From Bifidobacterium breve (GTDB lineage Bacteria; Actinomycetota; Thermoleophilia; Solirubrobacterales; Solirubrobacteraceae): 64,000 bases of DNA. Below, one piece after another: positions 1 to 64,000 of the stretch; the stretch's first letter is position 1, and each line of letters starts with the position of its first letter. Where the stretch lies: the NCBI GenBank assembly GCA_945878865.1, contig CAMCUD010000006.1, positions 62,001-126,000 of the forward strand, given 5' to 3'. A program made the translations under genes and the position numbers. The notes below the pieces were generated by a model. It searched no databases. It had not been told where the DNA came from and saw only the letters and a list, made by a program, of their open reading frames with translations.

Positions 1-2
1 AG

Positions 3-701
3 CTCGTGCGCTGGGGCCGCAACCTGCTCGGCGCGCCGCCGCCCGGCGAGCAGCTGCAGCTGGGCTGGCTTGTCGTCGCGCTCGAGGCGAGCTTCCGCCC
101 CGAGGCCGCACGCGGGCTGACGGAGAGCTACGAGTACCGCATCGACGGCGAGGTCTTCCACGTCGACATCGATGACGGCACGATCGCGGCGCGCGAGGGC
201 GAGGCCGCCGACCCGACGTTCGTCGTCGTCACCGACCTCGAGACCTTCCTCGCCGTCGCCACGCGCGCCGTCACCCCGGAGGACGCGATCGCCGACGGCC
301 GCATGACCGTCTCGGGCGATCTGGACGCCGGCCGCCGGTCCGTTGAGATCCTCGGGGTCCCGATGGGGGGCGGCTCGGACGGCGGTCTCATCGGCACCGT
401 GCGCACGGCGTTTCAGGTGTCGTGGGACGCCGGCGTGCGCGGCCGGCTTCTGTTCGTCATCGACGACAAGCCGATGCACCTGCTCTTCGGCGACGACGGC
501 CTGGACGTCGGCGAGGGGCCGATCGAGAACCCGGACGTCACGGTCACGACGTCGCTCGACACGTTCGTCGCCATGGGCACCGGCCGCGACGACGCGGTCC
601 ACGCGCTGCAGGCCGGTCGCCTGAAGCTCGAGGGGGACGTCGGGATGGCCACGCTGCTCGCGACCTCGCAGGGCCGCGGGCTTATCGACGCTCGGAGCTA
701 G
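3..701 (+). CDS. SCP2-like sterol-carrier domain protein, C-terminal part of a probable HxlR-type regulator (5' truncated)
   Basis: The reading frame is open from the first bases and ends with TAG at 699-701, so the start lies upstream of the window. The first visible residues (LVRWGRNLLG) resemble the final helix of an HxlR-type winged-helix domain. They are followed by two tandem SCP2-like segments, roughly residues 40-115 and 135-225, each with the pattern 'DPTFVVVTDLETF' or 'NPDVTVTTSLDTF'. In related actinobacterial proteins this layout is a DNA-binding domain fused to a lipid-binding fold, so a ligand-sensing regulator is a reasonable inference. Its 3' end overlaps the convergent phosphotriesterase gene by 4 bases. 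A second protein of this design lies at 36454-37482. Confidence 0.7.
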   Translation, partial: LVRWGRNLLGAPPPGEQLQLGWLVVALEASFRPEAARGLTESYEYRIDGEVFHVDIDDGTIAAREGEAADPTFVVVTDLETFLAVATRAVTPEDAIADGRMTVSGDLDAGRRSVEILGVPMGGGSDGGLIGTVRTAFQVSWDAGVRGRLLFVIDDKPMHLLFGDDGLDVGEGPIENPDVTVTTSLDTFVAMGTGRDDAVHALQAGRLKLEGDVGMATLLATSQGRGLIDARS

Positions 702-1750
702 GCGATCGTCAGCAGCCGGCGCGGGTTGTCGACGAGGAACCGCGAGATCGTCGTCTCGTCGAGCCCCGCTTCGCGCAGGTGCGTGCGGAACGTCCGCAGC
801 ACGTGGCCGTACCCGACCCCGCCGAAGCGCCGCAGGTCGGTCTTGTGGCACACGTCCTGGGAGAGCAGGATCCGGTCGGCGTAGCCGTCCTCGCATAGCT
901 GGGCGATCGCGAGCGCGCGCTCCTGGTCGGAGGCGAACCAGAACGGCGGGTCGCCGATTGCGCTCGGGGAGTAGCTCTGGTTGCCGCAGGTGTCGTACTC
1001 CAGAAAGCAGCCGCGCGCGGCGATGGAGCGCTGGTAGTCCAGGGCCCGCCGGAGATCTCCCCGGAAGCGGGTGAGGTTGATGTCGAGGTGGTCGGCGACG
1101 ACGCGCTGGAGATCCGCGCCCTCGGCCTCGAGGAGGTCGAGGACCTCGTGGGCGTTGTCGGAGTTCGGGCTGAGGTGCACGGTGATCGCCACCCCGGTGT
1201 CGGCCGAGGCGCGTGCCGCGGCCCGCAGGACGTTGGCCTCGGTCGGGTGCAGCTGCGCCGACGCCCCGATCTCCCCGATGATGCCTGGGCGCACGCCGCT
1301 CTCCCCGATGCCCTCGGTCAGCTCGGCGACCAGGCGCGCGTGGATCGATTCGACGGGTTCGTCGTCGAGGCCGGCCCGGTGGCTGAGGTGGACGTAGTGG
1401 CCGCAGCCGGCGATGACGTGCAGGCCGGTCTCCCGTGCGGCGCGGCGCAGCAGCTCCGGGTCGCGGCCGATGTCCTCGAGCGTGACGTCGACGACGGCGC
1501 CGCCGCCCTCGTCGGCGTGGGCACGGAGCTCCTCGATCGCCAGGTCGTGGTCGTCGAGCACGACGTTGTCGCGGGAGCCGTTGAGGTCGAGGCGCAGCTC
1601 GTGCAGGCGCTCGAGGCTGACGGGCAGCTCGTCGGCCTCGCCGACCGGGGGCAGGTAGCACGTCATGTCGATGAGCAGGTGCTCGTGGGTGATGGTGGGG
1701 CCGAGGTCCTCGGGGGCGATCGGACCGAGGACGGTCATGACGTGCGGCAC
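698..1750 (-). CDS. phosphotriesterase-family metal-dependent hydrolase
   Basis: A 350-residue amidohydrolase-superfamily protein with the binuclear metal motifs of the phosphotriesterase family: THEHLL near the N-terminus (HxH), GIIGEIG where a Glu takes the place of the bridging carboxylated Lys, histidines in AITVHLSP and VVADHLD, and the late Asp in LLSQDVCHK. The Glu variant is typical of phosphotriesterase-related lactonases and hydrolases rather than true paraoxonases, so lactone or ester hydrolysis is likely; the substrate cannot be read. I chose the GTG at 1750 because GAAAGG stands six bases before it; an ATG four codons downstream (1738) is the alternative. Transcribed alone, divergent from the zinc-ribbon gene. 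Confidence 0.85.
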   Translation of the reverse strand: MPHVMTVLGPIAPEDLGPTITHEHLLIDMTCYLPPVGEADELPVSLERLHELRLDLNGSRDNVVLDDHDLAIEELRAHADEGGGAVVDVTLEDIGRDPELLRRAARETGLHVIAGCGHYVHLSHRAGLDDEPVESIHARLVAELTEGIGESGVRPGIIGEIGASAQLHPTEANVLRAAARASADTGVAITVHLSPNSDNAHEVLDLLEAEGADLQRVVADHLDINLTRFRGDLRRALDYQRSIAARGCFLEYDTCGNQSYSPSAIGDPPFWFASDQERALAIAQLCEDGYADRILLSQDVCHKTDLRRFGGVGYGHVLRTFRTHLREAGLDETTISRFLVDNPRRLLTIA

Positions 1751-1807
1751 GGCGGGCCTTTCGCTCAGCGGAAATTTGTTGCGGGCGCAAGCATTCGGTG
1801 GCGAGCG

Positions 1808-1813
1808 TACACT
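1808..1813 (+). promoter_or_regulatory. -10 box of a leaderless promoter
   Basis: TACACT lies seven bases before the GTG at 1821, and no Shine-Dalgarno sequence lies between them. Transcription would begin at or next to the start codon. No clear -35 box is visible. Confidence 0.5.
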
Positions 1814-1820
1814 CGATGAG

Positions 1821-2150
1821 GTGAGCCTGCACCGCGGCATCGACGGCCCGTCGCCGCTGGAGCCCGAGCCGGTCAACGGCGCGCCCGGGCTGCACGAGCA
1901 TCGCCTCGCGCGCCGCTCGTCGCAGCTGGCAGTCGGCACCCTGGCCTGTCCGCGCTGCGACGCGCCCGTCGCGACGCCCGACCGGCCGCTCGGCGTGGCG
2001 GATGCGATGGCCTGCTCGTGGTGCGGCCACGGCGCGGTCGTCCGCGACTTCCTCAGCCTCGGCGCGCCGACCCGCCCCACGCGGGTCGTCGTGAAGATCG
2101 GCGGGCTCAGCCGGGTCGAGGTGCGCGCAGATGCACCTCGCCGGCGCTGA
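1821..2150 (+). CDS. small zinc-ribbon protein of unknown function
   Basis: A 109-residue protein. The only recognisable element is a four-cysteine zinc ribbon, CPRCDAP followed about 28 residues later by CSWCGHGAVVRDFLSL. The N-terminal part is acidic and proline-rich with no known domain. The start is placed at GTG 1821 because a TACACT box sits seven bases upstream; earlier in-frame starts would run through the divergent phosphotriesterase start region. The last 44 bases overlap the 3' end of the convergent birA gene. It could be a small regulatory or scaffold protein; I do not recognise a named family. Confidence 0.6.
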   Translation: MSLHRGIDGPSPLEPEPVNGAPGLHEHRLARRSSQLAVGTLACPRCDAPVATPDRPLGVADAMACSWCGHGAVVRDFLSLGAPTRPTRVVVKIGGLSRVEVRADAPRRR

Positions 2151-2799
2151 GCGTCACCAGCTCGCCGTCGTCACGGCGCACGAGCAGTTCGCCCGCGTCG
2201 TCGACGCCCTCGGCGATCCCGCGGCCGTCCGCCCACGCGATCTCGCGCCCGCGCAGCACGTCCCGCGTGCGCCACGCCGCCACGAGCGCGTCGGCGGGCT
2301 GCGCGAGCCAGTGGGCGATGCGCGCGAGGATGGCGCTGAGGACGGGCTCGACGTCGGCGGGCGTCCGTCCCAGCGTGTTCGCCGTCTCGTGCAGCTCGGG
2401 CGGCAGATCGGCGAGGTCCACCGCGACGTTGACGCCCGCCCCGAGCACCGCCCACCCTTCGGCCGGCCGCCCCTCGGCGAGGATGCCGCAGACCTTGCGC
2501 CCGTCGAGGTGCAGGTCGTTCGGCCATTTGATCCCGATCTCCGGGCCGAGGGCCTCGGCGATCGCGACCGCGCCGACGAGCGGCAGCAGGCGCGGCGGGT
2601 CGCGGACGATCACCGTCATGAGCAGCGCGTGGCCGGGCGGCGCGCTCCACGTTCGTCCCTGGCGACCGCGTCCCGCGGACTGGTGGGACGCGGTGACGAC
2701 GGTCCCGTGCGGGGCGCCGGCCATCGCCAGCTGCCGCGCGCGGTCGTTCGTCGACGGGGTGTCGCGCAGGTGCAGCCGCGGCGTGCCGAACGGCGCCAT
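2107..2799 (-). CDS. birA: biotin--[acetyl-CoA carboxylase] ligase, class I (no DNA-binding domain)
   Basis: A 230-residue biotin protein ligase that makes biotinyl-AMP and transfers biotin to carrier domains. It begins directly with the catalytic domain (LHLRDTPSTNDRA), then the biotin/ATP loop SAGRGRQGRTW, the IKWPNDL motif and KVCGILAEG, and ends with a short SH3-like C-terminal domain. No N-terminal winged helix is present, so it should not act as a repressor. The ATG at 2799 overlaps the stop of the upstream SAM hydrolase by one base (TGATG), indicating translational coupling. The ligase is probably housekeeping, but it is relevant here because the carboxylase module at 25745-27622 lacks its own biotin carrier. 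Confidence 0.93.
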   Translation of the reverse strand: MAPFGTPRLHLRDTPSTNDRARQLAMAGAPHGTVVTASHQSAGRGRQGRTWSAPPGHALLMTVIVRDPPRLLPLVGAVAIAEALGPEIGIKWPNDLHLDGRKVCGILAEGRPAEGWAVLGAGVNVAVDLADLPPELHETANTLGRTPADVEPVLSAILARIAHWLAQPADALVAAWRTRDVLRGREIAWADGRGIAEGVDDAGELLVRRDDGELVTLSAGEVHLRAPRPG

Positions 2800-3602
2800 C
2801 ACGCGGGTGTCACCCGGATCTCGTCGTCGAGCGCGAGGCCGAGAAGCTCCCGGGCACTGCCGCGGTTGACCGCGAGCGCGAGCGTGCGATACGCGTCCTC
2901 GTAGACGAGCAGCGCGCCGGGCGGGACGTCGGCGAACGTCAGCCCGTACGTGGCCGGGTGGCCGTTGACGCGCAGCGCGCGGCCGACCTTCAATCCCTGC
3001 ACGGTGAGCCAGTCGTGGCTGACCTCGAGCGTGACGTTGCCGTAGCGGTCGAAGCCGAGCGCGTGGGCCACGAGCGCGTCGCCTTCCCGCCGGGGCGCGG
3101 GGATGTCCATCGGCGCGAGGGTGTCGACCTCGACCCACGATCCGGCGTCGCCGAACGGCGCACCGGCGGCCAGCGCCGCGGCGACGGGGGCGAAGACGTC
3201 GCGCCCGTGGAACGTGGCGGAGACCGGCTCGAGCCGGTGCGGCGAGCGCCCGATGTCCAGCGCCTCGACCGCCCCGCCGAACCGCTCGGCGGCCGGGGCG
3301 AGCAGCCCGTTATCCGGCCCGACGAGGATGCGGTCCTCCTCCGCGCAGCGGATCGCCACGGCGCGCCGCTCACCGCCGACCCCCGGGTCGACGACCGCGA
3401 GGTGCACGCCCGGCGGGGCGAAGGGCAGCGCGCGGCGCAGGACGAGTGCGCCGGTGCGCACGTCGTGCCGGGCGATGCCGTGGGTCAGGTCGATGACGCG
3501 CGTGTCCGGCGCCGCGCGGGCGATGACCGCGTGGCAGACCCCGACGAAGTCGTCGTCCGTGCCGTAGTCGGTGAGGAAGGTGATCGGGCGCAGGCCCGAC
3601 AG
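2799..3602 (-). CDS. S-adenosylmethionine hydrolase (SAM hydroxide adenosyltransferase, DUF62 family)
   Basis: The protein belongs to the fluorinase/chlorinase/SAM hydrolase family, which cleaves SAM to adenosine and methionine. Visible motifs include ITFLTDYGTDDDFVGVCH at the N-terminus, HLAVVDPGVGG, VGPDNGLLAPA, TFHGRDVFAPVAA and FDRYGNVTLEV. The N-terminal motif lies upstream of the first ATG/GTG/TTG (a GTG at 3461), so the true start must be earlier. No standard start codon exists between the stop of the upstream gene and this motif; CTG codons at 3602 and 3593 are the only candidates. With CTG 3602 the length is 267 residues, normal for the family. The 3' end is coupled to birA. Confidence 0.82.
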   Translation of the reverse strand: MSGLRPITFLTDYGTDDDFVGVCHAVIARAAPDTRVIDLTHGIARHDVRTGALVLRRALPFAPPGVHLAVVDPGVGGERRAVAIRCAEEDRILVGPDNGLLAPAAERFGGAVEALDIGRSPHRLEPVSATFHGRDVFAPVAAALAAGAPFGDAGSWVEVDTLAPMDIPAPRREGDALVAHALGFDRYGNVTLEVSHDWLTVQGLKVGRALRVNGHPATYGLTFADVPPGALLVYEDAYRTLALAVNRGSARELLGLALDDEIRVTPA

Positions 3603-3615
3603 TGTCGCGCGCCCG

Positions 3616-4470
3616 TCAGACCTTCGGCGACGATGCGGCCTTCTGCTTGGGCGCGCAGGTCCGGTACGTGCGGCTCCCGGTGATCACGCTGCCGTCGGCC
3701 AGCGTCACGGTGATCGACACCTTGAACCGGCCCTTCGGCAGGCCGCGCAGGTCGATCGGTGCGGTCACGCGCTTGCCCTTGCGCGCGGCGACGGTCTTGC
3801 CGCGGACCTTCACCGTGGCCGACGCGATCTTCCCGCCCTTCGGCGCGCGCAGGCGGATGCGGAAGTTGCGCCGGGAGACGCACTGCTTGGTCGACGGCAT
3901 CTTCGCCACCGACGTCAGCGACGGCTTCGACGCGGCGGAGACCGGCGTCTGCGTCGTGGCCGGCGGCACGGTGGGCGGAGGCGGCGTGCTCGCGCCGGGC
4001 TTCGTCGCGGGCGCGTCGTCGTCGGTGATCGTGCCGGTCGCGGCGGTGGGCTCGGCCGCGAGGTCCGGCGTGGCGCCGACCCCTGGGGTGCCCGGCACCG
4101 GCGGCACCTCTCCGGTGGGGATGACGCGGTAGGCGACGGTCATGGTCTCGGTGGGCTCGAAGACCTTGTCGTCGGTCACCGGGATCTCGAGGCGGTAGGC
4201 GGTGTTCGTCCCGCCGTTCGTCGGGATGGTGAAGACCGCGAGGCGGGCCGTGAAGTCGTCGGGCGCGATCGCCGAATCCGGCCGGGTGGCGACCGCGATG
4301 GTGACGGACGGCGCATCCGAGGTGACCGTGAGCGGGAACGACAGCTTGAACCCGGCCTCGGCGACGGTCGCGTCACCGATCGTGACCTGGGTGTCGGCCC
4401 GTGCGGGGGCCGCCGCCAGCAGGGTGGCGGCGGCGACCGCACAGGGGATGATGCGGACAGGGAAGCGCAT
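3616..4470 (-). CDS. secreted Calx-beta domain protein
   Basis: A 284-residue exported protein. A signal peptide (RFPVRIIPCAVAAATLLAAAPARA) is followed by a Calx-beta domain (about residues 27-150) with the characteristic PTETMTVAYR and GTITDDD ending. A proline/threonine-rich linker (about 155-185) joins it to a C-terminal basic, cysteine-containing beta domain (QCVSRRNFRIRLRAPKGGKI ... YRTCAP) of the type found at the C-terminus of many secreted actinobacterial proteins. Calx-beta domains usually bind calcium or mediate adhesion. The gene lies between a palindromic element and the SAM hydrolase gene, which starts 13 bases beyond its stop. Confidence 0.75.
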   Translation of the reverse strand: MRFPVRIIPCAVAAATLLAAAPARADTQVTIGDATVAEAGFKLSFPLTVTSDAPSVTIAVATRPDSAIAPDDFTARLAVFTIPTNGGTNTAYRLEIPVTDDKVFEPTETMTVAYRVIPTGEVPPVPGTPGVGATPDLAAEPTAATGTITDDDAPATKPGASTPPPPTVPPATTQTPVSAASKPSLTSVAKMPSTKQCVSRRNFRIRLRAPKGGKIASATVKVRGKTVAARKGKRVTAPIDLRGLPKGRFKVSITVTLADGSVITGSRTYRTCAPKQKAASSPKV

Positions 4471-4517
4471 CACGCAGGTGGATCGGCGGGCACTCGCGGT
4501 TCTTGAGCGCCCCCATC

Positions 4518-4648
4518 CCCCGGGGCGCCGAACGTACGTCATGCGGGGCCCCAGCCCCGCCAAACGTACGCTCGCCCGGGCGGGTCGGCCGAGCGGTGGT
4601 CCTGCGGGGTCAGAGCCCCGCACGACGTACGTTCGGCCCGGGGCGGGG
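4518..4648. repeat. large intergenic palindromic element
   Basis: A 131-base region whose outer arms (about 4518-4547 and 4617-4648) are near-perfect inverted repeats centred on CGAACGTACGTC at 4529-4540 and GACGTACGTTCG at 4624-4635, flanked by matching G/C runs. Inside are smaller inverted repeats such as GCGGGG...CCCCGC. It fills most of the gap after the cobA-hemD stop and probably terminates the haem operon. It shares pieces (TGCGGGGTC, ACGTACGT, GTTCGGC) with the elements around 35186 and 36322. Confidence 0.75.
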
Positions 4649-4649
4649 G

Positions 4650-6110
4650 TCAGCGCGCGGCGTCGGCCAGGAGCGCGTCGACGAGCCCGTCCGGCGTGTG
4701 GACCGTCGCCTCGACGTCCGGCTCGACGCCGCCCTCCCGCAGCACGCCGCTCGTCGTCGGGCCGATCGACACGATCTGCCCGGACGGCGCCGCGCCGCCG
4801 ACGGCGTCGAGGAAGTACCGCGCCGCGGTGCCCGACGCGAACGTCACGTAGTCGGCGGCCAGCGCTGCGTCCCGGACGGCCTCGGAGAGCGGCTCGGCCA
4901 CCGCCTCGTACGTCGTCAGCACCTCGACCTCGACCCCGCGCTCGCGCAGCCCGTCGGGGAGGACATCGGGTGCGTCACGAGCACGAGCGATGAGCGCGCG
5001 GCGCACCTCGACACCCTCGAGCGCCTCCAGCAGCCCCTCGCCGACGAAGCGCTCCGGCACGACGTCCGGCTCCACCCCGTGCGCGCGCAGCGCCGCGGCG
5101 GTTCCCGGCCCGATGACGGCCACCCGGAGACCCGCCAGGTCCCGCGCGTCACGCACGAGCTCGAAGAGCCGGTCGACCGCGTTGGGCGAAGTCAGGCACA
5201 GCAGGTCGAAGGTCGACAGGTCCGGCAGGTCGACCGCAAGCGGTGAGATCCCGATCGCCGGGGCTTCGATGACCTGCGCGCCGAGCGAACGGAACCGATC
5301 GGCGAGCGCGCTGGCCTGCGCCTTCGCTCGCGTCACCACGACGCTGCGCCCCGCCAGCGGCCGGTCTTCGAACCACGCGATCTCGTCGTGCAGTTCGGCG
5401 ACCCCGCCGACGACGATGATCGCCGGCGCCTTGATCCCGGCGGCCTTCGCCACGTCCGGCAGCTCACCCAGCGGCGCCGTCACCGTCCGCTGGTCGGGCA
5501 GCGTGCCGCGCTGCACCACCGCGGCTGGCTCGTCGGCGGGCCGGCCGTGCTCGATGAGCGCACTCGCGATCCGCGGCAGCGCCTTGACGCCCATGTACAG
5601 CGCCAGCGTTCCCGGGAAGGCGGCGAGCGCCGCCCAGTCGAGCATCGTGTCCGGCTTGCTCGGGTCCTCGTGGCCGGTGACGAACGCGACCGCCGCGCTG
5701 ACGTGGCGCTGGGTGACCGGGATGCCCGCGTACGCCGGGCCGGCGATGCCGGACGTCACACCGGGGACGACCTCGAACGGAATCCCGGCCGCGCGGAGCA
5801 CCTGGGCCTCCTCGCCGCCGCGCCCGAAGACGAACGGGTCGCCGCCCTTCAGCCGGACGACGTCCTTGCCCTCCTGCGCCTTCTCGACGAGCAGCGCGTT
5901 CGTGACGTCCTGCGGCACCTGCGCCCCGCCGCCGATCTTCCCGACGTCGATGAGCTCCGCGTCGGCGCGCGCGTCGCGCAGCGCCTCCCATGGAATGAGC
6001 TTGTCGTGGAGGATCACGTCGGCGCTGCGGATGAGCTCCAGCGCGCGGACGGTGAGCAGGCCGGGATCGCCCGGACCCGCGCCGACGAGATACACGCGGC
6101 CTGCGGTCAT
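4650..6110 (-). CDS. cobA-hemD: uroporphyrinogen-III C-methyltransferase / uroporphyrinogen-III synthase fusion (CobA-HemD)
   Basis: A 486-residue bifunctional protein. Residues 1-245 are a SAM uroporphyrinogen-III methyltransferase (VYLVGAGPGDPGLLT, VVRLKGGDPFVFGRGGEE, PVTQRHVSAAVAFVTGHE), which makes precorrin-2. Residues from about 255 to the end are a HemD domain (VVVTRAKAQASALADRF ... FASGTAARYF), which cyclises hydroxymethylbilane to uroporphyrinogen III. The fusion places the branch enzyme to siroheme/cobalamin on the same chain as the common haem step. The ATG at 6110 overlaps the hemC stop by four bases. It is the last gene of the ccm-hem run and is followed by the palindromic element at 4518-4648. 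Confidence 0.95.
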   Translation of the reverse strand: MTAGRVYLVGAGPGDPGLLTVRALELIRSADVILHDKLIPWEALRDARADAELIDVGKIGGGAQVPQDVTNALLVEKAQEGKDVVRLKGGDPFVFGRGGEEAQVLRAAGIPFEVVPGVTSGIAGPAYAGIPVTQRHVSAAVAFVTGHEDPSKPDTMLDWAALAAFPGTLALYMGVKALPRIASALIEHGRPADEPAAVVQRGTLPDQRTVTAPLGELPDVAKAAGIKAPAIIVVGGVAELHDEIAWFEDRPLAGRSVVVTRAKAQASALADRFRSLGAQVIEAPAIGISPLAVDLPDLSTFDLLCLTSPNAVDRLFELVRDARDLAGLRVAVIGPGTAAALRAHGVEPDVVPERFVGEGLLEALEGVEVRRALIARARDAPDVLPDGLRERGVEVEVLTTYEAVAEPLSEAVRDAALAADYVTFASGTAARYFLDAVGGAAPSGQIVSIGPTTSGVLREGGVEPDVEATVHTPDGLVDALLADAAR

Positions 6111-7003
6111 GACGCCTGCGCCATACCTTCCGCCACGTCCAGCAGGTCCTGCCCGCCCGCCGCCAGCACCCGCCCGGCCGCCGCGCGGCCCAGCTGCTCG
6201 GGCTCGGTCGGCACGCCGCGCACGGTGTCGCGGATCCACGCCGCGCCGTCGGGCAGGCCGAGGAAGACCTCGAGCGTCACCGTGTCCCCATCGAGCGTCG
6301 CGTGCGCGCCGATCGGCGTGTGGCACGTCGCGCCGAGCTCGGTGACGACCGTGCGCTCGGCGAGCAGCGCGATCCACGCCGAGCGATCCGTGATCGCGCG
6401 CGCCGCGTCGGCGGCGGCCGCATCGTCTGCCCGGCCCTCGAGCGCGATCACGCCCTGTCCGGGCGCGGGGACGAAGTCGTCCAGCCGCGCGGCGATCGCG
6501 TCGGCGCGGTCCAGGCGTTCCAGCCCCGCGGCGGCGAGGATGAGCGCGTCGGCCTCCCCGTCGGCGAGCTTGCGCAGCCGCGTGTCGACGTTTCCGCGGA
6601 TCTCCACGATCTCCACATCCTCACGGGAGGACAGCACGAGCGACGCGCGCCGAAGACTGGCCGTCCCCACCCGTGCGCCCGCCGGCAGCCCCGCCAAGGA
6701 CTCCGCGCCGCACAGCGCATCGCGCGCGTCGGCCCGCGCCGGGGCGCCGAGCAGATCCAGCCCGTCGGGCAGCTCCCCGGGCACGTCCTTGGCCGAGTGC
6801 ACCGCCAGATCGATCGACCCGTCGAGCAGTGCGACCTCCAGCTCCTTGACCCACTTCTCCTTGTCCACGAGCGCCCGGGCGCGGTCACCGGTCGTCGTGA
6901 TCTCCACGATCTCGACCTCGTGCTCGGCCGACAGCAGCGAGGCGACGTGGCGCGCCTGTGCGAGCGCCAGCGCGCTCCCTCGAGTCCCGAGCCGTAGCGC
7001 CAC
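6107..7003 (-). CDS. hemC: hydroxymethylbilane synthase (porphobilinogen deaminase)
   Basis: A 298-residue enzyme that condenses four porphobilinogen molecules to hydroxymethylbilane. The N-terminal LRLGTRGSALALAQA, the central HSAKDVPGELP, the arginine-rich GTASLRRASLV and the cofactor cysteine in LGATCHTPIGAHA (dipyrromethane attachment) are all present. The start is GTG 7003, just three bases after the hemA stop; no other start precedes the conserved N-terminus. It overlaps the cobA-hemD start by four bases, so the three tetrapyrrole genes are translationally coupled. Confidence 0.96.
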   Translation of the reverse strand: MALRLGTRGSALALAQARHVASLLSAEHEVEIVEITTTGDRARALVDKEKWVKELEVALLDGSIDLAVHSAKDVPGELPDGLDLLGAPARADARDALCGAESLAGLPAGARVGTASLRRASLVLSSREDVEIVEIRGNVDTRLRKLADGEADALILAAAGLERLDRADAIAARLDDFVPAPGQGVIALEGRADDAAAADAARAITDRSAWIALLAERTVVTELGATCHTPIGAHATLDGDTVTLEVFLGLPDGAAWIRDTVRGVPTEPEQLGRAAAGRVLAAGGQDLLDVAEGMAQAS

Positions 7004-7006
7004 GGA

Positions 7007-8335
7007 CTAGCCGCGCCGCAGCGAGCGGACTTCGGCGCCGTGCTCGGTCGCGGGGACGTCGACGGCGTCGCCCTCGTCCATCCCGAACAGCTCACGGACC
7101 ATCGACAGGCGGCCGTGGCTGCGGTTGGGGTCGGTCGCCTTCAGCCGCAGGGTCGGCTCGTGCAGCAGCCGGTTCATGACCGTGCGCGCGAGCGCCTCGA
7201 CGCGCGCGAGGTCCGCGGGCGAGGCGTCCTCCCACTTGCCCTCGTTCTCGGCGAGGACCTGTTCGACGATCTCGGTGCCGTGCTGGCGCAGCGCGGCGAC
7301 GGTCGGCAGCACCGCGCGGGAGCCGAGCCACTCGGCGAAGCGCTCGATCTCGTCCTCGACGATGTCCTCGGCGCGGCGGGCCTCGAGCTCACGCACCTGC
7401 GTGGTGCGGCGCACGACGGCCTGGAGGTCGTCGACGTCATAGAGCGTCACGCCGGGGATCTCCGTGCACGCGGCGTCGATGTCGCGCGGCACCGCGATGT
7501 CGATGAAGACGAGCTCGCGGCCGCCACGGCGGCGCATGACCTGCTGGAGCTCTTCCTGGTGGATGATCGGGTGCGGCGAGCCCGTCTGCGACACGACGAT
7601 GTCGGCGTCGTCGAGATGGTCGGGCAGCCGGTCGAACGGCGCGACCTGGCCGCCGAACTTCTCGGCGAGCGACTGCGCGCGATCGGCGTGCCGGTTCGTG
7701 ACGAACATCGTCGTCACGCCGCGCTCGGAGAGCGCTCGTGCGGTCAGCTCGCTCGTCTCGCCCGCGCCGATGATCACGACGTGACGGTCGGCGAGATCGC
7801 CGAGCTTCTCCTCCGCCAGGCCGACGGCGACCGACGACACCGACGCGTGGCCTTCGGAGATCTTCGTCTCCGACCGCACGCGCTTGCCGGTCTGCAGCGC
7901 CGCCGTGAAGAGGCGGTTCGTCAGCGGCCCCGTGGTGCCGGCGGCGAGCGCGGTCTCGTACGCGCGCTTGACCTGGCCCTGGACCTCGACCTCGCCGACG
8001 ATCATCGACTCCAGCCCGCTCGTCACGCGGAACAGCTGACGCGCGGCATCGCAGTTGCGCGGCGCGTAGACGACCTTCCCGAGCTCCGTCGGACGGATGC
8101 CGGCGCGGCGCGCGAGCCACCCGAGCAGCTCGCTCTCGGCGGCCACCGGATCGCCGACGACGACGGTGATTTCCGTGCGGTTGCACGTGGAGATCGCGAC
8201 CGCCTCGCGGATCGCTGGCTCCTCACCGAGCTCACGCAGGAACTCCGTGGCGGCGGTATCGGTCAGCGCGAACCGCTCACGCAGCTCGACCGGCGCCGTC
8301 TTGTGGGAGATCCCGAGCGTCAGCAGCTCGCTCAC
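7007..8335 (-). CDS. hemA: glutamyl-tRNA reductase
   Basis: A 442-residue enzyme that reduces glutamyl-tRNA to glutamate-1-semialdehyde, the first committed step of tetrapyrrole synthesis by the C5 route. It has the family N-terminus LGISHKTAPVELRER, the active-site motif AISTCNRTE with the thioester cysteine, FRVTSGLESMIVGE, the NADPH-binding VVIIGAGETSELTA and the C-terminal dimerisation helices. The start is GTG 8335, overlapping the ccmD-like gene by four bases. Its position directly after the cytochrome c maturation genes couples haem supply with haem delivery to cytochromes. Confidence 0.96.
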   Translation of the reverse strand: MSELLTLGISHKTAPVELRERFALTDTAATEFLRELGEEPAIREAVAISTCNRTEITVVVGDPVAAESELLGWLARRAGIRPTELGKVVYAPRNCDAARQLFRVTSGLESMIVGEVEVQGQVKRAYETALAAGTTGPLTNRLFTAALQTGKRVRSETKISEGHASVSSVAVGLAEEKLGDLADRHVVIIGAGETSELTARALSERGVTTMFVTNRHADRAQSLAEKFGGQVAPFDRLPDHLDDADIVVSQTGSPHPIIHQEELQQVMRRRGGRELVFIDIAVPRDIDAACTEIPGVTLYDVDDLQAVVRRTTQVRELEARRAEDIVEDEIERFAEWLGSRAVLPTVAALRQHGTEIVEQVLAENEGKWEDASPADLARVEALARTVMNRLLHEPTLRLKATDPNRSHGRLSMVRELFGMDEGDAVDVPATEHGAEVRSLRRG

Positions 8336-8535
8336 GAGGTGACCTTATCCGGGGTCGGGTCCTCCGTGCGCGCGTTCGGCTGGGCGTCGACGACGTCGGC
8401 CAGCTCAGCCAGGTCCTGCTCGATCCGGCTGATGCGCGCGACCATGATGAGGACGTACAGCAGGATGAGCGCGACGAAGACGGTGTACGCGGCCGCGACG
8501 TACTTGCCGGCCTCGTCGTAGGGCAGTGCGGGCAT
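8332..8535 (-). CDS. small membrane protein, CcmD-like
   Basis: A 67-residue protein with one transmembrane helix (about residues 13-33, YVAAAYTVFVALILLYVLIM) followed by ARISRIEQDLAEL, a short charged coiled segment. Size, topology, Arg after the helix and position immediately after ccmC match CcmD, the small partner of the CcmABC haem-handling complex that releases holo-CcmE. CcmD proteins are poorly conserved in sequence, so the call rests mainly on context. It overlaps hemA by four bases and starts one base after the ccmC stop. Confidence 0.72.
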   Translation of the reverse strand: MPALPYDEAGKYVAAAYTVFVALILLYVLIMVARISRIEQDLAELADVVDAQPNARTEDPTPDKVTS

Positions 8536-8536
8536 G

Positions 8537-9262
8537 TCAGCTGAGCTCCGGGGCGCCGGTGCGGCGGGTGGGGGCGGTGTCGGCCGCGCCGAGCTTGCGG
8601 CGCATGGCCTTCACGCGGAAGCGGATCTGCTTGGTCGCCAGCTCGAACTTCCACAGCGTGAGGTAGAGCAGCGCGACGCCGACCAGGCCGACGAGGAACG
8701 TCAGCATCATCTCGCCGGGCATCCCGCCGGTGGTGGTGCCGAGGGTGCGCGGGTGGACATAACTCTGCGCCATCCGTACGGCGGCGAAGTTGATCGGCAC
8801 GAACGCGCCGGCCACGATCGCGAACACCGCGGCGTAGCGGGCCTGCGTCTCGGGCTGCTCGATGCTGAAGCGCAGCGGCTGGTAGCACGCGTACAGCAGG
8901 AAGACGATGAGGAACGAGACGAGCATCGGTTCGTCCCAGACCCACCAGTGGCCCCACGAGCCCTTCGCCCAGATCGACCCGGTGACGAGCACCCCGAGGG
9001 CGAACATCAGGGACAGGTGGATCGCCACGTACGAGCGCAGATCCCACTTCGGGTCGCGCGTGCGGAGGTACTGGATGCCGAGGATCCCGCCGAACACGAA
9101 CCCGCACAGCGCGACGATCGCCAGCGGAACGTGGATGTAGAAGATCTTCTGGATGAAGCCCTGATCGGCGTCGTTCGGCGTCCAGAAGAACACCATCGCG
9201 AGCAGGACGGTGATCGTCACCGCTGTGGCGGCCGCGAGGGGGCGCAGGCCCTTGCCGTACAT
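8537..9262 (-). CDS. ccmC: cytochrome c maturation haem-handling protein CcmC
   Basis: A 241-residue protein with six predicted transmembrane helices. It carries the tryptophan-rich WGHWWVWDEPM motif (WWD domain) that binds haem, and two flanking conserved histidines (YIHVPLAIV before it and QSYVHPRTLG after). CcmC passes haem to CcmE on the outer face of the membrane. The gene lies between ccmB and the ccmD-like gene with gaps of only a few bases. No ccmE, ccmF or ccmH is in the window, so these must be elsewhere if the System I pathway is complete. Confidence 0.93.
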   Translation of the reverse strand: MYGKGLRPLAAATAVTITVLLAMVFFWTPNDADQGFIQKIFYIHVPLAIVALCGFVFGGILGIQYLRTRDPKWDLRSYVAIHLSLMFALGVLVTGSIWAKGSWGHWWVWDEPMLVSFLIVFLLYACYQPLRFSIEQPETQARYAAVFAIVAGAFVPINFAAVRMAQSYVHPRTLGTTTGGMPGEMMLTFLVGLVGVALLYLTLWKFELATKQIRFRVKAMRRKLGAADTAPTRRTGAPELS

Positions 9263-9269
9263 CGTGGGG

Positions 9270-9944
9270 TCAGTCCTCCAGCAGGAAGTCGAAGATCGCG
9301 TAGGCGATCAGCGCGAACAACAGATCATAGATGGATACGAGCGCCAGCCACCTGCCGGGGAGCGCCTCGGCGCCCGCCTGCTCGAACAGCGGCGCGGTCA
9401 GCTCCGAGGCCGCCAGGACCACAGGAATGAGGAGTGGGAGTGCGATGAGCGGGACGATGAGGTCACGCGTGCGCGTGCGAATCGCGATGGCCGACACGAG
9501 CGTCCCGATCACGCAGATCCCGATGTCGGCGAGCACGAGGACGAGCAGCAGCTCCGGGAGCGCCTGCCCGAGCCCGGGGCCCAGCAGCAGGAACCCGAAC
9601 GCCGGCACGGCGACGAGCTGCACGACGAGCAGGTAGAGCAGGAGCGTCAGGACCTTCGCGACGAACAGCGCGGTGCGGTCCACCGGCGCGAGGAGGAACG
9701 CGTCGAAGCCGCCCTGCTCGGCGTCGGTGACGAACAGGCGGTTGATGCCGAGGATGGCGGCGAGCAGCATCGTCACCCACAGCACGCCGGCGGCGAGCTG
9801 GCCGTCGACGGTGTCCGCGTCGAGGCCGAAGTGGAAGATCACGAAGACCGTGACGCTGAACAGCGCCATCGCGGGGATCGACTCGCGCGTGCGCCACTCG
9901 AGCAGCAGCTCCTTGCGCAGCAGGGTGCGGACCGTGGAGATCAC
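9270..9944 (-). CDS. ccmB: haem exporter/cytochrome c maturation permease CcmB
   Basis: A 224-residue integral membrane protein with about six transmembrane segments. The N-terminus LRKELLLEWRTRESIPAM and the central NRLFVTDAEQGGFDAFLLAP are hallmarks of CcmB, the permease subunit of the CcmAB ABC complex. ATP use by this complex drives release of haem-loaded CcmE from CcmC/D. The ATG at 9944 overlaps the ccmA stop by four bases. Confidence 0.93.
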   Translation of the reverse strand: MISTVRTLLRKELLLEWRTRESIPAMALFSVTVFVIFHFGLDADTVDGQLAAGVLWVTMLLAAILGINRLFVTDAEQGGFDAFLLAPVDRTALFVAKVLTLLLYLLVVQLVAVPAFGFLLLGPGLGQALPELLLVLVLADIGICVIGTLVSAIAIRTRTRDLIVPLIALPLLIPVVLAASELTAPLFEQAGAEALPGRWLALVSIYDLLFALIAYAIFDFLLED

Positions 9945-10621
9945 GTCGCGTACAGCCCCGCTGGATCGAACGTGTCAGCGGCGCCTGCGTAGACCGCGTG
10001 TCCGTCGCGCAGCGCGAGCACGAGGTCCGCGTCGGCGAGCGCGGCCTGGGGGTCGTGGCTCGTCAGCACCCGCGTGCGCCCGGGCGCGGGCCCGAGGAGC
10101 GGGGCGACCTGCTCGGCGGCGCCGGGGTCGAGGTTCGCGGCGGCCTCGTCGAGCAGCAGGATCTCCGGGTCGTGCAGCACCGCGCGCGCGACGGCGACCC
10201 GCTGGGTCATCCCGCGCGACAGCTCGGCCACGCGGCTGTGCTGGCGCTCGGTCATCCCGACGGCCGCGAGCACCGCATCCACGCGCTCCGCCCCGACCCC
10301 GAACAACCCGGCGTGGAACTCGAGGTTCTCCCGCGCGGAGAGCTCGCGGTAGAGCATCGCCTCGTGGCCGAGGAACCCGACGTTCGCCCGCACCGCCCAG
10401 CCCTCGTCGGGCAGCTTGCGGCCGAGCACATGCGCGGTCCCCTCGGTGGGTCGCAGCAGGCCCGCCAGCACGCGCAGCAGGGTGGACTTCCCCGCGCCGT
10501 TCGGCCCCAGGATGGCGAGCGTCGCGCCCGCCGGGACGGTCAGCGAGACGCCGGCGAGCGCAGCCCGCGCGCCGAAGCGCCGGCCGAGCTCGTCGAGCTC
10601 AAGCGCCGGTGTCGAGGCCAC
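9941..10621 (-). CDS. ccmA: cytochrome c maturation ABC ATPase CcmA
   Basis: A 226-residue ABC ATPase. Walker A is GPNGAGKSTLL, the signature is LSRGMTQRVAVARA, Walker B is PEILLLDEAAANLD, and the switch histidine is in LTSHDP. The D-loop reads EAAANLD rather than the usual EPFTALD. It is directly followed by ccmB, which supports CcmA over other exporters. The start GTG 10621 lies inside the 3' end of the upstream moaB-like gene (overlap of 23 bases), so the two are probably cotranscribed. Confidence 0.92.
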   Translation of the reverse strand: MASTPALELDELGRRFGARAALAGVSLTVPAGATLAILGPNGAGKSTLLRVLAGLLRPTEGTAHVLGRKLPDEGWAVRANVGFLGHEAMLYRELSARENLEFHAGLFGVGAERVDAVLAAVGMTERQHSRVAELSRGMTQRVAVARAVLHDPEILLLDEAAANLDPGAAEQVAPLLGPAPGRTRVLTSHDPQAALADADLVLALRDGHAVYAGAADTFDPAGLYAT

Positions 10622-11084
10622 GCGCGCGCCTCATCGACGTCACCGCCGGGCGCAGCGTCGGGCCGACGACGGGGAACAGCTCGCGCACCCCGGCCGCGGT
10701 CCCGGGCAGGTTGACGATGAGCGTGCCGCCGGCCGCTCCGCTCACCCCGCGGGTCAGCGCGCCCGTGGGCGCGTGCCGGATCGCCTCCGCGCGCATCGCC
10801 TCGGCTAGGCCGGGGATCTCGCGGTCGATGACGCTCAGCGTCGCTTCGGGAACGATGTCGTCGGGCTCCAGGCCGCAGCCGCCGGCCGTCAGGACGAGCG
10901 CGAACCCGTCGTCGACGTACGTGAGCAGCCGGTCCTCGATGAGGTCGAAGTCGCCGGGCACGACCTCCATCGCGTCGACGTCGGCACCCGCCGCCTCCGC
11001 CAGCTCGGCGAGCAGCGGGCCGGCCTCGTCCTCGCGGCGGCGATGGACGATGTCGGAGGAGACGGTGAGGACGGCGGTGCGCAT
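10599..11084 (-). CDS. MogA/MoaB-family molybdopterin-binding protein
   Basis: A 161-residue single-domain protein of the MoCF/MoaB fold that adenylylates molybdopterin in molybdenum cofactor synthesis. The N-terminal AVLTVSSDIVHRRREDEAGP, the central VLTAGGCGLEPDDIVPEAT (normally GGTG..xRDxTPE) and INLPGTAAGVRE-like end (VNLPG) are visible. The central loop deviates from the usual GGTGxxxRD pattern, so activity may be altered. It heads the run that continues into ccmA; a functional link to cytochrome maturation is not obvious. A TAGCAT box lies ten bases before its ATG. Confidence 0.8.
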   Translation of the reverse strand: MRTAVLTVSSDIVHRRREDEAGPLLAELAEAAGADVDAMEVVPGDFDLIEDRLLTYVDDGFALVLTAGGCGLEPDDIVPEATLSVIDREIPGLAEAMRAEAIRHAPTGALTRGVSGAAGGTLIVNLPGTAAGVRELFPVVGPTLRPAVTSMRRARGLDTGA

Positions 11085-11123
11085 GCGCGCGGGGATGCTA
11101 TTCCCCGGCGGCGCCCCGCGCCG

Positions 11124-11129
11124 TAGGAT
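11124..11129 (+). promoter_or_regulatory. -10 box of a leaderless promoter
   Basis: TAGGAT stands eight bases before the GTG start at 11138 of the AraC-type gene, with no Shine-Dalgarno sequence between. Transcription probably begins at or close to the start codon. Confidence 0.45.
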
Positions 11130-11137
11130 CGCGTGCA

Positions 11138-11566
11138 GTGCGAACCGCCGAAGAGCAGGCCAATCGCCGGTTGCTGCGTGCGCGCGATGCCATCGACCGC
11201 GCCTACGACCAGCCGCTCGACATCGCCGCGCTCGCGCGGATCGCCATCGTCTCGGAGGCCCACTTCATCCGCACGTTCAAGACGACGTTCGGCGAGACGC
11301 CGCACCGCTATCTCCAGCGCCGCCGGATCGAGCGGGCGATGGCGCTGCTGCGCACGTCGTCGTTGACCGTCGGCGAGATCTGCGTGGAGGTGGGGTTCGC
11401 GTCGCCCGCGACGTTCACGCGGACGTTCCGGGAGGTCGTCGGGATGACGCCGTCCTCGTACCGCGACCGCGACGTCGCGCCCGTGACCTCGGTGCCCACA
11501 TGCTTTGAGAAGGCGTGGACGCGACCGAGCAGTTTCGGACAAGCCGCGCCCGCCGTCCGCCCGTAG
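11138..11566 (+). CDS. AraC-family transcriptional regulator (DNA-binding domain only)
   Basis: A 142-residue protein with the two helix-turn-helix motifs of the AraC family: DIAALARIAIVSEAHFIRTF and TVGEICVEVGFASPATFTRTF, followed by the usual FREVVGMTPSSYR ending. There is no ligand-binding domain. It probably controls the VOC gene that starts nine bases downstream; AraC/VOC pairs are a common arrangement. The TAG stop is shared with the TAGGTT -10 box of the following gene. Confidence 0.88.
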   Translation: MRTAEEQANRRLLRARDAIDRAYDQPLDIAALARIAIVSEAHFIRTFKTTFGETPHRYLQRRRIERAMALLRTSSLTVGEICVEVGFASPATFTRTFREVVGMTPSSYRDRDVAPVTSVPTCFEKAWTRPSSFGQAAPAVRP

Positions 11567-11569
11567 GTT
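11564..11569 (+). promoter_or_regulatory. -10 box of a leaderless promoter
   Basis: TAGGTT, whose first three bases are the AraC stop codon, is six bases before the ATG of the VOC gene. This would give the VOC gene its own leaderless transcript. Confidence 0.45.
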
Positions 11570-11575
11570 CTGCCC

Positions 11576-11986
11576 ATGCTCACCGCGATCACCACCTCAT
11601 CGCTCTTCGTCACCGACCAGGACGAGGCGCTGGACTTCTACGTCGGCACGCTCGGGATGGAGGTCAACACGGACGTCGACCTCGGCTTCATGCGCTGGCT
11701 GACGGTCAGCGTCCCGGGCGACCATGCGCGCCAGATCCTGTTGGAGCTGCCCGCTCCGCCGTCGATGGACGAAGCGACCGGCGCCGAGGTCCGCCAGGTG
11801 CTGTCGAAGGGCGCCGCCGGCGGCTGGGTCGGCTTCTCCACCGACGACGCCCGCGCCCTGCACGCCGAGCTCGTCGAGAAGGGCGTCGACATCACCGACG
11901 ACCCGACGGACCGCGACTACGGCACGGACTTCGGCATCCGCGACCCGTTCGGCAACAAGCTCCGGATCGTGCAGCGTCGTGGCTGA
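11576..11986 (+). CDS. VOC-family (glyoxalase/bleomycin resistance-like) protein
   Basis: A 136-residue vicinal oxygen chelate protein with the two beta-alpha-beta-beta-beta units. The first starts TSSLFVTDQDEALDFYVGTLGMEV and the second contains GWVGFSTDDARALHAELVEKGV and ends GIRDPFGNKLRIVQ. Metal ligands of true glyoxalase I are not all evident, so the reaction is unknown. The partner AraC regulator lies just upstream. The stop overlaps the next gene's start by eight bases. Confidence 0.88.
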   Translation: MLTAITTSSLFVTDQDEALDFYVGTLGMEVNTDVDLGFMRWLTVSVPGDHARQILLELPAPPSMDEATGAEVRQVLSKGAAGGWVGFSTDDARALHAELVEKGVDITDDPTDRDYGTDFGIRDPFGNKLRIVQRRG

Positions 11987-12428
11987 GCCGCTGGAGTTCA
12001 CCACCGTGTTGGAGCCGCGCGGGCCTGCCGCGGCGGTGCTGCTCACCGACGAGCAGCTCGCCACCCTCGCCGACGGGAAGAAGACGCCGCCTGTGCGCGT
12101 GACGGTGAACGGCACGTACACGTTTGCCGGGCGCGTGGGCCGCATGGGCGGCGAGACGCTCGTCGGCTTCAACAAGGCGGTGCGTACGGCGGCGGGTGTT
12201 GAGGCCGGCGACGAGATCACCGTGCGTATCGAGGTCGACGAAGGCGAGCGGACGGTCGAGGTGCCGGACGACCTGGCCGCTGCGCTCGGCGACCTGCGCC
12301 CGGCGTTCGACCAGCTCGCGTACTCGCACCGCAAGGAGTACGTGCGCGCGATCATGGACGCGAAGAAGCCCGAGACCCGGCAGCGGCGCATCGCGGAGAC
12401 CGTTCGTCGCGTCGCGGGTGACACGTGA
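11979..12428 (+). CDS. YdeI/OmpD-associated family protein with DUF1905 domain
   Basis: A 149-residue protein. The N-terminal DUF1905 beta-barrel (LEFTTVLEPRGPAAAVLLTD ... PPVRVTVNGTYTFAGRVGRMGGETLVGFNKAVR) is followed by the YdeI C-terminal helices (LRPAFDQLAYSHRKEYVRAIMDAKKPETRQRRI). This combination is widespread and poorly characterised; YdeI homologues have been linked to peptide or bacteriocin tolerance. GTG 11979 overlaps the preceding gene, so it is coupled to the VOC gene. Confidence 0.8.
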   Translation: MAEPLEFTTVLEPRGPAAAVLLTDEQLATLADGKKTPPVRVTVNGTYTFAGRVGRMGGETLVGFNKAVRTAAGVEAGDEITVRIEVDEGERTVEVPDDLAAALGDLRPAFDQLAYSHRKEYVRAIMDAKKPETRQRRIAETVRRVAGDT

Positions 12429-12444
12429 CAATCCCACTTGTCAC
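12425..12444. promoter_or_regulatory. inverted repeat upstream of the esterase gene, possible operator
   Basis: GTGACA and TGTCAC form an inverted repeat separated by eight bases, starting in the YdeI stop codon and ending 11 bases before the esterase ATG. The position would suit a repressor site; no neighbouring gene is an obvious repressor. Confidence 0.3.
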
Positions 12445-12455
12445 ACTGTGCGGCC

Positions 12456-13490
12456 ATGGCTGAGCCCGTCGTCCGTGAATTCGGTCCGCTGAGCGCCCAG
12501 GGCGCGCGCGTCGACCGCGCCCTGCGCTCTGCCTGGAGCCCGCTCGTGCGCAACTGGCGCTTCACGCGGCGCGGAGTGGTGTGGGCGCAGAAGGTCTTCG
12601 AGCCGCGCGGGCCGATCCCGGTCGTGCGCGGCACGGAGATCACGCACACGCGCATCGAGCACATGCCCGCCGAGTGGGTGACCGCGCCGCGGGCGCAGGG
12701 TTCTTCGCCCGAGCGCGCGGTGCTCTACATCCACGGTGGCGGCTACGTCTTCGGCTCGCCGCGGACGCACCGCAACGTCGTCTCGCGGATCTCGCACGTG
12801 ACGTCGACTCGCGTGCTGGCGATCGACTACCGCCTGCCGCCCGAACACTGGCCGCCGGCGCCGACGCATGACGCGATGCTCGCCTACCGCCACCTGCTCG
12901 CGTCGGGCATCCCGGCGGAGGGCATCACCGTCGCCGGGGACTCGGCGGGCGGCGGCATCTCGCTCGAACTCGTGCTGCACCTCGCCGAGACGGGTCTCCC
13001 GATGCCGGGCGCGCTCATCCTGCTCTCCCCGTGGGGCGACCTGTCGATGAGCGGCGAGTCGGTGACGTTCAACAGCGGGAAGGACCCGTTCATCCCGGAG
13101 GGTCCGGTGCGCAAGCTCGCTGAGGTGGTCGTCGGGCCACGAGATGCTGCGGACTGGCGGCTGTCGCCGGTGTTCGGCCCGGACGAGCTGTTCGCTGCGT
13201 TTCCCCCGACCCTGCTGCAGGTGGGGTCGAACGAGCTCATCTACTCGGACTCGGTGCGCGTGGCCGACCGCCTGGCCGCGCTCGATGTCGAGTGCGAGCT
13301 CCAGGTCTTCGAGGGCCACCCGCACGTGATCCCGGTGTGGGGCACGCCCGAGTCGCGGATCTCGCTGAAGGAGATCGGCGAGTGGGTGGCGCGGCATGTT
13401 CCGGCGGAGATCGCGCCGGCGGAGCCGACCGATGCGGCGGTGGAGGAGGCTGCGGAGGTGCCGACGCCGCCGGAGCAGACGCTGTTGTAG
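12456..13490 (+). CDS. alpha/beta hydrolase, hormone-sensitive lipase (HSL) family esterase
   Basis: A 344-residue esterase. The oxyanion motif HGGGYVFGS, the nucleophile elbow GDSAGGG, the acid region LLQVGSNELIYSDS and the late histidine in FEGHPHVIPVW are characteristic of family IV (HSL) esterases. The last 30 residues are proline/glutamate-rich and not part of the fold. I chose ATG 12456; a TTG at 12438 would add six residues but lies inside the inverted repeat. No signal peptide, so an intracellular esterase is expected. The next gene begins two bases after the stop. Confidence 0.88.
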   Translation: MAEPVVREFGPLSAQGARVDRALRSAWSPLVRNWRFTRRGVVWAQKVFEPRGPIPVVRGTEITHTRIEHMPAEWVTAPRAQGSSPERAVLYIHGGGYVFGSPRTHRNVVSRISHVTSTRVLAIDYRLPPEHWPPAPTHDAMLAYRHLLASGIPAEGITVAGDSAGGGISLELVLHLAETGLPMPGALILLSPWGDLSMSGESVTFNSGKDPFIPEGPVRKLAEVVVGPRDAADWRLSPVFGPDELFAAFPPTLLQVGSNELIYSDSVRVADRLAALDVECELQVFEGHPHVIPVWGTPESRISLKEIGEWVARHVPAEIAPAEPTDAAVEEAAEVPTPPEQTLL

Positions 13491-13492
13491 CC

Positions 13493-13888
13493 GTGTCGAC
13501 GATCGCGTTCCGGTGGACGGAGTACGCGGAGCCCAGGTTCACCGGGCTGGCGATCCTCGTCGACGGCGTGCCGCTGGAAGAGCTCGTCGGGAAGGTCGAG
13601 CACGGGTTCCCGGGCGCGGGTAACATCGCCGGTGACTACGCCGGGTTGGCCGCCTGGCATGTCAAGGAAGCCGGCCACTATCTGGGCAGCGCTCGCAAGA
13701 CGGAGTTGCTCGGATGCGAGTGCGGTGAGGCGGGCTGCTGGCCGCTGCTGGCGCGGGTGGAGGTCCGCGCCGCGGAGGTGCGATGGAGTGAGTTTGAGCA
13801 GCCGTTCCGCCCGAAGTGGGACTACGGGACGCTGGCCTTCACGTTCGACCGTGCGCAGTACGGGGCGGCGCTGCGGGCGGCGTTCTGA
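13493..13888 (+). CDS. conserved hypothetical protein with a CECGEAGCW motif
   Basis: A 131-residue soluble protein starting at GTG 13493. The centre carries ELLGCECGEAGCWPLLARV, a compact three-cysteine motif that could bind a metal, and the C-terminal part is rich in aromatic residues (RWSEFEQPFRPKWDYGTLAFTF). Proteins of this pattern occur in many bacteria without known function. It follows the esterase by two bases and is probably cotranscribed with it; a strong hairpin follows. Confidence 0.6.
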   Translation: MSTIAFRWTEYAEPRFTGLAILVDGVPLEELVGKVEHGFPGAGNIAGDYAGLAAWHVKEAGHYLGSARKTELLGCECGEAGCWPLLARVEVRAAEVRWSEFEQPFRPKWDYGTLAFTFDRAQYGAALRAAF

Positions 13889-13891
13889 CGT

Positions 13892-13930
13892 GTGGTCCTT
13901 TGTCGTCGGATAGCGACGACAAAAGACCAC
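13892..13930. terminator. bidirectional hairpin terminator
   Basis: Arms GTGGTCCTTTGTCGTCG (13892-13908) and CGACGACAAAAGACCAC (13914-13930) pair with one mismatch around a five-base loop. It sits exactly between the ends of two convergent genes (stop 13888 and stop 13934) and has T/A-rich arm centres, so it can act in both directions. Confidence 0.8.
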
Positions 13931-13933
13931 GGA

Positions 13934-15172
13934 TCATGGCCGCAACCGCACCGGCAGCGTCTTCAGCTGATTGGCGAACGTCGACTCCAGCTGCATCGGC
14001 GTCCCGACGATCGCGATCTCCGGGAACCGCGCGAGCGTCTCCTCGAGCATCACGTGCAGCTCCAGCCGGGCGAGCGCTGCGCCGAGGCAGAAGTGCCGCC
14101 CGCCCGCACCGAACGCCTGGTGCACCGGGTTGCGCGCGACGTCGAAGAGATCTGGATCCTCATACCGCGCCTCGTCCCGGTTCGACGACGGGTACCACAT
14201 GACCACCTTCTCGCCCTCGCGGATCGTGACGCCGTGCAGCTCCGTGTCTTGCGTCGCGGTCCGCGCGAAGTGGCTGAACGCGGGGAACATCCGCAGCGAC
14301 TCCTCGACCACGCTCGGGATGAGCGAAGGGTCCGCGACCACCTGCGCGAGCTGCGCCCGGTCCTCCATGAGCGCGCGCATCCCGCTGCTGTACGTCGCCT
14401 TGGTGGAGTCGTTGCCCGCGGCCATCAGCAGGAAGAACCCCATGACGATCTCGTGCTCCTCGAGTCGCTGGCCGTCGATCTCTGCGTGCACCAGGACGCT
14501 TGTGAGGTCGTCGGAGGGCTGCGCTCGCCGCGCGGCGATCAGCTCGCCGCAGCGGCGGAAGACCTCGGGCAGGTCGCGCTCCATGACGATCTGCGCGCCC
14601 TCAGGCGTCATGTCGGGGTCGCCGGCGCCGAGGATGGTGTTCATCAGGCGCGCCCAGGTCTCGTCGTCCTCCGGCGCGAGTCCCATGAAGCTGCCGATGA
14701 CGCGCGCGACGACCGGCTGCGCGACGTCGTTGACGAGGTCCGCGGTCTCCCGGCCGTCGAGCCGATCGAGGACGCCGCGCACGATCTCGCGGATCGCGTC
14801 CTCGTGCTCGGCGATGCGCGCCGGGGTGAACCCGCGCTGGAAGAGCGCCTTCAGCCGGTCGTGCTTGGGCGGGTCCATCCCGATGAACATCGCCTGCTGC
14901 AGCTCGAGCGGGATGACGCCGTGCGTGAGCGCGACGAACCCGCGCCTCTCCGAGGAAAACGTCTGCCAGTCGCGGCTGACCGTGTGCACGTCGTCGGCGG
15001 TGGTGACCGACCAGTACCCCTCCTCGCCCGGATAGAGGTCGAACCCGTCGGACCAGTGGACCGGGCACTCGCTGCGCAGCCGGCGGAAGAGCTCGTGCGG
15101 CGGGCCGTCGAGGAACTGGCGGGGTTCGGCGACGTGGGCGCCTCCGAGGGTCGGTCGGTCTTCGCTGCTCAC
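13934..15172 (-). CDS. cytochrome P450
   Basis: A 412-residue soluble bacterial P450. The I-helix oxygen-activation motif is LMAAGNDSTKAT, the K-helix is EESLRMFP (ExxR), and the haem loop is FGAGGRHFCLGAALARLE with the thiolate cysteine. The overall layout matches actinobacterial CYP families acting on sterols, terpenoids or fatty acids; the substrate is not readable. No ferredoxin or reductase is adjacent. Start GTG 15172 has a TACGGT box eight bases upstream. Confidence 0.95.
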   Translation of the reverse strand: MSSEDRPTLGGAHVAEPRQFLDGPPHELFRRLRSECPVHWSDGFDLYPGEEGYWSVTTADDVHTVSRDWQTFSSERRGFVALTHGVIPLELQQAMFIGMDPPKHDRLKALFQRGFTPARIAEHEDAIREIVRGVLDRLDGRETADLVNDVAQPVVARVIGSFMGLAPEDDETWARLMNTILGAGDPDMTPEGAQIVMERDLPEVFRRCGELIAARRAQPSDDLTSVLVHAEIDGQRLEEHEIVMGFFLLMAAGNDSTKATYSSGMRALMEDRAQLAQVVADPSLIPSVVEESLRMFPAFSHFARTATQDTELHGVTIREGEKVVMWYPSSNRDEARYEDPDLFDVARNPVHQAFGAGGRHFCLGAALARLELHVMLEETLARFPEIAIVGTPMQLESTFANQLKTLPVRLRP

Positions 15173-15180
15173 GCGAGCGG

Positions 15181-15186
15181 ACCGTA
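15181..15186 (-). promoter_or_regulatory. -10 box of a leaderless promoter (P450 gene)
   Basis: On the minus strand TACGGT lies eight bases before the GTG at 15172, with no Shine-Dalgarno sequence between. Confidence 0.45.
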
Positions 15187-15221
15187 CTCCGCGGTTCTCG
15201 GCGCCGCGCCGGTTGGATGCT

Positions 15222-15258
15222 CCTGAAGAAATGGTCGCTAGGCGGACATTTCTTCAGG
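15222..15258. repeat. palindromic repeat, copy 1
   Basis: CCTGAAGAAATGGTCGC, loop TAG, then GCGGACATTTCTTCAGG: 17-base arms with two mismatches. It lies in the divergent promoter region between the P450 gene and the small membrane protein gene. A second copy is at 15488-15524, on the other side of that gene. Confidence 0.8.
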
Positions 15259-15277
15259 GGCGTTCGGCCGCGCGCCG

Positions 15278-15283
15278 TACCAT
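15278..15283 (+). promoter_or_regulatory. -10 box of a leaderless promoter
   Basis: TACCAT is exactly seven bases before GTG 15291, which supports this start over a TTG at 15213 that lies within the palindrome. Confidence 0.5.
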
Positions 15284-15290
15284 CGGGCCG

Positions 15291-15473
15291 GTGACCTTCC
15301 GTGCGGCGGTGGCCGTGTTCGTCGGCGTGCTGCTGCTTCTCGGGGGCGCGCTCATCGTCGAGGCGGTGTTCGACAGCGCGGTGGCGGCCTGGGTCGCGCT
15401 GGTGACGATTCTCGCCTTCCTTGCATGGCGGTGGGCGGACTGGGTCGGGGTCTGGTGGCGCGACGACTCCTGA
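15291..15473 (+). CDS. small membrane protein of unknown function
   Basis: A 60-residue protein made almost entirely of two hydrophobic helices (about residues 3-23 and 28-47) followed by a tryptophan-rich end, RWADWVGVWWRDDS. No family is recognised. The gene stands alone and is bracketed by two copies of the same palindromic repeat (15222-15258 and 15488-15524). Confidence 0.55.
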   Translation: MTFRAAVAVFVGVLLLLGGALIVEAVFDSAVAAWVALVTILAFLAWRWADWVGVWWRDDS

Positions 15474-15487
15474 TCGGCTGAAACCCG

Positions 15488-15524
15488 CCTGAAGAAATGG
15501 TCGCCAGGCGAACCCTTCTTCAGG
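15488..15524. repeat. palindromic repeat, copy 2
   Basis: CCTGAAGAAATGGTCGC, a three-base loop, then GCGAACCCTTCTTCAGG. The left arm is identical to copy 1 at 15222-15258. It lies between two convergent genes and probably works as a bidirectional terminator; its right edge overlaps the last codons of the glycosylase gene. Confidence 0.8.
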
Positions 15525-16017
15525 AGCGTTCGCCCACCCGCGCCCCCAGCGCGAACCACGGCGCCGGATCCCAGTACCGCACCGCCAGCCCCGACGTCGA
15601 CGGCAGCACCCACGCCTCGCTTCCCTCGAACGTGACGCCCTGCGGCCCGTACCCGCCGAACGACGACCCCAGCGCCGCCCGCCCGGCTCGCACTCCCGCG
15701 AACGCGATCACGCCGGGCGCGTTCGCCGCGATCACCGAGCGCAAGCGCGGCAGGTCGTCCCCGCGCGTCCCGATCGCGGCATCCGACCCGCTCGTCGTCT
15801 TGTTCAGATCGGTGATGCCGATCCCGAGCTCGAGCAGCTCCCAGAACTCCTCCGGCGCGAACAGCCGCGGGGTCAGCCCGACCGAGAACAGCATCGGCCA
15901 GAACTTGTTCCCCGGCCCCGCGTACGGCGCTCCCCGCGCCGCGGACACGGCACCGGCCGCGCTGCCGCAGAACACCACCCGCAACCCGGGCGCCAGGACG
16001 TCGGGCAGGACCGTCAC
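15520..16017 (-). CDS. mug: mismatch-specific (G:T/G:U) DNA glycosylase
   Basis: A 165-residue member of the Mug subfamily of the uracil-DNA glycosylase superfamily, which removes uracil or thymine mispaired with guanine. The N-terminal active site [12 protein letters not shown] and [12 protein letters not shown] are visible, as are the conserved [13 protein letters not shown] segment and the C-terminal [13 protein letters not shown] (normally NPSG). Start GTG 16017 overlaps the response-regulator stop. The DNA-repair gene is therefore translationally coupled to the two-component system upstream, probably by chance of packing. Confidence 0.88.
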
Positions 16018-16655
16018 ACCAGGCCCGCCTGGTGCGCGACGACCACTGCCTGCACCCGGTCGCGCAGCCCGAGCTTCTGCAGGACGTGGGCGACGTGGGT
16101 CTTCACCGTCGTCTCGCCGATCACGAGCCGCTCGGCGATCTCGCCGTTCGACAGTCCCTCGGCTACCAGCAGCAGGACCTCGTGCTCGCGCGATGTCAGA
16201 TCATCCAGCCCAGCCGGCGCCTCCACCCGTGGAGCCGACGCGAACCGCGCGATCACCCGCCGCGTCACCCCCGGCGACAGCAGCGCGTCACCCGCCGCGA
16301 CCGTCCTGACCGCCGCGATGAGCTGCTCGGGCGGGTCGTCCTTGAGCACGAACCCCGACGCGCCCGAGTGCAGCGCTTCGTAGACGTACTCGTCGAGGTC
16401 GAACGTCGTGAGGATGAGGACGCGCGCGTCGGGGTCCGCGGCGATGATGCGGCGGGTCGCCTCCAGGCCGTCGAGCTCGGGCATCCGGATGTCCATGAGC
16501 ACGACGTCGGGGTCGAACTTCGCCGCGGCGTGCACGGCCTGCAGCCCGGTGCTCGCCTCGGCGACGACCTCGATGTCCGGCTCGTCGCCGAGCAGCATCC
16601 GGAACCCTGCGCGGATCATCGCCTGGTCGTCGACGACCAGCACCCGGATGCTCAC
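16014..16655 (-). CDS. NarL/LuxR-family response regulator
   Basis: A 213-residue two-domain regulator. The receiver domain has the acidic pair VVDDQ, the phosphorylated Asp in [14 protein letters not shown], the switch Thr in LILTTFD and the Lys in FVLKDDPP. A LuxR-type HTH follows ([25 protein letters not shown] ... [19 protein letters not shown]). Its cognate kinase overlaps upstream by four bases. Targets cannot be read from the window. Confidence 0.95.
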
Positions 16656-17809
16656 GCGTGCGCCCCACCGACCGGGAGCCGGGTGTGCACTTGGAACCCG
16701 CCCTGCTCCCCGGGTCCCGCGGTCATCGATCCGCCGTAGATCTTCACCCGCTCGCGGATGCCGACGAGCCCGTGCCCGCTGCCTCCGCCGTTCCCGCCCC
16801 CCGACCCGTCGTCGCAGACGTCGATGCCGAGCTCGTCGTCGCTGTAACGCAGCACGACGTCCACGCGCCGGGCGTCACCGGAGTGCTTCAGCGCATTGGT
16901 CAGCGCTTCCTGGATGATCCGGTAGGCGGAGAGGTCGACACCGTCAGGCAGCGGATACGGCTCGCCGTCGACGCGCAGCTCGACCGGGAGGCCGGCGCGG
17001 CGCAGCTCCGCGACGAGCGTCTCGAGATGGCCGAGCCCCGGCTGTGGCCCGCGCTCGACCTCGTCGTCCTCGCGCCGCAGTGCGCCGAGCATCCGGCGCA
17101 TCTCGTTCAGCGCGGTGCGGCCTGTCTGCTCGACACCCGTGAGGACCTCGGCGTCGTCGGGCCGGTCCTCCCCGATCCGGCGACGCACGACTCCGGCCTG
17201 GAGCACCATGACGCTGATCGCGTGCGCGACGACGTCGTGCAACTCCCGGGCGATCCGCGCCCGCTCCTCGGCCACGGCGATCCGCGCCGCGCTCTCCCGT
17301 TCGAGCTCGGCCAGCTGCGCCCGCTCCTCGGCGACCTCCACCGCGACCGCGCGCGACCGCTGCGCGAGCCCGCCGAGCCATGCCAGGGCGAACATCAGCG
17401 GGACGACGATGACAGTGCCGTCGAAGTCCGGGGCGTTAAGGACGACGATCGCCGCGCCGCCGACCGTGATCGCCAGCCCGATGCGCCCCTGGCGTTCGTC
17501 ACGCAGGTTCCCGAGGAGGAACGCGGAGACGAGCCCGGCGGCGTACACCGCGGCCGAGGACGTGACGAGATAGCCGTCGACAAGTGACAGCGCCGCGGCG
17601 CCGACCCACAGCGCAGCCGGTGCGGCGAACGGCCATCGGTGCCGCGCGAGCAGCGCGAGGACGAGCGCTGCGTCGCAGGCCGCGGCGACGCCGGTGGGGA
17701 GCGCGATGTCGTCCCGGCGCGCGATCACCTCGATCGCGGCGAGGATCGCGCCGGCCACGACGAGGAGGTCGAGCCCGTGGCGGCGCAGCCATGAGGAAAC
17801 GTGGCGCAC
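16652..17809 (-). CDS. sensor histidine kinase, HisKA_3 type
   Basis: A 385-residue membrane kinase. Four to five hydrophobic helices fill about residues 10-150. A short coiled segment leads to the dimerisation/phosphoacceptor region [23 protein letters not shown] (H is the phosphorylated residue), and a HATPase domain with [16 protein letters not shown] (N box) and [11 protein letters not shown] (G box). No extracytoplasmic sensor domain is present, so signals are sensed in or near the membrane. Start GTG 17809 is preceded at seven bases by TACGGT. Confidence 0.93.
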
Positions 17810-17816
17810 GGCGCCG

Positions 17817-17822
17817 ACCGTA
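17817..17822 (-). promoter_or_regulatory. -10 box of a leaderless promoter (histidine kinase gene)
   Basis: On the minus strand TACGGT stands seven bases before the GTG at 17809. This supports transcription of the kinase-regulator-glycosylase run from the start codon. Confidence 0.45.
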
Positions 17823-17917
17823 CACCCGCTCCGACGGCCCCGCCTCCTTCTCGAGGAGGAGATCGAATCGGCCGCGCCGATGACGACAGGCGCGGCGTGC
17901 GCGCGGACGATCACGGC

Positions 17918-18688
17918 ATGGTCGCCACCGCCGAGATCGCCACCGGGCGCCCTGTGCGCCAGCTCACCGTCCTGCAGGTCCTGGGGGTGTGGGCCGCCGC
18001 CGCGCTGCCGATGGCGGCACTGGCGTGGATCGTCACGCCGCTCGTCGCCGATCAGCTCGACGGTCCGGCGCCGCTCTCCCGCGCGCTCATCGTCGCGATG
18101 ACCGCCGGTCTCGTGTGGCAGGGCGTGCTCGTGGCGATCCTCGTCCGGCGCGAACAGGGGACGCTGCGCTGGGCGGTGCTCCGCGACGCGCTGTGGCTGC
18201 GCTCCCCGGTCGATCCGAAGACCGGCCGGCGCGGCGGCCGGGTCTGGCTGGTCCTCATCCCGCTGATCCTGCTGTTCGGCATCGAGGAACTGCTGCCGTC
18301 GTTCCCCGCGCCGTCGGCGCGCGACCTCGCGGCGTTCCTCGACTCCACGGCGGGCCACGCGATCTTCGACGGCAGCTGGGCCTGGTTCGCCGTGATCGTC
18401 GTGATGGTGCTGTTCAACACCGTGCTCGGCGAGGAGCTGCTCTTCCGCGGCTACCTGCTTCCCCGTATGGCCGACGCGTTCGGCCGCGGCGACTGGCTCG
18501 CCAACGGGGTGCTGTTCGCGCTGTACCACCTGCACGCGCCGTGGGCGATCCCGTGGACGGTGATCGACGCGTTCGTGCTGGCGTGGCCGACGAAGCACTA
18601 CCGGAGCGCGTGGCTCGGGATCATCGTGCACAGCACGCAGAGCCTGGTGATCCTGGGTGCGGTGCTGGCGGTGGTCCTGGGAGGATGA
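17918..18688 (+). CDS. CPBP-family intramembrane metalloprotease
   Basis: A 256-residue protein with about seven transmembrane helices and the motifs of the CPBP (CAAX protease/bacteriocin-processing, Rce1-like) family: GEELLFRGYLLPRM (EExxxR), LFALYHLHAPW (second motif His) and GIIVHST (third motif). These residues form a Glu/His catalytic centre in the membrane. Bacterial members have roles in bacteriocin immunity or protein processing, but the substrate is unknown. The start is ATG 17918; no good ribosome-binding site is visible. The next gene follows after four bases. Confidence 0.85.
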   Translation: MVATAEIATGRPVRQLTVLQVLGVWAAAALPMAALAWIVTPLVADQLDGPAPLSRALIVAMTAGLVWQGVLVAILVRREQGTLRWAVLRDALWLRSPVDPKTGRRGGRVWLVLIPLILLFGIEELLPSFPAPSARDLAAFLDSTAGHAIFDGSWAWFAVIVVMVLFNTVLGEELLFRGYLLPRMADAFGRGDWLANGVLFALYHLHAPWAIPWTVIDAFVLAWPTKHYRSAWLGIIVHSTQSLVILGAVLAVVLGG

Positions 18689-18692
18689 GGAC

Positions 18693-19526
18693 ATGCCCGA
18701 AAGCAGCGTGCGCCGCGTCATTCCGCTCATCCTCGGCTGGGAGCACCTGCCGCGTGCGTTCTCCCTGCACGGCGACCAGAGCGGCGAGTTCCTCGTCGAG
18801 CCCGTCCCCGCGCTGCTGCTCGACACCGACGACGGCTGGACGCTGATCGACGTCGGGATGAACGCCCCGCTCATCCGCGACCCGTACCTCTACCAGCGCC
18901 TGCACGGCCGCAACGGGCTGATCCGCCCGATTCTCCCCGCGGGCGACGAGGCGGTCGTCGACGCGCTCGCCCAGTGGGATGTCGAGATCGGCGACATCAC
19001 CCGTATCTACCTCTCACACCTGCACAACGACCACGCCGGGTCGCTGCGGCTGTTCGAGGCGAAGGTGCCGGTCTGGGTCAACCGCGCGGAGTACGACTAC
19101 GCGATGACGCACCCTGGCCCCGAGCAGCACGGGATGTTCCGCATCGACTACGACGACCCCGAGATCGAGTGGAACTTCATCTACGGCGACGTCGAGCTGG
19201 CGCCGGGGATCTTCGCCTTCGACACGCCCGGCCATACGCCCGGGCACATGAGCTTCGTCATCGAGACGAAGGACGGCGAGGGCTGGGTCTTCGCCTACGA
19301 CGCCGGTGACCTGACCGAGAACTTCGAGCAGGAGATCTCACCGGGCGGGCTCATCGCGTCGACGCCCGAGCAGGGGCTCGCGTCGGTCATGCGGGTGAAG
19401 GAGATCGCCGCGGAGCGCGGCTTTCCGATCATTCCCGGCCACGATCCGGTCGTGTGGCCGGAGCTCATTCGCAAGGCGGGTGGGACGCCTCCGGAGTTCC
19501 CGGCTGGCGCGCTCGAGTCAGTCTGA
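18693..19526 (+). CDS. metallo-beta-lactamase-fold hydrolase, N-acyl homoserine lactonase-like
   Basis: A 277-residue MBL-fold enzyme with the dinuclear zinc motif YLSHLHNDHAGSL (HxHxDH), a later histidine in FDTPGHTPGHMSF, the bridging Asp in FAYDAGDLTENF and the final His in IIPGHDPVVWP. The layout is that of the AHL-lactonase/AttM branch, so lactone ring opening is possible, but MBL-fold substrates diverge widely. A strong ribosome-binding site (GGAGGATGAG) precedes ATG 18693. Its last nine bases overlap the convergent padR-type gene. Confidence 0.85.
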   Translation: MPESSVRRVIPLILGWEHLPRAFSLHGDQSGEFLVEPVPALLLDTDDGWTLIDVGMNAPLIRDPYLYQRLHGRNGLIRPILPAGDEAVVDALAQWDVEIGDITRIYLSHLHNDHAGSLRLFEAKVPVWVNRAEYDYAMTHPGPEQHGMFRIDYDDPEIEWNFIYGDVELAPGIFAFDTPGHTPGHMSFVIETKDGEGWVFAYDAGDLTENFEQEISPGGLIASTPEQGLASVMRVKEIAAERGFPIIPGHDPVVWPELIRKAGGTPPEFPAGALESV

Positions 19527-20054
19527 CCCCAGCTCGCGCTCGACCTCATCAAGCCACTCCAGCTGCGCCCGCAGCGACCGCCGCCCGTAGTCGTCGACCA
19601 GCCGCAGGTATCGCGCCCGGTGGGGGATCGCCTTCGCGCGCTCCTCCATCGCGTCGATCTCCGCGAGTCCCGCCTCGAGCTCCGCCCGCATCGCTGAGAG
19701 GCTCTCGAGGACCGTCGCATCGTCGGAGAAGTCGGCCGCGAGGAGCCGGATGATCCCCTCGTGCTGCACGCGCGGCGGCCCGGTCGGTTCGGCGATCCAC
19801 GACGAGAGCGCGCTGCGCCCCTCGTCGGTCAGCTCGTAGTGCGTGCGCGCGCGGGTCTTCCCCGGCTCGGTGCGCGCGGTGAGGAAGCCGAGCTTCGCCA
19901 GGCGCTTGGGCTCGGCGTAGAAGTGGCTCTCGGAGGTCGTCCAGAACATCGAGCCCTCGCGCATCATCCGGACGATGTCGTGCGGGCCCGCGCCGCCGCG
20001 GCCGACGAGCGCGAGGACGACATAGGAGAACGGGGTGAGGCGCGGTCTTGACAT
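19518..20054 (-). CDS. PadR-family transcriptional regulator
   Basis: A 178-residue regulator with the PadR winged helix (LTPFSYVVLALVGRGGAGPHDIVRMM, SHFYAEPKRLAKLGFLTART, THYELTDEGRSALSSWI) and the Vir-like C-terminal dimerisation helices (residues 100-178). PadR proteins usually repress the neighbouring gene and their own. Two operator-like palindromes at 20055-20071 and 20079-20095 lie between its start and that of the divergent cupin gene, so mutual repression is likely. Confidence 0.92.
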   Translation of the reverse strand: MSRPRLTPFSYVVLALVGRGGAGPHDIVRMMREGSMFWTTSESHFYAEPKRLAKLGFLTARTEPGKTRARTHYELTDEGRSALSSWIAEPTGPPRVQHEGIIRLLAADFSDDATVLESLSAMRAELEAGLAEIDAMEERAKAIPHRARYLRLVDDYGRRSLRAQLEWLDEVERELGSD

Positions 20055-20071
20055 AGCTCCATCCTGGAGGT
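20055..20071. promoter_or_regulatory. PadR-type operator, copy 1
   Basis: AGCTCCATCCTGGAGGT is an imperfect dyad directly next to the regulator's ATG. It is 24 bases, about two helical turns, from copy 2 at 20079-20095. The AT-rich TTATAAATAG that includes a likely -10 region lies between the two. Confidence 0.6.
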
Positions 20072-20078
20072 TATAAAT

Positions 20079-20095
20079 AGCTCCATGATGGAGCT
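20079..20095. promoter_or_regulatory. PadR-type operator, copy 2
   Basis: AGCTCCATGATGGAGCT is a perfect dyad with a single central base. It covers the start codon of the cupin gene (ATG 20085), so binding would block both transcription and access to the start. Confidence 0.65.
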
Positions 20096-20567
20096 TACCC
20101 ACACTCATACATCCATTCCGCAGCCGACCCGTGTGGACCCGCCCGAGGACCGCTGGTTCATCGACAGTCGCGTCCGGATTCACGCGGACGGCCTCGTCGA
20201 GCAGTGGGGTCCGAAGGGCGACATGCCGCCGCTGCACGTCCACCACCACGAGGAGGAGACGTTCCATGTCCTCGAGGGCGAGCTGACGCTCTTCTACGGC
20301 GACCAGCAGGTCACCGCGTCGGCGGGCTCGACCGTCGTCGCGCCGCGCGGGATCCCCCACACGTACTGCGTGGAGTCCACGACCGCGCACTGGCTCCTCG
20401 TCACGCCGTCGGCGGAGTTCTCGTCGTTCGTCGCCGACATGTCGGAACCGGCGCCGGCGGCCGAGCTTCCGCCTCGCGGCCGGCCGGCCGATCCGGCGGC
20501 GCTCGGCGCGCGCGCGGCGCAGGCGGGCATCGAGATCCTCGGCCCTCCCGGGGCGCTGCCCGCCTGA
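20085..20567 (+). CDS. cupin-domain protein
   Basis: A 160-residue protein with one cupin barrel. The metal-binding motif is HVHHHEEETFHVLEGEL (His, His, Glu spacing), and the second motif is PRGIPHTYCVE. Such proteins include quercetin dioxygenase-like enzymes and small metabolite-binding proteins; nothing fixes the reaction. Two adjacent ATG codons (20085 and 20088) could start it. It is divergent from the PadR gene and carries a PadR operator across its start, which points to a repressed, inducible function such as detoxification. Confidence 0.85.
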   Translation: MMELTHTHTSIPQPTRVDPPEDRWFIDSRVRIHADGLVEQWGPKGDMPPLHVHHHEEETFHVLEGELTLFYGDQQVTASAGSTVVAPRGIPHTYCVESTTAHWLLVTPSAEFSSFVADMSEPAPAAELPPRGRPADPAALGARAAQAGIEILGPPGALPA

Positions 20568-20585
20568 TCGAAGTCCGTGCGTCAC

Positions 20586-20640
20586 GCGGGGGAAGCCGGG
20601 GTACGAGCGGGCGCATCATGGTCCGCCCGCCTTCCCCCGC
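20586..20640 (+). promoter_or_regulatory. inverted repeat enclosing a start codon
   Basis: GCGGGGGAAGCCGGG (20586-20600) and CCCGCCTTCCCCCGC (20626-20640) pair with one mismatch. The loop contains the ATG at 20618 of the secreted protein gene, so an RNA fold here would affect translation. Confidence 0.4.
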
Positions 20641-21139
20641 AATGATCGTCGCGTGCCTCGCGCTCGCCGTCTCGCTCGGCGGCACCGGCTACGCCGCGGT
20701 GACGCTCCCCGAGAAGAGCGTCGGCCGCAAGCAGATCCGCAATGGCGCGGTGGGGAACCTGCAGATTCGCGCGGGCGCGATCACCGCGGACAAGCTGCGG
20801 GCGAACGTCGTGACGAGCGCGAAGATCCGCGACCGGAGCATCGCGTCGAAGGACCTCGCGAAGGGCGTGGTGCCGGTCACGGTGACGTCGTTGAAGCAGG
20901 CAAGCGGCGAGGCCGTCGCCCCCGGCGCCGTGGGAGCGGTGAGCGCGCAGTGCCCCGAGGGCCAGCGCGCGACGGGCGGTGGCGGCGGGTTCGCTGGACC
21001 GCCGACGACGAACGACAACCTCGTCGACTCGCTGCCCGTCGGCGACGAGCGGCCGGCGGTGCGCTGGCGCGTGAGCCTGTTCAACGGCGGGACGGCGCCG
21101 CGGACGCCGGTCGTCTACGTCATCTGCAGCTCGCGGTAG
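20618..21139 (+). CDS. secreted or membrane-anchored repeat protein of Solirubrobacterales type
   Basis: A 173-residue protein. One N-terminal hydrophobic helix (about residues 7-27) is followed by short degenerate repeats of the type SVGRKQIRNGAVGNLQIRAG, ITADKLRANVVTSAKIRDRS, then by a C-terminal domain with cysteines (AQCPEGQRATGGGGGFAGP and VYVICSSR). This design recurs many times in Solirubrobacterales genomes and has no known function. The ATG lies in the loop of a 15-base inverted repeat (20586-20600 and 20626-20640). Confidence 0.65.
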   Translation: MVRPPSPAMIVACLALAVSLGGTGYAAVTLPEKSVGRKQIRNGAVGNLQIRAGAITADKLRANVVTSAKIRDRSIASKDLAKGVVPVTVTSLKQASGEAVAPGAVGAVSAQCPEGQRATGGGGGFAGPPTTNDNLVDSLPVGDERPAVRWRVSLFNGGTAPRTPVVYVICSSR

Positions 21140-21142
21140 CGC

Positions 21143-21544
21143 TCAGCCGCGCGCGAGATACTCCTCGTCGGTGACGTGGTCACCCCACGAGGCGGCGGAA
21201 TGGCCCTCGTCGACCTCGTTGAGGGCGAGGTGGACCATGAACCGCTCCGGCGTCGCGCCGTGCCAGTGGTCCTCGTCGGGCTCGAAGAACACGCGGTCGC
21301 CGGGGCGGATGACCTCGATCGGCCCGCCGCGCTTCTGGCAGAGGCCGACGCCCTCGGTGACGTAGATCGTCTGGCCGAGCGGATGCGTGTGCCAGGCCGT
21401 GCGGGCGCCTGGGGTGAAGTGCACGAGGTTGGCCTGGACGCGCGACTGGGTCGGCTCGGAGGCGACGGCGTCGATGTAGACGTCGCCGGTGAACCACTCG
21501 GCGGGGCCCTTCATCGTGTCGATGCTGCTGCGGGTGATGATCAT
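21143..21544 (-). CDS. cupin-domain protein (carboxymuconolactone-decarboxylase-associated type)
   Basis: A 133-residue single-domain cupin. The metal site reads ARTAWHTHPLGQTIYVTEGVG and the second motif DRVFFEPDEDHWHGATPERFMVHLAL. This WHxHPxGQ...EDHWHGA pattern is typical of small cupins often annotated as carboxymuconolactone decarboxylase-associated; the activity is unproven. It stands alone and is convergent with the preceding secreted protein gene (3-base gap). It is the last GC-typical gene before the lower-GC island. Confidence 0.85.
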   Translation of the reverse strand: MIITRSSIDTMKGPAEWFTGDVYIDAVASEPTQSRVQANLVHFTPGARTAWHTHPLGQTIYVTEGVGLCQKRGGPIEVIRPGDRVFFEPDEDHWHGATPERFMVHLALNEVDEGHSAASWGDHVTDEEYLARG

Positions 21545-21875
21545 GGGCGGTCCTTGGGTGGGCAGTCAGCCGTGCGACAAGGGCCCTGTATGGGACTGGT
21601 GCGGCGATGGTGGCGAACACCGTCGAGCGTTTTGTCGGCGACCGTAATAGAGCGGTGCAGGACGCGTGGTTGGTCGGGGTGATCCGTCTTGGTGCGCCAC
21701 CGAACAATTGCCTCGCCAACGGTTCTTGCGATGGCTCGTATAGGGGCGACCAGGCTGCTGTGGTCGTGACAGGTTCACTCACTGCGTGCCGCGACGCGGC
21801 ACGATGGGTTCTTCGCTTCACTGTGGAAGGGCAAGATCGCGAGCTCTAACGAGCCGAGGCAGACCTCACGGACCC
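21545..21875. other. lower-GC intergenic stretch at the island edge, no gene recognised
   Basis: These 331 bases are noticeably richer in A and T than the rest of the window. Short open frames exist on both strands (for example 21607-21849 forward), but none has recognisable domains, a ribosome-binding site or plausible composition. No direct repeat, tRNA end or integrase is visible that would mark an attachment site. It is probably the downstream flank of the defence-type island. Confidence 0.5.
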
Positions 21876-22505
21876 CTACGAGCTCCGAATCGAATCCACA
21901 AGCTTCCAGACCCCGCTGCTCGGACTCGTCCAGAGCGGCGAGCCATCGCCGTGATGCTTCGCTTCGAGTCTGATAGCTCGAGTCTTGGCCGTGGCGTATG
22001 CGTCTCCGAGTTGCTCCAGGGCTTGGTCGGAAAGCGTCTTCTGGCAGCCCGTGTAGTGCTCTGATCGTCGTTGCGCTTCTCGTCTATCCAGCTGTGCGGT
22101 CTGATCGGCGAAATGCAAAACGAACCAGAGCTCGACACAAGGACTGGAGACGGCCAACCCGATTCCATTGTCTGAGGCCATGTTGCGAACCTCATGGAGG
22201 TTCGGGTGTTCGTCGACATCGAACATGCACCACACCTCGTCATAGGCGCGACCCCCGCCACGCCGCGCTTCCCTTTCACTCCGTCGCTTGGCGTCAGCGG
22301 CCCGGTCGATCAGGCTGCGCGGTGTGCCTCGGAACGGATCGACCCGCACATTCACCTGAGTGCGATGAAGCCGATGCCAATAGACGAGGTAGTCCTCTTC
22401 AGTCCGAAGGCCCTCGACGAAGACGAGTATGTCCTTGCGAATCGCGTTCTTGGTGACCGCGCGGTGAGGCGGGCCCCCGCGCCTAGCTCTCTTCGTCGAC
22501 GCCAT
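21876..22505 (-). CDS. RloB-like protein, probable TOPRIM-type nuclease partner
   Basis: A 209-residue protein with the layout of the RloB family: an N-terminal basic segment, ILVFVEGLRTEEDYLVYW (the Glu of a TOPRIM-like motif), YDEVWCMFDVDEHPN (DxD) and SSPCVELWFVLHF, then a helical C-terminus. RloB genes were first noted next to restriction-modification genes and pair with an AAA ATPase, as here. A nuclease or RNA/DNA-cleaving effector of an abortive defence system is the likely role, inferred from family context. Start ATG 22505 lies 23 bases inside the ATPase gene's 3' end. Base use is clearly lower in GC than the flanks. Confidence 0.78.
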   Translation of the reverse strand: MASTKRARRGGPPHRAVTKNAIRKDILVFVEGLRTEEDYLVYWHRLHRTQVNVRVDPFRGTPRSLIDRAADAKRRSEREARRGGGRAYDEVWCMFDVDEHPNLHEVRNMASDNGIGLAVSSPCVELWFVLHFADQTAQLDRREAQRRSEHYTGCQKTLSDQALEQLGDAYATAKTRAIRLEAKHHGDGSPLWTSPSSGVWKLVDSIRSS

Positions 22506-23874
22506 TGGTGGTGGTCATGGCTGCAAGGGCACGCATTCGCGGGCGTGACACGATTGGAGTCGCCCCATAGCGGCCGGCCAAGTATCGACGTTCGACCGCT
22601 TCGCCCTTTCGCGGATCAAGGTCCGTGAGCGGGTACAAGCGTGACGCCCCGTCGTCGGTCTTCTCCGTGAACCAGATCTGGTCACGTCCGAGGAGTCGTC
22701 GCTCGTTGTCGCCGCCTGCTCGGGAAGCGGCAGACTCGCCAAGGATGGTCGTGTCATGCGAGTTGAAGATCAGTTGGGCGCGCCGGGGATTGCTGATCGG
22801 ATCTTGGAACAGCGCGACCAGATTCGCGACGAGGACGGGGTGTAGGCTTGCATCGAGTTCGTCCGCGAGCAGCACGGAACCGTCCGCCAACGACTTCAAC
22901 ACAGGTCCCACAAGGCCTAGCCAGACGAGCGTGCCGAGAGACTCATCGGTTGTGGCAAACTCGACGTCCTCGTGCTGGCCACGGTGGAGAAGCTGCATTC
23001 CGTAGGTCTCGTCAAACCGCAGTCGTGCCTCTTCAGACGGCTTCTCCGCCTCTTCCTCTCCCATCAGGATGCGCATTGCGCGTTCGAGCCGGTCCCGAAC
23101 CTTTGGGCTGAGTTCTCGCTTGACCGCGCCAGTAATCCCTAGGTCAGCGATTCGTAGGAACTCCAGAACCCTGCCCCGGTGGCGCGGATCATCGAGCATG
23201 GTTGTAGTCAGCGCCTGTCGAACGCTCCGACTCTCGGCCTCGGCCAGAACGAGATTTCGCTCAAACCATGAATAGAGGGGAAGGAGGATCGGATGGTTGG
23301 CCGAGGCTGCTGTGGACAAGAACAGCGCGTTTGGGCGCAGCAGGCCGACGACCGCCTTTGTCCGGGAGCGCTCGACCGTGCCGACATCCACATGGTCGCC
23401 ATCTCGTGAGAAGAGAAGAACCGCGCGGCCCTTAGGAAAACGAATCGCCCACTCCTCAATCACATGGTCGCGATCCACAACGAACCCGTAGCGGTGGCGT
23501 ACTCCCTCAAGCACCATGTCGACTTCGAACGTTGATGGCGCATCTGCGGACTCAGGATCGAGCCGGAACGGCTTTTGCGGGAGCTTGCCCGTCGGGCTTC
23601 CGTGGCGGAAGGAGTGGAGAACGAGCGTGCGCATGTCCGCTAGGGCTCGGAGCACATTGCTCTTGCCCGACGCATTAGCGCCAAAGAGCCCGGCTGCGGG
23701 CAGCACATCGATTGGCTTTCCGCCCTCCCGCCAAGCGACGGAACGGCGGGCCTCTGGTTCCGATAGGGCGGTGGCGAGTAGCGACAGGTGAAACTCGTCT
23801 CGGAACGATCGGATGTTCCTCCCGTTGAAAGCCAGCAGGGCGGAACCTCGGTAGCTGGTTTCGCTTGGATCCAC
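22483..23874 (-). CDS. AAA-family ATPase (AAA_15/AAA_21, RloA-like), probable phage-defence sensor
   Basis: A 463-residue SMC/OLD-like ATPase. It begins with FNGRNIRSFRDEFHLSLLA, has Walker A GLFGANASGKSNVLRAL, a signature-like region around residue 330, Walker B SVLLADELDASLHPVLVANL and the switch histidine in IFNSHDTTIL. This is the class found with RloB and in OLD, PARIS-like and Septu-like defence pairs. No C-terminal nuclease domain is fused; the separate RloB-like gene overlaps it. Start GTG 23874 is the first in-frame start. The 149-base upstream gap is AT-rich and probably carries the promoter. Confidence 0.85.
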   Translation of the reverse strand: MDPSETSYRGSALLAFNGRNIRSFRDEFHLSLLATALSEPEARRSVAWREGGKPIDVLPAAGLFGANASGKSNVLRALADMRTLVLHSFRHGSPTGKLPQKPFRLDPESADAPSTFEVDMVLEGVRHRYGFVVDRDHVIEEWAIRFPKGRAVLLFSRDGDHVDVGTVERSRTKAVVGLLRPNALFLSTAASANHPILLPLYSWFERNLVLAEAESRSVRQALTTTMLDDPRHRGRVLEFLRIADLGITGAVKRELSPKVRDRLERAMRILMGEEEAEKPSEEARLRFDETYGMQLLHRGQHEDVEFATTDESLGTLVWLGLVGPVLKSLADGSVLLADELDASLHPVLVANLVALFQDPISNPRRAQLIFNSHDTTILGESAASRAGGDNERRLLGRDQIWFTEKTDDGASRLYPLTDLDPRKGEAVERRYLAGRYGATPIVSRPRMRALAAMTTTNGVDEES

Positions 23875-24023
23875 TGTTGTCGCCCCCCGACGCGTAAAGT
23901 TGACGATTACGGAGCCTACTAAGCCCCTATATCGACCGCTTCACGACAATATCGCAGAAGATCCGCAGAAAGTCGCACGAAGCCGCGCATGTCTGAGGCG
24001 AGAGACCCGGAATCCCCTCCGCG
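23875..24023. other. AT-rich upstream region of the ATPase/RloB pair
   Basis: These 149 bases separate the allophanate hydrolase stop from the ATPase start. They contain several AT-rich hexamers (for example TATATC near 23930 and ATATCG near 23950), but I could not fix a spaced -35/-10 pair. No terminator hairpin for either neighbour is evident. Confidence 0.4.
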
Positions 24024-25748
24024 TCATCTGCTCGGCGCCGGTTCGGTCGCGATGTGCATCCGCCAGCCACCGTGCTCGGTTATGTCCGCAGCGTCGCCCA
24101 GCGCGCCTGCCTCGCAGATGAACCCCGTGATCTCACTGCCATCCTCGAGCGCCACCCGTCCCAATCCCAGCGGCGCGCCGATCAGCCCGAGCAGCTCACC
24201 GAGCCCGGCCGACGGGATCTCCCACACCTCACACGCGATCGCGGCGCCGTCCTCCGACCGCATCAACCCCGGCCGCGTGCCATCCGGAAGCGCAAAGAAC
24301 CGGTAGACCGGCGCCGTCGACGTCGCTCGCACGAACCGCGCGCCCCGATCGGTCAGCTGCGCGTTCAGCGGCATGCCCGACAGATGCGCCCCGAACACCG
24401 CGAGCTGCACGAGCCCCGGCTCGTCGACACACGCCGGCTCGCCCGCCCAGCACGCCCCCGCGCTCAGCAGCCGGTGGTCATGGAACGCCGGCGCCAGCAG
24501 CGACACCCCGAACGGCAGCCCGTCCGGCCGCGTCGGCGCAGGCACCGCCACCGCCGCGAGATCCATGAGGTTCACGAAGTTGGTAAAGCGTCCGAGCGCT
24601 TCGTTCTCGCCGACCGGGTCGGCGGCCACCGCCGCGTGGGTCGGATGCCCGGGCGTCGTCGGCATGAGCAGCGCGTCCACCGACGACCAGATCGGCGCCG
24701 CCTCCCGTCGCAGCCGCGCGAGCTCATGCGCCGCCGAGAACACATCCACCGCGGACAACGACGCGCCGCCGCGCACGATCCGCGCCACCGTCGGGTCCAG
24801 TCCCTCGGGCTCGGACTCGATGATTTCCAGCAGGTCCGCCGACCGCTCCGCGACCCACGACGCGTAGAGCAGCGGCGCGGCCGCCAGCAGCGGTGACACG
24901 TCCACCGGCACGAGCGTCCAGCGCGACGCCGCGTGCTCCAGCGCCGCGCGCCACGCCGCCTCGGCCTCCGGCTCGGTGAACGACAGCTGGCCCTCCATCG
25001 GGACACCGAGCAGTCCGCGGCGCGGTGACATCGGCACCTCGGCCGGCCGCGACCACGGGTCCGCCTCGTCGTACGACCCCATCACGCCGAGCACGATCGA
25101 CGCGTCCACCGACGTCGACGCGAACACCGAGACGCAGTCCAGCGACGCGCACGCCGGGACCACGCCCCGCGTGGAGATCAGCCCGCGCGTCGGTTTCAAG
25201 CCGACCAGCGCATTGAACGCCGCCGGCACCCGGCCCGAGCCCGCCGTGTCTGTCCCCAGCGAAAACGTCACGAGCCCGAGCGCCACCGCCAGCGCCGACC
25301 CCGAGGACGAGCCGCCGCTGACCCGCGCAGCATCGAACACCGACCCGTCCACGCCATACGGCGACCGCGTCCCAACGAGTCCCGTCGCGAACTGGTCCAT
25401 GTTCGTCTTGCCCACGAGCAGCGCCCCCGCGTCGAGCAGGAGCTGCACCGCGTGCGCGGTCTCAGAAGGCGTGTACGCGTAGCCCGGGCAGCCCGCCGTC
25501 GTCGGCATCCCGGCGACGTCGAAGTTGTCCTTCACCGCGAACGGGACCCCGTAGAGCGGCAGCGACCGGTCGGCGGAATCCAGCGCCGCTGCGGCCGTCA
25601 GCAGGTCGTCATCCGCGACCCGCGTGATCCACACCGGCGCATCCGAGTCGGCGCACCGCGCGATCACCTCCGCGGCGACGTCGGACGGGTCGAGTCGGCC
25701 CGCCCGGTAGTCCTCCAGCAGTCCCTGCACCGTCCACGACTCGCTCAT
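24024..25748 (-). CDS. atzF: allophanate hydrolase
   Basis: A 574-residue enzyme that hydrolyses allophanate to ammonia and CO2. The N-terminal amidase-signature domain (about 1-430) has the catalytic Lys in YGVPFAVKDN, and the cis-Ser and nucleophile Ser in ARVSGGSSSGSA and SLGTDTAGSGRVPAA. The C-terminal domain (about 445-574, LAVFGAHLSGMPLNAQL ... GFICE) is the gamma-glutamylcyclotransferase-like domain of full-length AtzF, which decarboxylates the intermediate. The ATG at 25748 overlaps the upstream carboxyltransferase stop by four bases. It is the last gene of the guanidine-riboswitch operon and the final step of the pathway. Confidence 0.95.
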   Translation of the reverse strand: MSESWTVQGLLEDYRAGRLDPSDVAAEVIARCADSDAPVWITRVADDDLLTAAAALDSADRSLPLYGVPFAVKDNFDVAGMPTTAGCPGYAYTPSETAHAVQLLLDAGALLVGKTNMDQFATGLVGTRSPYGVDGSVFDAARVSGGSSSGSALAVALGLVTFSLGTDTAGSGRVPAAFNALVGLKPTRGLISTRGVVPACASLDCVSVFASTSVDASIVLGVMGSYDEADPWSRPAEVPMSPRRGLLGVPMEGQLSFTEPEAEAAWRAALEHAASRWTLVPVDVSPLLAAAPLLYASWVAERSADLLEIIESEPEGLDPTVARIVRGGASLSAVDVFSAAHELARLRREAAPIWSSVDALLMPTTPGHPTHAAVAADPVGENEALGRFTNFVNLMDLAAVAVPAPTRPDGLPFGVSLLAPAFHDHRLLSAGACWAGEPACVDEPGLVQLAVFGAHLSGMPLNAQLTDRGARFVRATSTAPVYRFFALPDGTRPGLMRSEDGAAIACEVWEIPSAGLGELLGLIGAPLGLGRVALEDGSEITGFICEAGALGDAADITEHGGWRMHIATEPAPSR

Positions 25749-27622
25749 GCACCCTCGCTTCCTGCGGCCGCCGCGGCCCACGAGTCACGCTCCGCCGCGA
25801 ACGCCGCCTCCCGCTTCTCGCGGAAGGCCGCGATCGAGGCGGCATGCGTCTCGAGGAACGCCTCGTGTTCAGCCATCGAGAACGTCACCGGCTCCACGCG
25901 TGGAGCCCATTCACCCGCTGCGCTCAGCACGCGCAGCTCCTCCAGTTCCTCCTCGCTCACCGGCGAGAAGCGGATCTGGTCGAAGTGGTGGAGCAGCGCC
26001 CCGGACTCGACCCCCCAGATCGGGGCCGTGCGCCCGACGAGCTGATAGCCGCCCGGGCCCTCCATCCCGTACACGCACATGAACGCGCCGCCGATGCCCA
26101 CCGCGTTCGGCGGGGTCCACGGCCGCGGCGGCGTGTACTTCGTCGTCACCAGGCGATGCCGGGGATCGATCGGCAGCGCGACCGGCGCGCCGAGGTAGAC
26201 GTCTCCGAGCCCGAGCACGAGGTACGACGCGTCGAAGACGATCCGCCGCACCTCCTCTTCTGAAGCCAGCCCGTTGATCCGCCGGATGAACTCGACGTTG
26301 TCCGGGCACCACGGTGCGTCGGCCCACACCGACGTCATGTACTTCTCGACCGCGAGCTCCGCCTGCGAGTGGCGCCACGCCAGCGGCAGGTGCACGACGC
26401 GCGCGGCGATCGGCTGGTCTTCGGGCGGCGGCAGCTCGGCCTGTACGCGGCGGACCGCCCACAGGAGCGCGGTCGCGGTGATGACCGCCGGGTCGAACTG
26501 CACGTGCAGGGAGCGCACGCCCGGAGTCAGGTCGGTGACCCCGGGGATGCCTGCGTCGACGAGCGCGCCCTGGAGCACGTGCGCGCGTACGCGCGAGCGG
26601 AGGTCGAGCGTGTTGGCGCCGAACTCGACGAGCAGCGCGCGCTCGCCGGCGCGGCGATAGGTCACGGCACCGCCGGTCGCTTCCGCGGAAGCGTCGAGCA
26701 CCGGGTCCGCGTCGCCCGACCCGACCGCGAAGGACGGCGTGACGTCGCGCAGGAGCACCGTGTCGCCCGGCCGCATTTGGCCGAGCATCCACAGGTCGTC
26801 GCGGACGATCTGGCAGAACACCGCGAACCCGCCGAGCGACGGGCCGTCTGGGCCGACGACGACCGCCGACTCGCCGCCGAGCATCACCGAGCCGACGCCG
26901 TACGCCGAGTCGAGGATGTTCGACGGATGCAGTCCCGCGTCGCCGCCATCGGCGCGGGTGAAGTCGGGGATCGGGCCGTCGAGGCGCACGCCGGTGCGGT
27001 CGGAGTGGTGGTGCACGGTCCACTCGCCGTCGAGCAGCTCGGCCAACGACTCCGGCGTGACGATGTCCGGCGAGCCCTGCGGCCCGGTCACCACCCGCAC
27101 CGTCCAGGTGTTCCCCATCGCCGGGCGCTCGACCGACGCCGCTCGCGGGCCGACCTCCGCGCCGCCGATCGGCAGCATCTCCCCGGCCTCGAGCTTGCCG
27201 CCACCGATCTTGCCCGGGGTGAACGAGGCCCGCGAGCCGAGCACGACCGGGTCGTCGATTCCGCCCGCCACGAGCACGTACGCGCGCATGCCGACCCCGC
27301 GGATCGAGCGCAGCCGCAGCTCACCGCCGGCGGGGACCTCGAGCGCCGTCCACTGCGGCACGGGGTGGCCGTCGAGTTCGACGACTAGCGGCGCGCCCGT
27401 GACGGCGACGACCGTGGGGTCGGAGAAGCACAGGCGCGGGCCGGTCACGACGACCTCCAGGCCCGCCGCGCCCTCGGGGTTGCCAACGAGCCGGTTGCCC
27501 AGGCGGAACGACAGGTCGTCCATCGGGCCGGACGGCGGCACGCCGACCTCCCACATGCCGAGCCGGCCGGGCCAGTCCTGCACCGTCGTCAGGGTGCCGG
27601 GTGAGAGCACCTCGATGCTCAC
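25745..27622 (-). CDS. carboxyltransferase module of a urea/guanidine carboxylase, lacking biotin carboxylase and biotin carrier domains
   Basis: A 625-residue protein. Residues 1-295 are the KipA/AHS2-type domain (SIEVLSPGTLTTVQDWPGR, GVPPSGPMDD), residues about 300-480 the KipI/AHS1-type domain (YRRAGERALLVEFG ... LTPGVRSLHVQFDP), and residues about 490-600 the extension specific to urea-type carboxylases (WCPDNVEFIRRINGL, GLGDVYLGAP, YTPPRPWTPPNAVGIGG). Full carboxylases are about 1200 residues, with an N-terminal biotin carboxylase and a C-terminal carrier with an MKM motif; both are absent. The protein ends at RDSWAAAAAGSEGA, where the carrier would begin. Start GTG 27622 overlaps the upstream stop (GTGA). 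Confidence 0.88.
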   Translation of the reverse strand: MSIEVLSPGTLTTVQDWPGRLGMWEVGVPPSGPMDDLSFRLGNRLVGNPEGAAGLEVVVTGPRLCFSDPTVVAVTGAPLVVELDGHPVPQWTALEVPAGGELRLRSIRGVGMRAYVLVAGGIDDPVVLGSRASFTPGKIGGGKLEAGEMLPIGGAEVGPRAASVERPAMGNTWTVRVVTGPQGSPDIVTPESLAELLDGEWTVHHHSDRTGVRLDGPIPDFTRADGGDAGLHPSNILDSAYGVGSVMLGGESAVVVGPDGPSLGGFAVFCQIVRDDLWMLGQMRPGDTVLLRDVTPSFAVGSGDADPVLDASAEATGGAVTYRRAGERALLVEFGANTLDLRSRVRAHVLQGALVDAGIPGVTDLTPGVRSLHVQFDPAVITATALLWAVRRVQAELPPPEDQPIAARVVHLPLAWRHSQAELAVEKYMTSVWADAPWCPDNVEFIRRINGLASEEEVRRIVFDASYLVLGLGDVYLGAPVALPIDPRHRLVTTKYTPPRPWTPPNAVGIGGAFMCVYGMEGPGGYQLVGRTAPIWGVESGALLHHFDQIRFSPVSEEELEELRVLSAAGEWAPRVEPVTFSMAEHEAFLETHAASIAAFREKREAAFAAERDSWAAAAAGSEGA

Positions 27623-28266
27623 ACGGGGCTCCAGATGATCATCCGCACCGGCGTCGGGTCGTAGCCATTGCACGGGTTGTTCAGCTGCGGGCAGTTGCTG
27701 ACCATCACGACGGTGTCGCGGTCGGCGCGCAGCTGCACGTACTTGCCGGGCGCGCTGATGCCGTCCTCGAAGGTCAGCCCGCCCTCCGGGGTCAGCGGCA
27801 CGTTCATGAAGAAGTTCACGTTGTGCGTGAGGTCGCGCTTCTCCAGCCCGCGGCCCCACCGAAGCGCCTCGAGCAGGAACGTCTGGCGGCACGCGTGCAT
27901 GTGCCGCGTGTGCTCGCCGTAGCGCACGACGTTGGACTCCTGCGAGCAGGCGCCGCCGAGCGTGTCGTGGCGGCCGCACGTGTCCTCGACGATCGTCACG
28001 AGCGGCTGGCCGTCGAGCGCGAGGAGCCGCGAGCCGGTCGTGAGGTACGCATTGCGCTGCTCGCGCAGCGTGTCGACGGCCGAATAGCGGTTGGCGTAGT
28101 CGTGCGCGTCGAAGAACAGCGTGTCGATCGCCTGGTTGCCGTGCAGGTCGACCATGCGCAGGATCTCGCCGGCCTTCAGCTTGTGCGTCCAGCCGTCGCC
28201 GGCGGGGATGTCGGTGACGAGCCGCGCGGCGGCGGGGTCGAGCCCGAGAGAAGAGGTGACGCTCAT
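27619..28266 (-). CDS. DUF1989 protein, carboxyguanidine deiminase subunit (urea carboxylase-associated protein)
   Basis: A 215-residue DUF1989 protein. Members next to urea-type carboxylases were called urea carboxylase-associated proteins and are now known as the CgdA/CgdB subunits that deiminate carboxyguanidine to allophanate. Visible family patterns are LKAGEILRMVDLHGNQAIDTL, NRYSAVDTL, DTCGRHDTLGGACS and NFFMNVPLTPEGGLTFEDG. The cysteine- and histidine-rich centre could bind a metal. I cannot say from sequence which of the two subunits this is. The start ATG 28266 overlaps the stop of its partner gene, and its own stop overlaps the carboxyltransferase start. Confidence 0.88.
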   Translation of the reverse strand: MSVTSSLGLDPAAARLVTDIPAGDGWTHKLKAGEILRMVDLHGNQAIDTLFFDAHDYANRYSAVDTLREQRNAYLTTGSRLLALDGQPLVTIVEDTCGRHDTLGGACSQESNVVRYGEHTRHMHACRQTFLLEALRWGRGLEKRDLTHNVNFFMNVPLTPEGGLTFEDGISAPGKYVQLRADRDTVVMVSNCPQLNNPCNGYDPTPVRMIIWSPV

Positions 28267-28973
28267 GCCAGGACGGCCTCCGAATTGATGAAGCCCCGCT
28301 CGTTCTCCGGGCACGCCAGCCGCACGACGTCATCGGCCGCCGCGACCGGCGCCGCCTCCACCCGCACCCCCACCGGCTTGGGCGCCCACGCCTCCGCCGT
28401 GTCGAGCGGATGCGGGATCGAGCACAGCAGCACGAGCGTGTCGAGCTCGAAGCGCAACGTGACGTGATCGCCCGCCGCCGAGTTCCCGGCGACGAACGAC
28501 AGCTCACCCTCCGGCCCGACCGCGACCTTCGTGAAGAAGTTGATGTTGCCGACGAGGTCGCGGCGGTCCATCCCGTGCTTGGCCAGCTCGACGAGCAGCT
28601 GGTCGCGCGCACCGGGCCGCCAGTCGTTGCGCGCCTCCTGGTACGAGGCGTGGCCCCAGTTCGCGTCGACGATCGCCTGCGTTGCGTGGCCCGTGATCGT
28701 GTCGTGCCAGCCGACCGAGTCGGACACCACCGAGGCGAGCACCCGCCCCATGTCGCTGTACAGCGCGACCCCGGAGGTGATGCGCGAGATGTGCTGCGCC
28801 TTCAGCGTGTCGGGCATGCAGTACCGCTCACGCGTGTCGCCGTCGCGGTAGAGCAGGCACGCGACGTTCGCGCCGCCTTCGATGTCGGTGAGGGTGAGCG
28901 TCGTGCCCCGGCGGCAGACGCGGGACAGCGTCGCCGCCGGCGGCAGCACGGCGTCGAGGATCGGTTCCGTCAC
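28263..28973 (-). CDS. DUF1989 protein, carboxyguanidine deiminase subunit (urea carboxylase-associated protein)
   Basis: A 236-residue DUF1989 protein, paralogue of the next gene and probably its heteromeric partner in carboxyguanidine deimination. Family patterns include RRGTTLTLTDIEGGANVACLL, KAQHISRITSG, DSVGWHDTITGH and NINFFTKVAVGPEGELSFV. The start is GTG 28973, preceded at six bases by a perfect AGGAGG. It lies 13 bases after the permease stop. The tandem DUF1989 pair is diagnostic for guanidine rather than simple urea assimilation. Confidence 0.88.
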   Translation of the reverse strand: MTEPILDAVLPPAATLSRVCRRGTTLTLTDIEGGANVACLLYRDGDTRERYCMPDTLKAQHISRITSGVALYSDMGRVLASVVSDSVGWHDTITGHATQAIVDANWGHASYQEARNDWRPGARDQLLVELAKHGMDRRDLVGNINFFTKVAVGPEGELSFVAGNSAAGDHVTLRFELDTLVLLCSIPHPLDTAEAWAPKPVGVRVEAAPVAAADDVVRLACPENERGFINSEAVLA

Positions 28974-28986
28974 GTGATGCCTCCTG

Positions 28987-29988
28987 TCAGACGGTGCGGA
29001 TGCGGGGGTCGGCCCACGCCTGGGCGAGATCGACGAGGAAGTTGAGGAACACGTACGTCGCGCCCAGCAGGAGCGTGGCGCCGCAGATCGCGGGGAAGTC
29101 CGAGTAGGCGATCGACTGGTCGATGTAGAGCCCGATCCCCGGCCACGCGAAGATCCGCTCGACCACGACGATGCTGCCGAGCATGAGGCCGACCTGCAGG
29201 CCGCCCATCGTCAGCGCCGGGCCCGACGCGTTGCGCAGCGCGTGCTTGAGCAGGACGGTCCGCTCCTTCAGCCCCTTTGCGCGGGCGGTGCGGACGTAGT
29301 CCTCCTTCTGCACCGCGTCGAGCGACGTCGCCAGTGTCCGGGCGATCGCCAGCGTCGGCAGCAGCGCGAGCGTGATCGCCGGCAGCAGCAGGTGCTGGAG
29401 CGCGTCGATCGTCAGGTCGGGTGTGCCGTTGAGGATCGAGTCGATGACGAGGAAGTTCGTCGGGCCATCGGGGACGACGAAGTTGTCGCCCACGCGGCCG
29501 GACGCCGGCAGCCAGCCCAGCCACGAGTAGAAGACGACGATGAGTAGCAAGCCGGTGAGGAACGCGGGGATCGACGCGCCGCCGATGAGCAGCAGCCTGA
29601 TCCCCTTGCCCGCGCGCCCGCCACCGGCGAGCAGGAGCCCGAGCCCGAGCCCGCCGATCGCCGCCAGGAACATCGCGGCGAAGGCGAGCTCGAACGTCGC
29701 CGGGGCGAATGCGCGGAGGTCCTCCACGACCTCGTTGCGGGTGCGCAGCGAGCTCTGCAGGTCCCCCTGCGCGAGCCGCCCCATGTAGTCGGCGAACTGC
29801 GCGGGCAGCGGCTGGTCGTAGCCCAGCTCGTGCCGCTTGGCCTCCACGGCCTCCTTGGACGCGCTGGCGCCCACCATCGCCCGAGCCGGATCCGACGGGA
29901 TCACGGCCTGCAGGACGAACACGATCACCGCGAGGCCGAAGAGCACGGCCAGCATCGCGGCGAACCGGCGGAGCACCAGCGCGGCCAT
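28987..29988 (-). CDS. ABC transporter permease, dipeptide/oligopeptide (DppB) type
   Basis: A 333-residue membrane protein with six predicted helices. The N-terminus LRRFAAMLAVLFGLAVIVFVL, the FDLGQPLP-like 'LGYDQPLPAQFADYMGRLAQGD', and the cytoplasmic EAA loop LDAVQKEDYVRTARAKGL are hallmarks of DppB-type permeases. With the DppC-type partner at 31547-32503 it should form the channel of the importer in this operon. This is unusual, because guanidine-riboswitch operons more often carry nitrate/taurine-type or SMR transporters. Confidence 0.93.
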   Translation of the reverse strand: MAALVLRRFAAMLAVLFGLAVIVFVLQAVIPSDPARAMVGASASKEAVEAKRHELGYDQPLPAQFADYMGRLAQGDLQSSLRTRNEVVEDLRAFAPATFELAFAAMFLAAIGGLGLGLLLAGGGRAGKGIRLLLIGGASIPAFLTGLLLIVVFYSWLGWLPASGRVGDNFVVPDGPTNFLVIDSILNGTPDLTIDALQHLLLPAITLALLPTLAIARTLATSLDAVQKEDYVRTARAKGLKERTVLLKHALRNASGPALTMGGLQVGLMLGSIVVVERIFAWPGIGLYIDQSIAYSDFPAICGATLLLGATYVFLNFLVDLAQAWADPRIRTV

Positions 29989-29990
29989 GA

Positions 29991-31550
29991 CTAGTTCCCC
30001 CGCTTGACGGCCGCGAGGTCGATGAGCCAGGGGTAGGCCGGCGTGTTCTGCACGTTGCCGAGCGAGTTGCTCATCACGAACACGTTCTTGACGTCACCCA
30101 GCAGGAAGAACTGGTTGTCGTCGATGACCTCCTGGGCGACCTGCTTGTACAGGGCGTTCGCCTTGTCGTCGGGGGCGCTGAGCGCCTCGTCGAGGTTGGC
30201 GTCGATCTGCTTGTTCTGCGCGCCCAGGAAGTTCAGACCGCCGGTCGAGTAGAACATGATCCGCGCCCACAGATCGGGGTGCGCGCCGTCCGGCGTGTTG
30301 GTCATCAGCAGCAGGTCCGGGGCGTCCTTGAGGTTCTCGATGTAGCCGTAGACCTGCGGGAGCTGGACCTCCTTGATCGTCACGTCGTAGCCGGCCGTCT
30401 TCAGCTGGGCCTGGAGCAGCTCGCCGACGCGGCGCTGGACGCCGGACTCGTCAGCGGAGTAGCCGAGCGTGATCTTCTTCGTCTTGGCCTTGTCCGCCGC
30501 GGCCTTCGCCTTCGCGGTGTCGACCTTGTACGGGAGCGCCGGCTCACCGGGCAGCAGGCCGGGCGGGTACACGCCCTTCGCCGGCTCGGCGGTGTCCGAG
30601 TAGCCCTGCTCGACGAGCTGGTCGATGTCGATCGTCGAGCCGAGGCCCGCGCGGACCGCCGGGTCGTTGAACGGCGCCTTGTTCGAGTTGACGTAGAGGA
30701 TCAGCCGCAGCAGCGAGTCCTGCTTGTCGACCGTGATGTTGTCCGGCAGCGACTCCAGCTCGGAGGCCGGGAAGCCGTGGAGGATCGCGTCGAAGTCGCC
30801 CTTCTCGAGCTTCAGGCGCTGCGTGCCCATGTCCGGCGTGATCGAGATGACGACCTTCTGGAAGTTCGCGGGCGTGCCCCAGTAGTCGTCGTTGCGCGTG
30901 AGCACGTACGAGCTGCCGCGCTTGAACGAGGTGAGCTTGTACGGGCCGGTGCCGTCGCCGTGAGTCTGCAGCCACGTCTGGCCGTAGTCCTTGCCGGCGT
31001 TCTCCTTGATCGCCTCCGGGCCGATGACCTTCGGGCCCCAGCTCGACGCCATGTAGTGCAGGAACGGCTGGACCTTCGACTTCAGCGTGATGGTCAGCTC
31101 GTTGCCGTCGCACGTCATCGACTTGACGTCCTTGAGCATGTACGCCGGCGCCTGGTCGACGTCGAGGCGGCGCTGGAACGCGGCCTTGACGGAGTTGCAG
31201 GTCATCTTCGACCCGTCGTGGAACGTCACCCCGTCCTGCAGCGTGAACGTGTAGGTCAGTCCGTCGCTTGAGACCTTCCAGGACTTCGCGAGGTTCGGCG
31301 CGAGCTCGAGCGTGCCCTCCTTGTACTTCAGGAGGCCCTCGTACTGGTTGAGGATCACCGCGTTGCCCTCGATGTCGTAGAAGACGTCGGGGTCGGGCAC
31401 GGACATGTCGGCGAGGTACGGGATGCGCAGCGTCTGCGTGTCGCCGCTCGCGGTGGTGGACGAAGCGTCCTTCTGCGCCGAGCCGCAGCCGACCGCGCCG
31501 AGCGCGCCGACCGCCAGCACGCCCAGCAGCGTGAGGGTCCTACGGGTCAT
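29991..31550 (-). CDS. ABC transporter substrate-binding lipoprotein, family 5 (DppA/OppA type)
   Basis: A 519-residue binding protein. The signal peptide ends in the lipobox GAVGC (Cys 22), so it is a lipid-anchored receptor. The family-5 fold is visible from SVPDPDVFYDIEGNAVILNQYEGLL through LAKSWKVSSDGLTYTFTLQDGVTFHDG and TGPYKLTSFKRGSSYVLTRNDDYWG to the C-terminal lobe. This family binds peptides, nickel, opines and various amine compounds. In this operon the ligand is likely a guanidino compound, which is an inference from the riboswitch and the degradation genes. Start ATG 31550 overlaps the upstream permease stop. Confidence 0.92.
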   Translation of the reverse strand: MTRRTLTLLGVLAVGALGAVGCGSAQKDASSTTASGDTQTLRIPYLADMSVPDPDVFYDIEGNAVILNQYEGLLKYKEGTLELAPNLAKSWKVSSDGLTYTFTLQDGVTFHDGSKMTCNSVKAAFQRRLDVDQAPAYMLKDVKSMTCDGNELTITLKSKVQPFLHYMASSWGPKVIGPEAIKENAGKDYGQTWLQTHGDGTGPYKLTSFKRGSSYVLTRNDDYWGTPANFQKVVISITPDMGTQRLKLEKGDFDAILHGFPASELESLPDNITVDKQDSLLRLILYVNSNKAPFNDPAVRAGLGSTIDIDQLVEQGYSDTAEPAKGVYPPGLLPGEPALPYKVDTAKAKAAADKAKTKKITLGYSADESGVQRRVGELLQAQLKTAGYDVTIKEVQLPQVYGYIENLKDAPDLLLMTNTPDGAHPDLWARIMFYSTGGLNFLGAQNKQIDANLDEALSAPDDKANALYKQVAQEVIDDNQFFLLGDVKNVFVMSNSLGNVQNTPAYPWLIDLAAVKRGN

Positions 31551-32503
31551 CGAGTGGTCCTTTGGTCGAGCCGGCGATTGATGGAGTCGCCGAGGAGGTT
31601 TGCCGCGAGCGCCAGGAGGGCGACCGCGGCGGCCGGGGCGATCGGCACCCAGGGGTGGCCGAAGAGGTACTGCAGGCCGCGCGCGCTCATGGCCCCGAGC
31701 TCGGGCGCGGGCGGCGGAGCGCCGAGGCCGATGAACGACAGGCCGGCCAGGGCGAGGATGAGGTTTCCGACGTCGAGCGACATCGTCACGATCACGGGCG
31801 CCATCGCGCCGGGCAGGAGGTGCTTGAGGACGAGCCGCGTGCGGCTCACGCCCGCGAGCCTCGCCGCCTCGGTGTGCGGGCGGGCGGCCAGCGCGCGGAC
31901 CTCGCCGCGCACGATGCGCGCGTACCAGGGCCACCACACGATGCTCAGGGCGATGAGCGTGTTGCGCAGGCTCGGGCCCATCGCCGCGACGACGGCAATC
32001 GCGAGGACCGGCGCGGGGAGCGAGAGGAACAGGTCCGTGATGCGCATGAGGACCATGTCGAGCTTCCCGCCGAACGCGCCGGCGACGGCGCCGATGAGGC
32101 CGCCGATGATCGTCCCGAGGAAGATCACGCCCAGCGCGCTGAACCAGGAGACGCGCATGCCGATGAGCACGCGGCTGAAGACGTCGCGGCCGATCTCGTC
32201 CGTGCCGAACCACGCGCCGGACGTCGGCGCGTGCAGCGCTCCCGCGGAGGTGACGTCCGTGCTGCCGTAGGGGGCGAACACCGGCGCGACGAGGATGACG
32301 AACGACAGGACGAAGAACGGGATCAGCGCGTGCCACACGGTGTCGCCCGACAGGGCGCCGGGGGTGATCGGGCGGCGGCCGCGCCACAGCTTCGAGGTCG
32401 CGCCGGGAACCTTCGCGGCGGCGGGCGCGCCGGGGCCTTCGACCGGCAGGGCGCCTTCGGTCAGGCCGGTCGTGGGCGGCGCGTCGGGCGTGACGGTGCT
32501 CAT
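31547..32503 (-). CDS. ABC transporter permease, dipeptide/oligopeptide (DppC) type
   Basis: A 318-residue membrane protein. A long proline-rich cytoplasmic N-terminus (about 50 residues) precedes the OppC-type region WHALIPFFVLSFVILVAPVF, then FGTDEIGRDVFSRVLIGMRVS and the EAA loop RGEVRALAARPHTEAARLAGVS. About six helices are predicted. It partners the DppB-type permease. Both ends overlap neighbouring genes by four bases, so the transporter genes form one coupled run. Confidence 0.93.
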   Translation of the reverse strand: MSTVTPDAPPTTGLTEGALPVEGPGAPAAAKVPGATSKLWRGRRPITPGALSGDTVWHALIPFFVLSFVILVAPVFAPYGSTDVTSAGALHAPTSGAWFGTDEIGRDVFSRVLIGMRVSWFSALGVIFLGTIIGGLIGAVAGAFGGKLDMVLMRITDLFLSLPAPVLAIAVVAAMGPSLRNTLIALSIVWWPWYARIVRGEVRALAARPHTEAARLAGVSRTRLVLKHLLPGAMAPVIVTMSLDVGNLILALAGLSFIGLGAPPPAPELGAMSARGLQYLFGHPWVPIAPAAAVALLALAANLLGDSINRRLDQRTTR

Positions 32504-34320
32504 GCGGCGACCTCCACCTCGGTCACGTCCGGCACGGCGGCGATGAGCTCGCGCGTGTACGGGTGCTGCGGGTCGGTGAACAGCTGCTCGGTGGGCGCAC
32601 GCTCGACGACCTCGCCCTGCTGCATGACGACGACCTCGTCGGCGACGGCCCGCGCGGCGGCGAGGTCGTGGGTGACGAAGAGCAGCGCGATGTCGAGCGT
32701 CTCGCGCAGATGGCACAGGAGGTTCAGCACCTGGGCGGCGAGCGACACGTCGAGCGCGGAGACCGGCTCGTCGCAGGCCAACAGCGCGGGCGGCACCGCG
32801 ATCGCACGGGCGATCGCCGCGCGCTGGCGCTGCCCCCCGGAGAGCGCGCGGGGAACAGCGGTCGCCGCCTCGCCGGGCAGCCCGACCGCCTCCAGCGTGG
32901 CGAGCACGCGGCGCTCGCGCTCCTCGCGCGGGACGTCGAGTGCGATGAGCCGTTCCTCGATCTGTTTGCCGATCGCCATCCACGGCGTCAGCGACGCGCC
33001 TGCGTCCTGGAAGATCATCTGCGGCGGCGCACCCGGTCCGAGCTCGATCTCGCCCTCGGTGGGCTCGAGCAGGCCGACGATCATGCGCAGCAGCGTCGAC
33101 TTCCCCGAGCCCGACTCGCCCACGATCGCCACGGAGCCGGCGTGCGGAACTTCGAGGTCGACGCCCTTCACCGCGTAGAACGGCTCCGGCCGCTTGGCGA
33201 ACGGGAACGGCTTCGGGCGCTCGAAGGCGCGCACCGCCCCGCGCACGACGACAGCGGGGTCCGGCGGGGTCGCCGGGATCATCGCCGGCGCCTGCGCGGG
33301 GTGGGGCGCCTTGAGGAGGATCGGGTCCTTGCGGCCGGCGTGCGGGCCGCCTTCCGGCCAGCGCGTCAGCACGCCGGGGTGGTGGCACTCGTCCCGCCGC
33401 TCGCCGAGGGCGTGGTTGGGGACGGGGCCGGCGCACTCCGTGTCGGCGGCGGGGCAGCGGGGCGCGAACGCACAGCCCGCGAGTGGATTGCGGGGGTCCG
33501 GAGGCCGGCCGGGGAGCGTGGGCAGGTCGCCGCCGGCGATCGTCCCGTCGAGCTTCGGGCGGCTGGCGAGCAGGCCGACGGTGTACGGGTGGTGCGGCTC
33601 GGAGAGGATCTGCGCGCAGGTGCCCTCCTCGACGATGCGCCCGGCGTACGCGACGGCGATCCGATCGCAGATGCGCGCGGCGACGCCGAGGTCGTGGGTG
33701 ACGAGCAGCAGCGCCACGCCGCGCTCGCGGGCCGCGTCGGCCAGGAGTTCGAGAACCTTCGCCTGGACGGTCACGTCGAGCGCGGTGGTCGGCTCGTCCG
33801 CGACGATGAGCCGCGGGTGGCGGGAGAGCGCCATCGCGATCATCACGCGCTGGCGCAGGCCGCCGGACAGCTCGTGCGGGTAGGCGCGCGCCTTGTGCTC
33901 GGGCTCGGGGATCCCGGTCGCGGCGAGCATCTGCGCGACCTCCTCGTCCGTCGCCCCGCCCGCCGCCTCGGCGACCTGGCGGCCGATGCGCATCGACGGG
34001 TTCAGCGAGCCCATCGGGTCCTGGAAGACCGCGCTGATGTACGTGCCTCGGCGGGCGCGCCGCTCGTCCTCGGCGGCCGTGACCATGTCGATCCCGTCGA
34101 GCATCGCGGTGCCCTCGATGCGCGGCTCGGGCGCGGCCGGCAGCAGGCCGAGCGCGGTGAGGCCGAGCACGGACTTGCCCGACCCCGACTCGCCGACCAG
34201 GCCGACGACCTCCCCGGGCATCACCCGCAGAGAGGCGCCGCGGACGGCGTGCACGTCGCCGCGGGGCGACGCGAAGGTCACGTGCAGGTCCTGCACGTCG
34301 AGGACGGGCGTGTCGGTCAT
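32500..34320 (-). CDS. fused dipeptide-type ABC transporter ATPase (DppD-DppF in one chain)
   Basis: A 606-residue protein containing two complete ABC ATPases. The first (about 1-320) has Walker A GESGSGKSVLG, signature LSGGLRQRVMIA, Walker B LIVADEPTTALD, and a C-terminal oligopeptide-type zone with CAFAPRCPAADTECAGPVPNH. The second (about 345-606) has GESGSGKSTLL, LSGGQRQRAAIA and LLACDEPVSALD. Two ATPases in one chain are common in this transporter class. No BC or carrier domain is fused. The ATG at 34320 overlaps the cysteine hydrolase stop. Confidence 0.94.
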   Translation of the reverse strand: MTDTPVLDVQDLHVTFASPRGDVHAVRGASLRVMPGEVVGLVGESGSGKSVLGLTALGLLPAAPEPRIEGTAMLDGIDMVTAAEDERRARRGTYISAVFQDPMGSLNPSMRIGRQVAEAAGGATDEEVAQMLAATGIPEPEHKARAYPHELSGGLRQRVMIAMALSRHPRLIVADEPTTALDVTVQAKVLELLADAARERGVALLLVTHDLGVAARICDRIAVAYAGRIVEEGTCAQILSEPHHPYTVGLLASRPKLDGTIAGGDLPTLPGRPPDPRNPLAGCAFAPRCPAADTECAGPVPNHALGERRDECHHPGVLTRWPEGGPHAGRKDPILLKAPHPAQAPAMIPATPPDPAVVVRGAVRAFERPKPFPFAKRPEPFYAVKGVDLEVPHAGSVAIVGESGSGKSTLLRMIVGLLEPTEGEIELGPGAPPQMIFQDAGASLTPWMAIGKQIEERLIALDVPREERERRVLATLEAVGLPGEAATAVPRALSGGQRQRAAIARAIAVPPALLACDEPVSALDVSLAAQVLNLLCHLRETLDIALLFVTHDLAAARAVADEVVVMQQGEVVERAPTEQLFTDPQHPYTRELIAAVPDVTEVEVAA

Positions 34321-34928
34321 GCCGCCGCGGGCTCCTTCGCGGCGTAGGCGGCGAACGCGTCGAGCGTCTCTTCGCTCGAGACGAGCGCATCGCGCTGGAG
34401 GTACTCCATGGCGTTCAGCGACGCGGTGTGTGCCTCGATGGACGACCCGCCGACGCAGTCGGTGACGACGCGCAGGTGGTAGTCGTGCTGGTGCGCGTCG
34501 GCGAACGTGTAGTGCACGCACACATCGGTGAGCGCGCCGATGAGGACCAGGGTCTCGGCCTTGTAGGCCTTCAGGACGATCTCCAGCTCGGTGCCGAAGA
34601 ACGCGCTGTAGCGGCGCTTGCGGATGAGGTACTCGTCGGGCCGCGGCTCGAACCCGTCGGCGAGCTCGGTGGCCTCGTCACCCTCGAGCCCGTGGATGGT
34701 CTCCGCGCCGTCGAGCTCGCGGCCGAAGTCGATGAGGGTCCGCTTGTGGACCTCCTGGATGAACACCGGCGGGATGCCGGCTTCCCGGGCGGCCTGCACG
34801 ATCTCCAGGGAGCGCGCGTGGCGCTCGGCGCCGCCGCCCATGATGGGGATCCCGCAGGCCTCTTGGCCCATGGTCTCGCCCTTCTGAATATCGATGACGA
34901 CCAGCACGGTGCTGCCGATGAGCTGCAT
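34317..34928 (-). CDS. isochorismatase-family cysteine hydrolase (amidohydrolase)
   Basis: A 203-residue hydrolase and the first gene behind the guanidine-I riboswitch. The Asp-Lys-Cys triad can be placed: VLVVIDIQKG (Asp), RKRRYSAFFGTEL (Lys) and GALTDVCVHYTFADA (nucleophilic Cys). The family includes biuret hydrolase, ureidoacrylate hydrolase and guanylurea hydrolase. Given the riboswitch, the importer and the downstream deiminase and allophanate hydrolase genes, release of guanidine (from a compound such as guanylurea) or of allophanate (from biuret) is a reasonable inference; the substrate is not shown by sequence. AGGGGG precedes the ATG at 34928. Confidence 0.88.
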   Translation of the reverse strand: MQLIGSTVLVVIDIQKGETMGQEACGIPIMGGGAERHARSLEIVQAAREAGIPPVFIQEVHKRTLIDFGRELDGAETIHGLEGDEATELADGFEPRPDEYLIRKRRYSAFFGTELEIVLKAYKAETLVLIGALTDVCVHYTFADAHQHDYHLRVVTDCVGGSSIEAHTASLNAMEYLQRDALVSSEETLDAFAAYAAKEPAAA

Positions 34929-34952
34929 CGAAAAGCCCCCTGAAATGCGAAA

Positions 34953-34981
34953 GGCCCGGAGAGATCAAAGATCTCCCGGGC
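34953..34981 (-). terminator. expression-platform hairpin of the guanidine riboswitch
   Basis: On the minus strand GCCCGGGAGATC, a three-base loop and GATCTCTCCGGGC form a strong stem with one bulge. Its 5' arm is the conserved 3' end of the aptamer, so ligand binding and hairpin formation compete. The following tract is only moderately U-rich (CTTTCGCATTTC), so termination may be inefficient or the hairpin may act on translation. Confidence 0.7.
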
Positions 34982-35078
34982 TTTTGTCCCTCCGTGTGAG
35001 CCGGCCTATGTGCACTGCTGGCCGACCTGCCCTCTCGGACCAGACCCGCTGTTCGGCGGCGGAACCCTAGGGCGACAT
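34970..35078 (-). ncRNA. guanidine-I (ykkC) riboswitch
   Basis: Read on the minus strand, the region contains the hallmark conserved segments of the ykkC/guanidine-I aptamer in order: CCCTAGGGTTCCG (about 35073-35061), TCTGGTCCGAGAGG (about 35045-35032), ACACGGAGGG (about 34998-34989) and ACAAAAGCCCGGGAGA ending near 34972. It lies 44 bases upstream of the first operon gene. Guanidine binding normally turns such operons on. The downstream genes (DUF1989 pair, carboxyltransferase module, allophanate hydrolase) are classical members of this regulon, which agrees with the assignment. Confidence 0.93.
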
Positions 35079-35185
35079 GAAGGTTGGACGGTCTGCATCG
35101 CACCGCATATCGGCACCCGGTCCAAAGTGCTGGGACCGCCGTTGTACACACCGTCGGATACCGCCGCCTCGCCCGCCACCCGCGC
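35079..35185. promoter_or_regulatory. divergent control region between riboswitch operon and arginase-family gene
   Basis: The 107 bases upstream of the riboswitch must carry the operon promoter. An inverted repeat CGGTCC...GGACCG spans 35118-35138 and could be an operator. I see AT-rich candidates (CATAT near 35107, TTGTAC near 35142) but no convincing -35/-10 pair on either strand. Confidence 0.35.
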
Positions 35186-35305
35186 GGTGAACGTTGGTTC
35201 ACCGGGGTTCCAGGCCCGCACGATGGACGCTCGGCCAGATACCGGCGCCCCTCCCGCCGAGCGTCTGTCCTGCGGGGTTCTGGGCCCGGTGAACCAACGT
35301 TCACC
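35186..35305. repeat. large palindromic element, copy upstream of the arginase-family gene
   Basis: The outer arms are perfect 21-base inverted repeats: GGTGAACGTTGGTTCACCGGG at 35186-35206 and its complement at 35285-35305. Nested inner arms GACGCTCGGC (35226-35235) and GCCGAGCGTC (35256-35265) also pair. The same 21-base arm recurs at 36322-36342 and, inverted, at 36412-36432, downstream of the gene. Confidence 0.85.
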
Positions 35306-35342
35306 CGGGGGTGGGGGCGCGGCCGCGTGGGAGGATGGGGGC

Positions 35343-36326
35343 ATGATCGATCCGCTGTCGCGCTGGGCCGCATACGGGGAGAAGCCCGATTTCGCCGGCC
35401 TCCTGACCTTCTCCGGCCAGCCGTACACCGAGGATCCCGCCGAGCTTGAAGGGGTGGACGTCGCGATCGTTGGGGCGCCGACCGACGACCTGGTCTCCGA
35501 CCGGCCGGGTACGCGCTTCGGCCCGCGCGCGATCCGCGCCGCAAGCTGCCCGCCGGGGCCGCATCTCGAGGCGAAGGTCGACGCGTTCAGCGAGCTGAAG
35601 GTCGTGGACTTCGGCGACGCGCCGGTTCTGCCCTCGGATCCCGCGCGCACGCACGAGGCGATCCAGGCGACCGTCGCGCAGGTGCTGGCCGCCGGCGCGC
35701 TGCCCGTCATTCTCGGCGGCGACCACTCGATCGCCGAGCCGGACATCCGGGCGTGCTCACTCGCGCACGGCGGCCCGGTCGGGCTCATCCACTTCGACAC
35801 GCACACGGACACGGGCACGGAGGTGTTCGGCGTCGAGGTCTCGCACGGCACGCCGATGTACCGGCTCGTCGATGCGGGCTACGTCGACCCGCGCCGCTAC
35901 GTCCAGATCGGGCTGCGCGGGTACTGGCCCGGTGACGAGGAGTTCGGCTGGCAGGCGGAGCAGGGGATCACGGCGCTGTTCATGCACGACGTGCGCGACC
36001 GGGGGATCCGCGCCGTGGTGGAGGAGGCGGTGGCGAAGGTCGGGGCCGGGCCGGTGTTCCTCTCGGTGGACGTCGACGTGCTCGACCCCGCGTACGCGCC
36101 CGGGACCGGAACCCCCGAGCCGGGCGGCATGACCTCCGCCGACCTGCTGTGGGCGTGCCGTGCGATCGGTGAGGCGGTCGAGCTCTGCGGCATGGATGTC
36201 GTCGAGGTGATCCCGACGGCGGTCGGCTCGGCCGACATCACCGCGCTGGTGGCGGACCGCATCGTGCGCGAGGCGCTGACCGGCGTGGCGCTCCGCCGCC
36301 GCGCCGCCCCCTTGCCGCGGGGGTGA
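35343..36326 (+). CDS. arginase/agmatinase-family ureohydrolase
   Basis: A 327-residue metallohydrolase of the ureohydrolase superfamily. Manganese or nickel ligands are in VILGGDHSI (His), HFDTHTDTG (Asp, His, Asp) and LSVDVDVLDPAYAPGTGTPEPGG (Asp, Asp). Members split guanidino groups from arginine, agmatine, guanidinobutyrate, guanidinopropionate or, in one branch, guanidine itself. Divergent placement next to a guanidine riboswitch operon makes a guanidino substrate of that pathway likely. GGAGGA precedes ATG 35343. The gene is bracketed by two palindromic elements, and its stop codon lies inside the downstream one. Confidence 0.9.
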   Translation: MIDPLSRWAAYGEKPDFAGLLTFSGQPYTEDPAELEGVDVAIVGAPTDDLVSDRPGTRFGPRAIRAASCPPGPHLEAKVDAFSELKVVDFGDAPVLPSDPARTHEAIQATVAQVLAAGALPVILGGDHSIAEPDIRACSLAHGGPVGLIHFDTHTDTGTEVFGVEVSHGTPMYRLVDAGYVDPRRYVQIGLRGYWPGDEEFGWQAEQGITALFMHDVRDRGIRAVVEEAVAKVGAGPVFLSVDVDVLDPAYAPGTGTPEPGGMTSADLLWACRAIGEAVELCGMDVVEVIPTAVGSADITALVADRIVREALTGVALRRRAAPLPRG

Positions 36327-36432
36327 ACGTTGGTTCACCGGGCCTCTGACCCCGCATGACAGACGTTCGGCGGGAGGGCTGCGGTGAGCGTACGTCCTGC
36401 GGGCCTCTGACCCCGGTGAACCAACGTTCACC
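36322..36432. repeat. large palindromic element, copy downstream of the arginase-family gene
   Basis: The arms 36322-36342 and 36412-36432 are the same 21-base inverted repeat as in the upstream copy at 35186-35305. Inside, CCTCTGACCCCG occurs twice and GACGTTCGGC resembles parts of the element at 4518-4648. It sits between convergent genes, overlaps the arginase-family stop codon and could serve as a bidirectional terminator. Confidence 0.85.
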
Positions 36433-36453
36433 AGGGGGCGGCCGGGGCGGCCG

Positions 36454-37482
36454 TCAGCGCACGTAAGCCAGCAGCGCCGCGCGGACGGCTTCGAACACCG
36501 CGCGGCCCACCACGCCGTCGCCGTCGGCGTGCAGGCCCTCGCGCTGGTCGCCCACCAGCGCCAGCGCCCACGCGCTCGGGGTGCCGGTCACCGTCACGTC
36601 GGCCGGGCCGTCGGAGGCCGCCGCGACGAGCCGCCCGCCGTCGACCGCGAGGTCGAGCGGCACGGCGTCCGTTCCAAACACCCACCGCGCCCGCCAGCCC
36701 TCGCGCAGCCGGCCGGCGTCGACCACCGGCAGGACCGCCCGCACCGGCACTTCGAGGTCGATCGCGCCCGCCCGCGTCTCGGCCGGGCGGTGCCGGCCCT
36801 CCCACCACGCGGGCAGCATGCACAGCACGGCCGCGTGGCGCCAGCGGCCCGACAGCTCGTACGTCGTCGCCCGGGGCACACCCCCGCTCGTGTGGCGGAC
36901 GATCACGCCGGTGTCGACCATCTCGCCGAGCCGGCGGTAGAGGGTCCGGCGCGGCGTCGGCGCACAGCGTTCCTCCAGCGCCGTGGGCGACAACGGATCG
37001 GGGCCGGCCAGGCAGCCGCACAGCTGGAGGATGACCGGGTCGTTCAGCGCCCGCAGGACGCGCTCGGTCGCGGCGTCCCGCAGCACCTGCGGCGCCGGTT
37101 CCTCGAGCCCCGCGCCGCGCGCGGCGATGCGCGTGATGAGCGCGAGAAGCCGATGCAGCGACTGCCCGGCGGGCGTGAGGGTCCACCCCTCGTGCGGGTG
37201 TGCGACGAGCCCTGATCGCTGGAGCTCGCGGAGCCGGTCACGCACGACACGCGGCGTCAGGCCGGGATGCTCGGCGATCGCGGCGACCCCCGCGGGCGCG
37301 AGGACCCCGTCACGCGCGGCCAGCGCTTCGATCACCGTGCGGCTCGCCGTATCCCCGAGCACCGCCGTGACCGACCAGCGACGCAGCGTCGCAGGCGGCC
37401 CGTCGAGCCGCTCACGCGCCGTTGCGAGGACCCGTCGTGCCACTTCGGCGTCACGGAGGGACTCGGAGTCTCGGAGATGCAT
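36454..37482 (-). CDS. double winged-helix regulator with C-terminal SCP2-like domain
   Basis: A 342-residue protein. Residues about 30-120 form a first winged helix (LAARDGVLAPAGVAAIAEHPGLTPR ... RLRELQRSGLVAHPHEGWTLT), residues about 135-225 a second HxlR/PadR-like one (LSPTALEERCAPTPRRTLYRRLGEMVDTGVIVRH ... YELSGRWRH), and the C-terminal 110 residues an SCP2-like domain (LDLAVDGGRLVAAASDGPADVTVTGT). The fold combination resembles the truncated protein at the window start. A lipid- or hydrophobe-sensing regulator is plausible. Start ATG 37482 is chosen from the first conserved region; its target may be the divergent secreted-protein cluster. Confidence 0.7.
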   Translation of the reverse strand: MHLRDSESLRDAEVARRVLATARERLDGPPATLRRWSVTAVLGDTASRTVIEALAARDGVLAPAGVAAIAEHPGLTPRVVRDRLRELQRSGLVAHPHEGWTLTPAGQSLHRLLALITRIAARGAGLEEPAPQVLRDAATERVLRALNDPVILQLCGCLAGPDPLSPTALEERCAPTPRRTLYRRLGEMVDTGVIVRHTSGGVPRATTYELSGRWRHAAVLCMLPAWWEGRHRPAETRAGAIDLEVPVRAVLPVVDAGRLREGWRARWVFGTDAVPLDLAVDGGRLVAAASDGPADVTVTGTPSAWALALVGDQREGLHADGDGVVGRAVFEAVRAALLAYVR

Positions 37483-37575
37483 ACGTCCTGGAAATCCCTG
37501 GGTTTTTCGGGGTCTGAAGGTGGCTGCCGGAGGGCCATTGTGCCGGAAGTCCGTGCGCCCGGTCACACAGAAACC

Positions 37576-37665
37576 GATACTCCGGATCCGCCGCACCTGT
37601 CCAGTCCGCGGCGTCATCAGTCGGCAGCGCCGGGGAGTGTGCTGCCGCCCATCGAGGAGGAACAC
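37576..37665 (+). promoter_or_regulatory. conserved leader of secreted paralogue A
   Basis: The 90 bases before GTG 37666 match those before paralogue C (42898-42988): GATACT at 37576-37581, then CTGTCCAGT, CGTCATCAGTCGGCAGCGCC, GGGGAGTG and a GAGGAGG ribosome-binding site. GATACT is a probable -10 box. The shared leader contains a short G/C stem around CATCAGTCGG. Confidence 0.5.
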
Positions 37666-39672
37666 GTGTCCCTGAGGTCACTCGGGGTCCGCAGGCTGGC
37701 TGTCGCCGGTCTGGGAACCCTTGCCGCGTCCGCGGCTATGGCGTCGTCCGCGCACGCGGTCACGCTCACACAGGAGTACAGCTGCGAGTACCCGCTGATC
37801 GGTGTTCGCGGGCTGACCGTCGAGATCGACGCCGCCATCCCGGCCACCTGGCCGAAGGGCAAGCCGACCGACAAGTTCACCATCAACGCCAAGGCGTCGA
37901 CCGATCTGGCGACGTACGACGGCCTGAACCTCATCAGCGCGCAGAGCTTCGGCGGCAGCTCGGTCGGCAACGCCGTGGTGACGCTGCCGGGCGGCTTCAA
38001 CCTGCCCGTCGCCGTGCCGCTGAACGTCCCGGAGACGCAGAAGCCCGCCACGCGCGGTCCGATCGTCCTCAACGTCAACGGCGAGACGCCGGAGCTGACC
38101 TTCCCGACGGCCGGCAACGGTGTCATCAAGCTCAGCAGCATCAACCTGAACCTCACGGCCAAGAAGGCCGACGGCTCGATCATCCAGCTCCCGCCTGTCG
38201 GCGTGGACAGCGATGGTGACCCGAACACGTTCGACGTCGCCTGCACCCTGAAGGCCGGCCAGCCGGACGTGCTGCAGAACATCACGATCACGGACACCCC
38301 GCCGGTCGACAACGAGAAGCCGACCGCCCCGGGCATCCCGACGGTCACGGGCGTCAACGACGTCACCTCGACGTCGGCGAAGATCAAGTGGGCCGCGTCG
38401 ACCGACAACGTCGGCGTCGACTCCTACGAGATCAGCTACGACGACGTGAAGATCACCGTTCCGGGCAACGTCACCGAGACGACGCTCACCGGTCTGCTCC
38501 CCGACTCGGAGTACACGATCACGGTCACCGCCAAGGACAAGGCGGGCAACGTGTCCGACGCGTCTGAGCCCGGCACCGTCATCACGCTGCCGTCCACGGA
38601 CGAGCCGCCCAGCACGCCGACGAACCTGAAGGCCGGCACGATCACGCAGACCTCGGTCGCGCTGAGCTGGAACGCGTCCACGGACGACAAGGGCGTCAAG
38701 AACTACGACGTCTACCAGGACGGCGTGAAGGTGGCCACGGTCACCGGCACGTCCACCACGGTGAGCGGCCTGACCGCTGACACGTCGTACAAGTTCAAGG
38801 TCCTCGCGCGGGACACCGCCGACCAGACCTCGACGTTCAGCAGCGAGATCACCGCGAAGACGCTGGCCCCGGTGGACAACCCGCCGAGCGCGCCCACGAA
38901 CCTCAAGGGCGTGCCCACGACCAGCTCCGTCGCGCTGACGTGGACCGCGTCCACGGACGACAAGGGCGTCACCGGCTACGACGTCTACAAGGACGGCGTG
39001 AAGGCGACCACGGTCACCGGCACCTCGGCCACGATCAGCGGCCTGACCCCGAACAAGGCGTACAAGTTCAAGGTCCAGGCTGTCGACACGAAGCCGCAGA
39101 CGGGCGCGTTCTCCTCGGAGATCACCGTCACGACGCTGGCCGACTCGTCGGACACCGTCAAGTACGGCTACACCGTCTCGGGTTCGTCGGCGATCAAGAC
39201 CCTGACGAAGGGCACCGTCGGCCTGGCCGGCACGTTCGACGCCGCGCTTGAGCTCTCCACCGGCAACTTCACCGGTGACATGGCGCTCAACCCGGCCCGC
39301 GCGCGTCTGAACGCGCTCGGCATCATCCCGGTCACCGCTGACCTGCAGTTCGTCTTCACCGACAAGGTCCGCGGCAAGCTCGACGCGTCGACGCTGAAGG
39401 CCACGGCCACGGCGAAGTTCAAGGTCCGGATCCCGAACCTCTACATCTTCGGGTCCATCAAGATCGCCGGCGGCCAGTCCTGCCAGACGAAGTCCGCCTC
39501 CACGGCGAACCTCTCGTCGGTCGGTCAGTTCCCGCCGCTCTCGGGCGGCCGCCTCACCGGCAGCTACTCGATCAGCGACCTCACCGGCTGCGGCGCCCTC
39601 ACGGCGTTCATCAGCCCGCTGACCGCCGGTAGCGGCAACACCATCGACGTCACGCTGAAGCCCAAGGCGTAG
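37666..39672 (+). CDS. secreted protein with DUF6801-like N-domain, three fibronectin type III repeats and conserved C-domain (paralogue A)
   Basis: A 668-residue exported protein. A signal peptide (about 1-30, ending ASSAHA) precedes an N-terminal domain of about 180 residues (YSCEYPLIGVRGLTVEIDA ... FDVACTL), which resembles DUF6801. Three fibronectin type III repeats follow (starting near PTVTGVNDVTSTSAKIKW, PTNLKAGTITQTSVALSW and PTNLKGVPTTSSVALTW), then a C-terminal domain of about 165 residues (INTLTKG-type start, LNALGIIPVTADL, CQTKSAS, LTGCGALTAF). Cysteine pairs in both end domains suggest disulfides. A cell-surface or matrix role is inferred. GAGGAGG precedes GTG 37666. Confidence 0.8.
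   Translation: MSLRSLGVRRLAVAGLGTLAASAAMASSAHAVTLTQEYSCEYPLIGVRGLTVEIDAAIPATWPKGKPTDKFTINAKASTDLATYDGLNLISAQSFGGSSVGNAVVTLPGGFNLPVAVPLNVPETQKPATRGPIVLNVNGETPELTFPTAGNGVIKLSSINLNLTAKKADGSIIQLPPVGVDSDGDPNTFDVACTLKAGQPDVLQNITITDTPPVDNEKPTAPGIPTVTGVNDVTSTSAKIKWAASTDNVGVDSYEISYDDVKITVPGNVTETTLTGLLPDSEYTITVTAKDKAGNVSDASEPGTVITLPSTDEPPSTPTNLKAGTITQTSVALSWNASTDDKGVKNYDVYQDGVKVATVTGTSTTVSGLTADTSYKFKVLARDTADQTSTFSSEITAKTLAPVDNPPSAPTNLKGVPTTSSVALTWTASTDDKGVTGYDVYKDGVKATTVTGTSATISGLTPNKAYKFKVQAVDTKPQTGAFSSEITVTTLADSSDTVKYGYTVSGSSAIKTLTKGTVGLAGTFDAALELSTGNFTGDMALNPARARLNALGIIPVTADLQFVFTDKVRGKLDASTLKATATAKFKVRIPNLYIFGSIKIAGGQSCQTKSASTANLSSVGQFPPLSGGRLTGSYSISDLTGCGALTAFISPLTAGSGNTIDVTLKPKA
37774..38284 (+). 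repeat. long direct repeat within paralogue A (matches 43110-43620)
   Basis: About 510 bases encoding the N-terminal domain align without gaps to paralogue C, differing at only about 30 positions by eye, including silent sites. This indicates a recent duplication or gene conversion. Confidence 0.75.
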
Positions 39673-39681
39673 TCGTCCCCA

Positions 39682-39716
39682 GCAGCCGCCGGCGACACGC
39701 CGTCGCCGGCGGCTGC
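39682..39716 (+). terminator. hairpin after paralogue A
   Basis: GCAGCCGCCGGCGAC (39682-39696) and GTCGCCGGCGGCTGC (39702-39716) are perfect 15-base arms around a five-base loop, ten bases after the stop. No U-tract follows, so it may be a Rho-independent-like barrier or an mRNA end stabiliser. Confidence 0.7.
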
Positions 39717-39746
39717 GCCCCTCCCTCCCTGTCCTGAAAGGCCCGC

Positions 39747-40853
39747 ATGTCGCTCCGTCGGATCCTCGCCGCCTTCGCGTGCGGCGCGGTCTTCCTGGGC
39801 GCCGGAGCCGGTGTGGCCGCTGCCGCGCCCGTCTCGCTCACGGCGACCTACTCCTGCAACTTCCCGCTGCTCGATCCCCAGCCCGTCAAGGTCACGATCA
39901 GCAGCGACATCCCGACGACGGTCGGCAAGGGTGAGACCACCCCGGCGTTCGATCTCCGCGCCGTCTCCGAGGTGCCCGCCGAGGCGGCCCGCGCGCTGCG
40001 CGGCCTCGGCGCCCGGACGATCGGCGGCACCGCCTCCGCGAGCGCGTCGCTGACGCTGCCCGGCGGCATCGACCTCCCGTTGAAGGTTCCCGTCTCGCTG
40101 CAGACCACGGACATCCCCGCGTCCGGCGGGCTCACGGTCGTGGCGACCGGTCAGACCCCGCCGCTGACGTTCTCCCAGGAGGGCGTCGCGCGCATCGACG
40201 TCGGCGACCTGGTGCTGACGCTGTCTCCGCGCCTGGCCGACGGCACGCTCGCGGGCACGAACACGTTCGAGAGCGAGTGCACGCAGAACCCGGGGCAGAA
40301 CCGCACGCTGACGACCATCCAGGTCGGCGACGGGCAGACCGGCACGGTGGAGCGCCCGTACCGCGTGAAGGGCACGTCGGCGATCAACACGCTGACGAAG
40401 GGCCCGATCGCGCTGAACGGGCGGCTCGACACCGAGCTCACTCCGTCGACCGGCGCGTTCACGGGGACCCTGGCGCTCGACCGCGTCCGCGCTCGTCTCG
40501 TCGCGCTCGGCATCATCCCGATCACCGCCGACGTGCAGTTCGTGCCGACGCAGCGGGTGACGGGAACGATCGCCGGCGGCGGGGCGACCGCCACCGCGCG
40601 CTTCAAGGTCCGCGTGGCGAAGATCTACCTCTTCGGATCGATCGCGATCGCCGGCGGCGAGAACTGCCAGACGAAGACGGCGTCGGTCGCGGCGCTGGCG
40701 TCCGCGGGCGGGTTCGACGCGGTCACCGGCGGCCGGCTCACCGGCACGTACGCGCTGAGCGACCTCACGGGCTGCGGCGCGCTCAACGCCTTCCTCAGCC
40801 CGCTGACGAAGGGCGGCGGCAACACCCTCGACCTCACGCTCACGCAGGGATGA
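39747..40853 (+). CDS. secreted protein with DUF6801-like N-domain and conserved C-domain, no fibronectin repeats (paralogue B)
   Basis: A 368-residue exported protein. The signal peptide ends near GVAAAAP. The N-domain (ATYSCNFPLLDPQPVKVTISSD ... FESECTQ) joins directly to the C-domain (YRVKGTSAINTLTKGPIALNG ... LVALGIIPITADVQ ... NCQTKTAS ... LTGCGALNAFLSPLT). It is the minimal version of the paralogue family at 37666, 42989 and 45349. AAAGG is placed about five bases before ATG 39747. The stop overlaps the lipase start (ATGA), so the two are coupled. Confidence 0.8.
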   Translation: MSLRRILAAFACGAVFLGAGAGVAAAAPVSLTATYSCNFPLLDPQPVKVTISSDIPTTVGKGETTPAFDLRAVSEVPAEAARALRGLGARTIGGTASASASLTLPGGIDLPLKVPVSLQTTDIPASGGLTVVATGQTPPLTFSQEGVARIDVGDLVLTLSPRLADGTLAGTNTFESECTQNPGQNRTLTTIQVGDGQTGTVERPYRVKGTSAINTLTKGPIALNGRLDTELTPSTGAFTGTLALDRVRARLVALGIIPITADVQFVPTQRVTGTIAGGGATATARFKVRVAKIYLFGSIAIAGGENCQTKTASVAALASAGGFDAVTGGRLTGTYALSDLTGCGALNAFLSPLTKGGGNTLDLTLTQG

Positions 40854-42070
40854 CCATGCTTCGTACCCTCGCCGCGACCATCGGCGCCGTCCTCGCTCTC
40901 ACGGCCGCGCCCGCGCTGGCGGCGCCCGCGATCGACCGGTCCTTCCCGGCGCCGACGCCCAACAGCGCGCCGGACCCGTTCTACACGCCACCCGCGACGC
41001 TCCCCGACGGGGCGCCCGGCGACGTCATCCGGGCCCGCCCGGCGAAGGCCGGCCCGCCGACCGCGCGCTCGCTCGCCAACGCCTGGCAGGTCATGTACCT
41101 CTCGACGGATGCGCTCGGCGCGCGTGACGCCGTCACCGGCACCGTGCTCATCCCCAAGGCGGTGAACCCCGCGACCGCGCCGGTGGTCGCGTTCAACCCG
41201 GGCACCACCGGCCCGGCGTTCCGCTGCGCGGTCTCGCGCTTCATCAACTCGGGCGCGTTCTACGAGCAGTCGATGGTCAACGCGCTGCTCGAGCGCGGCT
41301 ACGCCGTCGTGGTCACCGACTACGAGGGGTACCGGCAGGACCCCGACACGACGTACATCGTCGGCCGATCGATGGGGCCCGCGGTGCTCGACATGGTCCG
41401 CGCCGCGACCCGGCTGCCTGAGGCCGGCCTGGCGTCGCGGCCGAAGGTCGCCGTCCACGGGTTCTCCCAGGGCGGCGGGGCGAGCATGTGGGCCGGGCAA
41501 CTCCAGCCGGCCTACGCGCCGGACATCGACCTGCGCGGCGTCAGCGGCGGCGGCGTGCCGGCGAACCTCGCCTCCACGGCGCTGAGCCTCAACGGGACGC
41601 CCGCGTTCGGGTTCTTCCTCAGTGCGCTCATCGGCCTGGACAACGCGTACCCCGAGCTCAAGCTCGACAGCTACCTCAACGACACGGGGCGCGCGACGCT
41701 GGCGAAGATGGAGGCGGGCGACTGCACGGTGCAGCTGCTCCTCGACTACGACGGCAAGCAGGCCTCCGACTACACGACCACGCTGCCGTTCAGCGACCTG
41801 CCGTGGCTGCTGCGGGTCGCGCAGAACGAACTGGGCAAGACGAAGATCGAGGCGCCGGTCTACCAGTACCACGCGCCGAACGACGACATCGTGCCCTTTG
41901 ACCAAGCTGCCACACTTCGCGAGAAGTACTGCGCGCTCGGGATGAGCGTGCAATGGCGGACGTTCGACACGGGCCACGTGACCACCGTGGGCCGCGGGAA
42001 CGCCGCCGCTCTGTCATTCATCGCCGACCGGTTCGCGGGGGTCCCACCCGTCTCGAACTGCGGGGCGTAG
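40850..42070 (+). CDS. secreted lipase, LIP family
   Basis: A 406-residue exported lipase. After the signal peptide (about 1-25, ending ALAAP) the sequence follows the secretory lipase (LIP) family: FYTPPATLPDGAPGDVIRARP, MYLSTDALGARDAVTGTVLIP, VVVTDYEGYRQD, the nucleophile elbow VHGFSQGGGAS, the acid in YHAPNDDIVPFDQA and the catalytic His in FDTGHVTTVGRG. It should hydrolyse acylglycerols or other esters outside the cell. It is translationally coupled to paralogue B, which suggests the B protein may assist or anchor it. Confidence 0.9.
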   Translation: MTMLRTLAATIGAVLALTAAPALAAPAIDRSFPAPTPNSAPDPFYTPPATLPDGAPGDVIRARPAKAGPPTARSLANAWQVMYLSTDALGARDAVTGTVLIPKAVNPATAPVVAFNPGTTGPAFRCAVSRFINSGAFYEQSMVNALLERGYAVVVTDYEGYRQDPDTTYIVGRSMGPAVLDMVRAATRLPEAGLASRPKVAVHGFSQGGGASMWAGQLQPAYAPDIDLRGVSGGGVPANLASTALSLNGTPAFGFFLSALIGLDNAYPELKLDSYLNDTGRATLAKMEAGDCTVQLLLDYDGKQASDYTTTLPFSDLPWLLRVAQNELGKTKIEAPVYQYHAPNDDIVPFDQAATLREKYCALGMSVQWRTFDTGHVTTVGRGNAAALSFIADRFAGVPPVSNCGA

Positions 42071-42090
42071 GGGAACACAAGGGGGAAGAG

Positions 42091-42741
42091 ATGACCGCGA
42101 ACATCACGCTGCGGTCCGCGGCTGCGGTGCTTGCCGCCGCGGGGCTGCTCGCCGGCTGCGGGGGCGGCTCGAACGACGACGGCGCGGCCAAGAGCGACAC
42201 GCCGGCCGCGAAGCAGCAGGACCAGCCGGCGTCGACCACGGCGACGCCGCAGCAGCTCGCCGCGAACATCAAGGCGGGGCCGAAGCCGAAGTCGACGTCG
42301 CCCGAGCGGCGCTGGGCGCGCAGCCTCTGCCAGGACATGGCGAAGGCGAGCACGCCCGTCAAGCAGCCGCAGGCCAACTCGTCGGACGTCGTCAAGGCGC
42401 AGCGCTCGCTGGTGCGGTTCTTCGGCCAGGTCGAAGCGCAGCTCGGCGCCCAGCAGCAGGTCATGGTCGCCGCCGGCGACCCGCCCATCAAGGGCGCCGA
42501 GGCCGAGTGGCAGCGGGCGGTCGGAGGGATGGACACCGTCCGCGACCAGCTGCAGACGATCGAGAAGAAGCTCTCGAGCGCCGACCTGAAGAGCCCCCAG
42601 GACCTGCAGAACTACATGAAGACCCTCGGCGGCCAGATGCAGATCCTGACGAACTACCAGAACCCGATCGCGTCGCTGTCGTCCAACCCGACGATCGGGC
42701 CCGCGCTCGCCGCCGAGAAGAGCTGCGCGCGCTTCTCCTAG
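42091..42741 (+). CDS. lipoprotein of unknown function
   Basis: A 216-residue protein with a lipobox, AAGLLAGC (Cys 23), followed by a low-complexity Gly/Asp/Ala/Gln-rich linker (about 24-65) and a helical, glutamine-rich domain containing RRWARSLCQDMAKAS and a final AAEKSCARFS (a possible disulfide pair). No named family is recognised. GGGGGAAGAG directly precedes ATG 42091. It follows the lipase by 20 bases and is probably its cotranscribed neighbour; a strong hairpin follows. Confidence 0.7.
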   Translation: MTANITLRSAAAVLAAAGLLAGCGGGSNDDGAAKSDTPAAKQQDQPASTTATPQQLAANIKAGPKPKSTSPERRWARSLCQDMAKASTPVKQPQANSSDVVKAQRSLVRFFGQVEAQLGAQQQVMVAAGDPPIKGAEAEWQRAVGGMDTVRDQLQTIEKKLSSADLKSPQDLQNYMKTLGGQMQILTNYQNPIASLSSNPTIGPALAAEKSCARFS

Positions 42742-42755
42742 CTCGCGTTCTCAGC

Positions 42756-42799
42756 GTCCGCGCCACGTCGTGCCACCTTGGCGTCGACGTGGTGCGGAC
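42756..42799 (+). terminator. hairpin terminator after the lipoprotein gene
   Basis: GTCCGCGCCACGTCG (42756-42770) and CGACGTGGTGCGGAC (42785-42799) pair with one mismatch around a 14-base loop, starting 14 bases after the stop codon. Confidence 0.7.
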
Positions 42800-42897
42800 A
42801 TGAGACAACCTTCGATAATCCCCGGAATCTGGGACCTCCCGGCTCACGGCAGGGGGCTGGAGCGGCCCGGCACCGTGCGGGCGCTCACAGATCGCCA

Positions 42898-42988
42898 GAT
42901 ACTGCGCCGGCCGCATCTGTCCAGTGGGCGGCGTCATCAGTCGGCAGCGCCGGGGAGTGCGCTGTCGTCCCCATAGAGGAGGAACCAC
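42898..42988 (+). promoter_or_regulatory. conserved leader of secreted paralogue C
   Basis: This region matches the leader of paralogue A (37576-37665): GATACT at 42898-42903, CTGTCCAGT, CGTCATCAGTCGGCAGCGCC, GGGGAGTG and AGAGGAGGA before GTG 42989. The conservation extends through the untranslated part, so common control of A and C is likely. Confidence 0.5.
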
Positions 42989-45280
42989 GTGTCCCTGAGG
43001 TCCCTTGGGGTGCGTCGAGTGCTGGCTACAGCCGGCCTTGGCACCCTTGCCGCCACCGCGGCGCTCGCGTCGTCCGCTCAGGCGGTCACGCTCAAGCAGG
43101 AGTACAGCTGTGAGTACCCGCTGATCGGTGTTCGCGGGCTGACCGTCGAGATCGACGCCGCCATCCCGGCCGAGTGGCCGAAGGGCAAGCCGACCGACAA
43201 GTTCACCATCAACGCCAAGGCGTCGACCGATCTGGCGACGTACGACGGCCTGAACCTCATCAGCGCGCAGAGCTTCGGCGGCACCTCGATCGGCAACGCC
43301 GTCGTGACGCTGCCGGGCGGCTTCAACCTGCCCGTCGCCGTGCCGCTGAACGTGCCCGAGACGCAGAAGCCCGCCACGCGCGGCCCGATCGTCCTCAACG
43401 TCAACGGCGAGACGCCCGAGCTGACGTTCCCGACCGTCGGTGACGGTGTCATCAAGCTCAGCAGCATCAGCCTGAACCTCACGGCCAAGAAGGCCGACGG
43501 CACGCTCATCCAGCTGCCGCCCGTGGGTGAGGACAGCGATGGTGACCCGAACACGTTCGACGTCGCCTGCACCCTGAAGGCCGGCCAGCCGGACGTCCTG
43601 CAGAACATCAAGATCGTCAACCCCGCGCCGACGAACACCGCGCCGACGAAGCCGGGCGTCCCCACGGTCACCGGCGTCAACGACGTCACCTCGACGTCCG
43701 CGAAGATCAAGTGGACGGCCGCGACCGACGACAAGGCGGTCACCGCCTACATCGTCAAGTACGACGACGTCTCGATCGAGCTCCCGGGCAACGTCACCGA
43801 GACGACGCTCACGGGCCTCCTGCCCGACTCGGAGTACACGATCACCGTCACGGCGAAGGACGCCGAGGGCCTGACGACCGAGAGCGATCCCGGCACCGTC
43901 ATCACCCTGCCGAGCACCGACGAGCTCCCGAGCACGCCGACCGGCCTGAAGACCACCGAGGTCAAGCCGAACTCGGTCTCGCTCAGCTGGAACGCGTCGA
44001 CCGACGACAAGGGCGTCAAGGGCTACGACGTCTACAAGGACGGCGTGAAGGTGGCCAACGTCACCGGCACGACCGCCACGATCACCGGCCTGAACCCGGA
44101 GACGGCGTACAAGTTCAAGGTCCTCGCGATCGACACCGCCGACCAGACCTCGACGTTCAGCGACGAGCTCTCGGTCACGACGCCGGCCCCGCCGGACGAG
44201 CCGCCCACCGCGCCCACGGGCGTGAAGGGCACCGCGACGACTACCTCGGTCGAGCTGTCGTGGACCGCGGCCACCGATGACAAGGGCATCAGCGGCTACG
44301 ACGTCTACCAGAACGGCACGAAGGTCAAGACGGTCACCGGCACGTCGACGACCATCACCGGCCTGACGCCGAACACGGACTACAAGTTCAAGGTCCAGGC
44401 GTCGGACACGAAGCCGCAGACGGGCCCGTTCTCCTCGGAGATCACGGTCAAGACGCTGGCCGAGCCGCCCGCCGACACGCCCCCGACGGCCCCCACCGGC
44501 CTGAAGGGCACCGCGGCGACGACCTCGGTGGCGCTGTCGTGGACCGCGGCCACCGATGACAAGGGCATCAGCGGCTACGACGTCTACAAGGACGGCGCGA
44601 AGGTCGCGACGGTCACCGGCACCTCGGCCACCGTGAGCGGGCTGGCCCCGAGCACGGAGTACAAGTTCAAGGTCCAGGCCACCGACACGAAGCCGCAGAC
44701 GGGCCCGTTCTCCACGGAGATCACGGTCAAGACGCTGGCGGACAGCGGTGAGCCCACCGTGGACTACAGCTACGGCCTGACCGGCTCGTCGAAGATCAAC
44801 ACGCTGACCAAGGGCAACGTCCCGCTCAGCGGCGCGTTCGACGCGAAGCTCACGCTCGCCACGGGCGCCTTCACGGGTGACCTGACGCTCAACAACACCC
44901 GCGCGCGCCTCAACGCGCTCGGCTTCATCCCGGTCACGGCGGACGTCGCGTTCGTCATGACCGACAAGGTCACCGGCAAGCTCGAGAACGGCAAGGCCAC
45001 GGCCACGGCCAAGTTCAAGATCCGCCTGCCGAAGGTCTACCTGTTCGGTTCGATCCCGCTCTCGAACTCGAGCCAGTGCCAGACGAAGTCCGCCAGCACG
45101 GCGAACCTGTCGTCGGTCGGGTCCTTTGACCCGCTCGCCGGCGGCCGCCTGACGGGCAGCTACGCGATCAGCAACCTCACGGGCTGCGGCGCCTTCACCG
45201 CGCTGCTCAGCCCGCTGACGGCCGGCGGTGGCAACACCATCGACGTCACGCTGGCCGCGAAGCCGCCGGCGGCCTCCTAA
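42989..45280 (+). CDS. secreted protein with DUF6801-like N-domain, four fibronectin type III repeats and conserved C-domain (paralogue C)
   Basis: A 763-residue exported protein, the longest of the paralogue set. It has a signal peptide (ending ASSAQA), an N-domain almost identical to paralogue A, four fibronectin type III repeats of about 93 residues (starting near PTVTGVNDVTSTSAKIKW, PTGLKTTEVKPNSVSLSW, PTGVKGTATTTSVELSW and PTGLKGTAATTSVALSW) and the shared C-domain (SSKINTLTKGNVPLSG ... CQTKSAS ... LTGCGAFTALLSPLT). Repeats three and four are nearly identical in DNA, a sign of recent unequal duplication. Two serine residues end the chain; no sorting signal is visible. Confidence 0.8.
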   Translation: MSLRSLGVRRVLATAGLGTLAATAALASSAQAVTLKQEYSCEYPLIGVRGLTVEIDAAIPAEWPKGKPTDKFTINAKASTDLATYDGLNLISAQSFGGTSIGNAVVTLPGGFNLPVAVPLNVPETQKPATRGPIVLNVNGETPELTFPTVGDGVIKLSSISLNLTAKKADGTLIQLPPVGEDSDGDPNTFDVACTLKAGQPDVLQNIKIVNPAPTNTAPTKPGVPTVTGVNDVTSTSAKIKWTAATDDKAVTAYIVKYDDVSIELPGNVTETTLTGLLPDSEYTITVTAKDAEGLTTESDPGTVITLPSTDELPSTPTGLKTTEVKPNSVSLSWNASTDDKGVKGYDVYKDGVKVANVTGTTATITGLNPETAYKFKVLAIDTADQTSTFSDELSVTTPAPPDEPPTAPTGVKGTATTTSVELSWTAATDDKGISGYDVYQNGTKVKTVTGTSTTITGLTPNTDYKFKVQASDTKPQTGPFSSEITVKTLAEPPADTPPTAPTGLKGTAATTSVALSWTAATDDKGISGYDVYKDGAKVATVTGTSATVSGLAPSTEYKFKVQATDTKPQTGPFSTEITVKTLADSGEPTVDYSYGLTGSSKINTLTKGNVPLSGAFDAKLTLATGAFTGDLTLNNTRARLNALGFIPVTADVAFVMTDKVTGKLENGKATATAKFKIRLPKVYLFGSIPLSNSSQCQTKSASTANLSSVGSFDPLAGGRLTGSYAISNLTGCGAFTALLSPLTAGGGNTIDVTLAAKPPAAS
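43110..43620 (+). repeat. long direct repeat within paralogue C (matches 37774-38284)
   Basis: Counterpart of the repeat in paralogue A; see the shared N-domain. Offset between the copies is 5336 bases. Confidence 0.75.
44213..44750 (+). repeat. tandem 279-base fibronectin repeat units
   Basis: Fibronectin repeats three and four of paralogue C are offset by 279 bases (93 codons). A 55-base block is identical at 44254-44308 and 44533-44587, and the flanks are highly similar. Confidence 0.75.
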
Positions 45281-45300
45281 GCCCCACCCGGTCCCATCCG

Positions 45301-45328
45301 CCCCCGTCGCGCTCCGGCGCGGCGGGGG
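45301..45328 (+). terminator. hairpin after paralogue C
   Basis: CCCCCGTCGCGC, loop TCCG, then GCGCGGCGGGGG: 12-base arms with one G-T pair, 20 bases after the stop and 20 bases before the next start. Confidence 0.65.
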
Positions 45329-45348
45329 TGGTGGTCCATTCTCTTCCG

Positions 45349-46659
45349 ATGCGCATGCTCCGCTCCGCGCTCGCCGCGAGTGTCGTATCGCTTGCGTGTG
45401 CTGCGTCCGCCGACGCGTACACGCAGACCGCGACCTGCGACTTCCCGCTCGTCGGGTCGGCGCCGGTCGAGATCAGCGCCCAGGCCGACCTGCCCGCGAC
45501 CTGGCCCGCGAGGACCCTGCTTCCCGGCGCGACGGTCAAGGTGTCGCTCAACGCGCCCGGACTGAAGCTGCGCATCTCTTCGGCGACGATCACCCAGCAC
45601 GTCGCCATCACCACGCCCTCCGGCACGCTGGACGTCAGCGCGCCCAGCCAGGCCGGGGCGAGCGACTTCTCCGCCGGGCCGGTCACGGCCACGGGCGCGA
45701 TCCCGGCGTTCGTCCTTCCCGCGGTGCCGGCGACCTTCACCGTCCGGAGCGTGGACCTCAGGCTGCGCGCGGTCGACGCTTCGGGGCAGCCCATCCTCTT
45801 CCCCGGTCCTGACGACGACGGCGATCCCGCGACCGTGTCGGTGCGGTGCACCTGGGGCGGGGCGCCGGGGCCGCAGCTGGCCCGGATCGACGCGCCCAAA
45901 CCACAGCTCACCCCGCCCGGTGCGCCCACGCCCTCCGACGTGACGGCCACGACCACGCGCCTGACGTGGGCGCCGTCCACCGGCGGGCAGGTCGCCTCCT
46001 ACGTCGTGAAGGTCGACGGCGCCGAGCGCGCGACGACGACCGCGACGTCGGTCGTGATCGACGGCCTTGCGCCGGGCACGAGGCACACCGCGCAGGTCGC
46101 CGCCCTTGATCCCGACGGTCAGCGCACCGCGTTCAGCGCCGAGAGCGCGTGGGTCACCTCGCAGCAGGCGACGACCCGCGACGTCTCGTACGACGTCCGC
46201 GCCATCGCCGACTTCTCGTCGCTGACGCGCAGTCCCGTCGCGATGACCGGGTCGCTCACCGGCCGGCTCACGACGCCGGGCGGCGACTTCTCCGGTGCGC
46301 TCGCGCTCAACCGGGTCCGCACGCGGTTGAAGGCGTTCGGGTCGATCCCCGTGACGGCCGACCTCGATCTCGTCGCGACCGCGCCGGCGACGGGCACGCT
46401 GCCCGCGCGGCTCGTCGTGCGCTTCAAGACGCGCGTGGCGAAGCTCTACCTCTTCGGCTCGATCCCGGTGGCGGGCGGCGAGAGCTGCCAGACGAAGACG
46501 GCGGCCACGGCCGAGCTCGCGCGCGAGGACGCAAGGTTGGCCGGCGAGTTCGCGATGAGCGACCTCACGGGCTGTGGGCCGCTCAACGCGTTCCTCAGCC
46601 CGCTGACACGCAGCACGGGCAACCAGCTCGAGCTGGCGCTCACCGAGCGGTCGAGCTGA
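45349..46659 (+). CDS. secreted protein with DUF6801-like N-domain, one fibronectin type III repeat and conserved C-domain (paralogue D)
   Basis: A 436-residue exported protein. Signal peptide about residues 1-22 (ending ASADA); N-domain TATCDFPLVGSAPVEISAQ ... ATVSVRCTW; one fibronectin repeat (PSDVTATTTRLTWAPSTGGQ ... GLAPGTRHTAQVAALD); C-domain (VRTRLKAFGSIPVTADLDLV ... YLFGSIPVAGGESCQTK ... LTGCGPLNAFLSPLT). It is the most divergent of the four paralogues. The start is ATG 45349, chosen because an upstream GTG lies inside the terminator hairpin. No clear ribosome-binding site is visible. Confidence 0.78.
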   Translation: MRMLRSALAASVVSLACAASADAYTQTATCDFPLVGSAPVEISAQADLPATWPARTLLPGATVKVSLNAPGLKLRISSATITQHVAITTPSGTLDVSAPSQAGASDFSAGPVTATGAIPAFVLPAVPATFTVRSVDLRLRAVDASGQPILFPGPDDDGDPATVSVRCTWGGAPGPQLARIDAPKPQLTPPGAPTPSDVTATTTRLTWAPSTGGQVASYVVKVDGAERATTTATSVVIDGLAPGTRHTAQVAALDPDGQRTAFSAESAWVTSQQATTRDVSYDVRAIADFSSLTRSPVAMTGSLTGRLTTPGGDFSGALALNRVRTRLKAFGSIPVTADLDLVATAPATGTLPARLVVRFKTRVAKLYLFGSIPVAGGESCQTKTAATAELAREDARLAGEFAMSDLTGCGPLNAFLSPLTRSTGNQLELALTERSS

Positions 46660-46665
46660 CCGGAG

Positions 46666-47406
46666 CTACGCCGGCGTGTGCGTGCGCTGTGCCGCGGCGA
46701 TGAGGTCGCGCACGGCGCCCGTGTCCCCGGCCCGCAGCAGCTCGACCGGGTCGGGCTCGCCGTTGACGATCTCCTCGAAGAACGCCTTGCGGTCCTGGTA
46801 CGTGGGCAGCGTGCCCTTCGCCCAGCCGCGGGCGTCGTTGAGCATGATCGCCAGCGTCGCGTACTCGTCGCCGAACAGGTCGGCGACCTCGCGCTTCATC
46901 CGCTTGGCCAGCGCGGGCGACGCGCCGGCGGTGGAGATCGCGATCGCCAACGGGCCCATGCGCACGAGCGCCGGCAGGATGAAGTTGCACAGCGGCGGGA
47001 CGTCGACGATGTTCACGAGCATCGCCCGCGCCTCGGCGTCGTCGTAGATCTTGATGTTGATGTCCGTGTCGTCGGTGCACGCGATGACCATGAACACGGC
47101 GTCGAGGTCGCTCGGCCCGGCGTACTCGCGGCGCTCCCACGCGATCGAGCCTTCCTCGGCGAGCCGCTCGAGCTCGGGGACGGCCGTCGGTGCGATGAGC
47201 GTGACGTCGCCGTCGCACGCCAGCAGGCCCTCGACCTTCTCCAGCCCGATCTCCCCGCCGCCGACGACCACGCACTTGCGGCCCTTCAGCTTCAGGCACG
47301 CGATGTAGAAGGGCGTGTCCAGCATGTCCTTGACGCAGGTCTGGTCACAGATCCCGCGCCGGAACTGGCAGACGCATTCCTTCCCGGCATAAGCGGCTGC
47401 AGGCAT
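46666..47406 (-). CDS. precorrin-2 dehydrogenase / sirohydrochlorin ferrochelatase-like (siroheme synthase N-domain) with cysteine-rich N-terminus
   Basis: A 246-residue protein of the Met8/CysG-N (SirC) family, which oxidises precorrin-2 to sirohydrochlorin. The NAD site is [19 protein letters not shown], followed by [27 protein letters not shown] and the family [25 protein letters not shown] segment. Unusually, the first 28 residues carry [20 protein letters not shown], four cysteines absent from standard family members. It uses the CobA product made by the fusion at 4650-6110. A TACCCT box six bases before ATG 47406 supports this start. Confidence 0.88.
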
Positions 47407-47412
47407 GGCAAG

Positions 47413-47418
47413 AGGGTA
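47413..47418 (-). promoter_or_regulatory. -10 box of a leaderless promoter (siroheme gene)
   Basis: On the minus strand TACCCT lies six bases before ATG 47406, with no Shine-Dalgarno sequence between. Confidence 0.45.
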
Positions 47419-47545
47419 GCGAGACTGGGGGGCTCGCCCGGTTGACTTGGTGGTGGCAAGACGCCATCGTGGCGGGCGTTGCACCCCGGGGGAGGGTCCT
47501 GTCCGGTTTTCCTCCTCCGCGGTCTGTCCAGCATCAGGAGGGGAA

Positions 47546-48715
47546 GTGAGGGGGAAGACGCCGCGCGCCCGTGTCGGGCTGTGCACGCTGGCCGCGTTCG
47601 CGGCGAGCGGAGCGACGCTGTCCACGACGGCGATCGCCGCCCCGGTCCAGGCCGACGTGCCCCTGAGCTGTCGCATGTACGACCCCGAGCTCGGCTGGCC
47701 CGAAGGCAACTACGGCCTGACGCCCAAGCCGACCGCGCGCGTCACCGCGACCGCGCCCTCCAGCGCCGACCCCGGCGGCTCCGTCGCGCTGGGCGATGCG
47801 GCGCTCGATCTCGTCTTCGACCGCGCCACGGTCGACGCCGCGCGCGGCCTCTTCTTCGCCGACTCGGTCGCCGGGAAGGTCACGAGCCTGCGGTTCACCG
47901 GCTCCGGCACCACGCCCGCCGCGGTCCAGGCCGCAGGCGCGGGCATCACCTTCGGCCCGGCGGCGCTTCCGGCCGGGCAGCCCGTCACGGCGTCGCTGAC
48001 TGTCGGCGCCGTCGGCCCGCTGAAGGCCAGCGGCCCGGCCGGCACGCCCGCGGTGATCTCGCTCGGCGGCCTGGATGCGGACGCGCGGTTCGGGACGATC
48101 CCCGTCAAGCTTGCCTGCACGCCGTCCTCGGACGGGCGCGTCGTGTCGGTCCCGGTGGGCGGGGTCGTCGTCACGCCGCCGACCGTGTCCGGCCTCGCCC
48201 CCGCGAAGGGGCCGCTGGCCGGCGGGACCGTCGTGACGATCACCGGCACGAACCTCGCGGCCGCGACGGGCGTGACGTTCGGTGGCCGCGCGGCGACCTC
48301 GGTGACGAAGGTCTCGGCCACCGAGCTTCGCGCGACCGCTCCGGCGGGCGCGGCGGCCGGCAAGGTCGACGTCGCCGTCAGCACCGGCGACGGCACCTCG
48401 GCGAACACCGCCGCGGACGACTTCACCTACGAGGCGCCGGCTCCGCCGCCGCCCGCTTTCCTGCCCGTGGTATCCGGCGTGTCGCCGACCCGCGCGTACG
48501 CCGGCTTCGCCCCTGTCGTGGCGATCACCGGGCAGAACCTGCAGGGCGCGGAGGTCCGCATCGGCGGCATCGTCAGTGCCGTGGTCGTCAGCACGCCCGG
48601 CCGCCTCGTCGTGGTCGGCCCCGCGCTGCGCGCCGGCACGTACGACGTCCGTGTCACCACCGACACCGGCAGCGCCACAGCCGCGACGAAGATCAGGTAC
48701 GTCCGGCCGTTCTGA
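47546..48715 (+). CDS. secreted IPT/TIG-domain protein
   Basis: A 389-residue exported protein. Signal peptide about 1-32; an N-terminal domain ([20 protein letters not shown] ... [13 protein letters not shown]) that is distantly like the N-domains of the neighbouring paralogues; then two IPT/TIG immunoglobulin-like domains ([34 protein letters not shown] and [33 protein letters not shown]). Such domains mediate surface interactions. AGGAGGGG precedes GTG 47546. A pyrimidine tract TTCCTCCTCC at about 47509-47518 could pair with this site. Confidence 0.78.
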
Positions 48716-48810
48716 GCCTGCACAAGCTTCGGCAGACCCCAGTCCGCCGAACGGAACGGAGCACCCGGCCGGGATCCCTCTTCCCGTCCCCGTCTGGGAG
48801 CCCTGTCCAG

Positions 48811-48850
48811 CCACCGCCCCCGACCCACGTGGATGAGTCGGGGGCGGTGG
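48811..48850. terminator. hairpin terminator 1 between convergent genes
   Basis: CCACCGCCCCCGAC (48811-48824) and GTCGGGGGCGGTGG (48837-48850) are perfect 14-base arms around a 12-base loop, 95 bases after the IPT gene. Confidence 0.75.
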
Positions 48851-48873
48851 TCGTTCACGGGCCCGCACCCAAG

Positions 48874-48921
48874 CCGAACGTCGAAAAGGTGTCGCTGGAG
48901 CGACACCTCCTCGACGTTCGG
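48874..48921. terminator. hairpin terminator 2 between convergent genes
   Basis: Outer arms CCGAACGTCGA (48874-48884) and TCGACGTTCGG (48911-48921) enclose inner arms GGTGTCGC and GCGACACC around loop TGGA. It stands eight bases from the stop of the large secreted protein gene and would end its transcript. The CGAACGT core recalls the palindromic elements at 4518 and 36322. Confidence 0.75.
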
Positions 48922-48928
48922 CGGGCAG

Positions 48929-51900
48929 CTACGCGCCGGGGCGCGTGCGCAGCGTGCTGGTGACGGCGCGCGACAGGCCCGGCTGCGTGACGCGCAGGCG
49001 GAACGCCAGCCGCGGCCGGGTCTTCGTTCGCAGCTTCTTCGCGACGCGCAGGGCGCCGGGGCGCAGGGAGACGGTGGCCTTCTTCGCCCCACCGCGCGGG
49101 AACGTGACCGTCAGCTGCGACTTGGTTACACGCACGCGCGCCCGCGAGCCCTTCGGCAGGCCGCTCGCAGACACCCGGATGAGCTTGGACACCCGGCGGG
49201 TGCTCAGCGTCAGGCCGGCCGGCATGCTCAGGCGGGCCGTCGAGAGCTTGCGGCCCGCGCCGTCGAGCGTCAGGCGCGCGGAGGGCCGGCCCTTGGCCAG
49301 CGAGCTGATCCGCAGCGCGCCGACCGCCGAGCAGGACTCCACCGCGAGCGGCACGGTGCCGGAGGACGTCGCGCCGCTGTGGGCCCGGAACGTCGTGGCG
49401 AGCTTGGGCGCTGCGGTGCACATGTCCTTGTTGGCGACGAGCAGTCCGCGTGCCCCGCCGGTCACCTGGAGGGTGAACGTCGAGATCGGCACGTCCGGCA
49501 CACCGGCGAACTCCGTGATGAGCTGCCCGTTGCGGGCCACGCTGACCGTGCCGAGGAGGTCCACCGAGAGCTCGCCGCGCAGCTGGACGCGCAGATCGGG
49601 CAGCCCGCGACCGGCCTTCGCGACGAAGACGACCTTGCCCTCGAGCGGCGTGTCGAGCAGCGGGGTGGTGGCCTTCGCCGTGCCGACCGTTGCAGCGGCG
49701 GGGCAGGCGTCGGCGGCGAACTGCGCCTCCTTGCACGCGGCGCCGAGCGCGACTGGGTCGGTCGCGATGCCGACGGGCAGCGTCACGCCGACCGAGCTCA
49801 TCCCGGCCTGGCCGGGGCTCTGGGTCACGACGGCCTCGAACGTCGGGTGTCCGTCCGCTGCGACCTGAGCGCGCGTGCCCTTCAGCGTCGCCTGCATCTT
49901 CGGGGCGAACGGAAGCGCTCCGCACCCGTCGGCCTGGTAGGTCGAGTTCGACGTGCCCGTCCCGCCGAGATCGGACGTGAACGAGGCGCTGACCGGCAGG
50001 GCGGCGCAGCTCGACGGGGTGACCGTGAAGCCGGGCCGGTCGAGCGAGAGCTGCAGCGACCGGATCGAGAACGCGACCCCGGACTGGCGCAGCGGGATGC
50101 CGTCGGCGTAGACGTCGAGGCCCTGGTCGGCCGGGCGGACGACGAGGCGCGCGAGCGTCACCGTCGTGCCGAGGTCGATCGGGCCGACCTTCGCGGGCAC
50201 GACGATCGCCAGTCCGGCGAACGAGCCGTCGATGCTGGGCGTCACGTACACCGGGCCCTTGACCTCGAGCGGCGCGGCGCCGGCACCGGCGAGCACCGTG
50301 ACGGTGCCCACCCGCGAGTCGTCACCACACGCGCCGGCGCGGGCGGCGTCGAGCGGGCACTTCGGCACGCCCGGGAGCTTGCCGAGGAGGCCGGGCGGCA
50401 TCGACATCTTCATCGCGCTCAGGCGCGCCTGGCGGTCCGGCCGGACGATGCTCGCCGTGATCGGCGAGAACGAGCCCGCGAGGTTCGGCGAGGTCGTGAT
50501 CGAGGCCGACGGCGTGAACGCCGCCGGGTCGGGGCAGTCGCCGTTCAGCGTGACCGTCGACGACGGGCTCGCCGGCGCGTTGCCCGAGTGCGGCGTGAAG
50601 GTCGACGTGGCGGTGTAGTCGCCGCACGAGCGCGGCGTGGCGAAGACCGCCTGGTCGCCTCCGCGGAACGTCAGCCGGAACGTCGTAAACGCGAGCGGCG
50701 GAATGTCCGTGAGCGTCGCCGTCACCTGGCCGGTCGCCGGGTCGGGCGCGGCGTCACCGGCGAGCTTGATCCGCAGCGCGTCGGGCGCGCCGCTCTGCTC
50801 GGCGACGATGAAGATCCGGAATGCCGGGCCGCCGGGCTGCGGCACGGCGAGGAACACCTTGCCGTCGATCGGCGCGTCGATGAGCGGCGAGGAGAACCGG
50901 ACGTCGCCGATCTGCGCGCCCGCCGGGCAGTTCGAAGGGGCGGTCGACGTGCGCGCGAACTGCTCGTCGGTGCAACCCTCGAGGCCGGCGGAGCCGACGG
51001 TCGGGGAGAGCTCGAAGCCCTTGGGCAGCGCGACCACTGCGGTCTTCGGCTGGGTCTGCGCCGTGGTCAGCGGGTCGTCGGAGTACGGGAGCTTCACCGT
51101 CACCGTGGTCTGCGTGGTCTGGTCGCTGCCCGTCGCTGAGGAGGCGAAGTCCAGTGCCGGGGTGAACGGCACGTCCTGGCAGTCGGTCGGCGTGAAGGAG
51201 GGCGAGGCCGAGGCGCTGCGCCCGCCGAGCGTCGTGATCGTGAGCTTCGTCGTCGCCGGGGTGCAGGTCGTCGGATTCGTCATGAACGCCTTGCCCGCGC
51301 CGGAGATCGCGTTGAGGCGGATGCGCATGGTCTGGATGGCCTGGTCGGCCTCGTACAGCCCGTCGGTGCTCAAGGGGATCGTGCGAGGGATGTCCTTCAC
51401 CGTCGCCGAGAGGCCGCCGTCGCCGCCTGTCCGCGCGGTGACGACCGCCTCGAGGAGGAGCGGCGGGCCCTTGAACGACGGGTTCTCACACAGCGGGTCG
51501 ACCGTCGGCACGCACAGTGCCGGGATGACGACGATGCCGAGGCGGGCGGGCTCGGCGCCGCGCGTCGGCGCGCGGTAGATCGAACCGAAGACGCCGGTCT
51601 GCGCGGGCTTCGACGTGATCTGCGACCGCGAGCCGTCGCTCTCCTTGATGTAGATGTTGATGAGCGTGTCGATCTTCACGCCGCCCAGCTGGGAGCTGGC
51701 CGGGCACGTGTCCTTCTGCAGATCGGAGAACGAGCATTCGGTCGCCGCGGTGATCGCCCCGAGCTGTCCCGCGGGGAGATCCATGGTCAGGTCGCGCAGC
51801 GGATCGCCGGCCGTCGGGTCGCCAAGACCGCCGACGGTGAACTTCACGTCGAACGGCTGGTGGGCGCCCGCCTTCGTGAACACCGGCTTGGCCGAGACGT

Positions 51901-51994
51901 CGCTCAGGGTGAGCGGATCGGCGGCCAGCGCGGGACCGGTGAGTGAACAGAGACAGACGACGACCAACGTCGCCGCGAGCAGCAGGCGATGCAC
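48929..51994 (-). CDS. large secreted repeat protein of unknown function
   Basis: A 1021-residue exported protein. Signal peptide 1-25 (ending ALAAD). Four copies of a cysteine-pair module recur at about residues 69-120, 319-390, 527-570 and 735-790, each of the form LPxG...C...F...CP..S.+G, for example MDLPAGQLGAITAATECSF and VTLPVGIATDPVALGAACK. The last 120 residues (LRISSLAKGRPSARLTLDG ... LAFRLRVTQPGLSRAVTSTLR) are a basic beta domain. I do not recognise a named family; similar proteins appear in Solirubrobacterales. Start GTG 51994. It probably forms part of the cell surface. Confidence 0.7.
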   Translation of the reverse strand: MHRLLLAATLVVVCLCSLTGPALAADPLTLSDVSAKPVFTKAGAHQPFDVKFTVGGLGDPTAGDPLRDLTMDLPAGQLGAITAATECSFSDLQKDTCPASSQLGGVKIDTLINIYIKESDGSRSQITSKPAQTGVFGSIYRAPTRGAEPARLGIVVIPALCVPTVDPLCENPSFKGPPLLLEAVVTARTGGDGGLSATVKDIPRTIPLSTDGLYEADQAIQTMRIRLNAISGAGKAFMTNPTTCTPATTKLTITTLGGRSASASPSFTPTDCQDVPFTPALDFASSATGSDQTTQTTVTVKLPYSDDPLTTAQTQPKTAVVALPKGFELSPTVGSAGLEGCTDEQFARTSTAPSNCPAGAQIGDVRFSSPLIDAPIDGKVFLAVPQPGGPAFRIFIVAEQSGAPDALRIKLAGDAAPDPATGQVTATLTDIPPLAFTTFRLTFRGGDQAVFATPRSCGDYTATSTFTPHSGNAPASPSSTVTLNGDCPDPAAFTPSASITTSPNLAGSFSPITASIVRPDRQARLSAMKMSMPPGLLGKLPGVPKCPLDAARAGACGDDSRVGTVTVLAGAGAAPLEVKGPVYVTPSIDGSFAGLAIVVPAKVGPIDLGTTVTLARLVVRPADQGLDVYADGIPLRQSGVAFSIRSLQLSLDRPGFTVTPSSCAALPVSASFTSDLGGTGTSNSTYQADGCGALPFAPKMQATLKGTRAQVAADGHPTFEAVVTQSPGQAGMSSVGVTLPVGIATDPVALGAACKEAQFAADACPAAATVGTAKATTPLLDTPLEGKVVFVAKAGRGLPDLRVQLRGELSVDLLGTVSVARNGQLITEFAGVPDVPISTFTLQVTGGARGLLVANKDMCTAAPKLATTFRAHSGATSSGTVPLAVESCSAVGALRISSLAKGRPSARLTLDGAGRKLSTARLSMPAGLTLSTRRVSKLIRVSASGLPKGSRARVRVTKSQLTVTFPRGGAKKATVSLRPGALRVAKKLRTKTRPRLAFRLRVTQPGLSRAVTSTLRTRPGA

Positions 51995-52072
51995 GAGACA
52001 GACCCCCGGTGGACAGACCGACAGAACCCCCGACTCTACGCCGGAAAGCCCGGTGCCACCAGGGATTTCGAC

Positions 52073-53647
52073 CTAGCTGCGACGCGCAGTCCGGGCTGTG
52101 CGCGCGGCAACGCGCGCGAGCGGGCCGACGCCGGTCCTCAGCGCGTCCTCGCGGTCCCGGTCGCGGGCCGATCGCAACTGCGCGAGCGCCTGCCACGCAG
52201 CGACGGTCGCCTCGTCGTACGGCGCCCACCAGGCGGCCCGTCCGCCGGGCGGATCCCACGTCACGAGCTTCGGCTCGCAGGAGGCCAGCAGCGCCTCGGC
52301 GCCCCGTGCCCGGCCGATCCCTGCGCCGCCGATCGCGCCCCACGGCAGCTGCGGCGCGGCGCGGGTGACGCGGTGGTCGTTGCCCCACACCATTCCGGCG
52401 CGCAGCTGCGAGGCGATGCGCGTCCCGCGGTGGCGGTTGTCGGTCCAGACGGAGACGCCGAGACCCGTGCCCGGCTGGGCGTTCGCCCGCGCAATCGCCT
52501 CGTCCTCGTCACGGACCGTGTCGACGATCAGCACCGGGCCGGGGACGGCGGAATCGCGGAGGGCCGAGTCCTCCGGGACGCCAGTCAGGATCGCGGGCGC
52601 CAGCGCGGGGCCGGCCAGCCCGGCGACCTCGTCGACCACGCCACCGGTGTGCAGGGTCGCGCCGGCGGCGACGGCATCGTCGAGCAGTTTCCGCACCGCG
52701 TCGACGCGGTCGGCGGCCAATGGCGGCCCGATCTCGATGGTCGGATCCCGCGGATCGCCGAGGCGCAGCGCGGCGGCCCGGGCGGCCACGTCCGATACGA
52801 ACCGGTCGGTACGTTCTTCCACCACAACCGCACGTTTCACGCTGCCACCGCACTGGCCTGCGTGGGCGAAGGCGGCCCACGTGGCTCCGGCTGTCACCCG
52901 CTCCTGATCGGCGTCGGCGAGCACGAGCATCGTGCCGTGGCCGCCGATGTCGATCGCCGCCCGGTGCAGCGCGCGGGCGCGGGCGGCCTCGACGTCCCGC
53001 CCACCCTCCTCGCTGCCGGTGAACCGCACCTGGGCGACGGCGGTCCGCACGAGCGCGCGGCCCACGTCGGGCCCTCCGTGGAGCACCCGCACGAGCCCCT
53101 CCGGAATCCCCGCGCGGGTGAAGATCCGCAGCACGCGGTCGGCGGCCAGCGGCGCGAGTGCGCTCGGCGCGAGCACCACGGCATTGCCCGCCATGAGTGC
53201 GACCGCGACGTCGCCGAGCGGCGTGGCGAACGGCTCCGACGCGGGGGTCAGCACGCCGACGACGCCGAGCGGCTCATGGCGCAGCCGGGCCCGCGTGAGC
53301 GGGAAGAGCGTCCGCGAGACCGGCAGCCGCCGGGGCTTGAGGATCTTCGGCCCCGCCTCCCCGAGCCACTGCAGCGTGTCGACCGCGGGAAGCAGCTCCA
53401 TCGTCGCGACCTCCGCGCGCGGCCGTCCGCCCTCACGGACGAGCAGCTCGGCGAGGTCCTCCCACTCGTCGATCACCGCCTGGGCGGCGCGCCGCAGGTA
53501 CCGCGCGCGATCGACGAGCCGCAGCTGCGCCCACAGCGGCTGGACCAGCGCGGCGGCCCGGACCTCCTCGCCCACCCGCTCCGGTGCCGTCGCCGGCACG
53601 GTGCCGAGCGTGGCGCCGTCGATCGGGCTCGTCGAGACGACGGTCAT
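52073..53647 (-). CDS. aldehyde dehydrogenase-superfamily protein with non-canonical active site
   Basis: A 524-residue ALDH-fold protein. The Rossmann and oligomerisation regions are recognisable (LRHEPLGVVGVLTPASEP, VALMAGNAVVLAPSALAP, VRFTGSEEGGRDV, LGDPRDPTIEIGPPLAADR). The catalytic positions differ: the oxyanion Asn region reads TPASEP rather than PWNFP, the general-base motif reads IDIGGHG rather than LELGGK, and the nucleophile motif is HAGQCGG (residues 262-268), with Cys 266 one place before the usual position, now Gly 267. Activity is uncertain. The ATG at 53647 overlaps the rarA stop. Confidence 0.82.
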   Translation of the reverse strand: MTVVSTSPIDGATLGTVPATAPERVGEEVRAAALVQPLWAQLRLVDRARYLRRAAQAVIDEWEDLAELLVREGGRPRAEVATMELLPAVDTLQWLGEAGPKILKPRRLPVSRTLFPLTRARLRHEPLGVVGVLTPASEPFATPLGDVAVALMAGNAVVLAPSALAPLAADRVLRIFTRAGIPEGLVRVLHGGPDVGRALVRTAVAQVRFTGSEEGGRDVEAARARALHRAAIDIGGHGTMLVLADADQERVTAGATWAAFAHAGQCGGSVKRAVVVEERTDRFVSDVAARAAALRLGDPRDPTIEIGPPLAADRVDAVRKLLDDAVAAGATLHTGGVVDEVAGLAGPALAPAILTGVPEDSALRDSAVPGPVLIVDTVRDEDEAIARANAQPGTGLGVSVWTDNRHRGTRIASQLRAGMVWGNDHRVTRAAPQLPWGAIGGAGIGRARGAEALLASCEPKLVTWDPPGGRAAWWAPYDEATVAAWQALAQLRSARDRDREDALRTGVGPLARVAARTARTARRS

Positions 53648-54993
53648 CGCGACGCCTCCGGGCTGATCCCCCGGCCGCGCAGGATGCGCTCCCACCGCTC
53701 GCGCATCGCGGGCTCGGTGTCGTCGGGGCGCCAGAACCGCACGTCGCCCAGCTCATCCGGCCGGACCTCGGCGGGACTGAGGTGCTCCGGGTGGTCGTGC
53801 GGATAGTCGTAGCCCTGGCCGCGGCCGAGCTGCTGCGCGCCGGGGTAGTGCGCGTCGCGCAGGGAGTACGGCGGCGGTGATGCCCCGAACTGGCGGACGT
53901 GCTGGCGCGCGGCGATGAGCGCCTTGTACGCGCTGTTGGACTTCGGCGCGAGCGCGAGATACACGGTCGCCTGGGCGAGCGCGTGGGCGCATTCGGGCAT
54001 GCCGACGTGCTCGACGGCGTCCGCGGCCGCGGTGGCGATCATGATCCCGCGCGGGTCCGCGTTGCCGACGTCCTCGCTGGCGGAGATGACGACTCGCCGG
54101 GCGATGAAGCGCGGGTCCTCGCCGCCCTCGAGCATCACCGCGAGGTAGTACAGCGCGGCGTCCGGGTCGCTCGCGCGGACGGACTTGATGAACGCGCTGA
54201 TGAGGTCGTAGTGCTGGTCGCCGCCCTTGTCGTACCGGACGGCCTTGCGCTGGAGCGCCTCCTCAGCGGCCTGGAGGTCGACGACGTCGCTCGTCTCGCA
54301 GGCGAGCTCCAGCGCGCCGAGGGCCGACCGGGCGTCGCCGCCGCTGCGGGCGGCGAAGAACTCCAGCGCCTCGTCGCGGACGTCGGTGTCGCCGCACTCC
54401 CCGCGCTCGATGGCGCGGTGCAGCAGGGTGAGGACCTGCTCCTCTCCGAGCGGCTGCAGCTCGTAGATCTGCGCGCGGCTGAGCAGCGCCGAGTTCACCT
54501 CGAAGTACGGGTTCTCCGTCGTCGCCCCGATGAGCGTGAGCAGCCCCTCCTCGACAGCGGGCAGCAGCGCGTCCTGCTGCGCCTTGTTGAACCGGTGGAT
54601 CTCGTCGAGGAAGAAGATCGTGGGCGTGCCGCCGGACTCGAGGCGGTGCCGCGCGCGCTCGATGACCTCGCGCACCTGGGGGCGGCCGGCCTCCACCGCC
54701 GACAGCTCCTCGAACGCCGCGTGGGCGCTCGAGGCGACGATCCGCGCGAGCGTCGTCTTCCCACTGCCCGGCGGGCCGTAGAGGACCATCGAGTGCGGCC
54801 GGCCCTCGTTGATGCTGCGCCGCAGCGCGCTGGGCTCCTCGACCGTCCCGAGCACGTGCTCCTGGCCGACGACGTCGTCGAGGCTGGCCGGGCGCATCCG
54901 GGCCGCCAGCGGGATCTGTCCCCGGTTGGCCGCCGCGGCGGGCGCGGAGGCGGCGGTGGCGGGCTCAGGCTCCGGATCGAAGAGGCTGTCCAT
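53644..54993 (-). CDS. rarA: replication-associated recombination ATPase RarA (MgsA/WRNIP1 family)
   Basis: A 449-residue AAA+ ATPase related to clamp loaders, acting at stalled replication forks. The N-terminal tail (SLFDPEPEP) resembles a clamp-interacting peptide. Then [19 protein letters not shown], Walker [13 protein letters not shown], Walker [26 protein letters not shown], sensor 1 [12 protein letters not shown], and the C-terminal tetramerisation domain ([25 protein letters not shown]) are visible. Length is normal for the family. A TAGCCT box lies nine bases before ATG 54993. Confidence 0.96.
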
Positions 54994-55013
54994 CCACGGC
55001 CGAGGCTACCGAC

Positions 55014-56168
55014 CTAGCCGGGCACCGCGGCGCCGGCGAGCACGATCACCGCGCCCGCCGCCCCGGCGGCGAGCAGGACGGGAACCGCCCCGAGGCGCAC
55101 GACGAACAGCGCGACCGCCGCGACGGCGAGGACCGCGAGCTGCCAGGGCTCCACCAGGCCCTCGAGCAGCGGGATCGCCGCGCCGAAGATCGCGCCCACG
55201 GCCGCCGGCCCGGCGCCGTCGAGGAACGCGCGGGCGTTGCGGTCCTGGCGGATCCGCTCAAAGCGCTCTCCGACGATGAGGATGATGAGAAAGGACGGCA
55301 GGAACGCGACGAAGGCCGCGAGCAGCGCGCCCCCGAGCCCCGCCGCCGCCCAGCCGACGACGGCGACGGTCTGCACGACCGGGCCCGGCGTGAGCTGGCC
55401 GAACGCCACCGCGCCGGTGAACTGCGCGTCGGTCATCCAGCCGTTGTTCACGGCGTCGGCCTGCATGAGCGGGATGATCACGAAGCCGCCGCCGTAGCTC
55501 AGGGCGCCGACCTTGAACGCGGTCCACACGAGGTCCGGGAGCGCGGCGGCGCCCGTTGTGGCGAGCACGACGCCGGGCAGCGCGATCGAGCTCAGTCGGT
55601 CGGCGAGCCCGCCGCGGCGCAGCACCAGCTCAAACAGGCCGCACCCCAGCAGCGCGAGGACGACCCAGGCGCCCGCGACCACCGTCACGCAGCCGGCGAT
55701 GAGCGCGTAGAGCACCGCGCGGATCCGCTGCGCGCCCTCACGGCCCTGCAGTGCGGCGCGCCCGAACCCCACCCCGGCCTGCACGACGACGGCGACCACC
55801 GCCGCCCCCGCGCCCGCGGCGATTCCCTTCATCCAGTCCGGAGGCGTGCCGTGGAGATACAGCGCGCTGAGCACGAGGATCATCAACAGGCCGGGGACGA
55901 TGAACGCGACGCCGCCGACGATCGCGCCGCGAGCGCCCGCGACGTGGTGGGCGAGGAAGATCGCCAGCTGCGTCGAGGCGGGCCCAGGCAGCAGGCCGCA
56001 TGCGGCGTTGGCGTCCTCGAAGTGGCGCGCGTCGATCCACTCGCGCTCCTCGACGCAGAGCTGGCGCAGCAGCGCGACGTGCGCGGGCGGCCCGCCGAAG
56101 CCGATGACGCCGATCCGGCCCCACTCACGCAGGACCTCGGACGCGGGGACGGGCTGGTCGGCGGGCAC
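55014..56168 (-). CDS. chrA: chromate transporter, ChrA family
   Basis: A 384-residue membrane protein made of two homologous CHR halves. The first half carries WGRIGVIGFGGPPAHVALL and ANAACGLLPGPASTQLAIFLA; the second carries FKVGALSYGGGFVIIPLMQ and VAFGQLTPGPVVQTVAVVGW. About ten helices are predicted. ChrA proteins export chromate in exchange for sulfate; some long-chain members have unknown substrates. Start GTG 56168 with a TAGCCT box eight bases upstream. It lies alone, downstream of a palindromic terminator. Confidence 0.93.
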   Translation of the reverse strand: MPADQPVPASEVLREWGRIGVIGFGGPPAHVALLRQLCVEEREWIDARHFEDANAACGLLPGPASTQLAIFLAHHVAGARGAIVGGVAFIVPGLLMILVLSALYLHGTPPDWMKGIAAGAGAAVVAVVVQAGVGFGRAALQGREGAQRIRAVLYALIAGCVTVVAGAWVVLALLGCGLFELVLRRGGLADRLSSIALPGVVLATTGAAALPDLVWTAFKVGALSYGGGFVIIPLMQADAVNNGWMTDAQFTGAVAFGQLTPGPVVQTVAVVGWAAAGLGGALLAAFVAFLPSFLIILIVGERFERIRQDRNARAFLDGAGPAAVGAIFGAAIPLLEGLVEPWQLAVLAVAAVALFVVRLGAVPVLLAAGAAGAVIVLAGAAVPG

Positions 56169-56176
56169 CGCGCGGC

Positions 56177-56182
56177 AGGCTA
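56177..56182 (-). promoter_or_regulatory. -10 box of a leaderless promoter (chromate transporter gene)
   Basis: On the minus strand TAGCCT lies eight bases before GTG 56168. It abuts the palindrome at 56187-56235. Confidence 0.45.
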
Positions 56183-56186
56183 CCCG

Positions 56187-56235
56187 GGGGTGTGACCCGA
56201 AACGTGAACATGGTGCGCGATCGGGGTCACACCCC
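56187..56235. terminator. hairpin between ABC permease and chromate transporter genes
   Basis: GGGGTGTGACCC (56187-56198) and GGGTCACACCCC (56224-56235) are perfect 12-base arms around a 25-base loop. It begins nine bases after the ABC permease stop on the minus strand and is likely its terminator. Confidence 0.65.
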
Positions 56236-56243
56236 GGCGCGTT

Positions 56244-57098
56244 CTACAGGTCCATGCGACGGAACCGTGCGAAGGTCGCGGCCGCAACCAGGACGGCGTA
56301 GAAGGCGGTCCACGGCCAGAGCAGCGCACCCGCGTCGCGCGCGCCGCCGAACGGGCCGAGCGTCACGATGACCCGCTCGAAGTTGCTGGTGCTCGTCGTC
56401 AGCTCGTGCAGCGCCTGCTGGTACAGCGCTTCGAACGGCAGGACCCACGACGAGACATCGGCGATGTTGATGAGCGTGTCGCTGTCCAGCGCCTCGCCGA
56501 TCTGGCCCATCAGGCCGGCGGCGAGGCCCGCGCCGAACACCATGAAGACGGCGATGCCGTTCGCGGTGGCCGAGAGGATCGTCGAGCCGAGCAGGGCGAG
56601 CGCGACGATGAGCAGGACCGCGGCGGCGAGCATGACCCCGGGCGTGATCACGTCATCCGGCCGGAAGTCCCCGAGCGTCGAGGTGAGGACGACCGCGCCG
56701 GCGTAGACGAGCAGCACGTAGCTCCCGCAGACGACGGCCGCGGCGGTGAACCGGCCGAGCAGCAGGGCGCCGCGGCCGAGCGGGCGGACGACGAGCGGCT
56801 GGAGCAGGCCGCGCTCGGCGTCGCCGCGGACGGCGTTGAGTGTGAGGAACACCGCCAGCACCGTGCCGAGGAAGAGCGTCACGAACATCGCGAGCCCGAG
56901 CAGGGTCGCGCCGGCCACGGTCTGCTCGCGGATGAGCGGCGAGCTGGGGCCCGCCGTGACGGCGTCGAAGGTCTCCTTCGTCCCCCACCCGTACAGGCCG
57001 AGGAACGTCACCGTGAGCACGACGACGACGAGCAGCACGCGGTTGCGCAGCGCCTCACGAAGCGCGTAGCCCGCGACGATGTTGGCGTCGCGGATCAC
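56244..57098 (-). CDS. ABC-2 type transporter permease
   Basis: A 284-residue permease with about six helices. The N-terminus IRDANIVAGYALREALRNRVLLVVVVLT and the region NAVRGDAERGLLQPLVVRPLGRGALLLGRFTAA are typical of ABC-2/NosY-like permeases. A large extracytoplasmic loop near the C-terminus (DTLINIADVSSWVLPFEALYQQALHELT) is present. The overlapping ATPase gene upstream supplies the motor. The cargo is unknown; export of a drug, lipid or metal-related compound is possible. Confidence 0.88.
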   Translation of the reverse strand: MIRDANIVAGYALREALRNRVLLVVVVLTVTFLGLYGWGTKETFDAVTAGPSSPLIREQTVAGATLLGLAMFVTLFLGTVLAVFLTLNAVRGDAERGLLQPLVVRPLGRGALLLGRFTAAAVVCGSYVLLVYAGAVVLTSTLGDFRPDDVITPGVMLAAAVLLIVALALLGSTILSATANGIAVFMVFGAGLAAGLMGQIGEALDSDTLINIADVSSWVLPFEALYQQALHELTTSTSNFERVIVTLGPFGGARDAGALLWPWTAFYAVLVAAATFARFRRMDL

Positions 57099-57949
57099 GA
57101 CGGCTGCTCCCCGACCGCCTCGAGGTACGCCTCTTCGAGTGTGCCGTGGACGACCCGCACGCCGTAGATCCGGCGGCCTTCGGCGACCAGGCGCGCGACG
57201 AGGTCCGGCACGTCGTCACGGGCCGCTTCGGGGAACCGCTGGACGCCCGCCTCCGTCTCGATCTCCACCCCGCCCGACGTCGTCAGCTCGCCGGGCGTGC
57301 CGCGTGCGACGGTGCGGCCGCGCGCGATGATCGCGACGTGGTCGCAGACCTGCTCGACCTCCCCGAGCAGATGGCTGTTGAGGAGCACGGCGATCCCGCG
57401 CGAGCGCAGGTCGACGAGCAGATCTCGTACAAGCCGGCGCCCTGCGGGATCGAGCGCGCTCGTCGGCTCATCGAGGAGGACGAGCGACGGCGCGCCGACG
57501 AGCGCCTGGGCGATCCCGAGCCGCTGCTGCATCCCCTTCGACATCGCTGCGACGCGTCGGTGGCGCGCCTCCGCCAGGCCGACCCGGTCGAGGAGCTCGG
57601 CGCGCTCGCCTTCGCCCCCGGGACTGCGGGCCAGCCGCTGGTGCAGTTCGAGCACCTCGTCGGCCGTCGCCCAGCCGGGGAACCGGAAGAGCTCGGCGAG
57701 ATAGCCCGTCGCGGCGCGCGCCCCCGCGCTCCCGGCGGCGTGGCCCGCGACGCGCACCTCGCCGTCGGAGGGGCGCACGAGCCCGCAGGCGATCTTCGTC
57801 AGGGTCGACTTGCCCGCGCCGTTGGGCCCGAGCAGGCCGACGAGCTGGCCCGGCCCGACATCGAGGTCGACCCCGTCGAGGGCGGTCGCACGGCCGTAGC
57901 GCTTGCGCAGTCCCCGGACGGACAGGGCGAGGGTGGTCGCGGCGTCCAT
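57095..57949 (-). CDS. ABC transporter ATPase (export type)
   Basis: A 284-residue ABC ATPase. Walker A GPNGAGKSTLT, signature MSKGMQQRLGIAQAL, Walker B LVLLDEPTSALD and switch LLNSHLLGEVEQV are present; the C-terminal 70 residues (VEIETEAGVQRFPEAARDDVPDLVARL ... HGTLEEAYLEAV) form the typical extension of exporters of this class. It overlaps the permease start by four bases. A TAGCCT box nine bases before its ATG overlaps the divergent peptidase promoter region. Confidence 0.93.
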   Translation of the reverse strand: MDAATTLALSVRGLRKRYGRATALDGVDLDVGPGQLVGLLGPNGAGKSTLTKIACGLVRPSDGEVRVAGHAAGSAGARAATGYLAELFRFPGWATADEVLELHQRLARSPGGEGERAELLDRVGLAEARHRRVAAMSKGMQQRLGIAQALVGAPSLVLLDEPTSALDPAGRRLVRDLLVDLRSRGIAVLLNSHLLGEVEQVCDHVAIIARGRTVARGTPGELTTSGGVEIETEAGVQRFPEAARDDVPDLVARLVAEGRRIYGVRVVHGTLEEAYLEAVGEQPS

Positions 57950-57979
57950 CAGGCGCGGAGGCTAGCGAGGTGGCCCCGG

Positions 57980-57985
57980 TAGCCT
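57980..57985 (+). promoter_or_regulatory. -10 box of a leaderless promoter
   Basis: TAGCCT is seven bases before the GTG at 57993 of the M20 peptidase gene, with no Shine-Dalgarno sequence. Confidence 0.45.
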
Positions 57986-57992
57986 CCCGGGC

Positions 57993-59306
57993 GTGGGTGA
58001 TCTCCAGGCCTCCGCCACCTCGCTGCTGCAGCGGCTCATCCAGTTCAACACCGTCAATCCGCCCGGCAACGAGCGGATCGCGCAGGAATGGCTGGCCGGT
58101 GTGCTGCGCGAGGCCGGGTTCGAGGTCACGCTCGTCGGCGCCGAGCCCGAGCGCCAGAACCTCGTCGCGCGTCTGCGCGGGGCCGCCGACGGCCCGGTGC
58201 TCGCGCTCCTCAGCCACGTCGACACGGTGCTCGCGACCCCGGAGGAGTGGACGCACGACCCGTGGTCGGGCGACATCGCCGACGGGTGCGTGTGGGGGCG
58301 CGGCGCGCTCGACATGAAGTCGCAGACCGCCTGCGAGGTCGCGGCGGCGCTCGATCTTGCCGCGAGCGGCTGGCGCCCCGCCGCGGGCGACCTGCTCGTC
58401 GTCGTGCTCGCCGATGAGGAGACCGGTGGGTCGCTCGGCGCGCAGTGGATCTGCGAGCACCACCCCGACCTCGTCCGCGCCGACTACGTCCTCAACGAGG
58501 GCGCGGGCGCGCACATCCCGTTCGACGGCGGCCGGCGCTACGGCGTGTGCGTCGCCGAGAAGGGCGTCTTCCGCTTCCGCGTGCGCACGGACGGCGTGGC
58601 GGGGCACGCGTCGTATCCGAAGATGGGCGACAACGCGCTGCTGAAGATGGCGCCGATCCTCGAGAAGCTCGCCGCGCGCCAGCCCGACTTCGACCTCACC
58701 CCGGCGCCACGCGCCCTGCTGGAGGGGCTGGGCATCGAGGTCAACGGCGACGGCGCCGCCGCGCTCGAGGCGCTGCGCGCCCGCGACGAGCGGCTCGCCC
58801 GCCTCGTCGAGCCGATGCTCGGCGTGACGTTCGCCCCGACGAAGATCCGGGCGAGCGAGAAGATCAACGTCATCCCGTCGATGGCCGAGCTCGGCGTCGA
58901 CTGTCGCGTGCCGCCGGGCCTCGGGCGGGAGACCGCCGAGAAGCGCATCCGGGAGGTCCTCGGAGACGAGGGCTTCAGTATCGAGTTCGCCGAGCAGGTC
59001 ATGGGCAACGGGTCGCCGGTCGACTCCCCGCTGCGCGACGCGCTCGAGCGCTGGGTCGGCGCGAACGATCCTGGCGCGACGACGATCCCGGTGATCCTGC
59101 CCGGCTTCACCGACTCGCGGACGTGGCGCTCCACGTTCGGCGACGACGTCGTGGCCTACGGCTTCTTCCCGCAGCGCCACATGTCGCTGCATGACATCGC
59201 CCCGCTCATCCACGGCGCCGACGAGCGCATCGACGTCCGCGACCTCGGGTTCGCGGCGCAGTGCTTCCGTGACGTCACCGTCGACCTCCTAGGAACGGCT
59301 GCATGA
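57993..59306 (+). CDS. M20-family metallopeptidase/deacylase (ArgE/DapE/ACY1/CPG2)
   Basis: A 437-residue zinc hydrolase. Metal ligands appear in LLSHVDTVLATPEEWTHDP (HxD), GRGALDMKSQTA (Asp), VLADEETGGSLGA (catalytic and ligand Glu), NEGAG and the final FFPQRHMSLHDIAP (His). The lid domain begins near KGVFRFRVRTDGVAGHASYPKMGDNA. The M20 family removes acyl or amino-acid groups from small molecules; the substrate is not readable. The stop overlaps the following DUF1385 start by four bases. Confidence 0.92.
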   Translation: MGDLQASATSLLQRLIQFNTVNPPGNERIAQEWLAGVLREAGFEVTLVGAEPERQNLVARLRGAADGPVLALLSHVDTVLATPEEWTHDPWSGDIADGCVWGRGALDMKSQTACEVAAALDLAASGWRPAAGDLLVVVLADEETGGSLGAQWICEHHPDLVRADYVLNEGAGAHIPFDGGRRYGVCVAEKGVFRFRVRTDGVAGHASYPKMGDNALLKMAPILEKLAARQPDFDLTPAPRALLEGLGIEVNGDGAAALEALRARDERLARLVEPMLGVTFAPTKIRASEKINVIPSMAELGVDCRVPPGLGRETAEKRIREVLGDEGFSIEFAEQVMGNGSPVDSPLRDALERWVGANDPGATTIPVILPGFTDSRTWRSTFGDDVVAYGFFPQRHMSLHDIAPLIHGADERIDVRDLGFAAQCFRDVTVDLLGTAA

Positions 59307-60109
59307 CCGAGACCACGGAAGCCACACCCAAGGTCCGCCTCGGCGGCATGGCCCTGCGCAACGGGCTGCTCGTCCACGGGCCCACGCACTGGGCGGCGGC
59401 GGTGCGCGGCGACGACGGGGAGATCCACGTCGCGTCCGGGCGCAAGCCGCGCGCGTCGGCGTTCGACGGGGTGCCGGGTGCCCGCGGTGTGGTCCGCATG
59501 GGTGAGGCCATGGCCGTCATCCCGATCGTCCGCAAGAACCTGCGCCAGGCGCGCCTGCCGTTTGAGAGCGGCTCGGTGCTCGGCGTGATGGCGGCGACGT
59601 CGGTCGCCACGCAGCTGCTGCGGCGCAACCCGAAGCTGCGCAGCACGACGGGCGAGGCGCTCATCGCGGTCGTCGGCCTCGCGCCGTCGCTCTTCGCGCT
59701 GCGCTCCGGCGAGCTCGCCGCCTACCACGGCGCCGAGCACAAGGCGATCGGTGCGTACGAGGCCGGCGACGACGCGCGCGAGACGGCGAAGGAGCACGAC
59801 CGCTGCGGCTCGCACCTCATGACGCCGCTGCTCGCGCTCAACGTCGCGGGCGCGGGGCTCCTGCGCGCCGCGGTGCGCAACCCCAGCCCGGCGGCGCAGG
59901 CGGCCGTGAGCCTCGCGTCGGTCGGCGCGGCGGTCGAGGTGTTCGCCTGGAGCGAGCGCCACCACGACAGCGCGCTGGCCCGCGCGCTGCGGGTCCCCGG
60001 CCACGAGCTCCAGCGCCTCCTGGGCACGCGGGAACCGAGTGACCGCCAGCTCGAGGTCGGGCAGGCGGCGCTGGCGGAGATCCTGCGGGTCGAGGGCGCG
60101 GCCGCCTGA
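59303..60109 (+). CDS. DUF1385 family protein
   Basis: A 268-residue protein. The N-terminal LGGMALRNGLLVHGPTHWAAAVR and the central LAAYHGAEHKAIGAYEAG are the signatures of DUF1385, normally a metal-dependent-looking membrane-associated family found near ribosomal, prfA or rho genes in many bacteria. The region about 150-210 is hydrophobic. Histidines in YHGAEHK may bind metal. The function is unknown. It is coupled to the M20 peptidase gene, and its terminal overlap suggests a two-gene operon. Confidence 0.85.
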   Translation: MTETTEATPKVRLGGMALRNGLLVHGPTHWAAAVRGDDGEIHVASGRKPRASAFDGVPGARGVVRMGEAMAVIPIVRKNLRQARLPFESGSVLGVMAATSVATQLLRRNPKLRSTTGEALIAVVGLAPSLFALRSGELAAYHGAEHKAIGAYEAGDDARETAKEHDRCGSHLMTPLLALNVAGAGLLRAAVRNPSPAAQAAVSLASVGAAVEVFAWSERHHDSALARALRVPGHELQRLLGTREPSDRQLEVGQAALAEILRVEGAAA

Positions 60110-60115
60110 CATACT

Positions 60116-60121
60116 GGGCAC
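60116..60121 (+). promoter_or_regulatory. -10-like box before the RTX-like gene
   Basis: CATACT-type box about ten bases before ATG 60125, directly after the DUF1385 stop, with no Shine-Dalgarno sequence in between. Weaker than the other examples; exact position uncertain by a few bases. Confidence 0.3.
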
Positions 60122-60124
60122 CCT

Positions 60125-61462
60125 ATGAGCACTCGGCGGCTGCTGATGATTATGGGCGTATGCTGCGCCGCATGGTCCGCTGTCGGTGCGAGTGCGGATG
60201 CGAAGGTCCACGTGACGCAGACGGGCGGCACGGTGACGATCACGATGGGCCCCGAGCGGACAGGGTTAGGGGTCCAGTCGGTGGGCGACGGCACGAGCGT
60301 GTGGGTGTCTGCGCGCGACCGCGATGACGACACGAAGCGCAGCAGCGCCATGCTCGAGGTACGCGGATGCACCCAGCCACCCGAGCTCTTCGGCACGGCG
60401 CTGTGCGAGGGCGTGACATCCGTGGACATCGCTGGCGGACCCGACGACGACGAGCTCTGGCTGGACGACCTCCGCGTGCCCGCGACGGTCCGCGGAGGGG
60501 AGGGAAACGACGAGATCCTCGCCGGGCGCGCCGCGGACGTGGTCGACGGCGGGCCGGGGAACGACCTGCTCACGACCCGCGACGGGGTGACCGACGTGGT
60601 GACCTGCGGGAGCGGCAGCGATGCCGCGAAGACCGACGTGGCGCTCGAGCTCGGTGAGGGCTGTGAGGGTGTCCAGCCGCAGATCCTCGGGCAACTCTCC
60701 TACCACGGGAACCTGCAAGTGGGCGCGACGGCCACTCTCTCCGACGTCACGGCGCTCGGCACACCCGGGCCGGTGCTGACGTACGGCTGGCGGGTGTGCA
60801 ACTACTACTCGGGTTGCAAGCTGCTCTCGATCGGGAAGTCGCACACGTTCACGGTCGCGGACATCAGCGCCGGCTCGCAGTACCGCTCGGGGATCGACGG
60901 GTACGCCGAGGCGGAGAACGCGTTCGGGAAGGAGAGCGTCAGCGCGCGGTGGGACGGGCAGGCCGTCCCCTACGCCGCACCGGACTGGGGCGGCGCGGGC
61001 ACCGGCGGGGCGACGCAGACAACTGTCGGCCCCGCATCAGCGGACCCGTCGAACGCCGACCACGGTCTGCTGGTGGACCCGGCCGGTGTTGCCCGGGGGC
61101 TCCTGCGGGGCGCGCCGGTCCCGATCCCGGGGCTGACGAACCGATCGCTTGCCGCGTACCGCCGGGCCGCCGGATTCCGGCTGTCGAGCCGCGCGGGCGC
61201 CGCCGTCGCGCTCGTCTGCTCGAGCGGGCTGTGCCAGGTCACGCTGCACCCCGAGTTGCGCGTTGCCCGGCAGCGCCCCGTGCGTCTTGCCGTCCAGCGG
61301 TTTCGCGTCCGCGCGGGCGACGGTGTCCTGGTCCGCGTCCGCCTCACCGCGGCGCTGCGCCACCGGCTGCGCCGCGCTCGACGGGGGACGCTGCGATTCG
61401 CCGGCACGCTGCGGGTCGCCGGGGTGAACTCCCAGCTCCGCGCGGACATTCCGGTGGCCTGA
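60125..61462 (+). CDS. secreted protein with hemolysin-type calcium-binding (RTX) repeats
   Basis: A 445-residue exported protein. The signal peptide ends near SADAK (about 26). A short RTX-like stretch occurs around residues 115-165 (IAGGPDDDELWLDDL, VRGGEGNDEILAGRA, VDGGPGNDLLTTRDG), typical of nonapeptide calcium-binding rolls but only three to four units. Next come an Ig-like domain with a cysteine pair (YGWRVCNYYSGCKLL) and a basic C-terminal beta domain (LVCSSGLCQVTLHPEL ... LRFAGTLRVAG). A surface protein is likely; the ligand is unknown. Confidence 0.75.
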   Translation: MSTRRLLMIMGVCCAAWSAVGASADAKVHVTQTGGTVTITMGPERTGLGVQSVGDGTSVWVSARDRDDDTKRSSAMLEVRGCTQPPELFGTALCEGVTSVDIAGGPDDDELWLDDLRVPATVRGGEGNDEILAGRAADVVDGGPGNDLLTTRDGVTDVVTCGSGSDAAKTDVALELGEGCEGVQPQILGQLSYHGNLQVGATATLSDVTALGTPGPVLTYGWRVCNYYSGCKLLSIGKSHTFTVADISAGSQYRSGIDGYAEAENAFGKESVSARWDGQAVPYAAPDWGGAGTGGATQTTVGPASADPSNADHGLLVDPAGVARGLLRGAPVPIPGLTNRSLAAYRRAAGFRLSSRAGAAVALVCSSGLCQVTLHPELRVARQRPVRLAVQRFRVRAGDGVLVRVRLTAALRHRLRRARRGTLRFAGTLRVAGVNSQLRADIPVA

Positions 61463-61467
61463 GGCGC

Positions 61468-63162
61468 TCAGATCGCCGCGATGTCGTCGATCCGGCGCAC
61501 GGTCGGCTGAGCGCCCTCCACCGGGCGGAACCGCGCGCTCGCCGGATCCTCGTGCGGCCCGGTCCAGTCGCGGCAGGGCGCATCGACGCCCAGCGCATGC
61601 ACCTGCAGCGCGCCGTCACGGTCGATGTGCAGGCGCAGGAAGTTCTTGTGGGTCTCCAGACCCTGCGCGGCGAACACCTGGTTGGCCGTCTCCTTCGCCC
61701 ATTCGCCGGTCGGCAGGCTCGTGAGCAGGAGCACCGCGGCGAGCACCGTCGTCCCGAGCGCGAACCCGACCGCCGCGGCGGCGGGCAGTGCGAGCAGCCA
61801 CGTCACCGCGCCGGTCGTGTCGGCGAGCACGGCGATCGCGTAGACGACGAACCCCGCGAGGGCGAGATGGATCGCGGCGTGCGCCGTGCCGATGAGCTGG
61901 CGCCACGGCGCGGGCGCGTCGAGCTGGGCGATCAGCGCGCCGACGAGCAGCAGCGCGAGCACGATGCCGGTGCCGCTGACCGCCCCCGTGACGACGTCCG
62001 TGCGGTCGTCGCCCAGCGCGGTGAGCATCGTCGCGGCGAGCAGGGCGTAGATCCCGGCGATCACCGCCGCCAGCCCCGGGGACAGCGCCGCGAGCTTCAG
62101 CACCCCGAAGCTCAGCCGGCGTGAGGTGCGCGCGTCGGGGTACGCGGCAGCCCGCCGGTACGCCGCGCCCGGCTCGCCGCGCTTGGGCGGCAGCGCGACC
62201 TCGTCGGGCAGCGTGTGGGTGGGCGAGAGGTACGCGCCGCCGCCGCCCGCGGTGATGCGCGGCGGGCCGTCGCCGACGTACCGGGCGTAGTGGTGCAGGT
62301 CGCCGGTGAGGACGAGCCCGACCTCGGCCCCCGCGTCGTGCACGATCCGCTCGACGTACGCGAGGTTCTCCCACGCGGGCGGGAACGGGACCCGCGCGGT
62401 CGGCTTCAGCCAGCTCGGCTTGCCCGTCACGAGGATCACCCGGTCGCCGGGCCCGAGCTCGCGTGCGCGGGCGCGGAACCAGTCGAGCTGCGCGTCGTCG
62501 ACGAGCTCGTCGAGCTGGATGTCGAGCATCCACGCCCACCAGCCGTGCGGCAGCTTCAGCGCGGCGTAGCTGCGTCGCTGCCAGGTCTGCCGGCCGCCGA
62601 TCCACTGCTGCTGGCAGAAGCGGCGGCTGAACGCGACGAGGCCGTCGTACCAGTCGTGGTTGCCCGGGATGGCGAAGAGGTGCTCGCCGGGCGGCATGGT
62701 CTGCGGCAGGCCGCCGGCGAACGGGCCGACGAACCGATGCTCGTAGGCCTCGCGCGCGGCGGCGGGGTAGACGAGGTCGCCGCCGACGAGCAGGAGCTCC
62801 CCGCGCGGCAGGACGTCGCCGTCGACCTCGAGCTGCGGGCGCCCGAGCAGCCAGGCCATCGTCATCGTGGCGGGCCAGCCGTCGCCCGTGTCGGCGACGA
62901 AGTCGAGCCAGAGCTCGTCGCGCTCGGCGTACGCGTCGAACGTGGGCTGGTCGAGCGCGGCCTGGGTCTCGCGGCGGTCGGCAAACCGGCCGAAGGCCGC
63001 CGACACGACGGACTGGATGCCGGAGCGGACGAGGAGGCCGGGGTCGAGCCACCGGGTCGGCGGTTCGCGGACGAAGCCGAGCTCGAGCAGCTCGCGCTCC
63101 CGGTCGGCGGCCGTGCGGCGCGGCGGCCGCAGGTGATCGCTCAGGCGGCGTGGACCATCCAC
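61468..63162 (-). CDS. membrane-anchored metallophosphoesterase
   Basis: A 564-residue protein. The N-terminal part (about 70-370) is a calcineurin-like phosphoesterase: FVADTGDGWPATMTMAWLL, LLLVGGDLVYPAAAREAYEHRF (GDxxY), AIPGNHDWYDG (GNHD) and LTGDLHHYARYVGDG (final His pair). Six hydrophobic helices fill about 390-510, followed by a short cytoplasmic tail (ETHKNFLRLHIDRDGALQVHALG). The substrate may be a phospholipid-linked or nucleotide phosphoester, but it is not shown. Start GTG 63162 is the first start before the conserved region. It is divergent from the FtsH-type gene. Confidence 0.82.
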   Translation of the reverse strand: MDGPRRLSDHLRPPRRTAADRERELLELGFVREPPTRWLDPGLLVRSGIQSVVSAAFGRFADRRETQAALDQPTFDAYAERDELWLDFVADTGDGWPATMTMAWLLGRPQLEVDGDVLPRGELLLVGGDLVYPAAAREAYEHRFVGPFAGGLPQTMPPGEHLFAIPGNHDWYDGLVAFSRRFCQQQWIGGRQTWQRRSYAALKLPHGWWAWMLDIQLDELVDDAQLDWFRARARELGPGDRVILVTGKPSWLKPTARVPFPPAWENLAYVERIVHDAGAEVGLVLTGDLHHYARYVGDGPPRITAGGGGAYLSPTHTLPDEVALPPKRGEPGAAYRRAAAYPDARTSRRLSFGVLKLAALSPGLAAVIAGIYALLAATMLTALGDDRTDVVTGAVSGTGIVLALLLVGALIAQLDAPAPWRQLIGTAHAAIHLALAGFVVYAIAVLADTTGAVTWLLALPAAAAVGFALGTTVLAAVLLLTSLPTGEWAKETANQVFAAQGLETHKNFLRLHIDRDGALQVHALGVDAPCRDWTGPHEDPASARFRPVEGAQPTVRRIDDIAAI

Positions 63163-63164
63163 CC

Positions 63165-63189
63165 GCGCGACGCTATCGCAGCGTCGCGC
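63165..63189. promoter_or_regulatory. perfect palindrome in a divergent promoter region
   Basis: GCGCGACGCT (63165-63174) and AGCGTCGCGC (63180-63189) are perfect ten-base arms around ATCGC. It lies between the metallophosphoesterase start and the FtsH-type gene, close to the former, so it may be an operator rather than a terminator. Confidence 0.45.
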
Positions 63190-63259
63190 ACCGGCGGTAG
63201 GTCCGGAATGTGGCGATGTGGCCGATCCGTGACCGCATTCGCTCAACCCGACGGCGTCC

Positions 63260-64000
63260 GTGACCGATGTCGAGGGTGTGACCCTGCGTCGCCCGGTTCG
63301 CCCTGCCCTCCTCGCCCTGCTGGCGCTGTGCCTGCTGCTGCCCGGGGCGGCGCGCGCGCAGGACCCGGCCCCGAGCCCGCAGCAGTTCGTCCAGGCGGCG
63401 GAGAGCGGCAAGCTCGAGGAGGTCGGCCGCGCTACGTACCAGCTGACGCTCACGGGCGTCGAACGCACGACCACCACGGTGACGGGCGTCGGGCAGACCA
63501 CCGTCGACGACGAGCCGATGAGCTCCTTCGTCAAGAGCTGGCCGGCGCGCGGCTTCGCCACCGATCCGCCGGACGCGATGCTCATCACCCAGACGGCGAA
63601 CGGCATCCCGTCGGTCGCGGTCCTGCGGCTGACCCGTCCCGAGTGGGACAGGGACAGCAAGACGCTTAGCTACACCGCCCTGCAGGTGCGCGACGCGGCG
63701 GCCTCGGCCTTCCCGAAGGCGAAGCCCACCCGGCTCTCCGGGGGCGAGCTGGGTCCGCTGACCCTCACGATCGCCGCGCCCGCGCTCCCGAGCACGGTCG
63801 AAGACGGCGGGACCTTCTCCGACATCCGCGACATCGCCACCGAGTGGTCGGCGCTGCTCGGGCTGCTGTTCATGGCCCTCATCGTCTTCCTCATCTGGCG
63901 CTCGCTCAAGCTCGTTCCCAAGACCGCGCCGCAGACCCTCAAGCCGGCCGCCAAGTCGTCCGTGAGCTGGGACGAGATCGCCGGCGCCGATGACGCCAAG
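63260..64000 (+). CDS. FtsH-type membrane AAA protease, N-terminal part (3' truncated)
   Basis: An open frame runs from GTG 63260 (or GTG 63278) to the last base, 247 residues. It starts with a transmembrane helix (RPALLALLALCLLLPGAARA), continues with a periplasmic domain of about 170 residues (QQFVQAAESGKLEEVGRATY, VLRLTRPEWDRDSKT), then a second helix (WSALLGLLFMALIVFLIW) and the beginning of the AAA domain (SVSWDEIAGADDAK; FtsH proteins have DVAGxDEAK). The topology matches FtsH, but the Walker and zinc motifs lie outside the window. The start is uncertain. Confidence 0.8.
   Translation, partial: MTDVEGVTLRRPVRPALLALLALCLLLPGAARAQDPAPSPQQFVQAAESGKLEEVGRATYQLTLTGVERTTTTVTGVGQTTVDDEPMSSFVKSWPARGFATDPPDAMLITQTANGIPSVAVLRLTRPEWDRDSKTLSYTALQVRDAAASAFPKAKPTRLSGGELGPLTLTIAAPALPSTVEDGGTFSDIRDIATEWSALLGLLFMALIVFLIWRSLKLVPKTAPQTLKPAAKSSVSWDEIAGADDAK

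Follow-up and report, generated by a model that had tools for sequence, protein, structure and literature searches.

The sequence, phylogenetic and comparative data suggest that the gene at 25745-27622 on the minus strand of the window (the whole 64,000-nucleotide stretch analysed) is probably the substrate-specific carboxyltransferase (CT) subunit of a multi-subunit guanidine carboxylase. The biotin-dependent half would be supplied in trans by the housekeeping alpha subunit of acyl-CoA carboxylase, which carries biotin carboxylase (BC) and biotin carrier (BCCP) domains on one chain. The CT-only cgdA/cgdB-CT-atzF layout recurs across Actinomycetota, in many soil actinobacteria including this one, and shows that the biotin half is genuinely missing: repeatedly lost, or never present, and conserved in that state.

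The gene reads from 27622 to 25745 with a GTG start and no stop inside the frame, and encodes 625 residues comprising CT_A_B, CT_C_D and a C-terminal extension. In Pfam searches, CT_A_B (residues 26-290) and CT_C_D (residues 321-538) are the only matches, with no ATP-binding domain among them. Against the urea carboxylase model TIGR02712, in which BC occupies positions ~1-447 and BCCP ~1125-1201, the protein scores 762.6 bits, below the cut-off of 1303.85, and its best-matching stretch stops at model position 1110 of 1201. The counterpart in the closed genome of a congener spans positions 440-748 and 792-1109; BC and BCCP are therefore absent. These matches bear out an earlier note on this DNA, which held that the gene contains only a KipA/KipI-like CT part and the extension of urea-type carboxylases, beginning where BC would end and stopping where the carrier would start. 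As four bases are shared with each neighbour (GTGA at the start, with the UAAP2 gene; ATGA at the end, with the allophanate hydrolase gene), there is no space for lost domains. Neither BC nor BCCP turned up when the six frames of the window were scanned with profiles that did detect the positive controls, in agreement with the same note. Elsewhere in this genome there is no full-length urea or guanidine carboxylase, and the window gene is the sole CT_A_B gene.

The surrounding operon lies on the minus strand behind a Guanidine-I riboswitch (RF00442; 34971-35081; 77.9 bits, gathering score 63), which ends ~43 bases ahead of the first gene, an isochorismatase-fold hydrolase weakly like biuret amidohydrolase (34317-34928). 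This is followed by an ABC transporter consisting of two ATPases in one frame (32500-34311), a second permease (31547-32503), an extracellular solute-binding protein (29991-31550) and a permease of the binding-protein-dependent type (28987-29988); the ATPases and solute-binding protein were assigned from sequence, and the second permease from sequence and gene order. The series continues with two DUF1989 proteins, UAAP1 (28263-28973) and UAAP2 (27619-28266, start chosen at MSVTSS), then the CT gene, and closes with an allophanate hydrolase of the atzF type (24024-25748). By family, UAAP1 and UAAP2 are assigned as the subunits of carboxyguanidine deiminase (CgdAB), an enzyme of the described guanidine pathway (PMC12186494, PMC11410670).

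The riboswitch extends to relatives of the window gene. A pattern search allowing up to three substitutions located its core upstream of 43 of the 44 CT-only loci that have Met at the specificity position (1330, see below) and enough upstream sequence, and Rfam at the gathering threshold confirmed it in 11 such loci. Seven long CT-only loci with Asp1330 were tested, and none carries a guanidine riboswitch. In one CT-only locus (L034), the first gene past the riboswitch is, by eye, an amino-acid-permease-type transporter (7034-8692), as opposed to the ABC transporter of the window; the spacing of ~1.7 kb between riboswitch and UAAP1 seen there is found in many CT-only loci.

Two further features flank the operon. 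Beside the riboswitch, a divergent ureohydrolase-family gene (35010-36326, plus strand, domain from ~35220) has guanidinobutyrase and guanidinopropionase as its nearest solved structures, and lies near the operon only in the two nearest relatives. Its identification as a guanidinase was rejected, the signature Trp being replaced by Thr. Past the other end (21876-23874, minus strand), an RloB-like gene overlaps an AAA ATPase that matches AbiL (AbiLi/AbiLii), making these a candidate anti-phage pair.

The riboswitch, CgdAB and allophanate hydrolase together point to guanidine as the substrate. Of the earlier assignment to "guanidine/urea", the guanidine part is thus supported by the riboswitch and CgdAB genes, while the urea part found no support. 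Residues were mapped to the Kluyveromyces lactis enzyme by sequence alignment, not from a solved complex. D474 corresponds to Asp1584, an active-site residue (PMC11410670), and K495 to Lys1605, the likely general base (PMC5770610); both are kept in the window protein and invariant in the alignment, in which 172 positions are common to CT-only and full-length enzymes. M247 corresponds to position 1330, and the alignment around this site is ungapped. The published distinction here is Asp in guanidine carboxylases versus Asn in urea carboxylases (PMC12186494), with Asp used as a separator (PMC11410670), and the window protein has neither. If context indicates guanidine, Met1330 is therefore either a departure from the Asp rule or an indication that the substrate is modified, and guanidine is best described as the putative substrate. 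Set against full-length guanidine carboxylase (Gca), the protein keeps the equivalents of Asp1584 and Lys1605, and its gene shares a riboswitch-headed guanidine operon with CgdA/CgdB and allophanate hydrolase. Because BC and BCCP are missing from the chain and Asp1330 is replaced, it is not filed as a strict guanidine carboxylase and is instead proposed to be the CT subunit of one. An AlphaFold2 model aligns with K. lactis urea amidolyase (5i8i) over 564 residues (Z 37.1, rmsd 3.3); with a mean pLDDT of 74.1 and low values at ~495-526, its active-site region is too uncertain for reading substrate contacts.

The distribution of relatives indicates how widely the CT-only form is shared. Scanning a single genome for each species yielded 77 loci, in which Pseudomonadota encode BC-CT-BCCP in one chain and Actinomycetota encode UAAP1-UAAP2-CT, mostly then allophanate hydrolase, with no BC or BCCP. 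Further genome searches found that Actinomycetota hold both the CT-only and full-length kinds. With just two candidates scored in each genome, the phylum search with TIGR02712 falls short of a census, and the locus counts are samples, not prevalence figures: the 78 classified CT-only loci with Met, Ile or Asp at 1330 divide into 61 with Met, one more with Met at a partial locus, 4 with Ile and 12 with Asp, and the 49 classified full-length loci into 47 with Asp1330 and 2 with Asn1330. In the flanks fetched, both Asn1330 genes are accompanied by allophanate hydrolase and not by UAAP genes, as expected of urea enzymes.

Profile scans over 1.3 Mb found no BC near the CT gene in 92 of 93 CT-only loci, with flanks of up to 10 kb in about half of them and ~1.5 kb in most others. 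The one BC match, in L174, is to a single frame of 1131 aa that lies ~6.5 kb away from the CT gene, also matches BCCP and, by its size, is probably pyruvate carboxylase. A BCCP match at 24 bits in another locus (L048) probably reflects a lipoyl domain. The closest homologues, on whose architecture the earlier note had staked its reading, also lack both domains, and the genes adjoining the recurrent CT-only layout in Actinomycetota are CgdAB and, mostly, allophanate hydrolase. A search of open-access papers found none on a guanidine carboxylase lacking BC, though such papers may exist.

Some CT-only loci depart from this pattern. One beyond the 78, from another actinobacterial family (L103, G104:C71:80397-82358), no longer has the catalytic residues, with Glu in place of Asp1584 and Arg in place of Lys1605, and carries Ala at 1330; its fetched flanks contain no CgdAB or allophanate hydrolase, and its function is possibly different. 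In two Kribbella loci (L066, 9913-13515; L082, 9913-13536), CT and allophanate hydrolase are read in one frame with no stop between them, possibly a CT-allophanate hydrolase fusion lacking BC and BCCP.

In a tree built by a quick method without bootstraps and rooted on split LamB-KipI-KipA relatives, a Met/Ile clade of 52 rows, including the window protein, is sister to the group containing all full-length enzymes. Ten Asp1330 CT-only enzymes of Mycobacteriaceae (family f30, its name inferred from relatives) form a supported clade nested in the full-length enzymes, and two CT-only enzymes from the family of the window genome are likewise placed among these, with weaker support. A single origin was rejected by forcing all CT-only rows together (p-AU 1.41e-47). 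The CT-only form therefore appears either to have arisen at least twice or to be ancestral and to have re-arisen. The nesting of the Mycobacteriaceae clade inside the full-length group is what one would predict were a trans partner to render fused BC and BCCP superfluous.

A candidate for that partner is present in the same genome. The genome-wide hunt for stand-alone BC and carrier genes suggested in the earlier note recovered two: an orphan BC-BCCP alpha subunit of 596 aa (G000:C35:24918-26705), with no CT gene adjacent, and a lone BCCP of ~71 aa. The orphan is one of four BC genes; of the others, that on contig C2 is a single BC-BCCP-CT chain, and those on C5 and C49 each adjoin an acyl-CoA CT (beta) gene. 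Three further acyl-CoA CT genes, on C30, C8 and C14, lie on contigs lacking a BC gene, which makes it probable that the orphan alpha already serves several CTs. Actinobacteria are known to share one alpha subunit among several beta subunits (PMC13118682, PMC11001197). Relatives of the orphan occur in 116 of 121 genomes of the family, with or without a CT-only gene; because it is nearly universal, its presence does not discriminate.

The closest solved relative of the orphan alpha is Mycobacterium smegmatis AccA3. Going by its title and its list of chains, PDB 9yx5, a long-chain acyl-CoA carboxylase complex of M. smegmatis, contains AccA3 together with MSMEG_0435-0436. This pair, annotated "allophanate hydrolase subunit 1/2", is a two-chain KipA/KipI-type relative of the window CT, of the 5-oxoprolinase type, and is induced under nitrogen limitation (PMC4617892). 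The entry may thus offer a structural precedent for AccA3 with a related CT pair bound.

The orphan alpha on C35 is most likely the trans partner in this genome, and would bind and charge the CT as follows. Guanidine would switch on the operon via the riboswitch. The alpha subunit would carboxylate its own biotin, performing the ATP-dependent half of the reaction in trans. Carboxybiotin would then swing into the CT site, where guanidine would be carboxylated with K495 as general base and D474 as a conserved active-site acid. The adjoining CgdAB deiminase would convert the product to allophanate, which the adjoining allophanate hydrolase would break down to ammonia and CO2. Of the three options in the earlier note, domains acting in trans (including a shared acyl-CoA carboxylase alpha) are clearly the best supported, by the conserved orphan alpha, the repeated CT-only origin in a phylum with shared alphas and the 9yx5 precedent; neither an alternative carboxyl donor nor a novel reaction gained positive support.

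If the partner acts in trans, it could be other than the housekeeping alpha: a catabolic alpha (C49 or C5), or the lone 71-aa BCCP charged by some BC. The genome does hold these two further alphas as well as the lone BCCP (G000:C16; L013, ~4586-4800), and the stand-alone BCCP of Svornostia (4675832-4676062) is the top BCCP match to the urea carboxylase profile, at 68.3 bits. However, the C49 and C5 alphas are each encoded next to a beta gene of their own, and the lone BCCP, whose neighbour is an enoyl-CoA hydratase-like gene, shows no connection to the operon, making such a partner rather unlikely.

A second alternative dispenses with biotin: the CT-only enzyme might use carboxyphosphate or CO2 directly, follow PxpABC-like ATP chemistry, or catalyse a reaction other than carboxylation. 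The 5-oxoprolinase subunits PxpB and PxpC have the same two folds and form an ATP-dependent hydrolase. No dedicated BC or BCCP lies anywhere close to the window gene, and Met or Ile, not Asp or Asn, occupies the specificity position throughout a large clade. Against this, the biotin enzyme's Lys1605 and Asp1584 are kept along with the 172 shared positions, and the Asp1330 CT-only enzymes are nested among full-length biotin enzymes. The CT has no ATP-binding domain, and LamB/YcsF (PxpA) was not found among the operon proteins scanned. The protein falls far short of the cut-offs of the 5-oxoprolinase PxpBC models, scoring 106.1 of 500 bits for PxpC and 36.2 of 145.55 bits for PxpB. A biotin-free enzyme is thus improbable; for the Met/Ile1330 CT-only clade in particular, there is a slim chance of biotin-free carboxylation from carboxyphosphate or CO2, or of a different guanidine reaction still feeding CgdAB.

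Finally, an assembly error or a decaying gene shorn of its flanking domains can practically be dismissed: no frame error with missing domains adjoining, a hazard raised in the earlier note, was found; the architecture is identical across many independent genomes, some closed, including two assemblies at 87-88% identity, one of them a closed chromosome (Svornostia abyssi, L015); dN/dS against two relatives is 0.20-0.24; and the gene overlaps its neighbours on both sides.

If the housekeeping alpha does serve the window CT, one alpha would support both lipid synthesis and the assimilation of guanidine nitrogen, and the two would compete for, or coordinate through, one biotin protein. The shared-alpha principle would then extend to a second, unrelated carboxyltransferase fold. 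Surveys demanding Asp1330 or a full-length enzyme would also overlook a large set of actinobacteria that probably use guanidine.

Among known systems, Gca, acting with CgdAB and allophanate hydrolase, resembles the window system in its CT (~45-53% identical), gene order, Guanidine-I riboswitch and catalytic Lys and Asp. The window CT differs in lacking BC and BCCP and in having Met in place of the diagnostic Asp1330. Urea carboxylase/urea amidolyase (K. lactis, PDB 3va7, 5i8i) shares the fold across the whole CT and the C-terminal extension; the window CT again lacks BC and BCCP, has no Asn1330, and is accompanied by CgdAB, which neither of the two sampled full-length Asn1330 genes has next to it. 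Within the window's own family, three loci (L158-L160) are split clusters with Asn at the 1330 position; in L158, where the genes were read, LamB/YcsF, CT_C_D, CT_A_B, BCCP and BC are separate neighbouring genes. L158 resembles the window in encoding CT apart from BC and BCCP, but its partners are next door, Asn occupies 1330, and CgdAB was not found in the flanks fetched. The actinobacterial acyl-CoA carboxylases (AccA3/AccA1 with several betas) would share with the proposed system the use of one BC-BCCP chain for several CTs, although the window CT is of the KipA/KipI type and not Carboxyl_trans (PF01039). The CT_A_B and CT_C_D chains of MSMEG_0435-MSMEG_0436 are related to the window CT, though separate and distant, and occur in one solved entry (9yx5) with AccA3.
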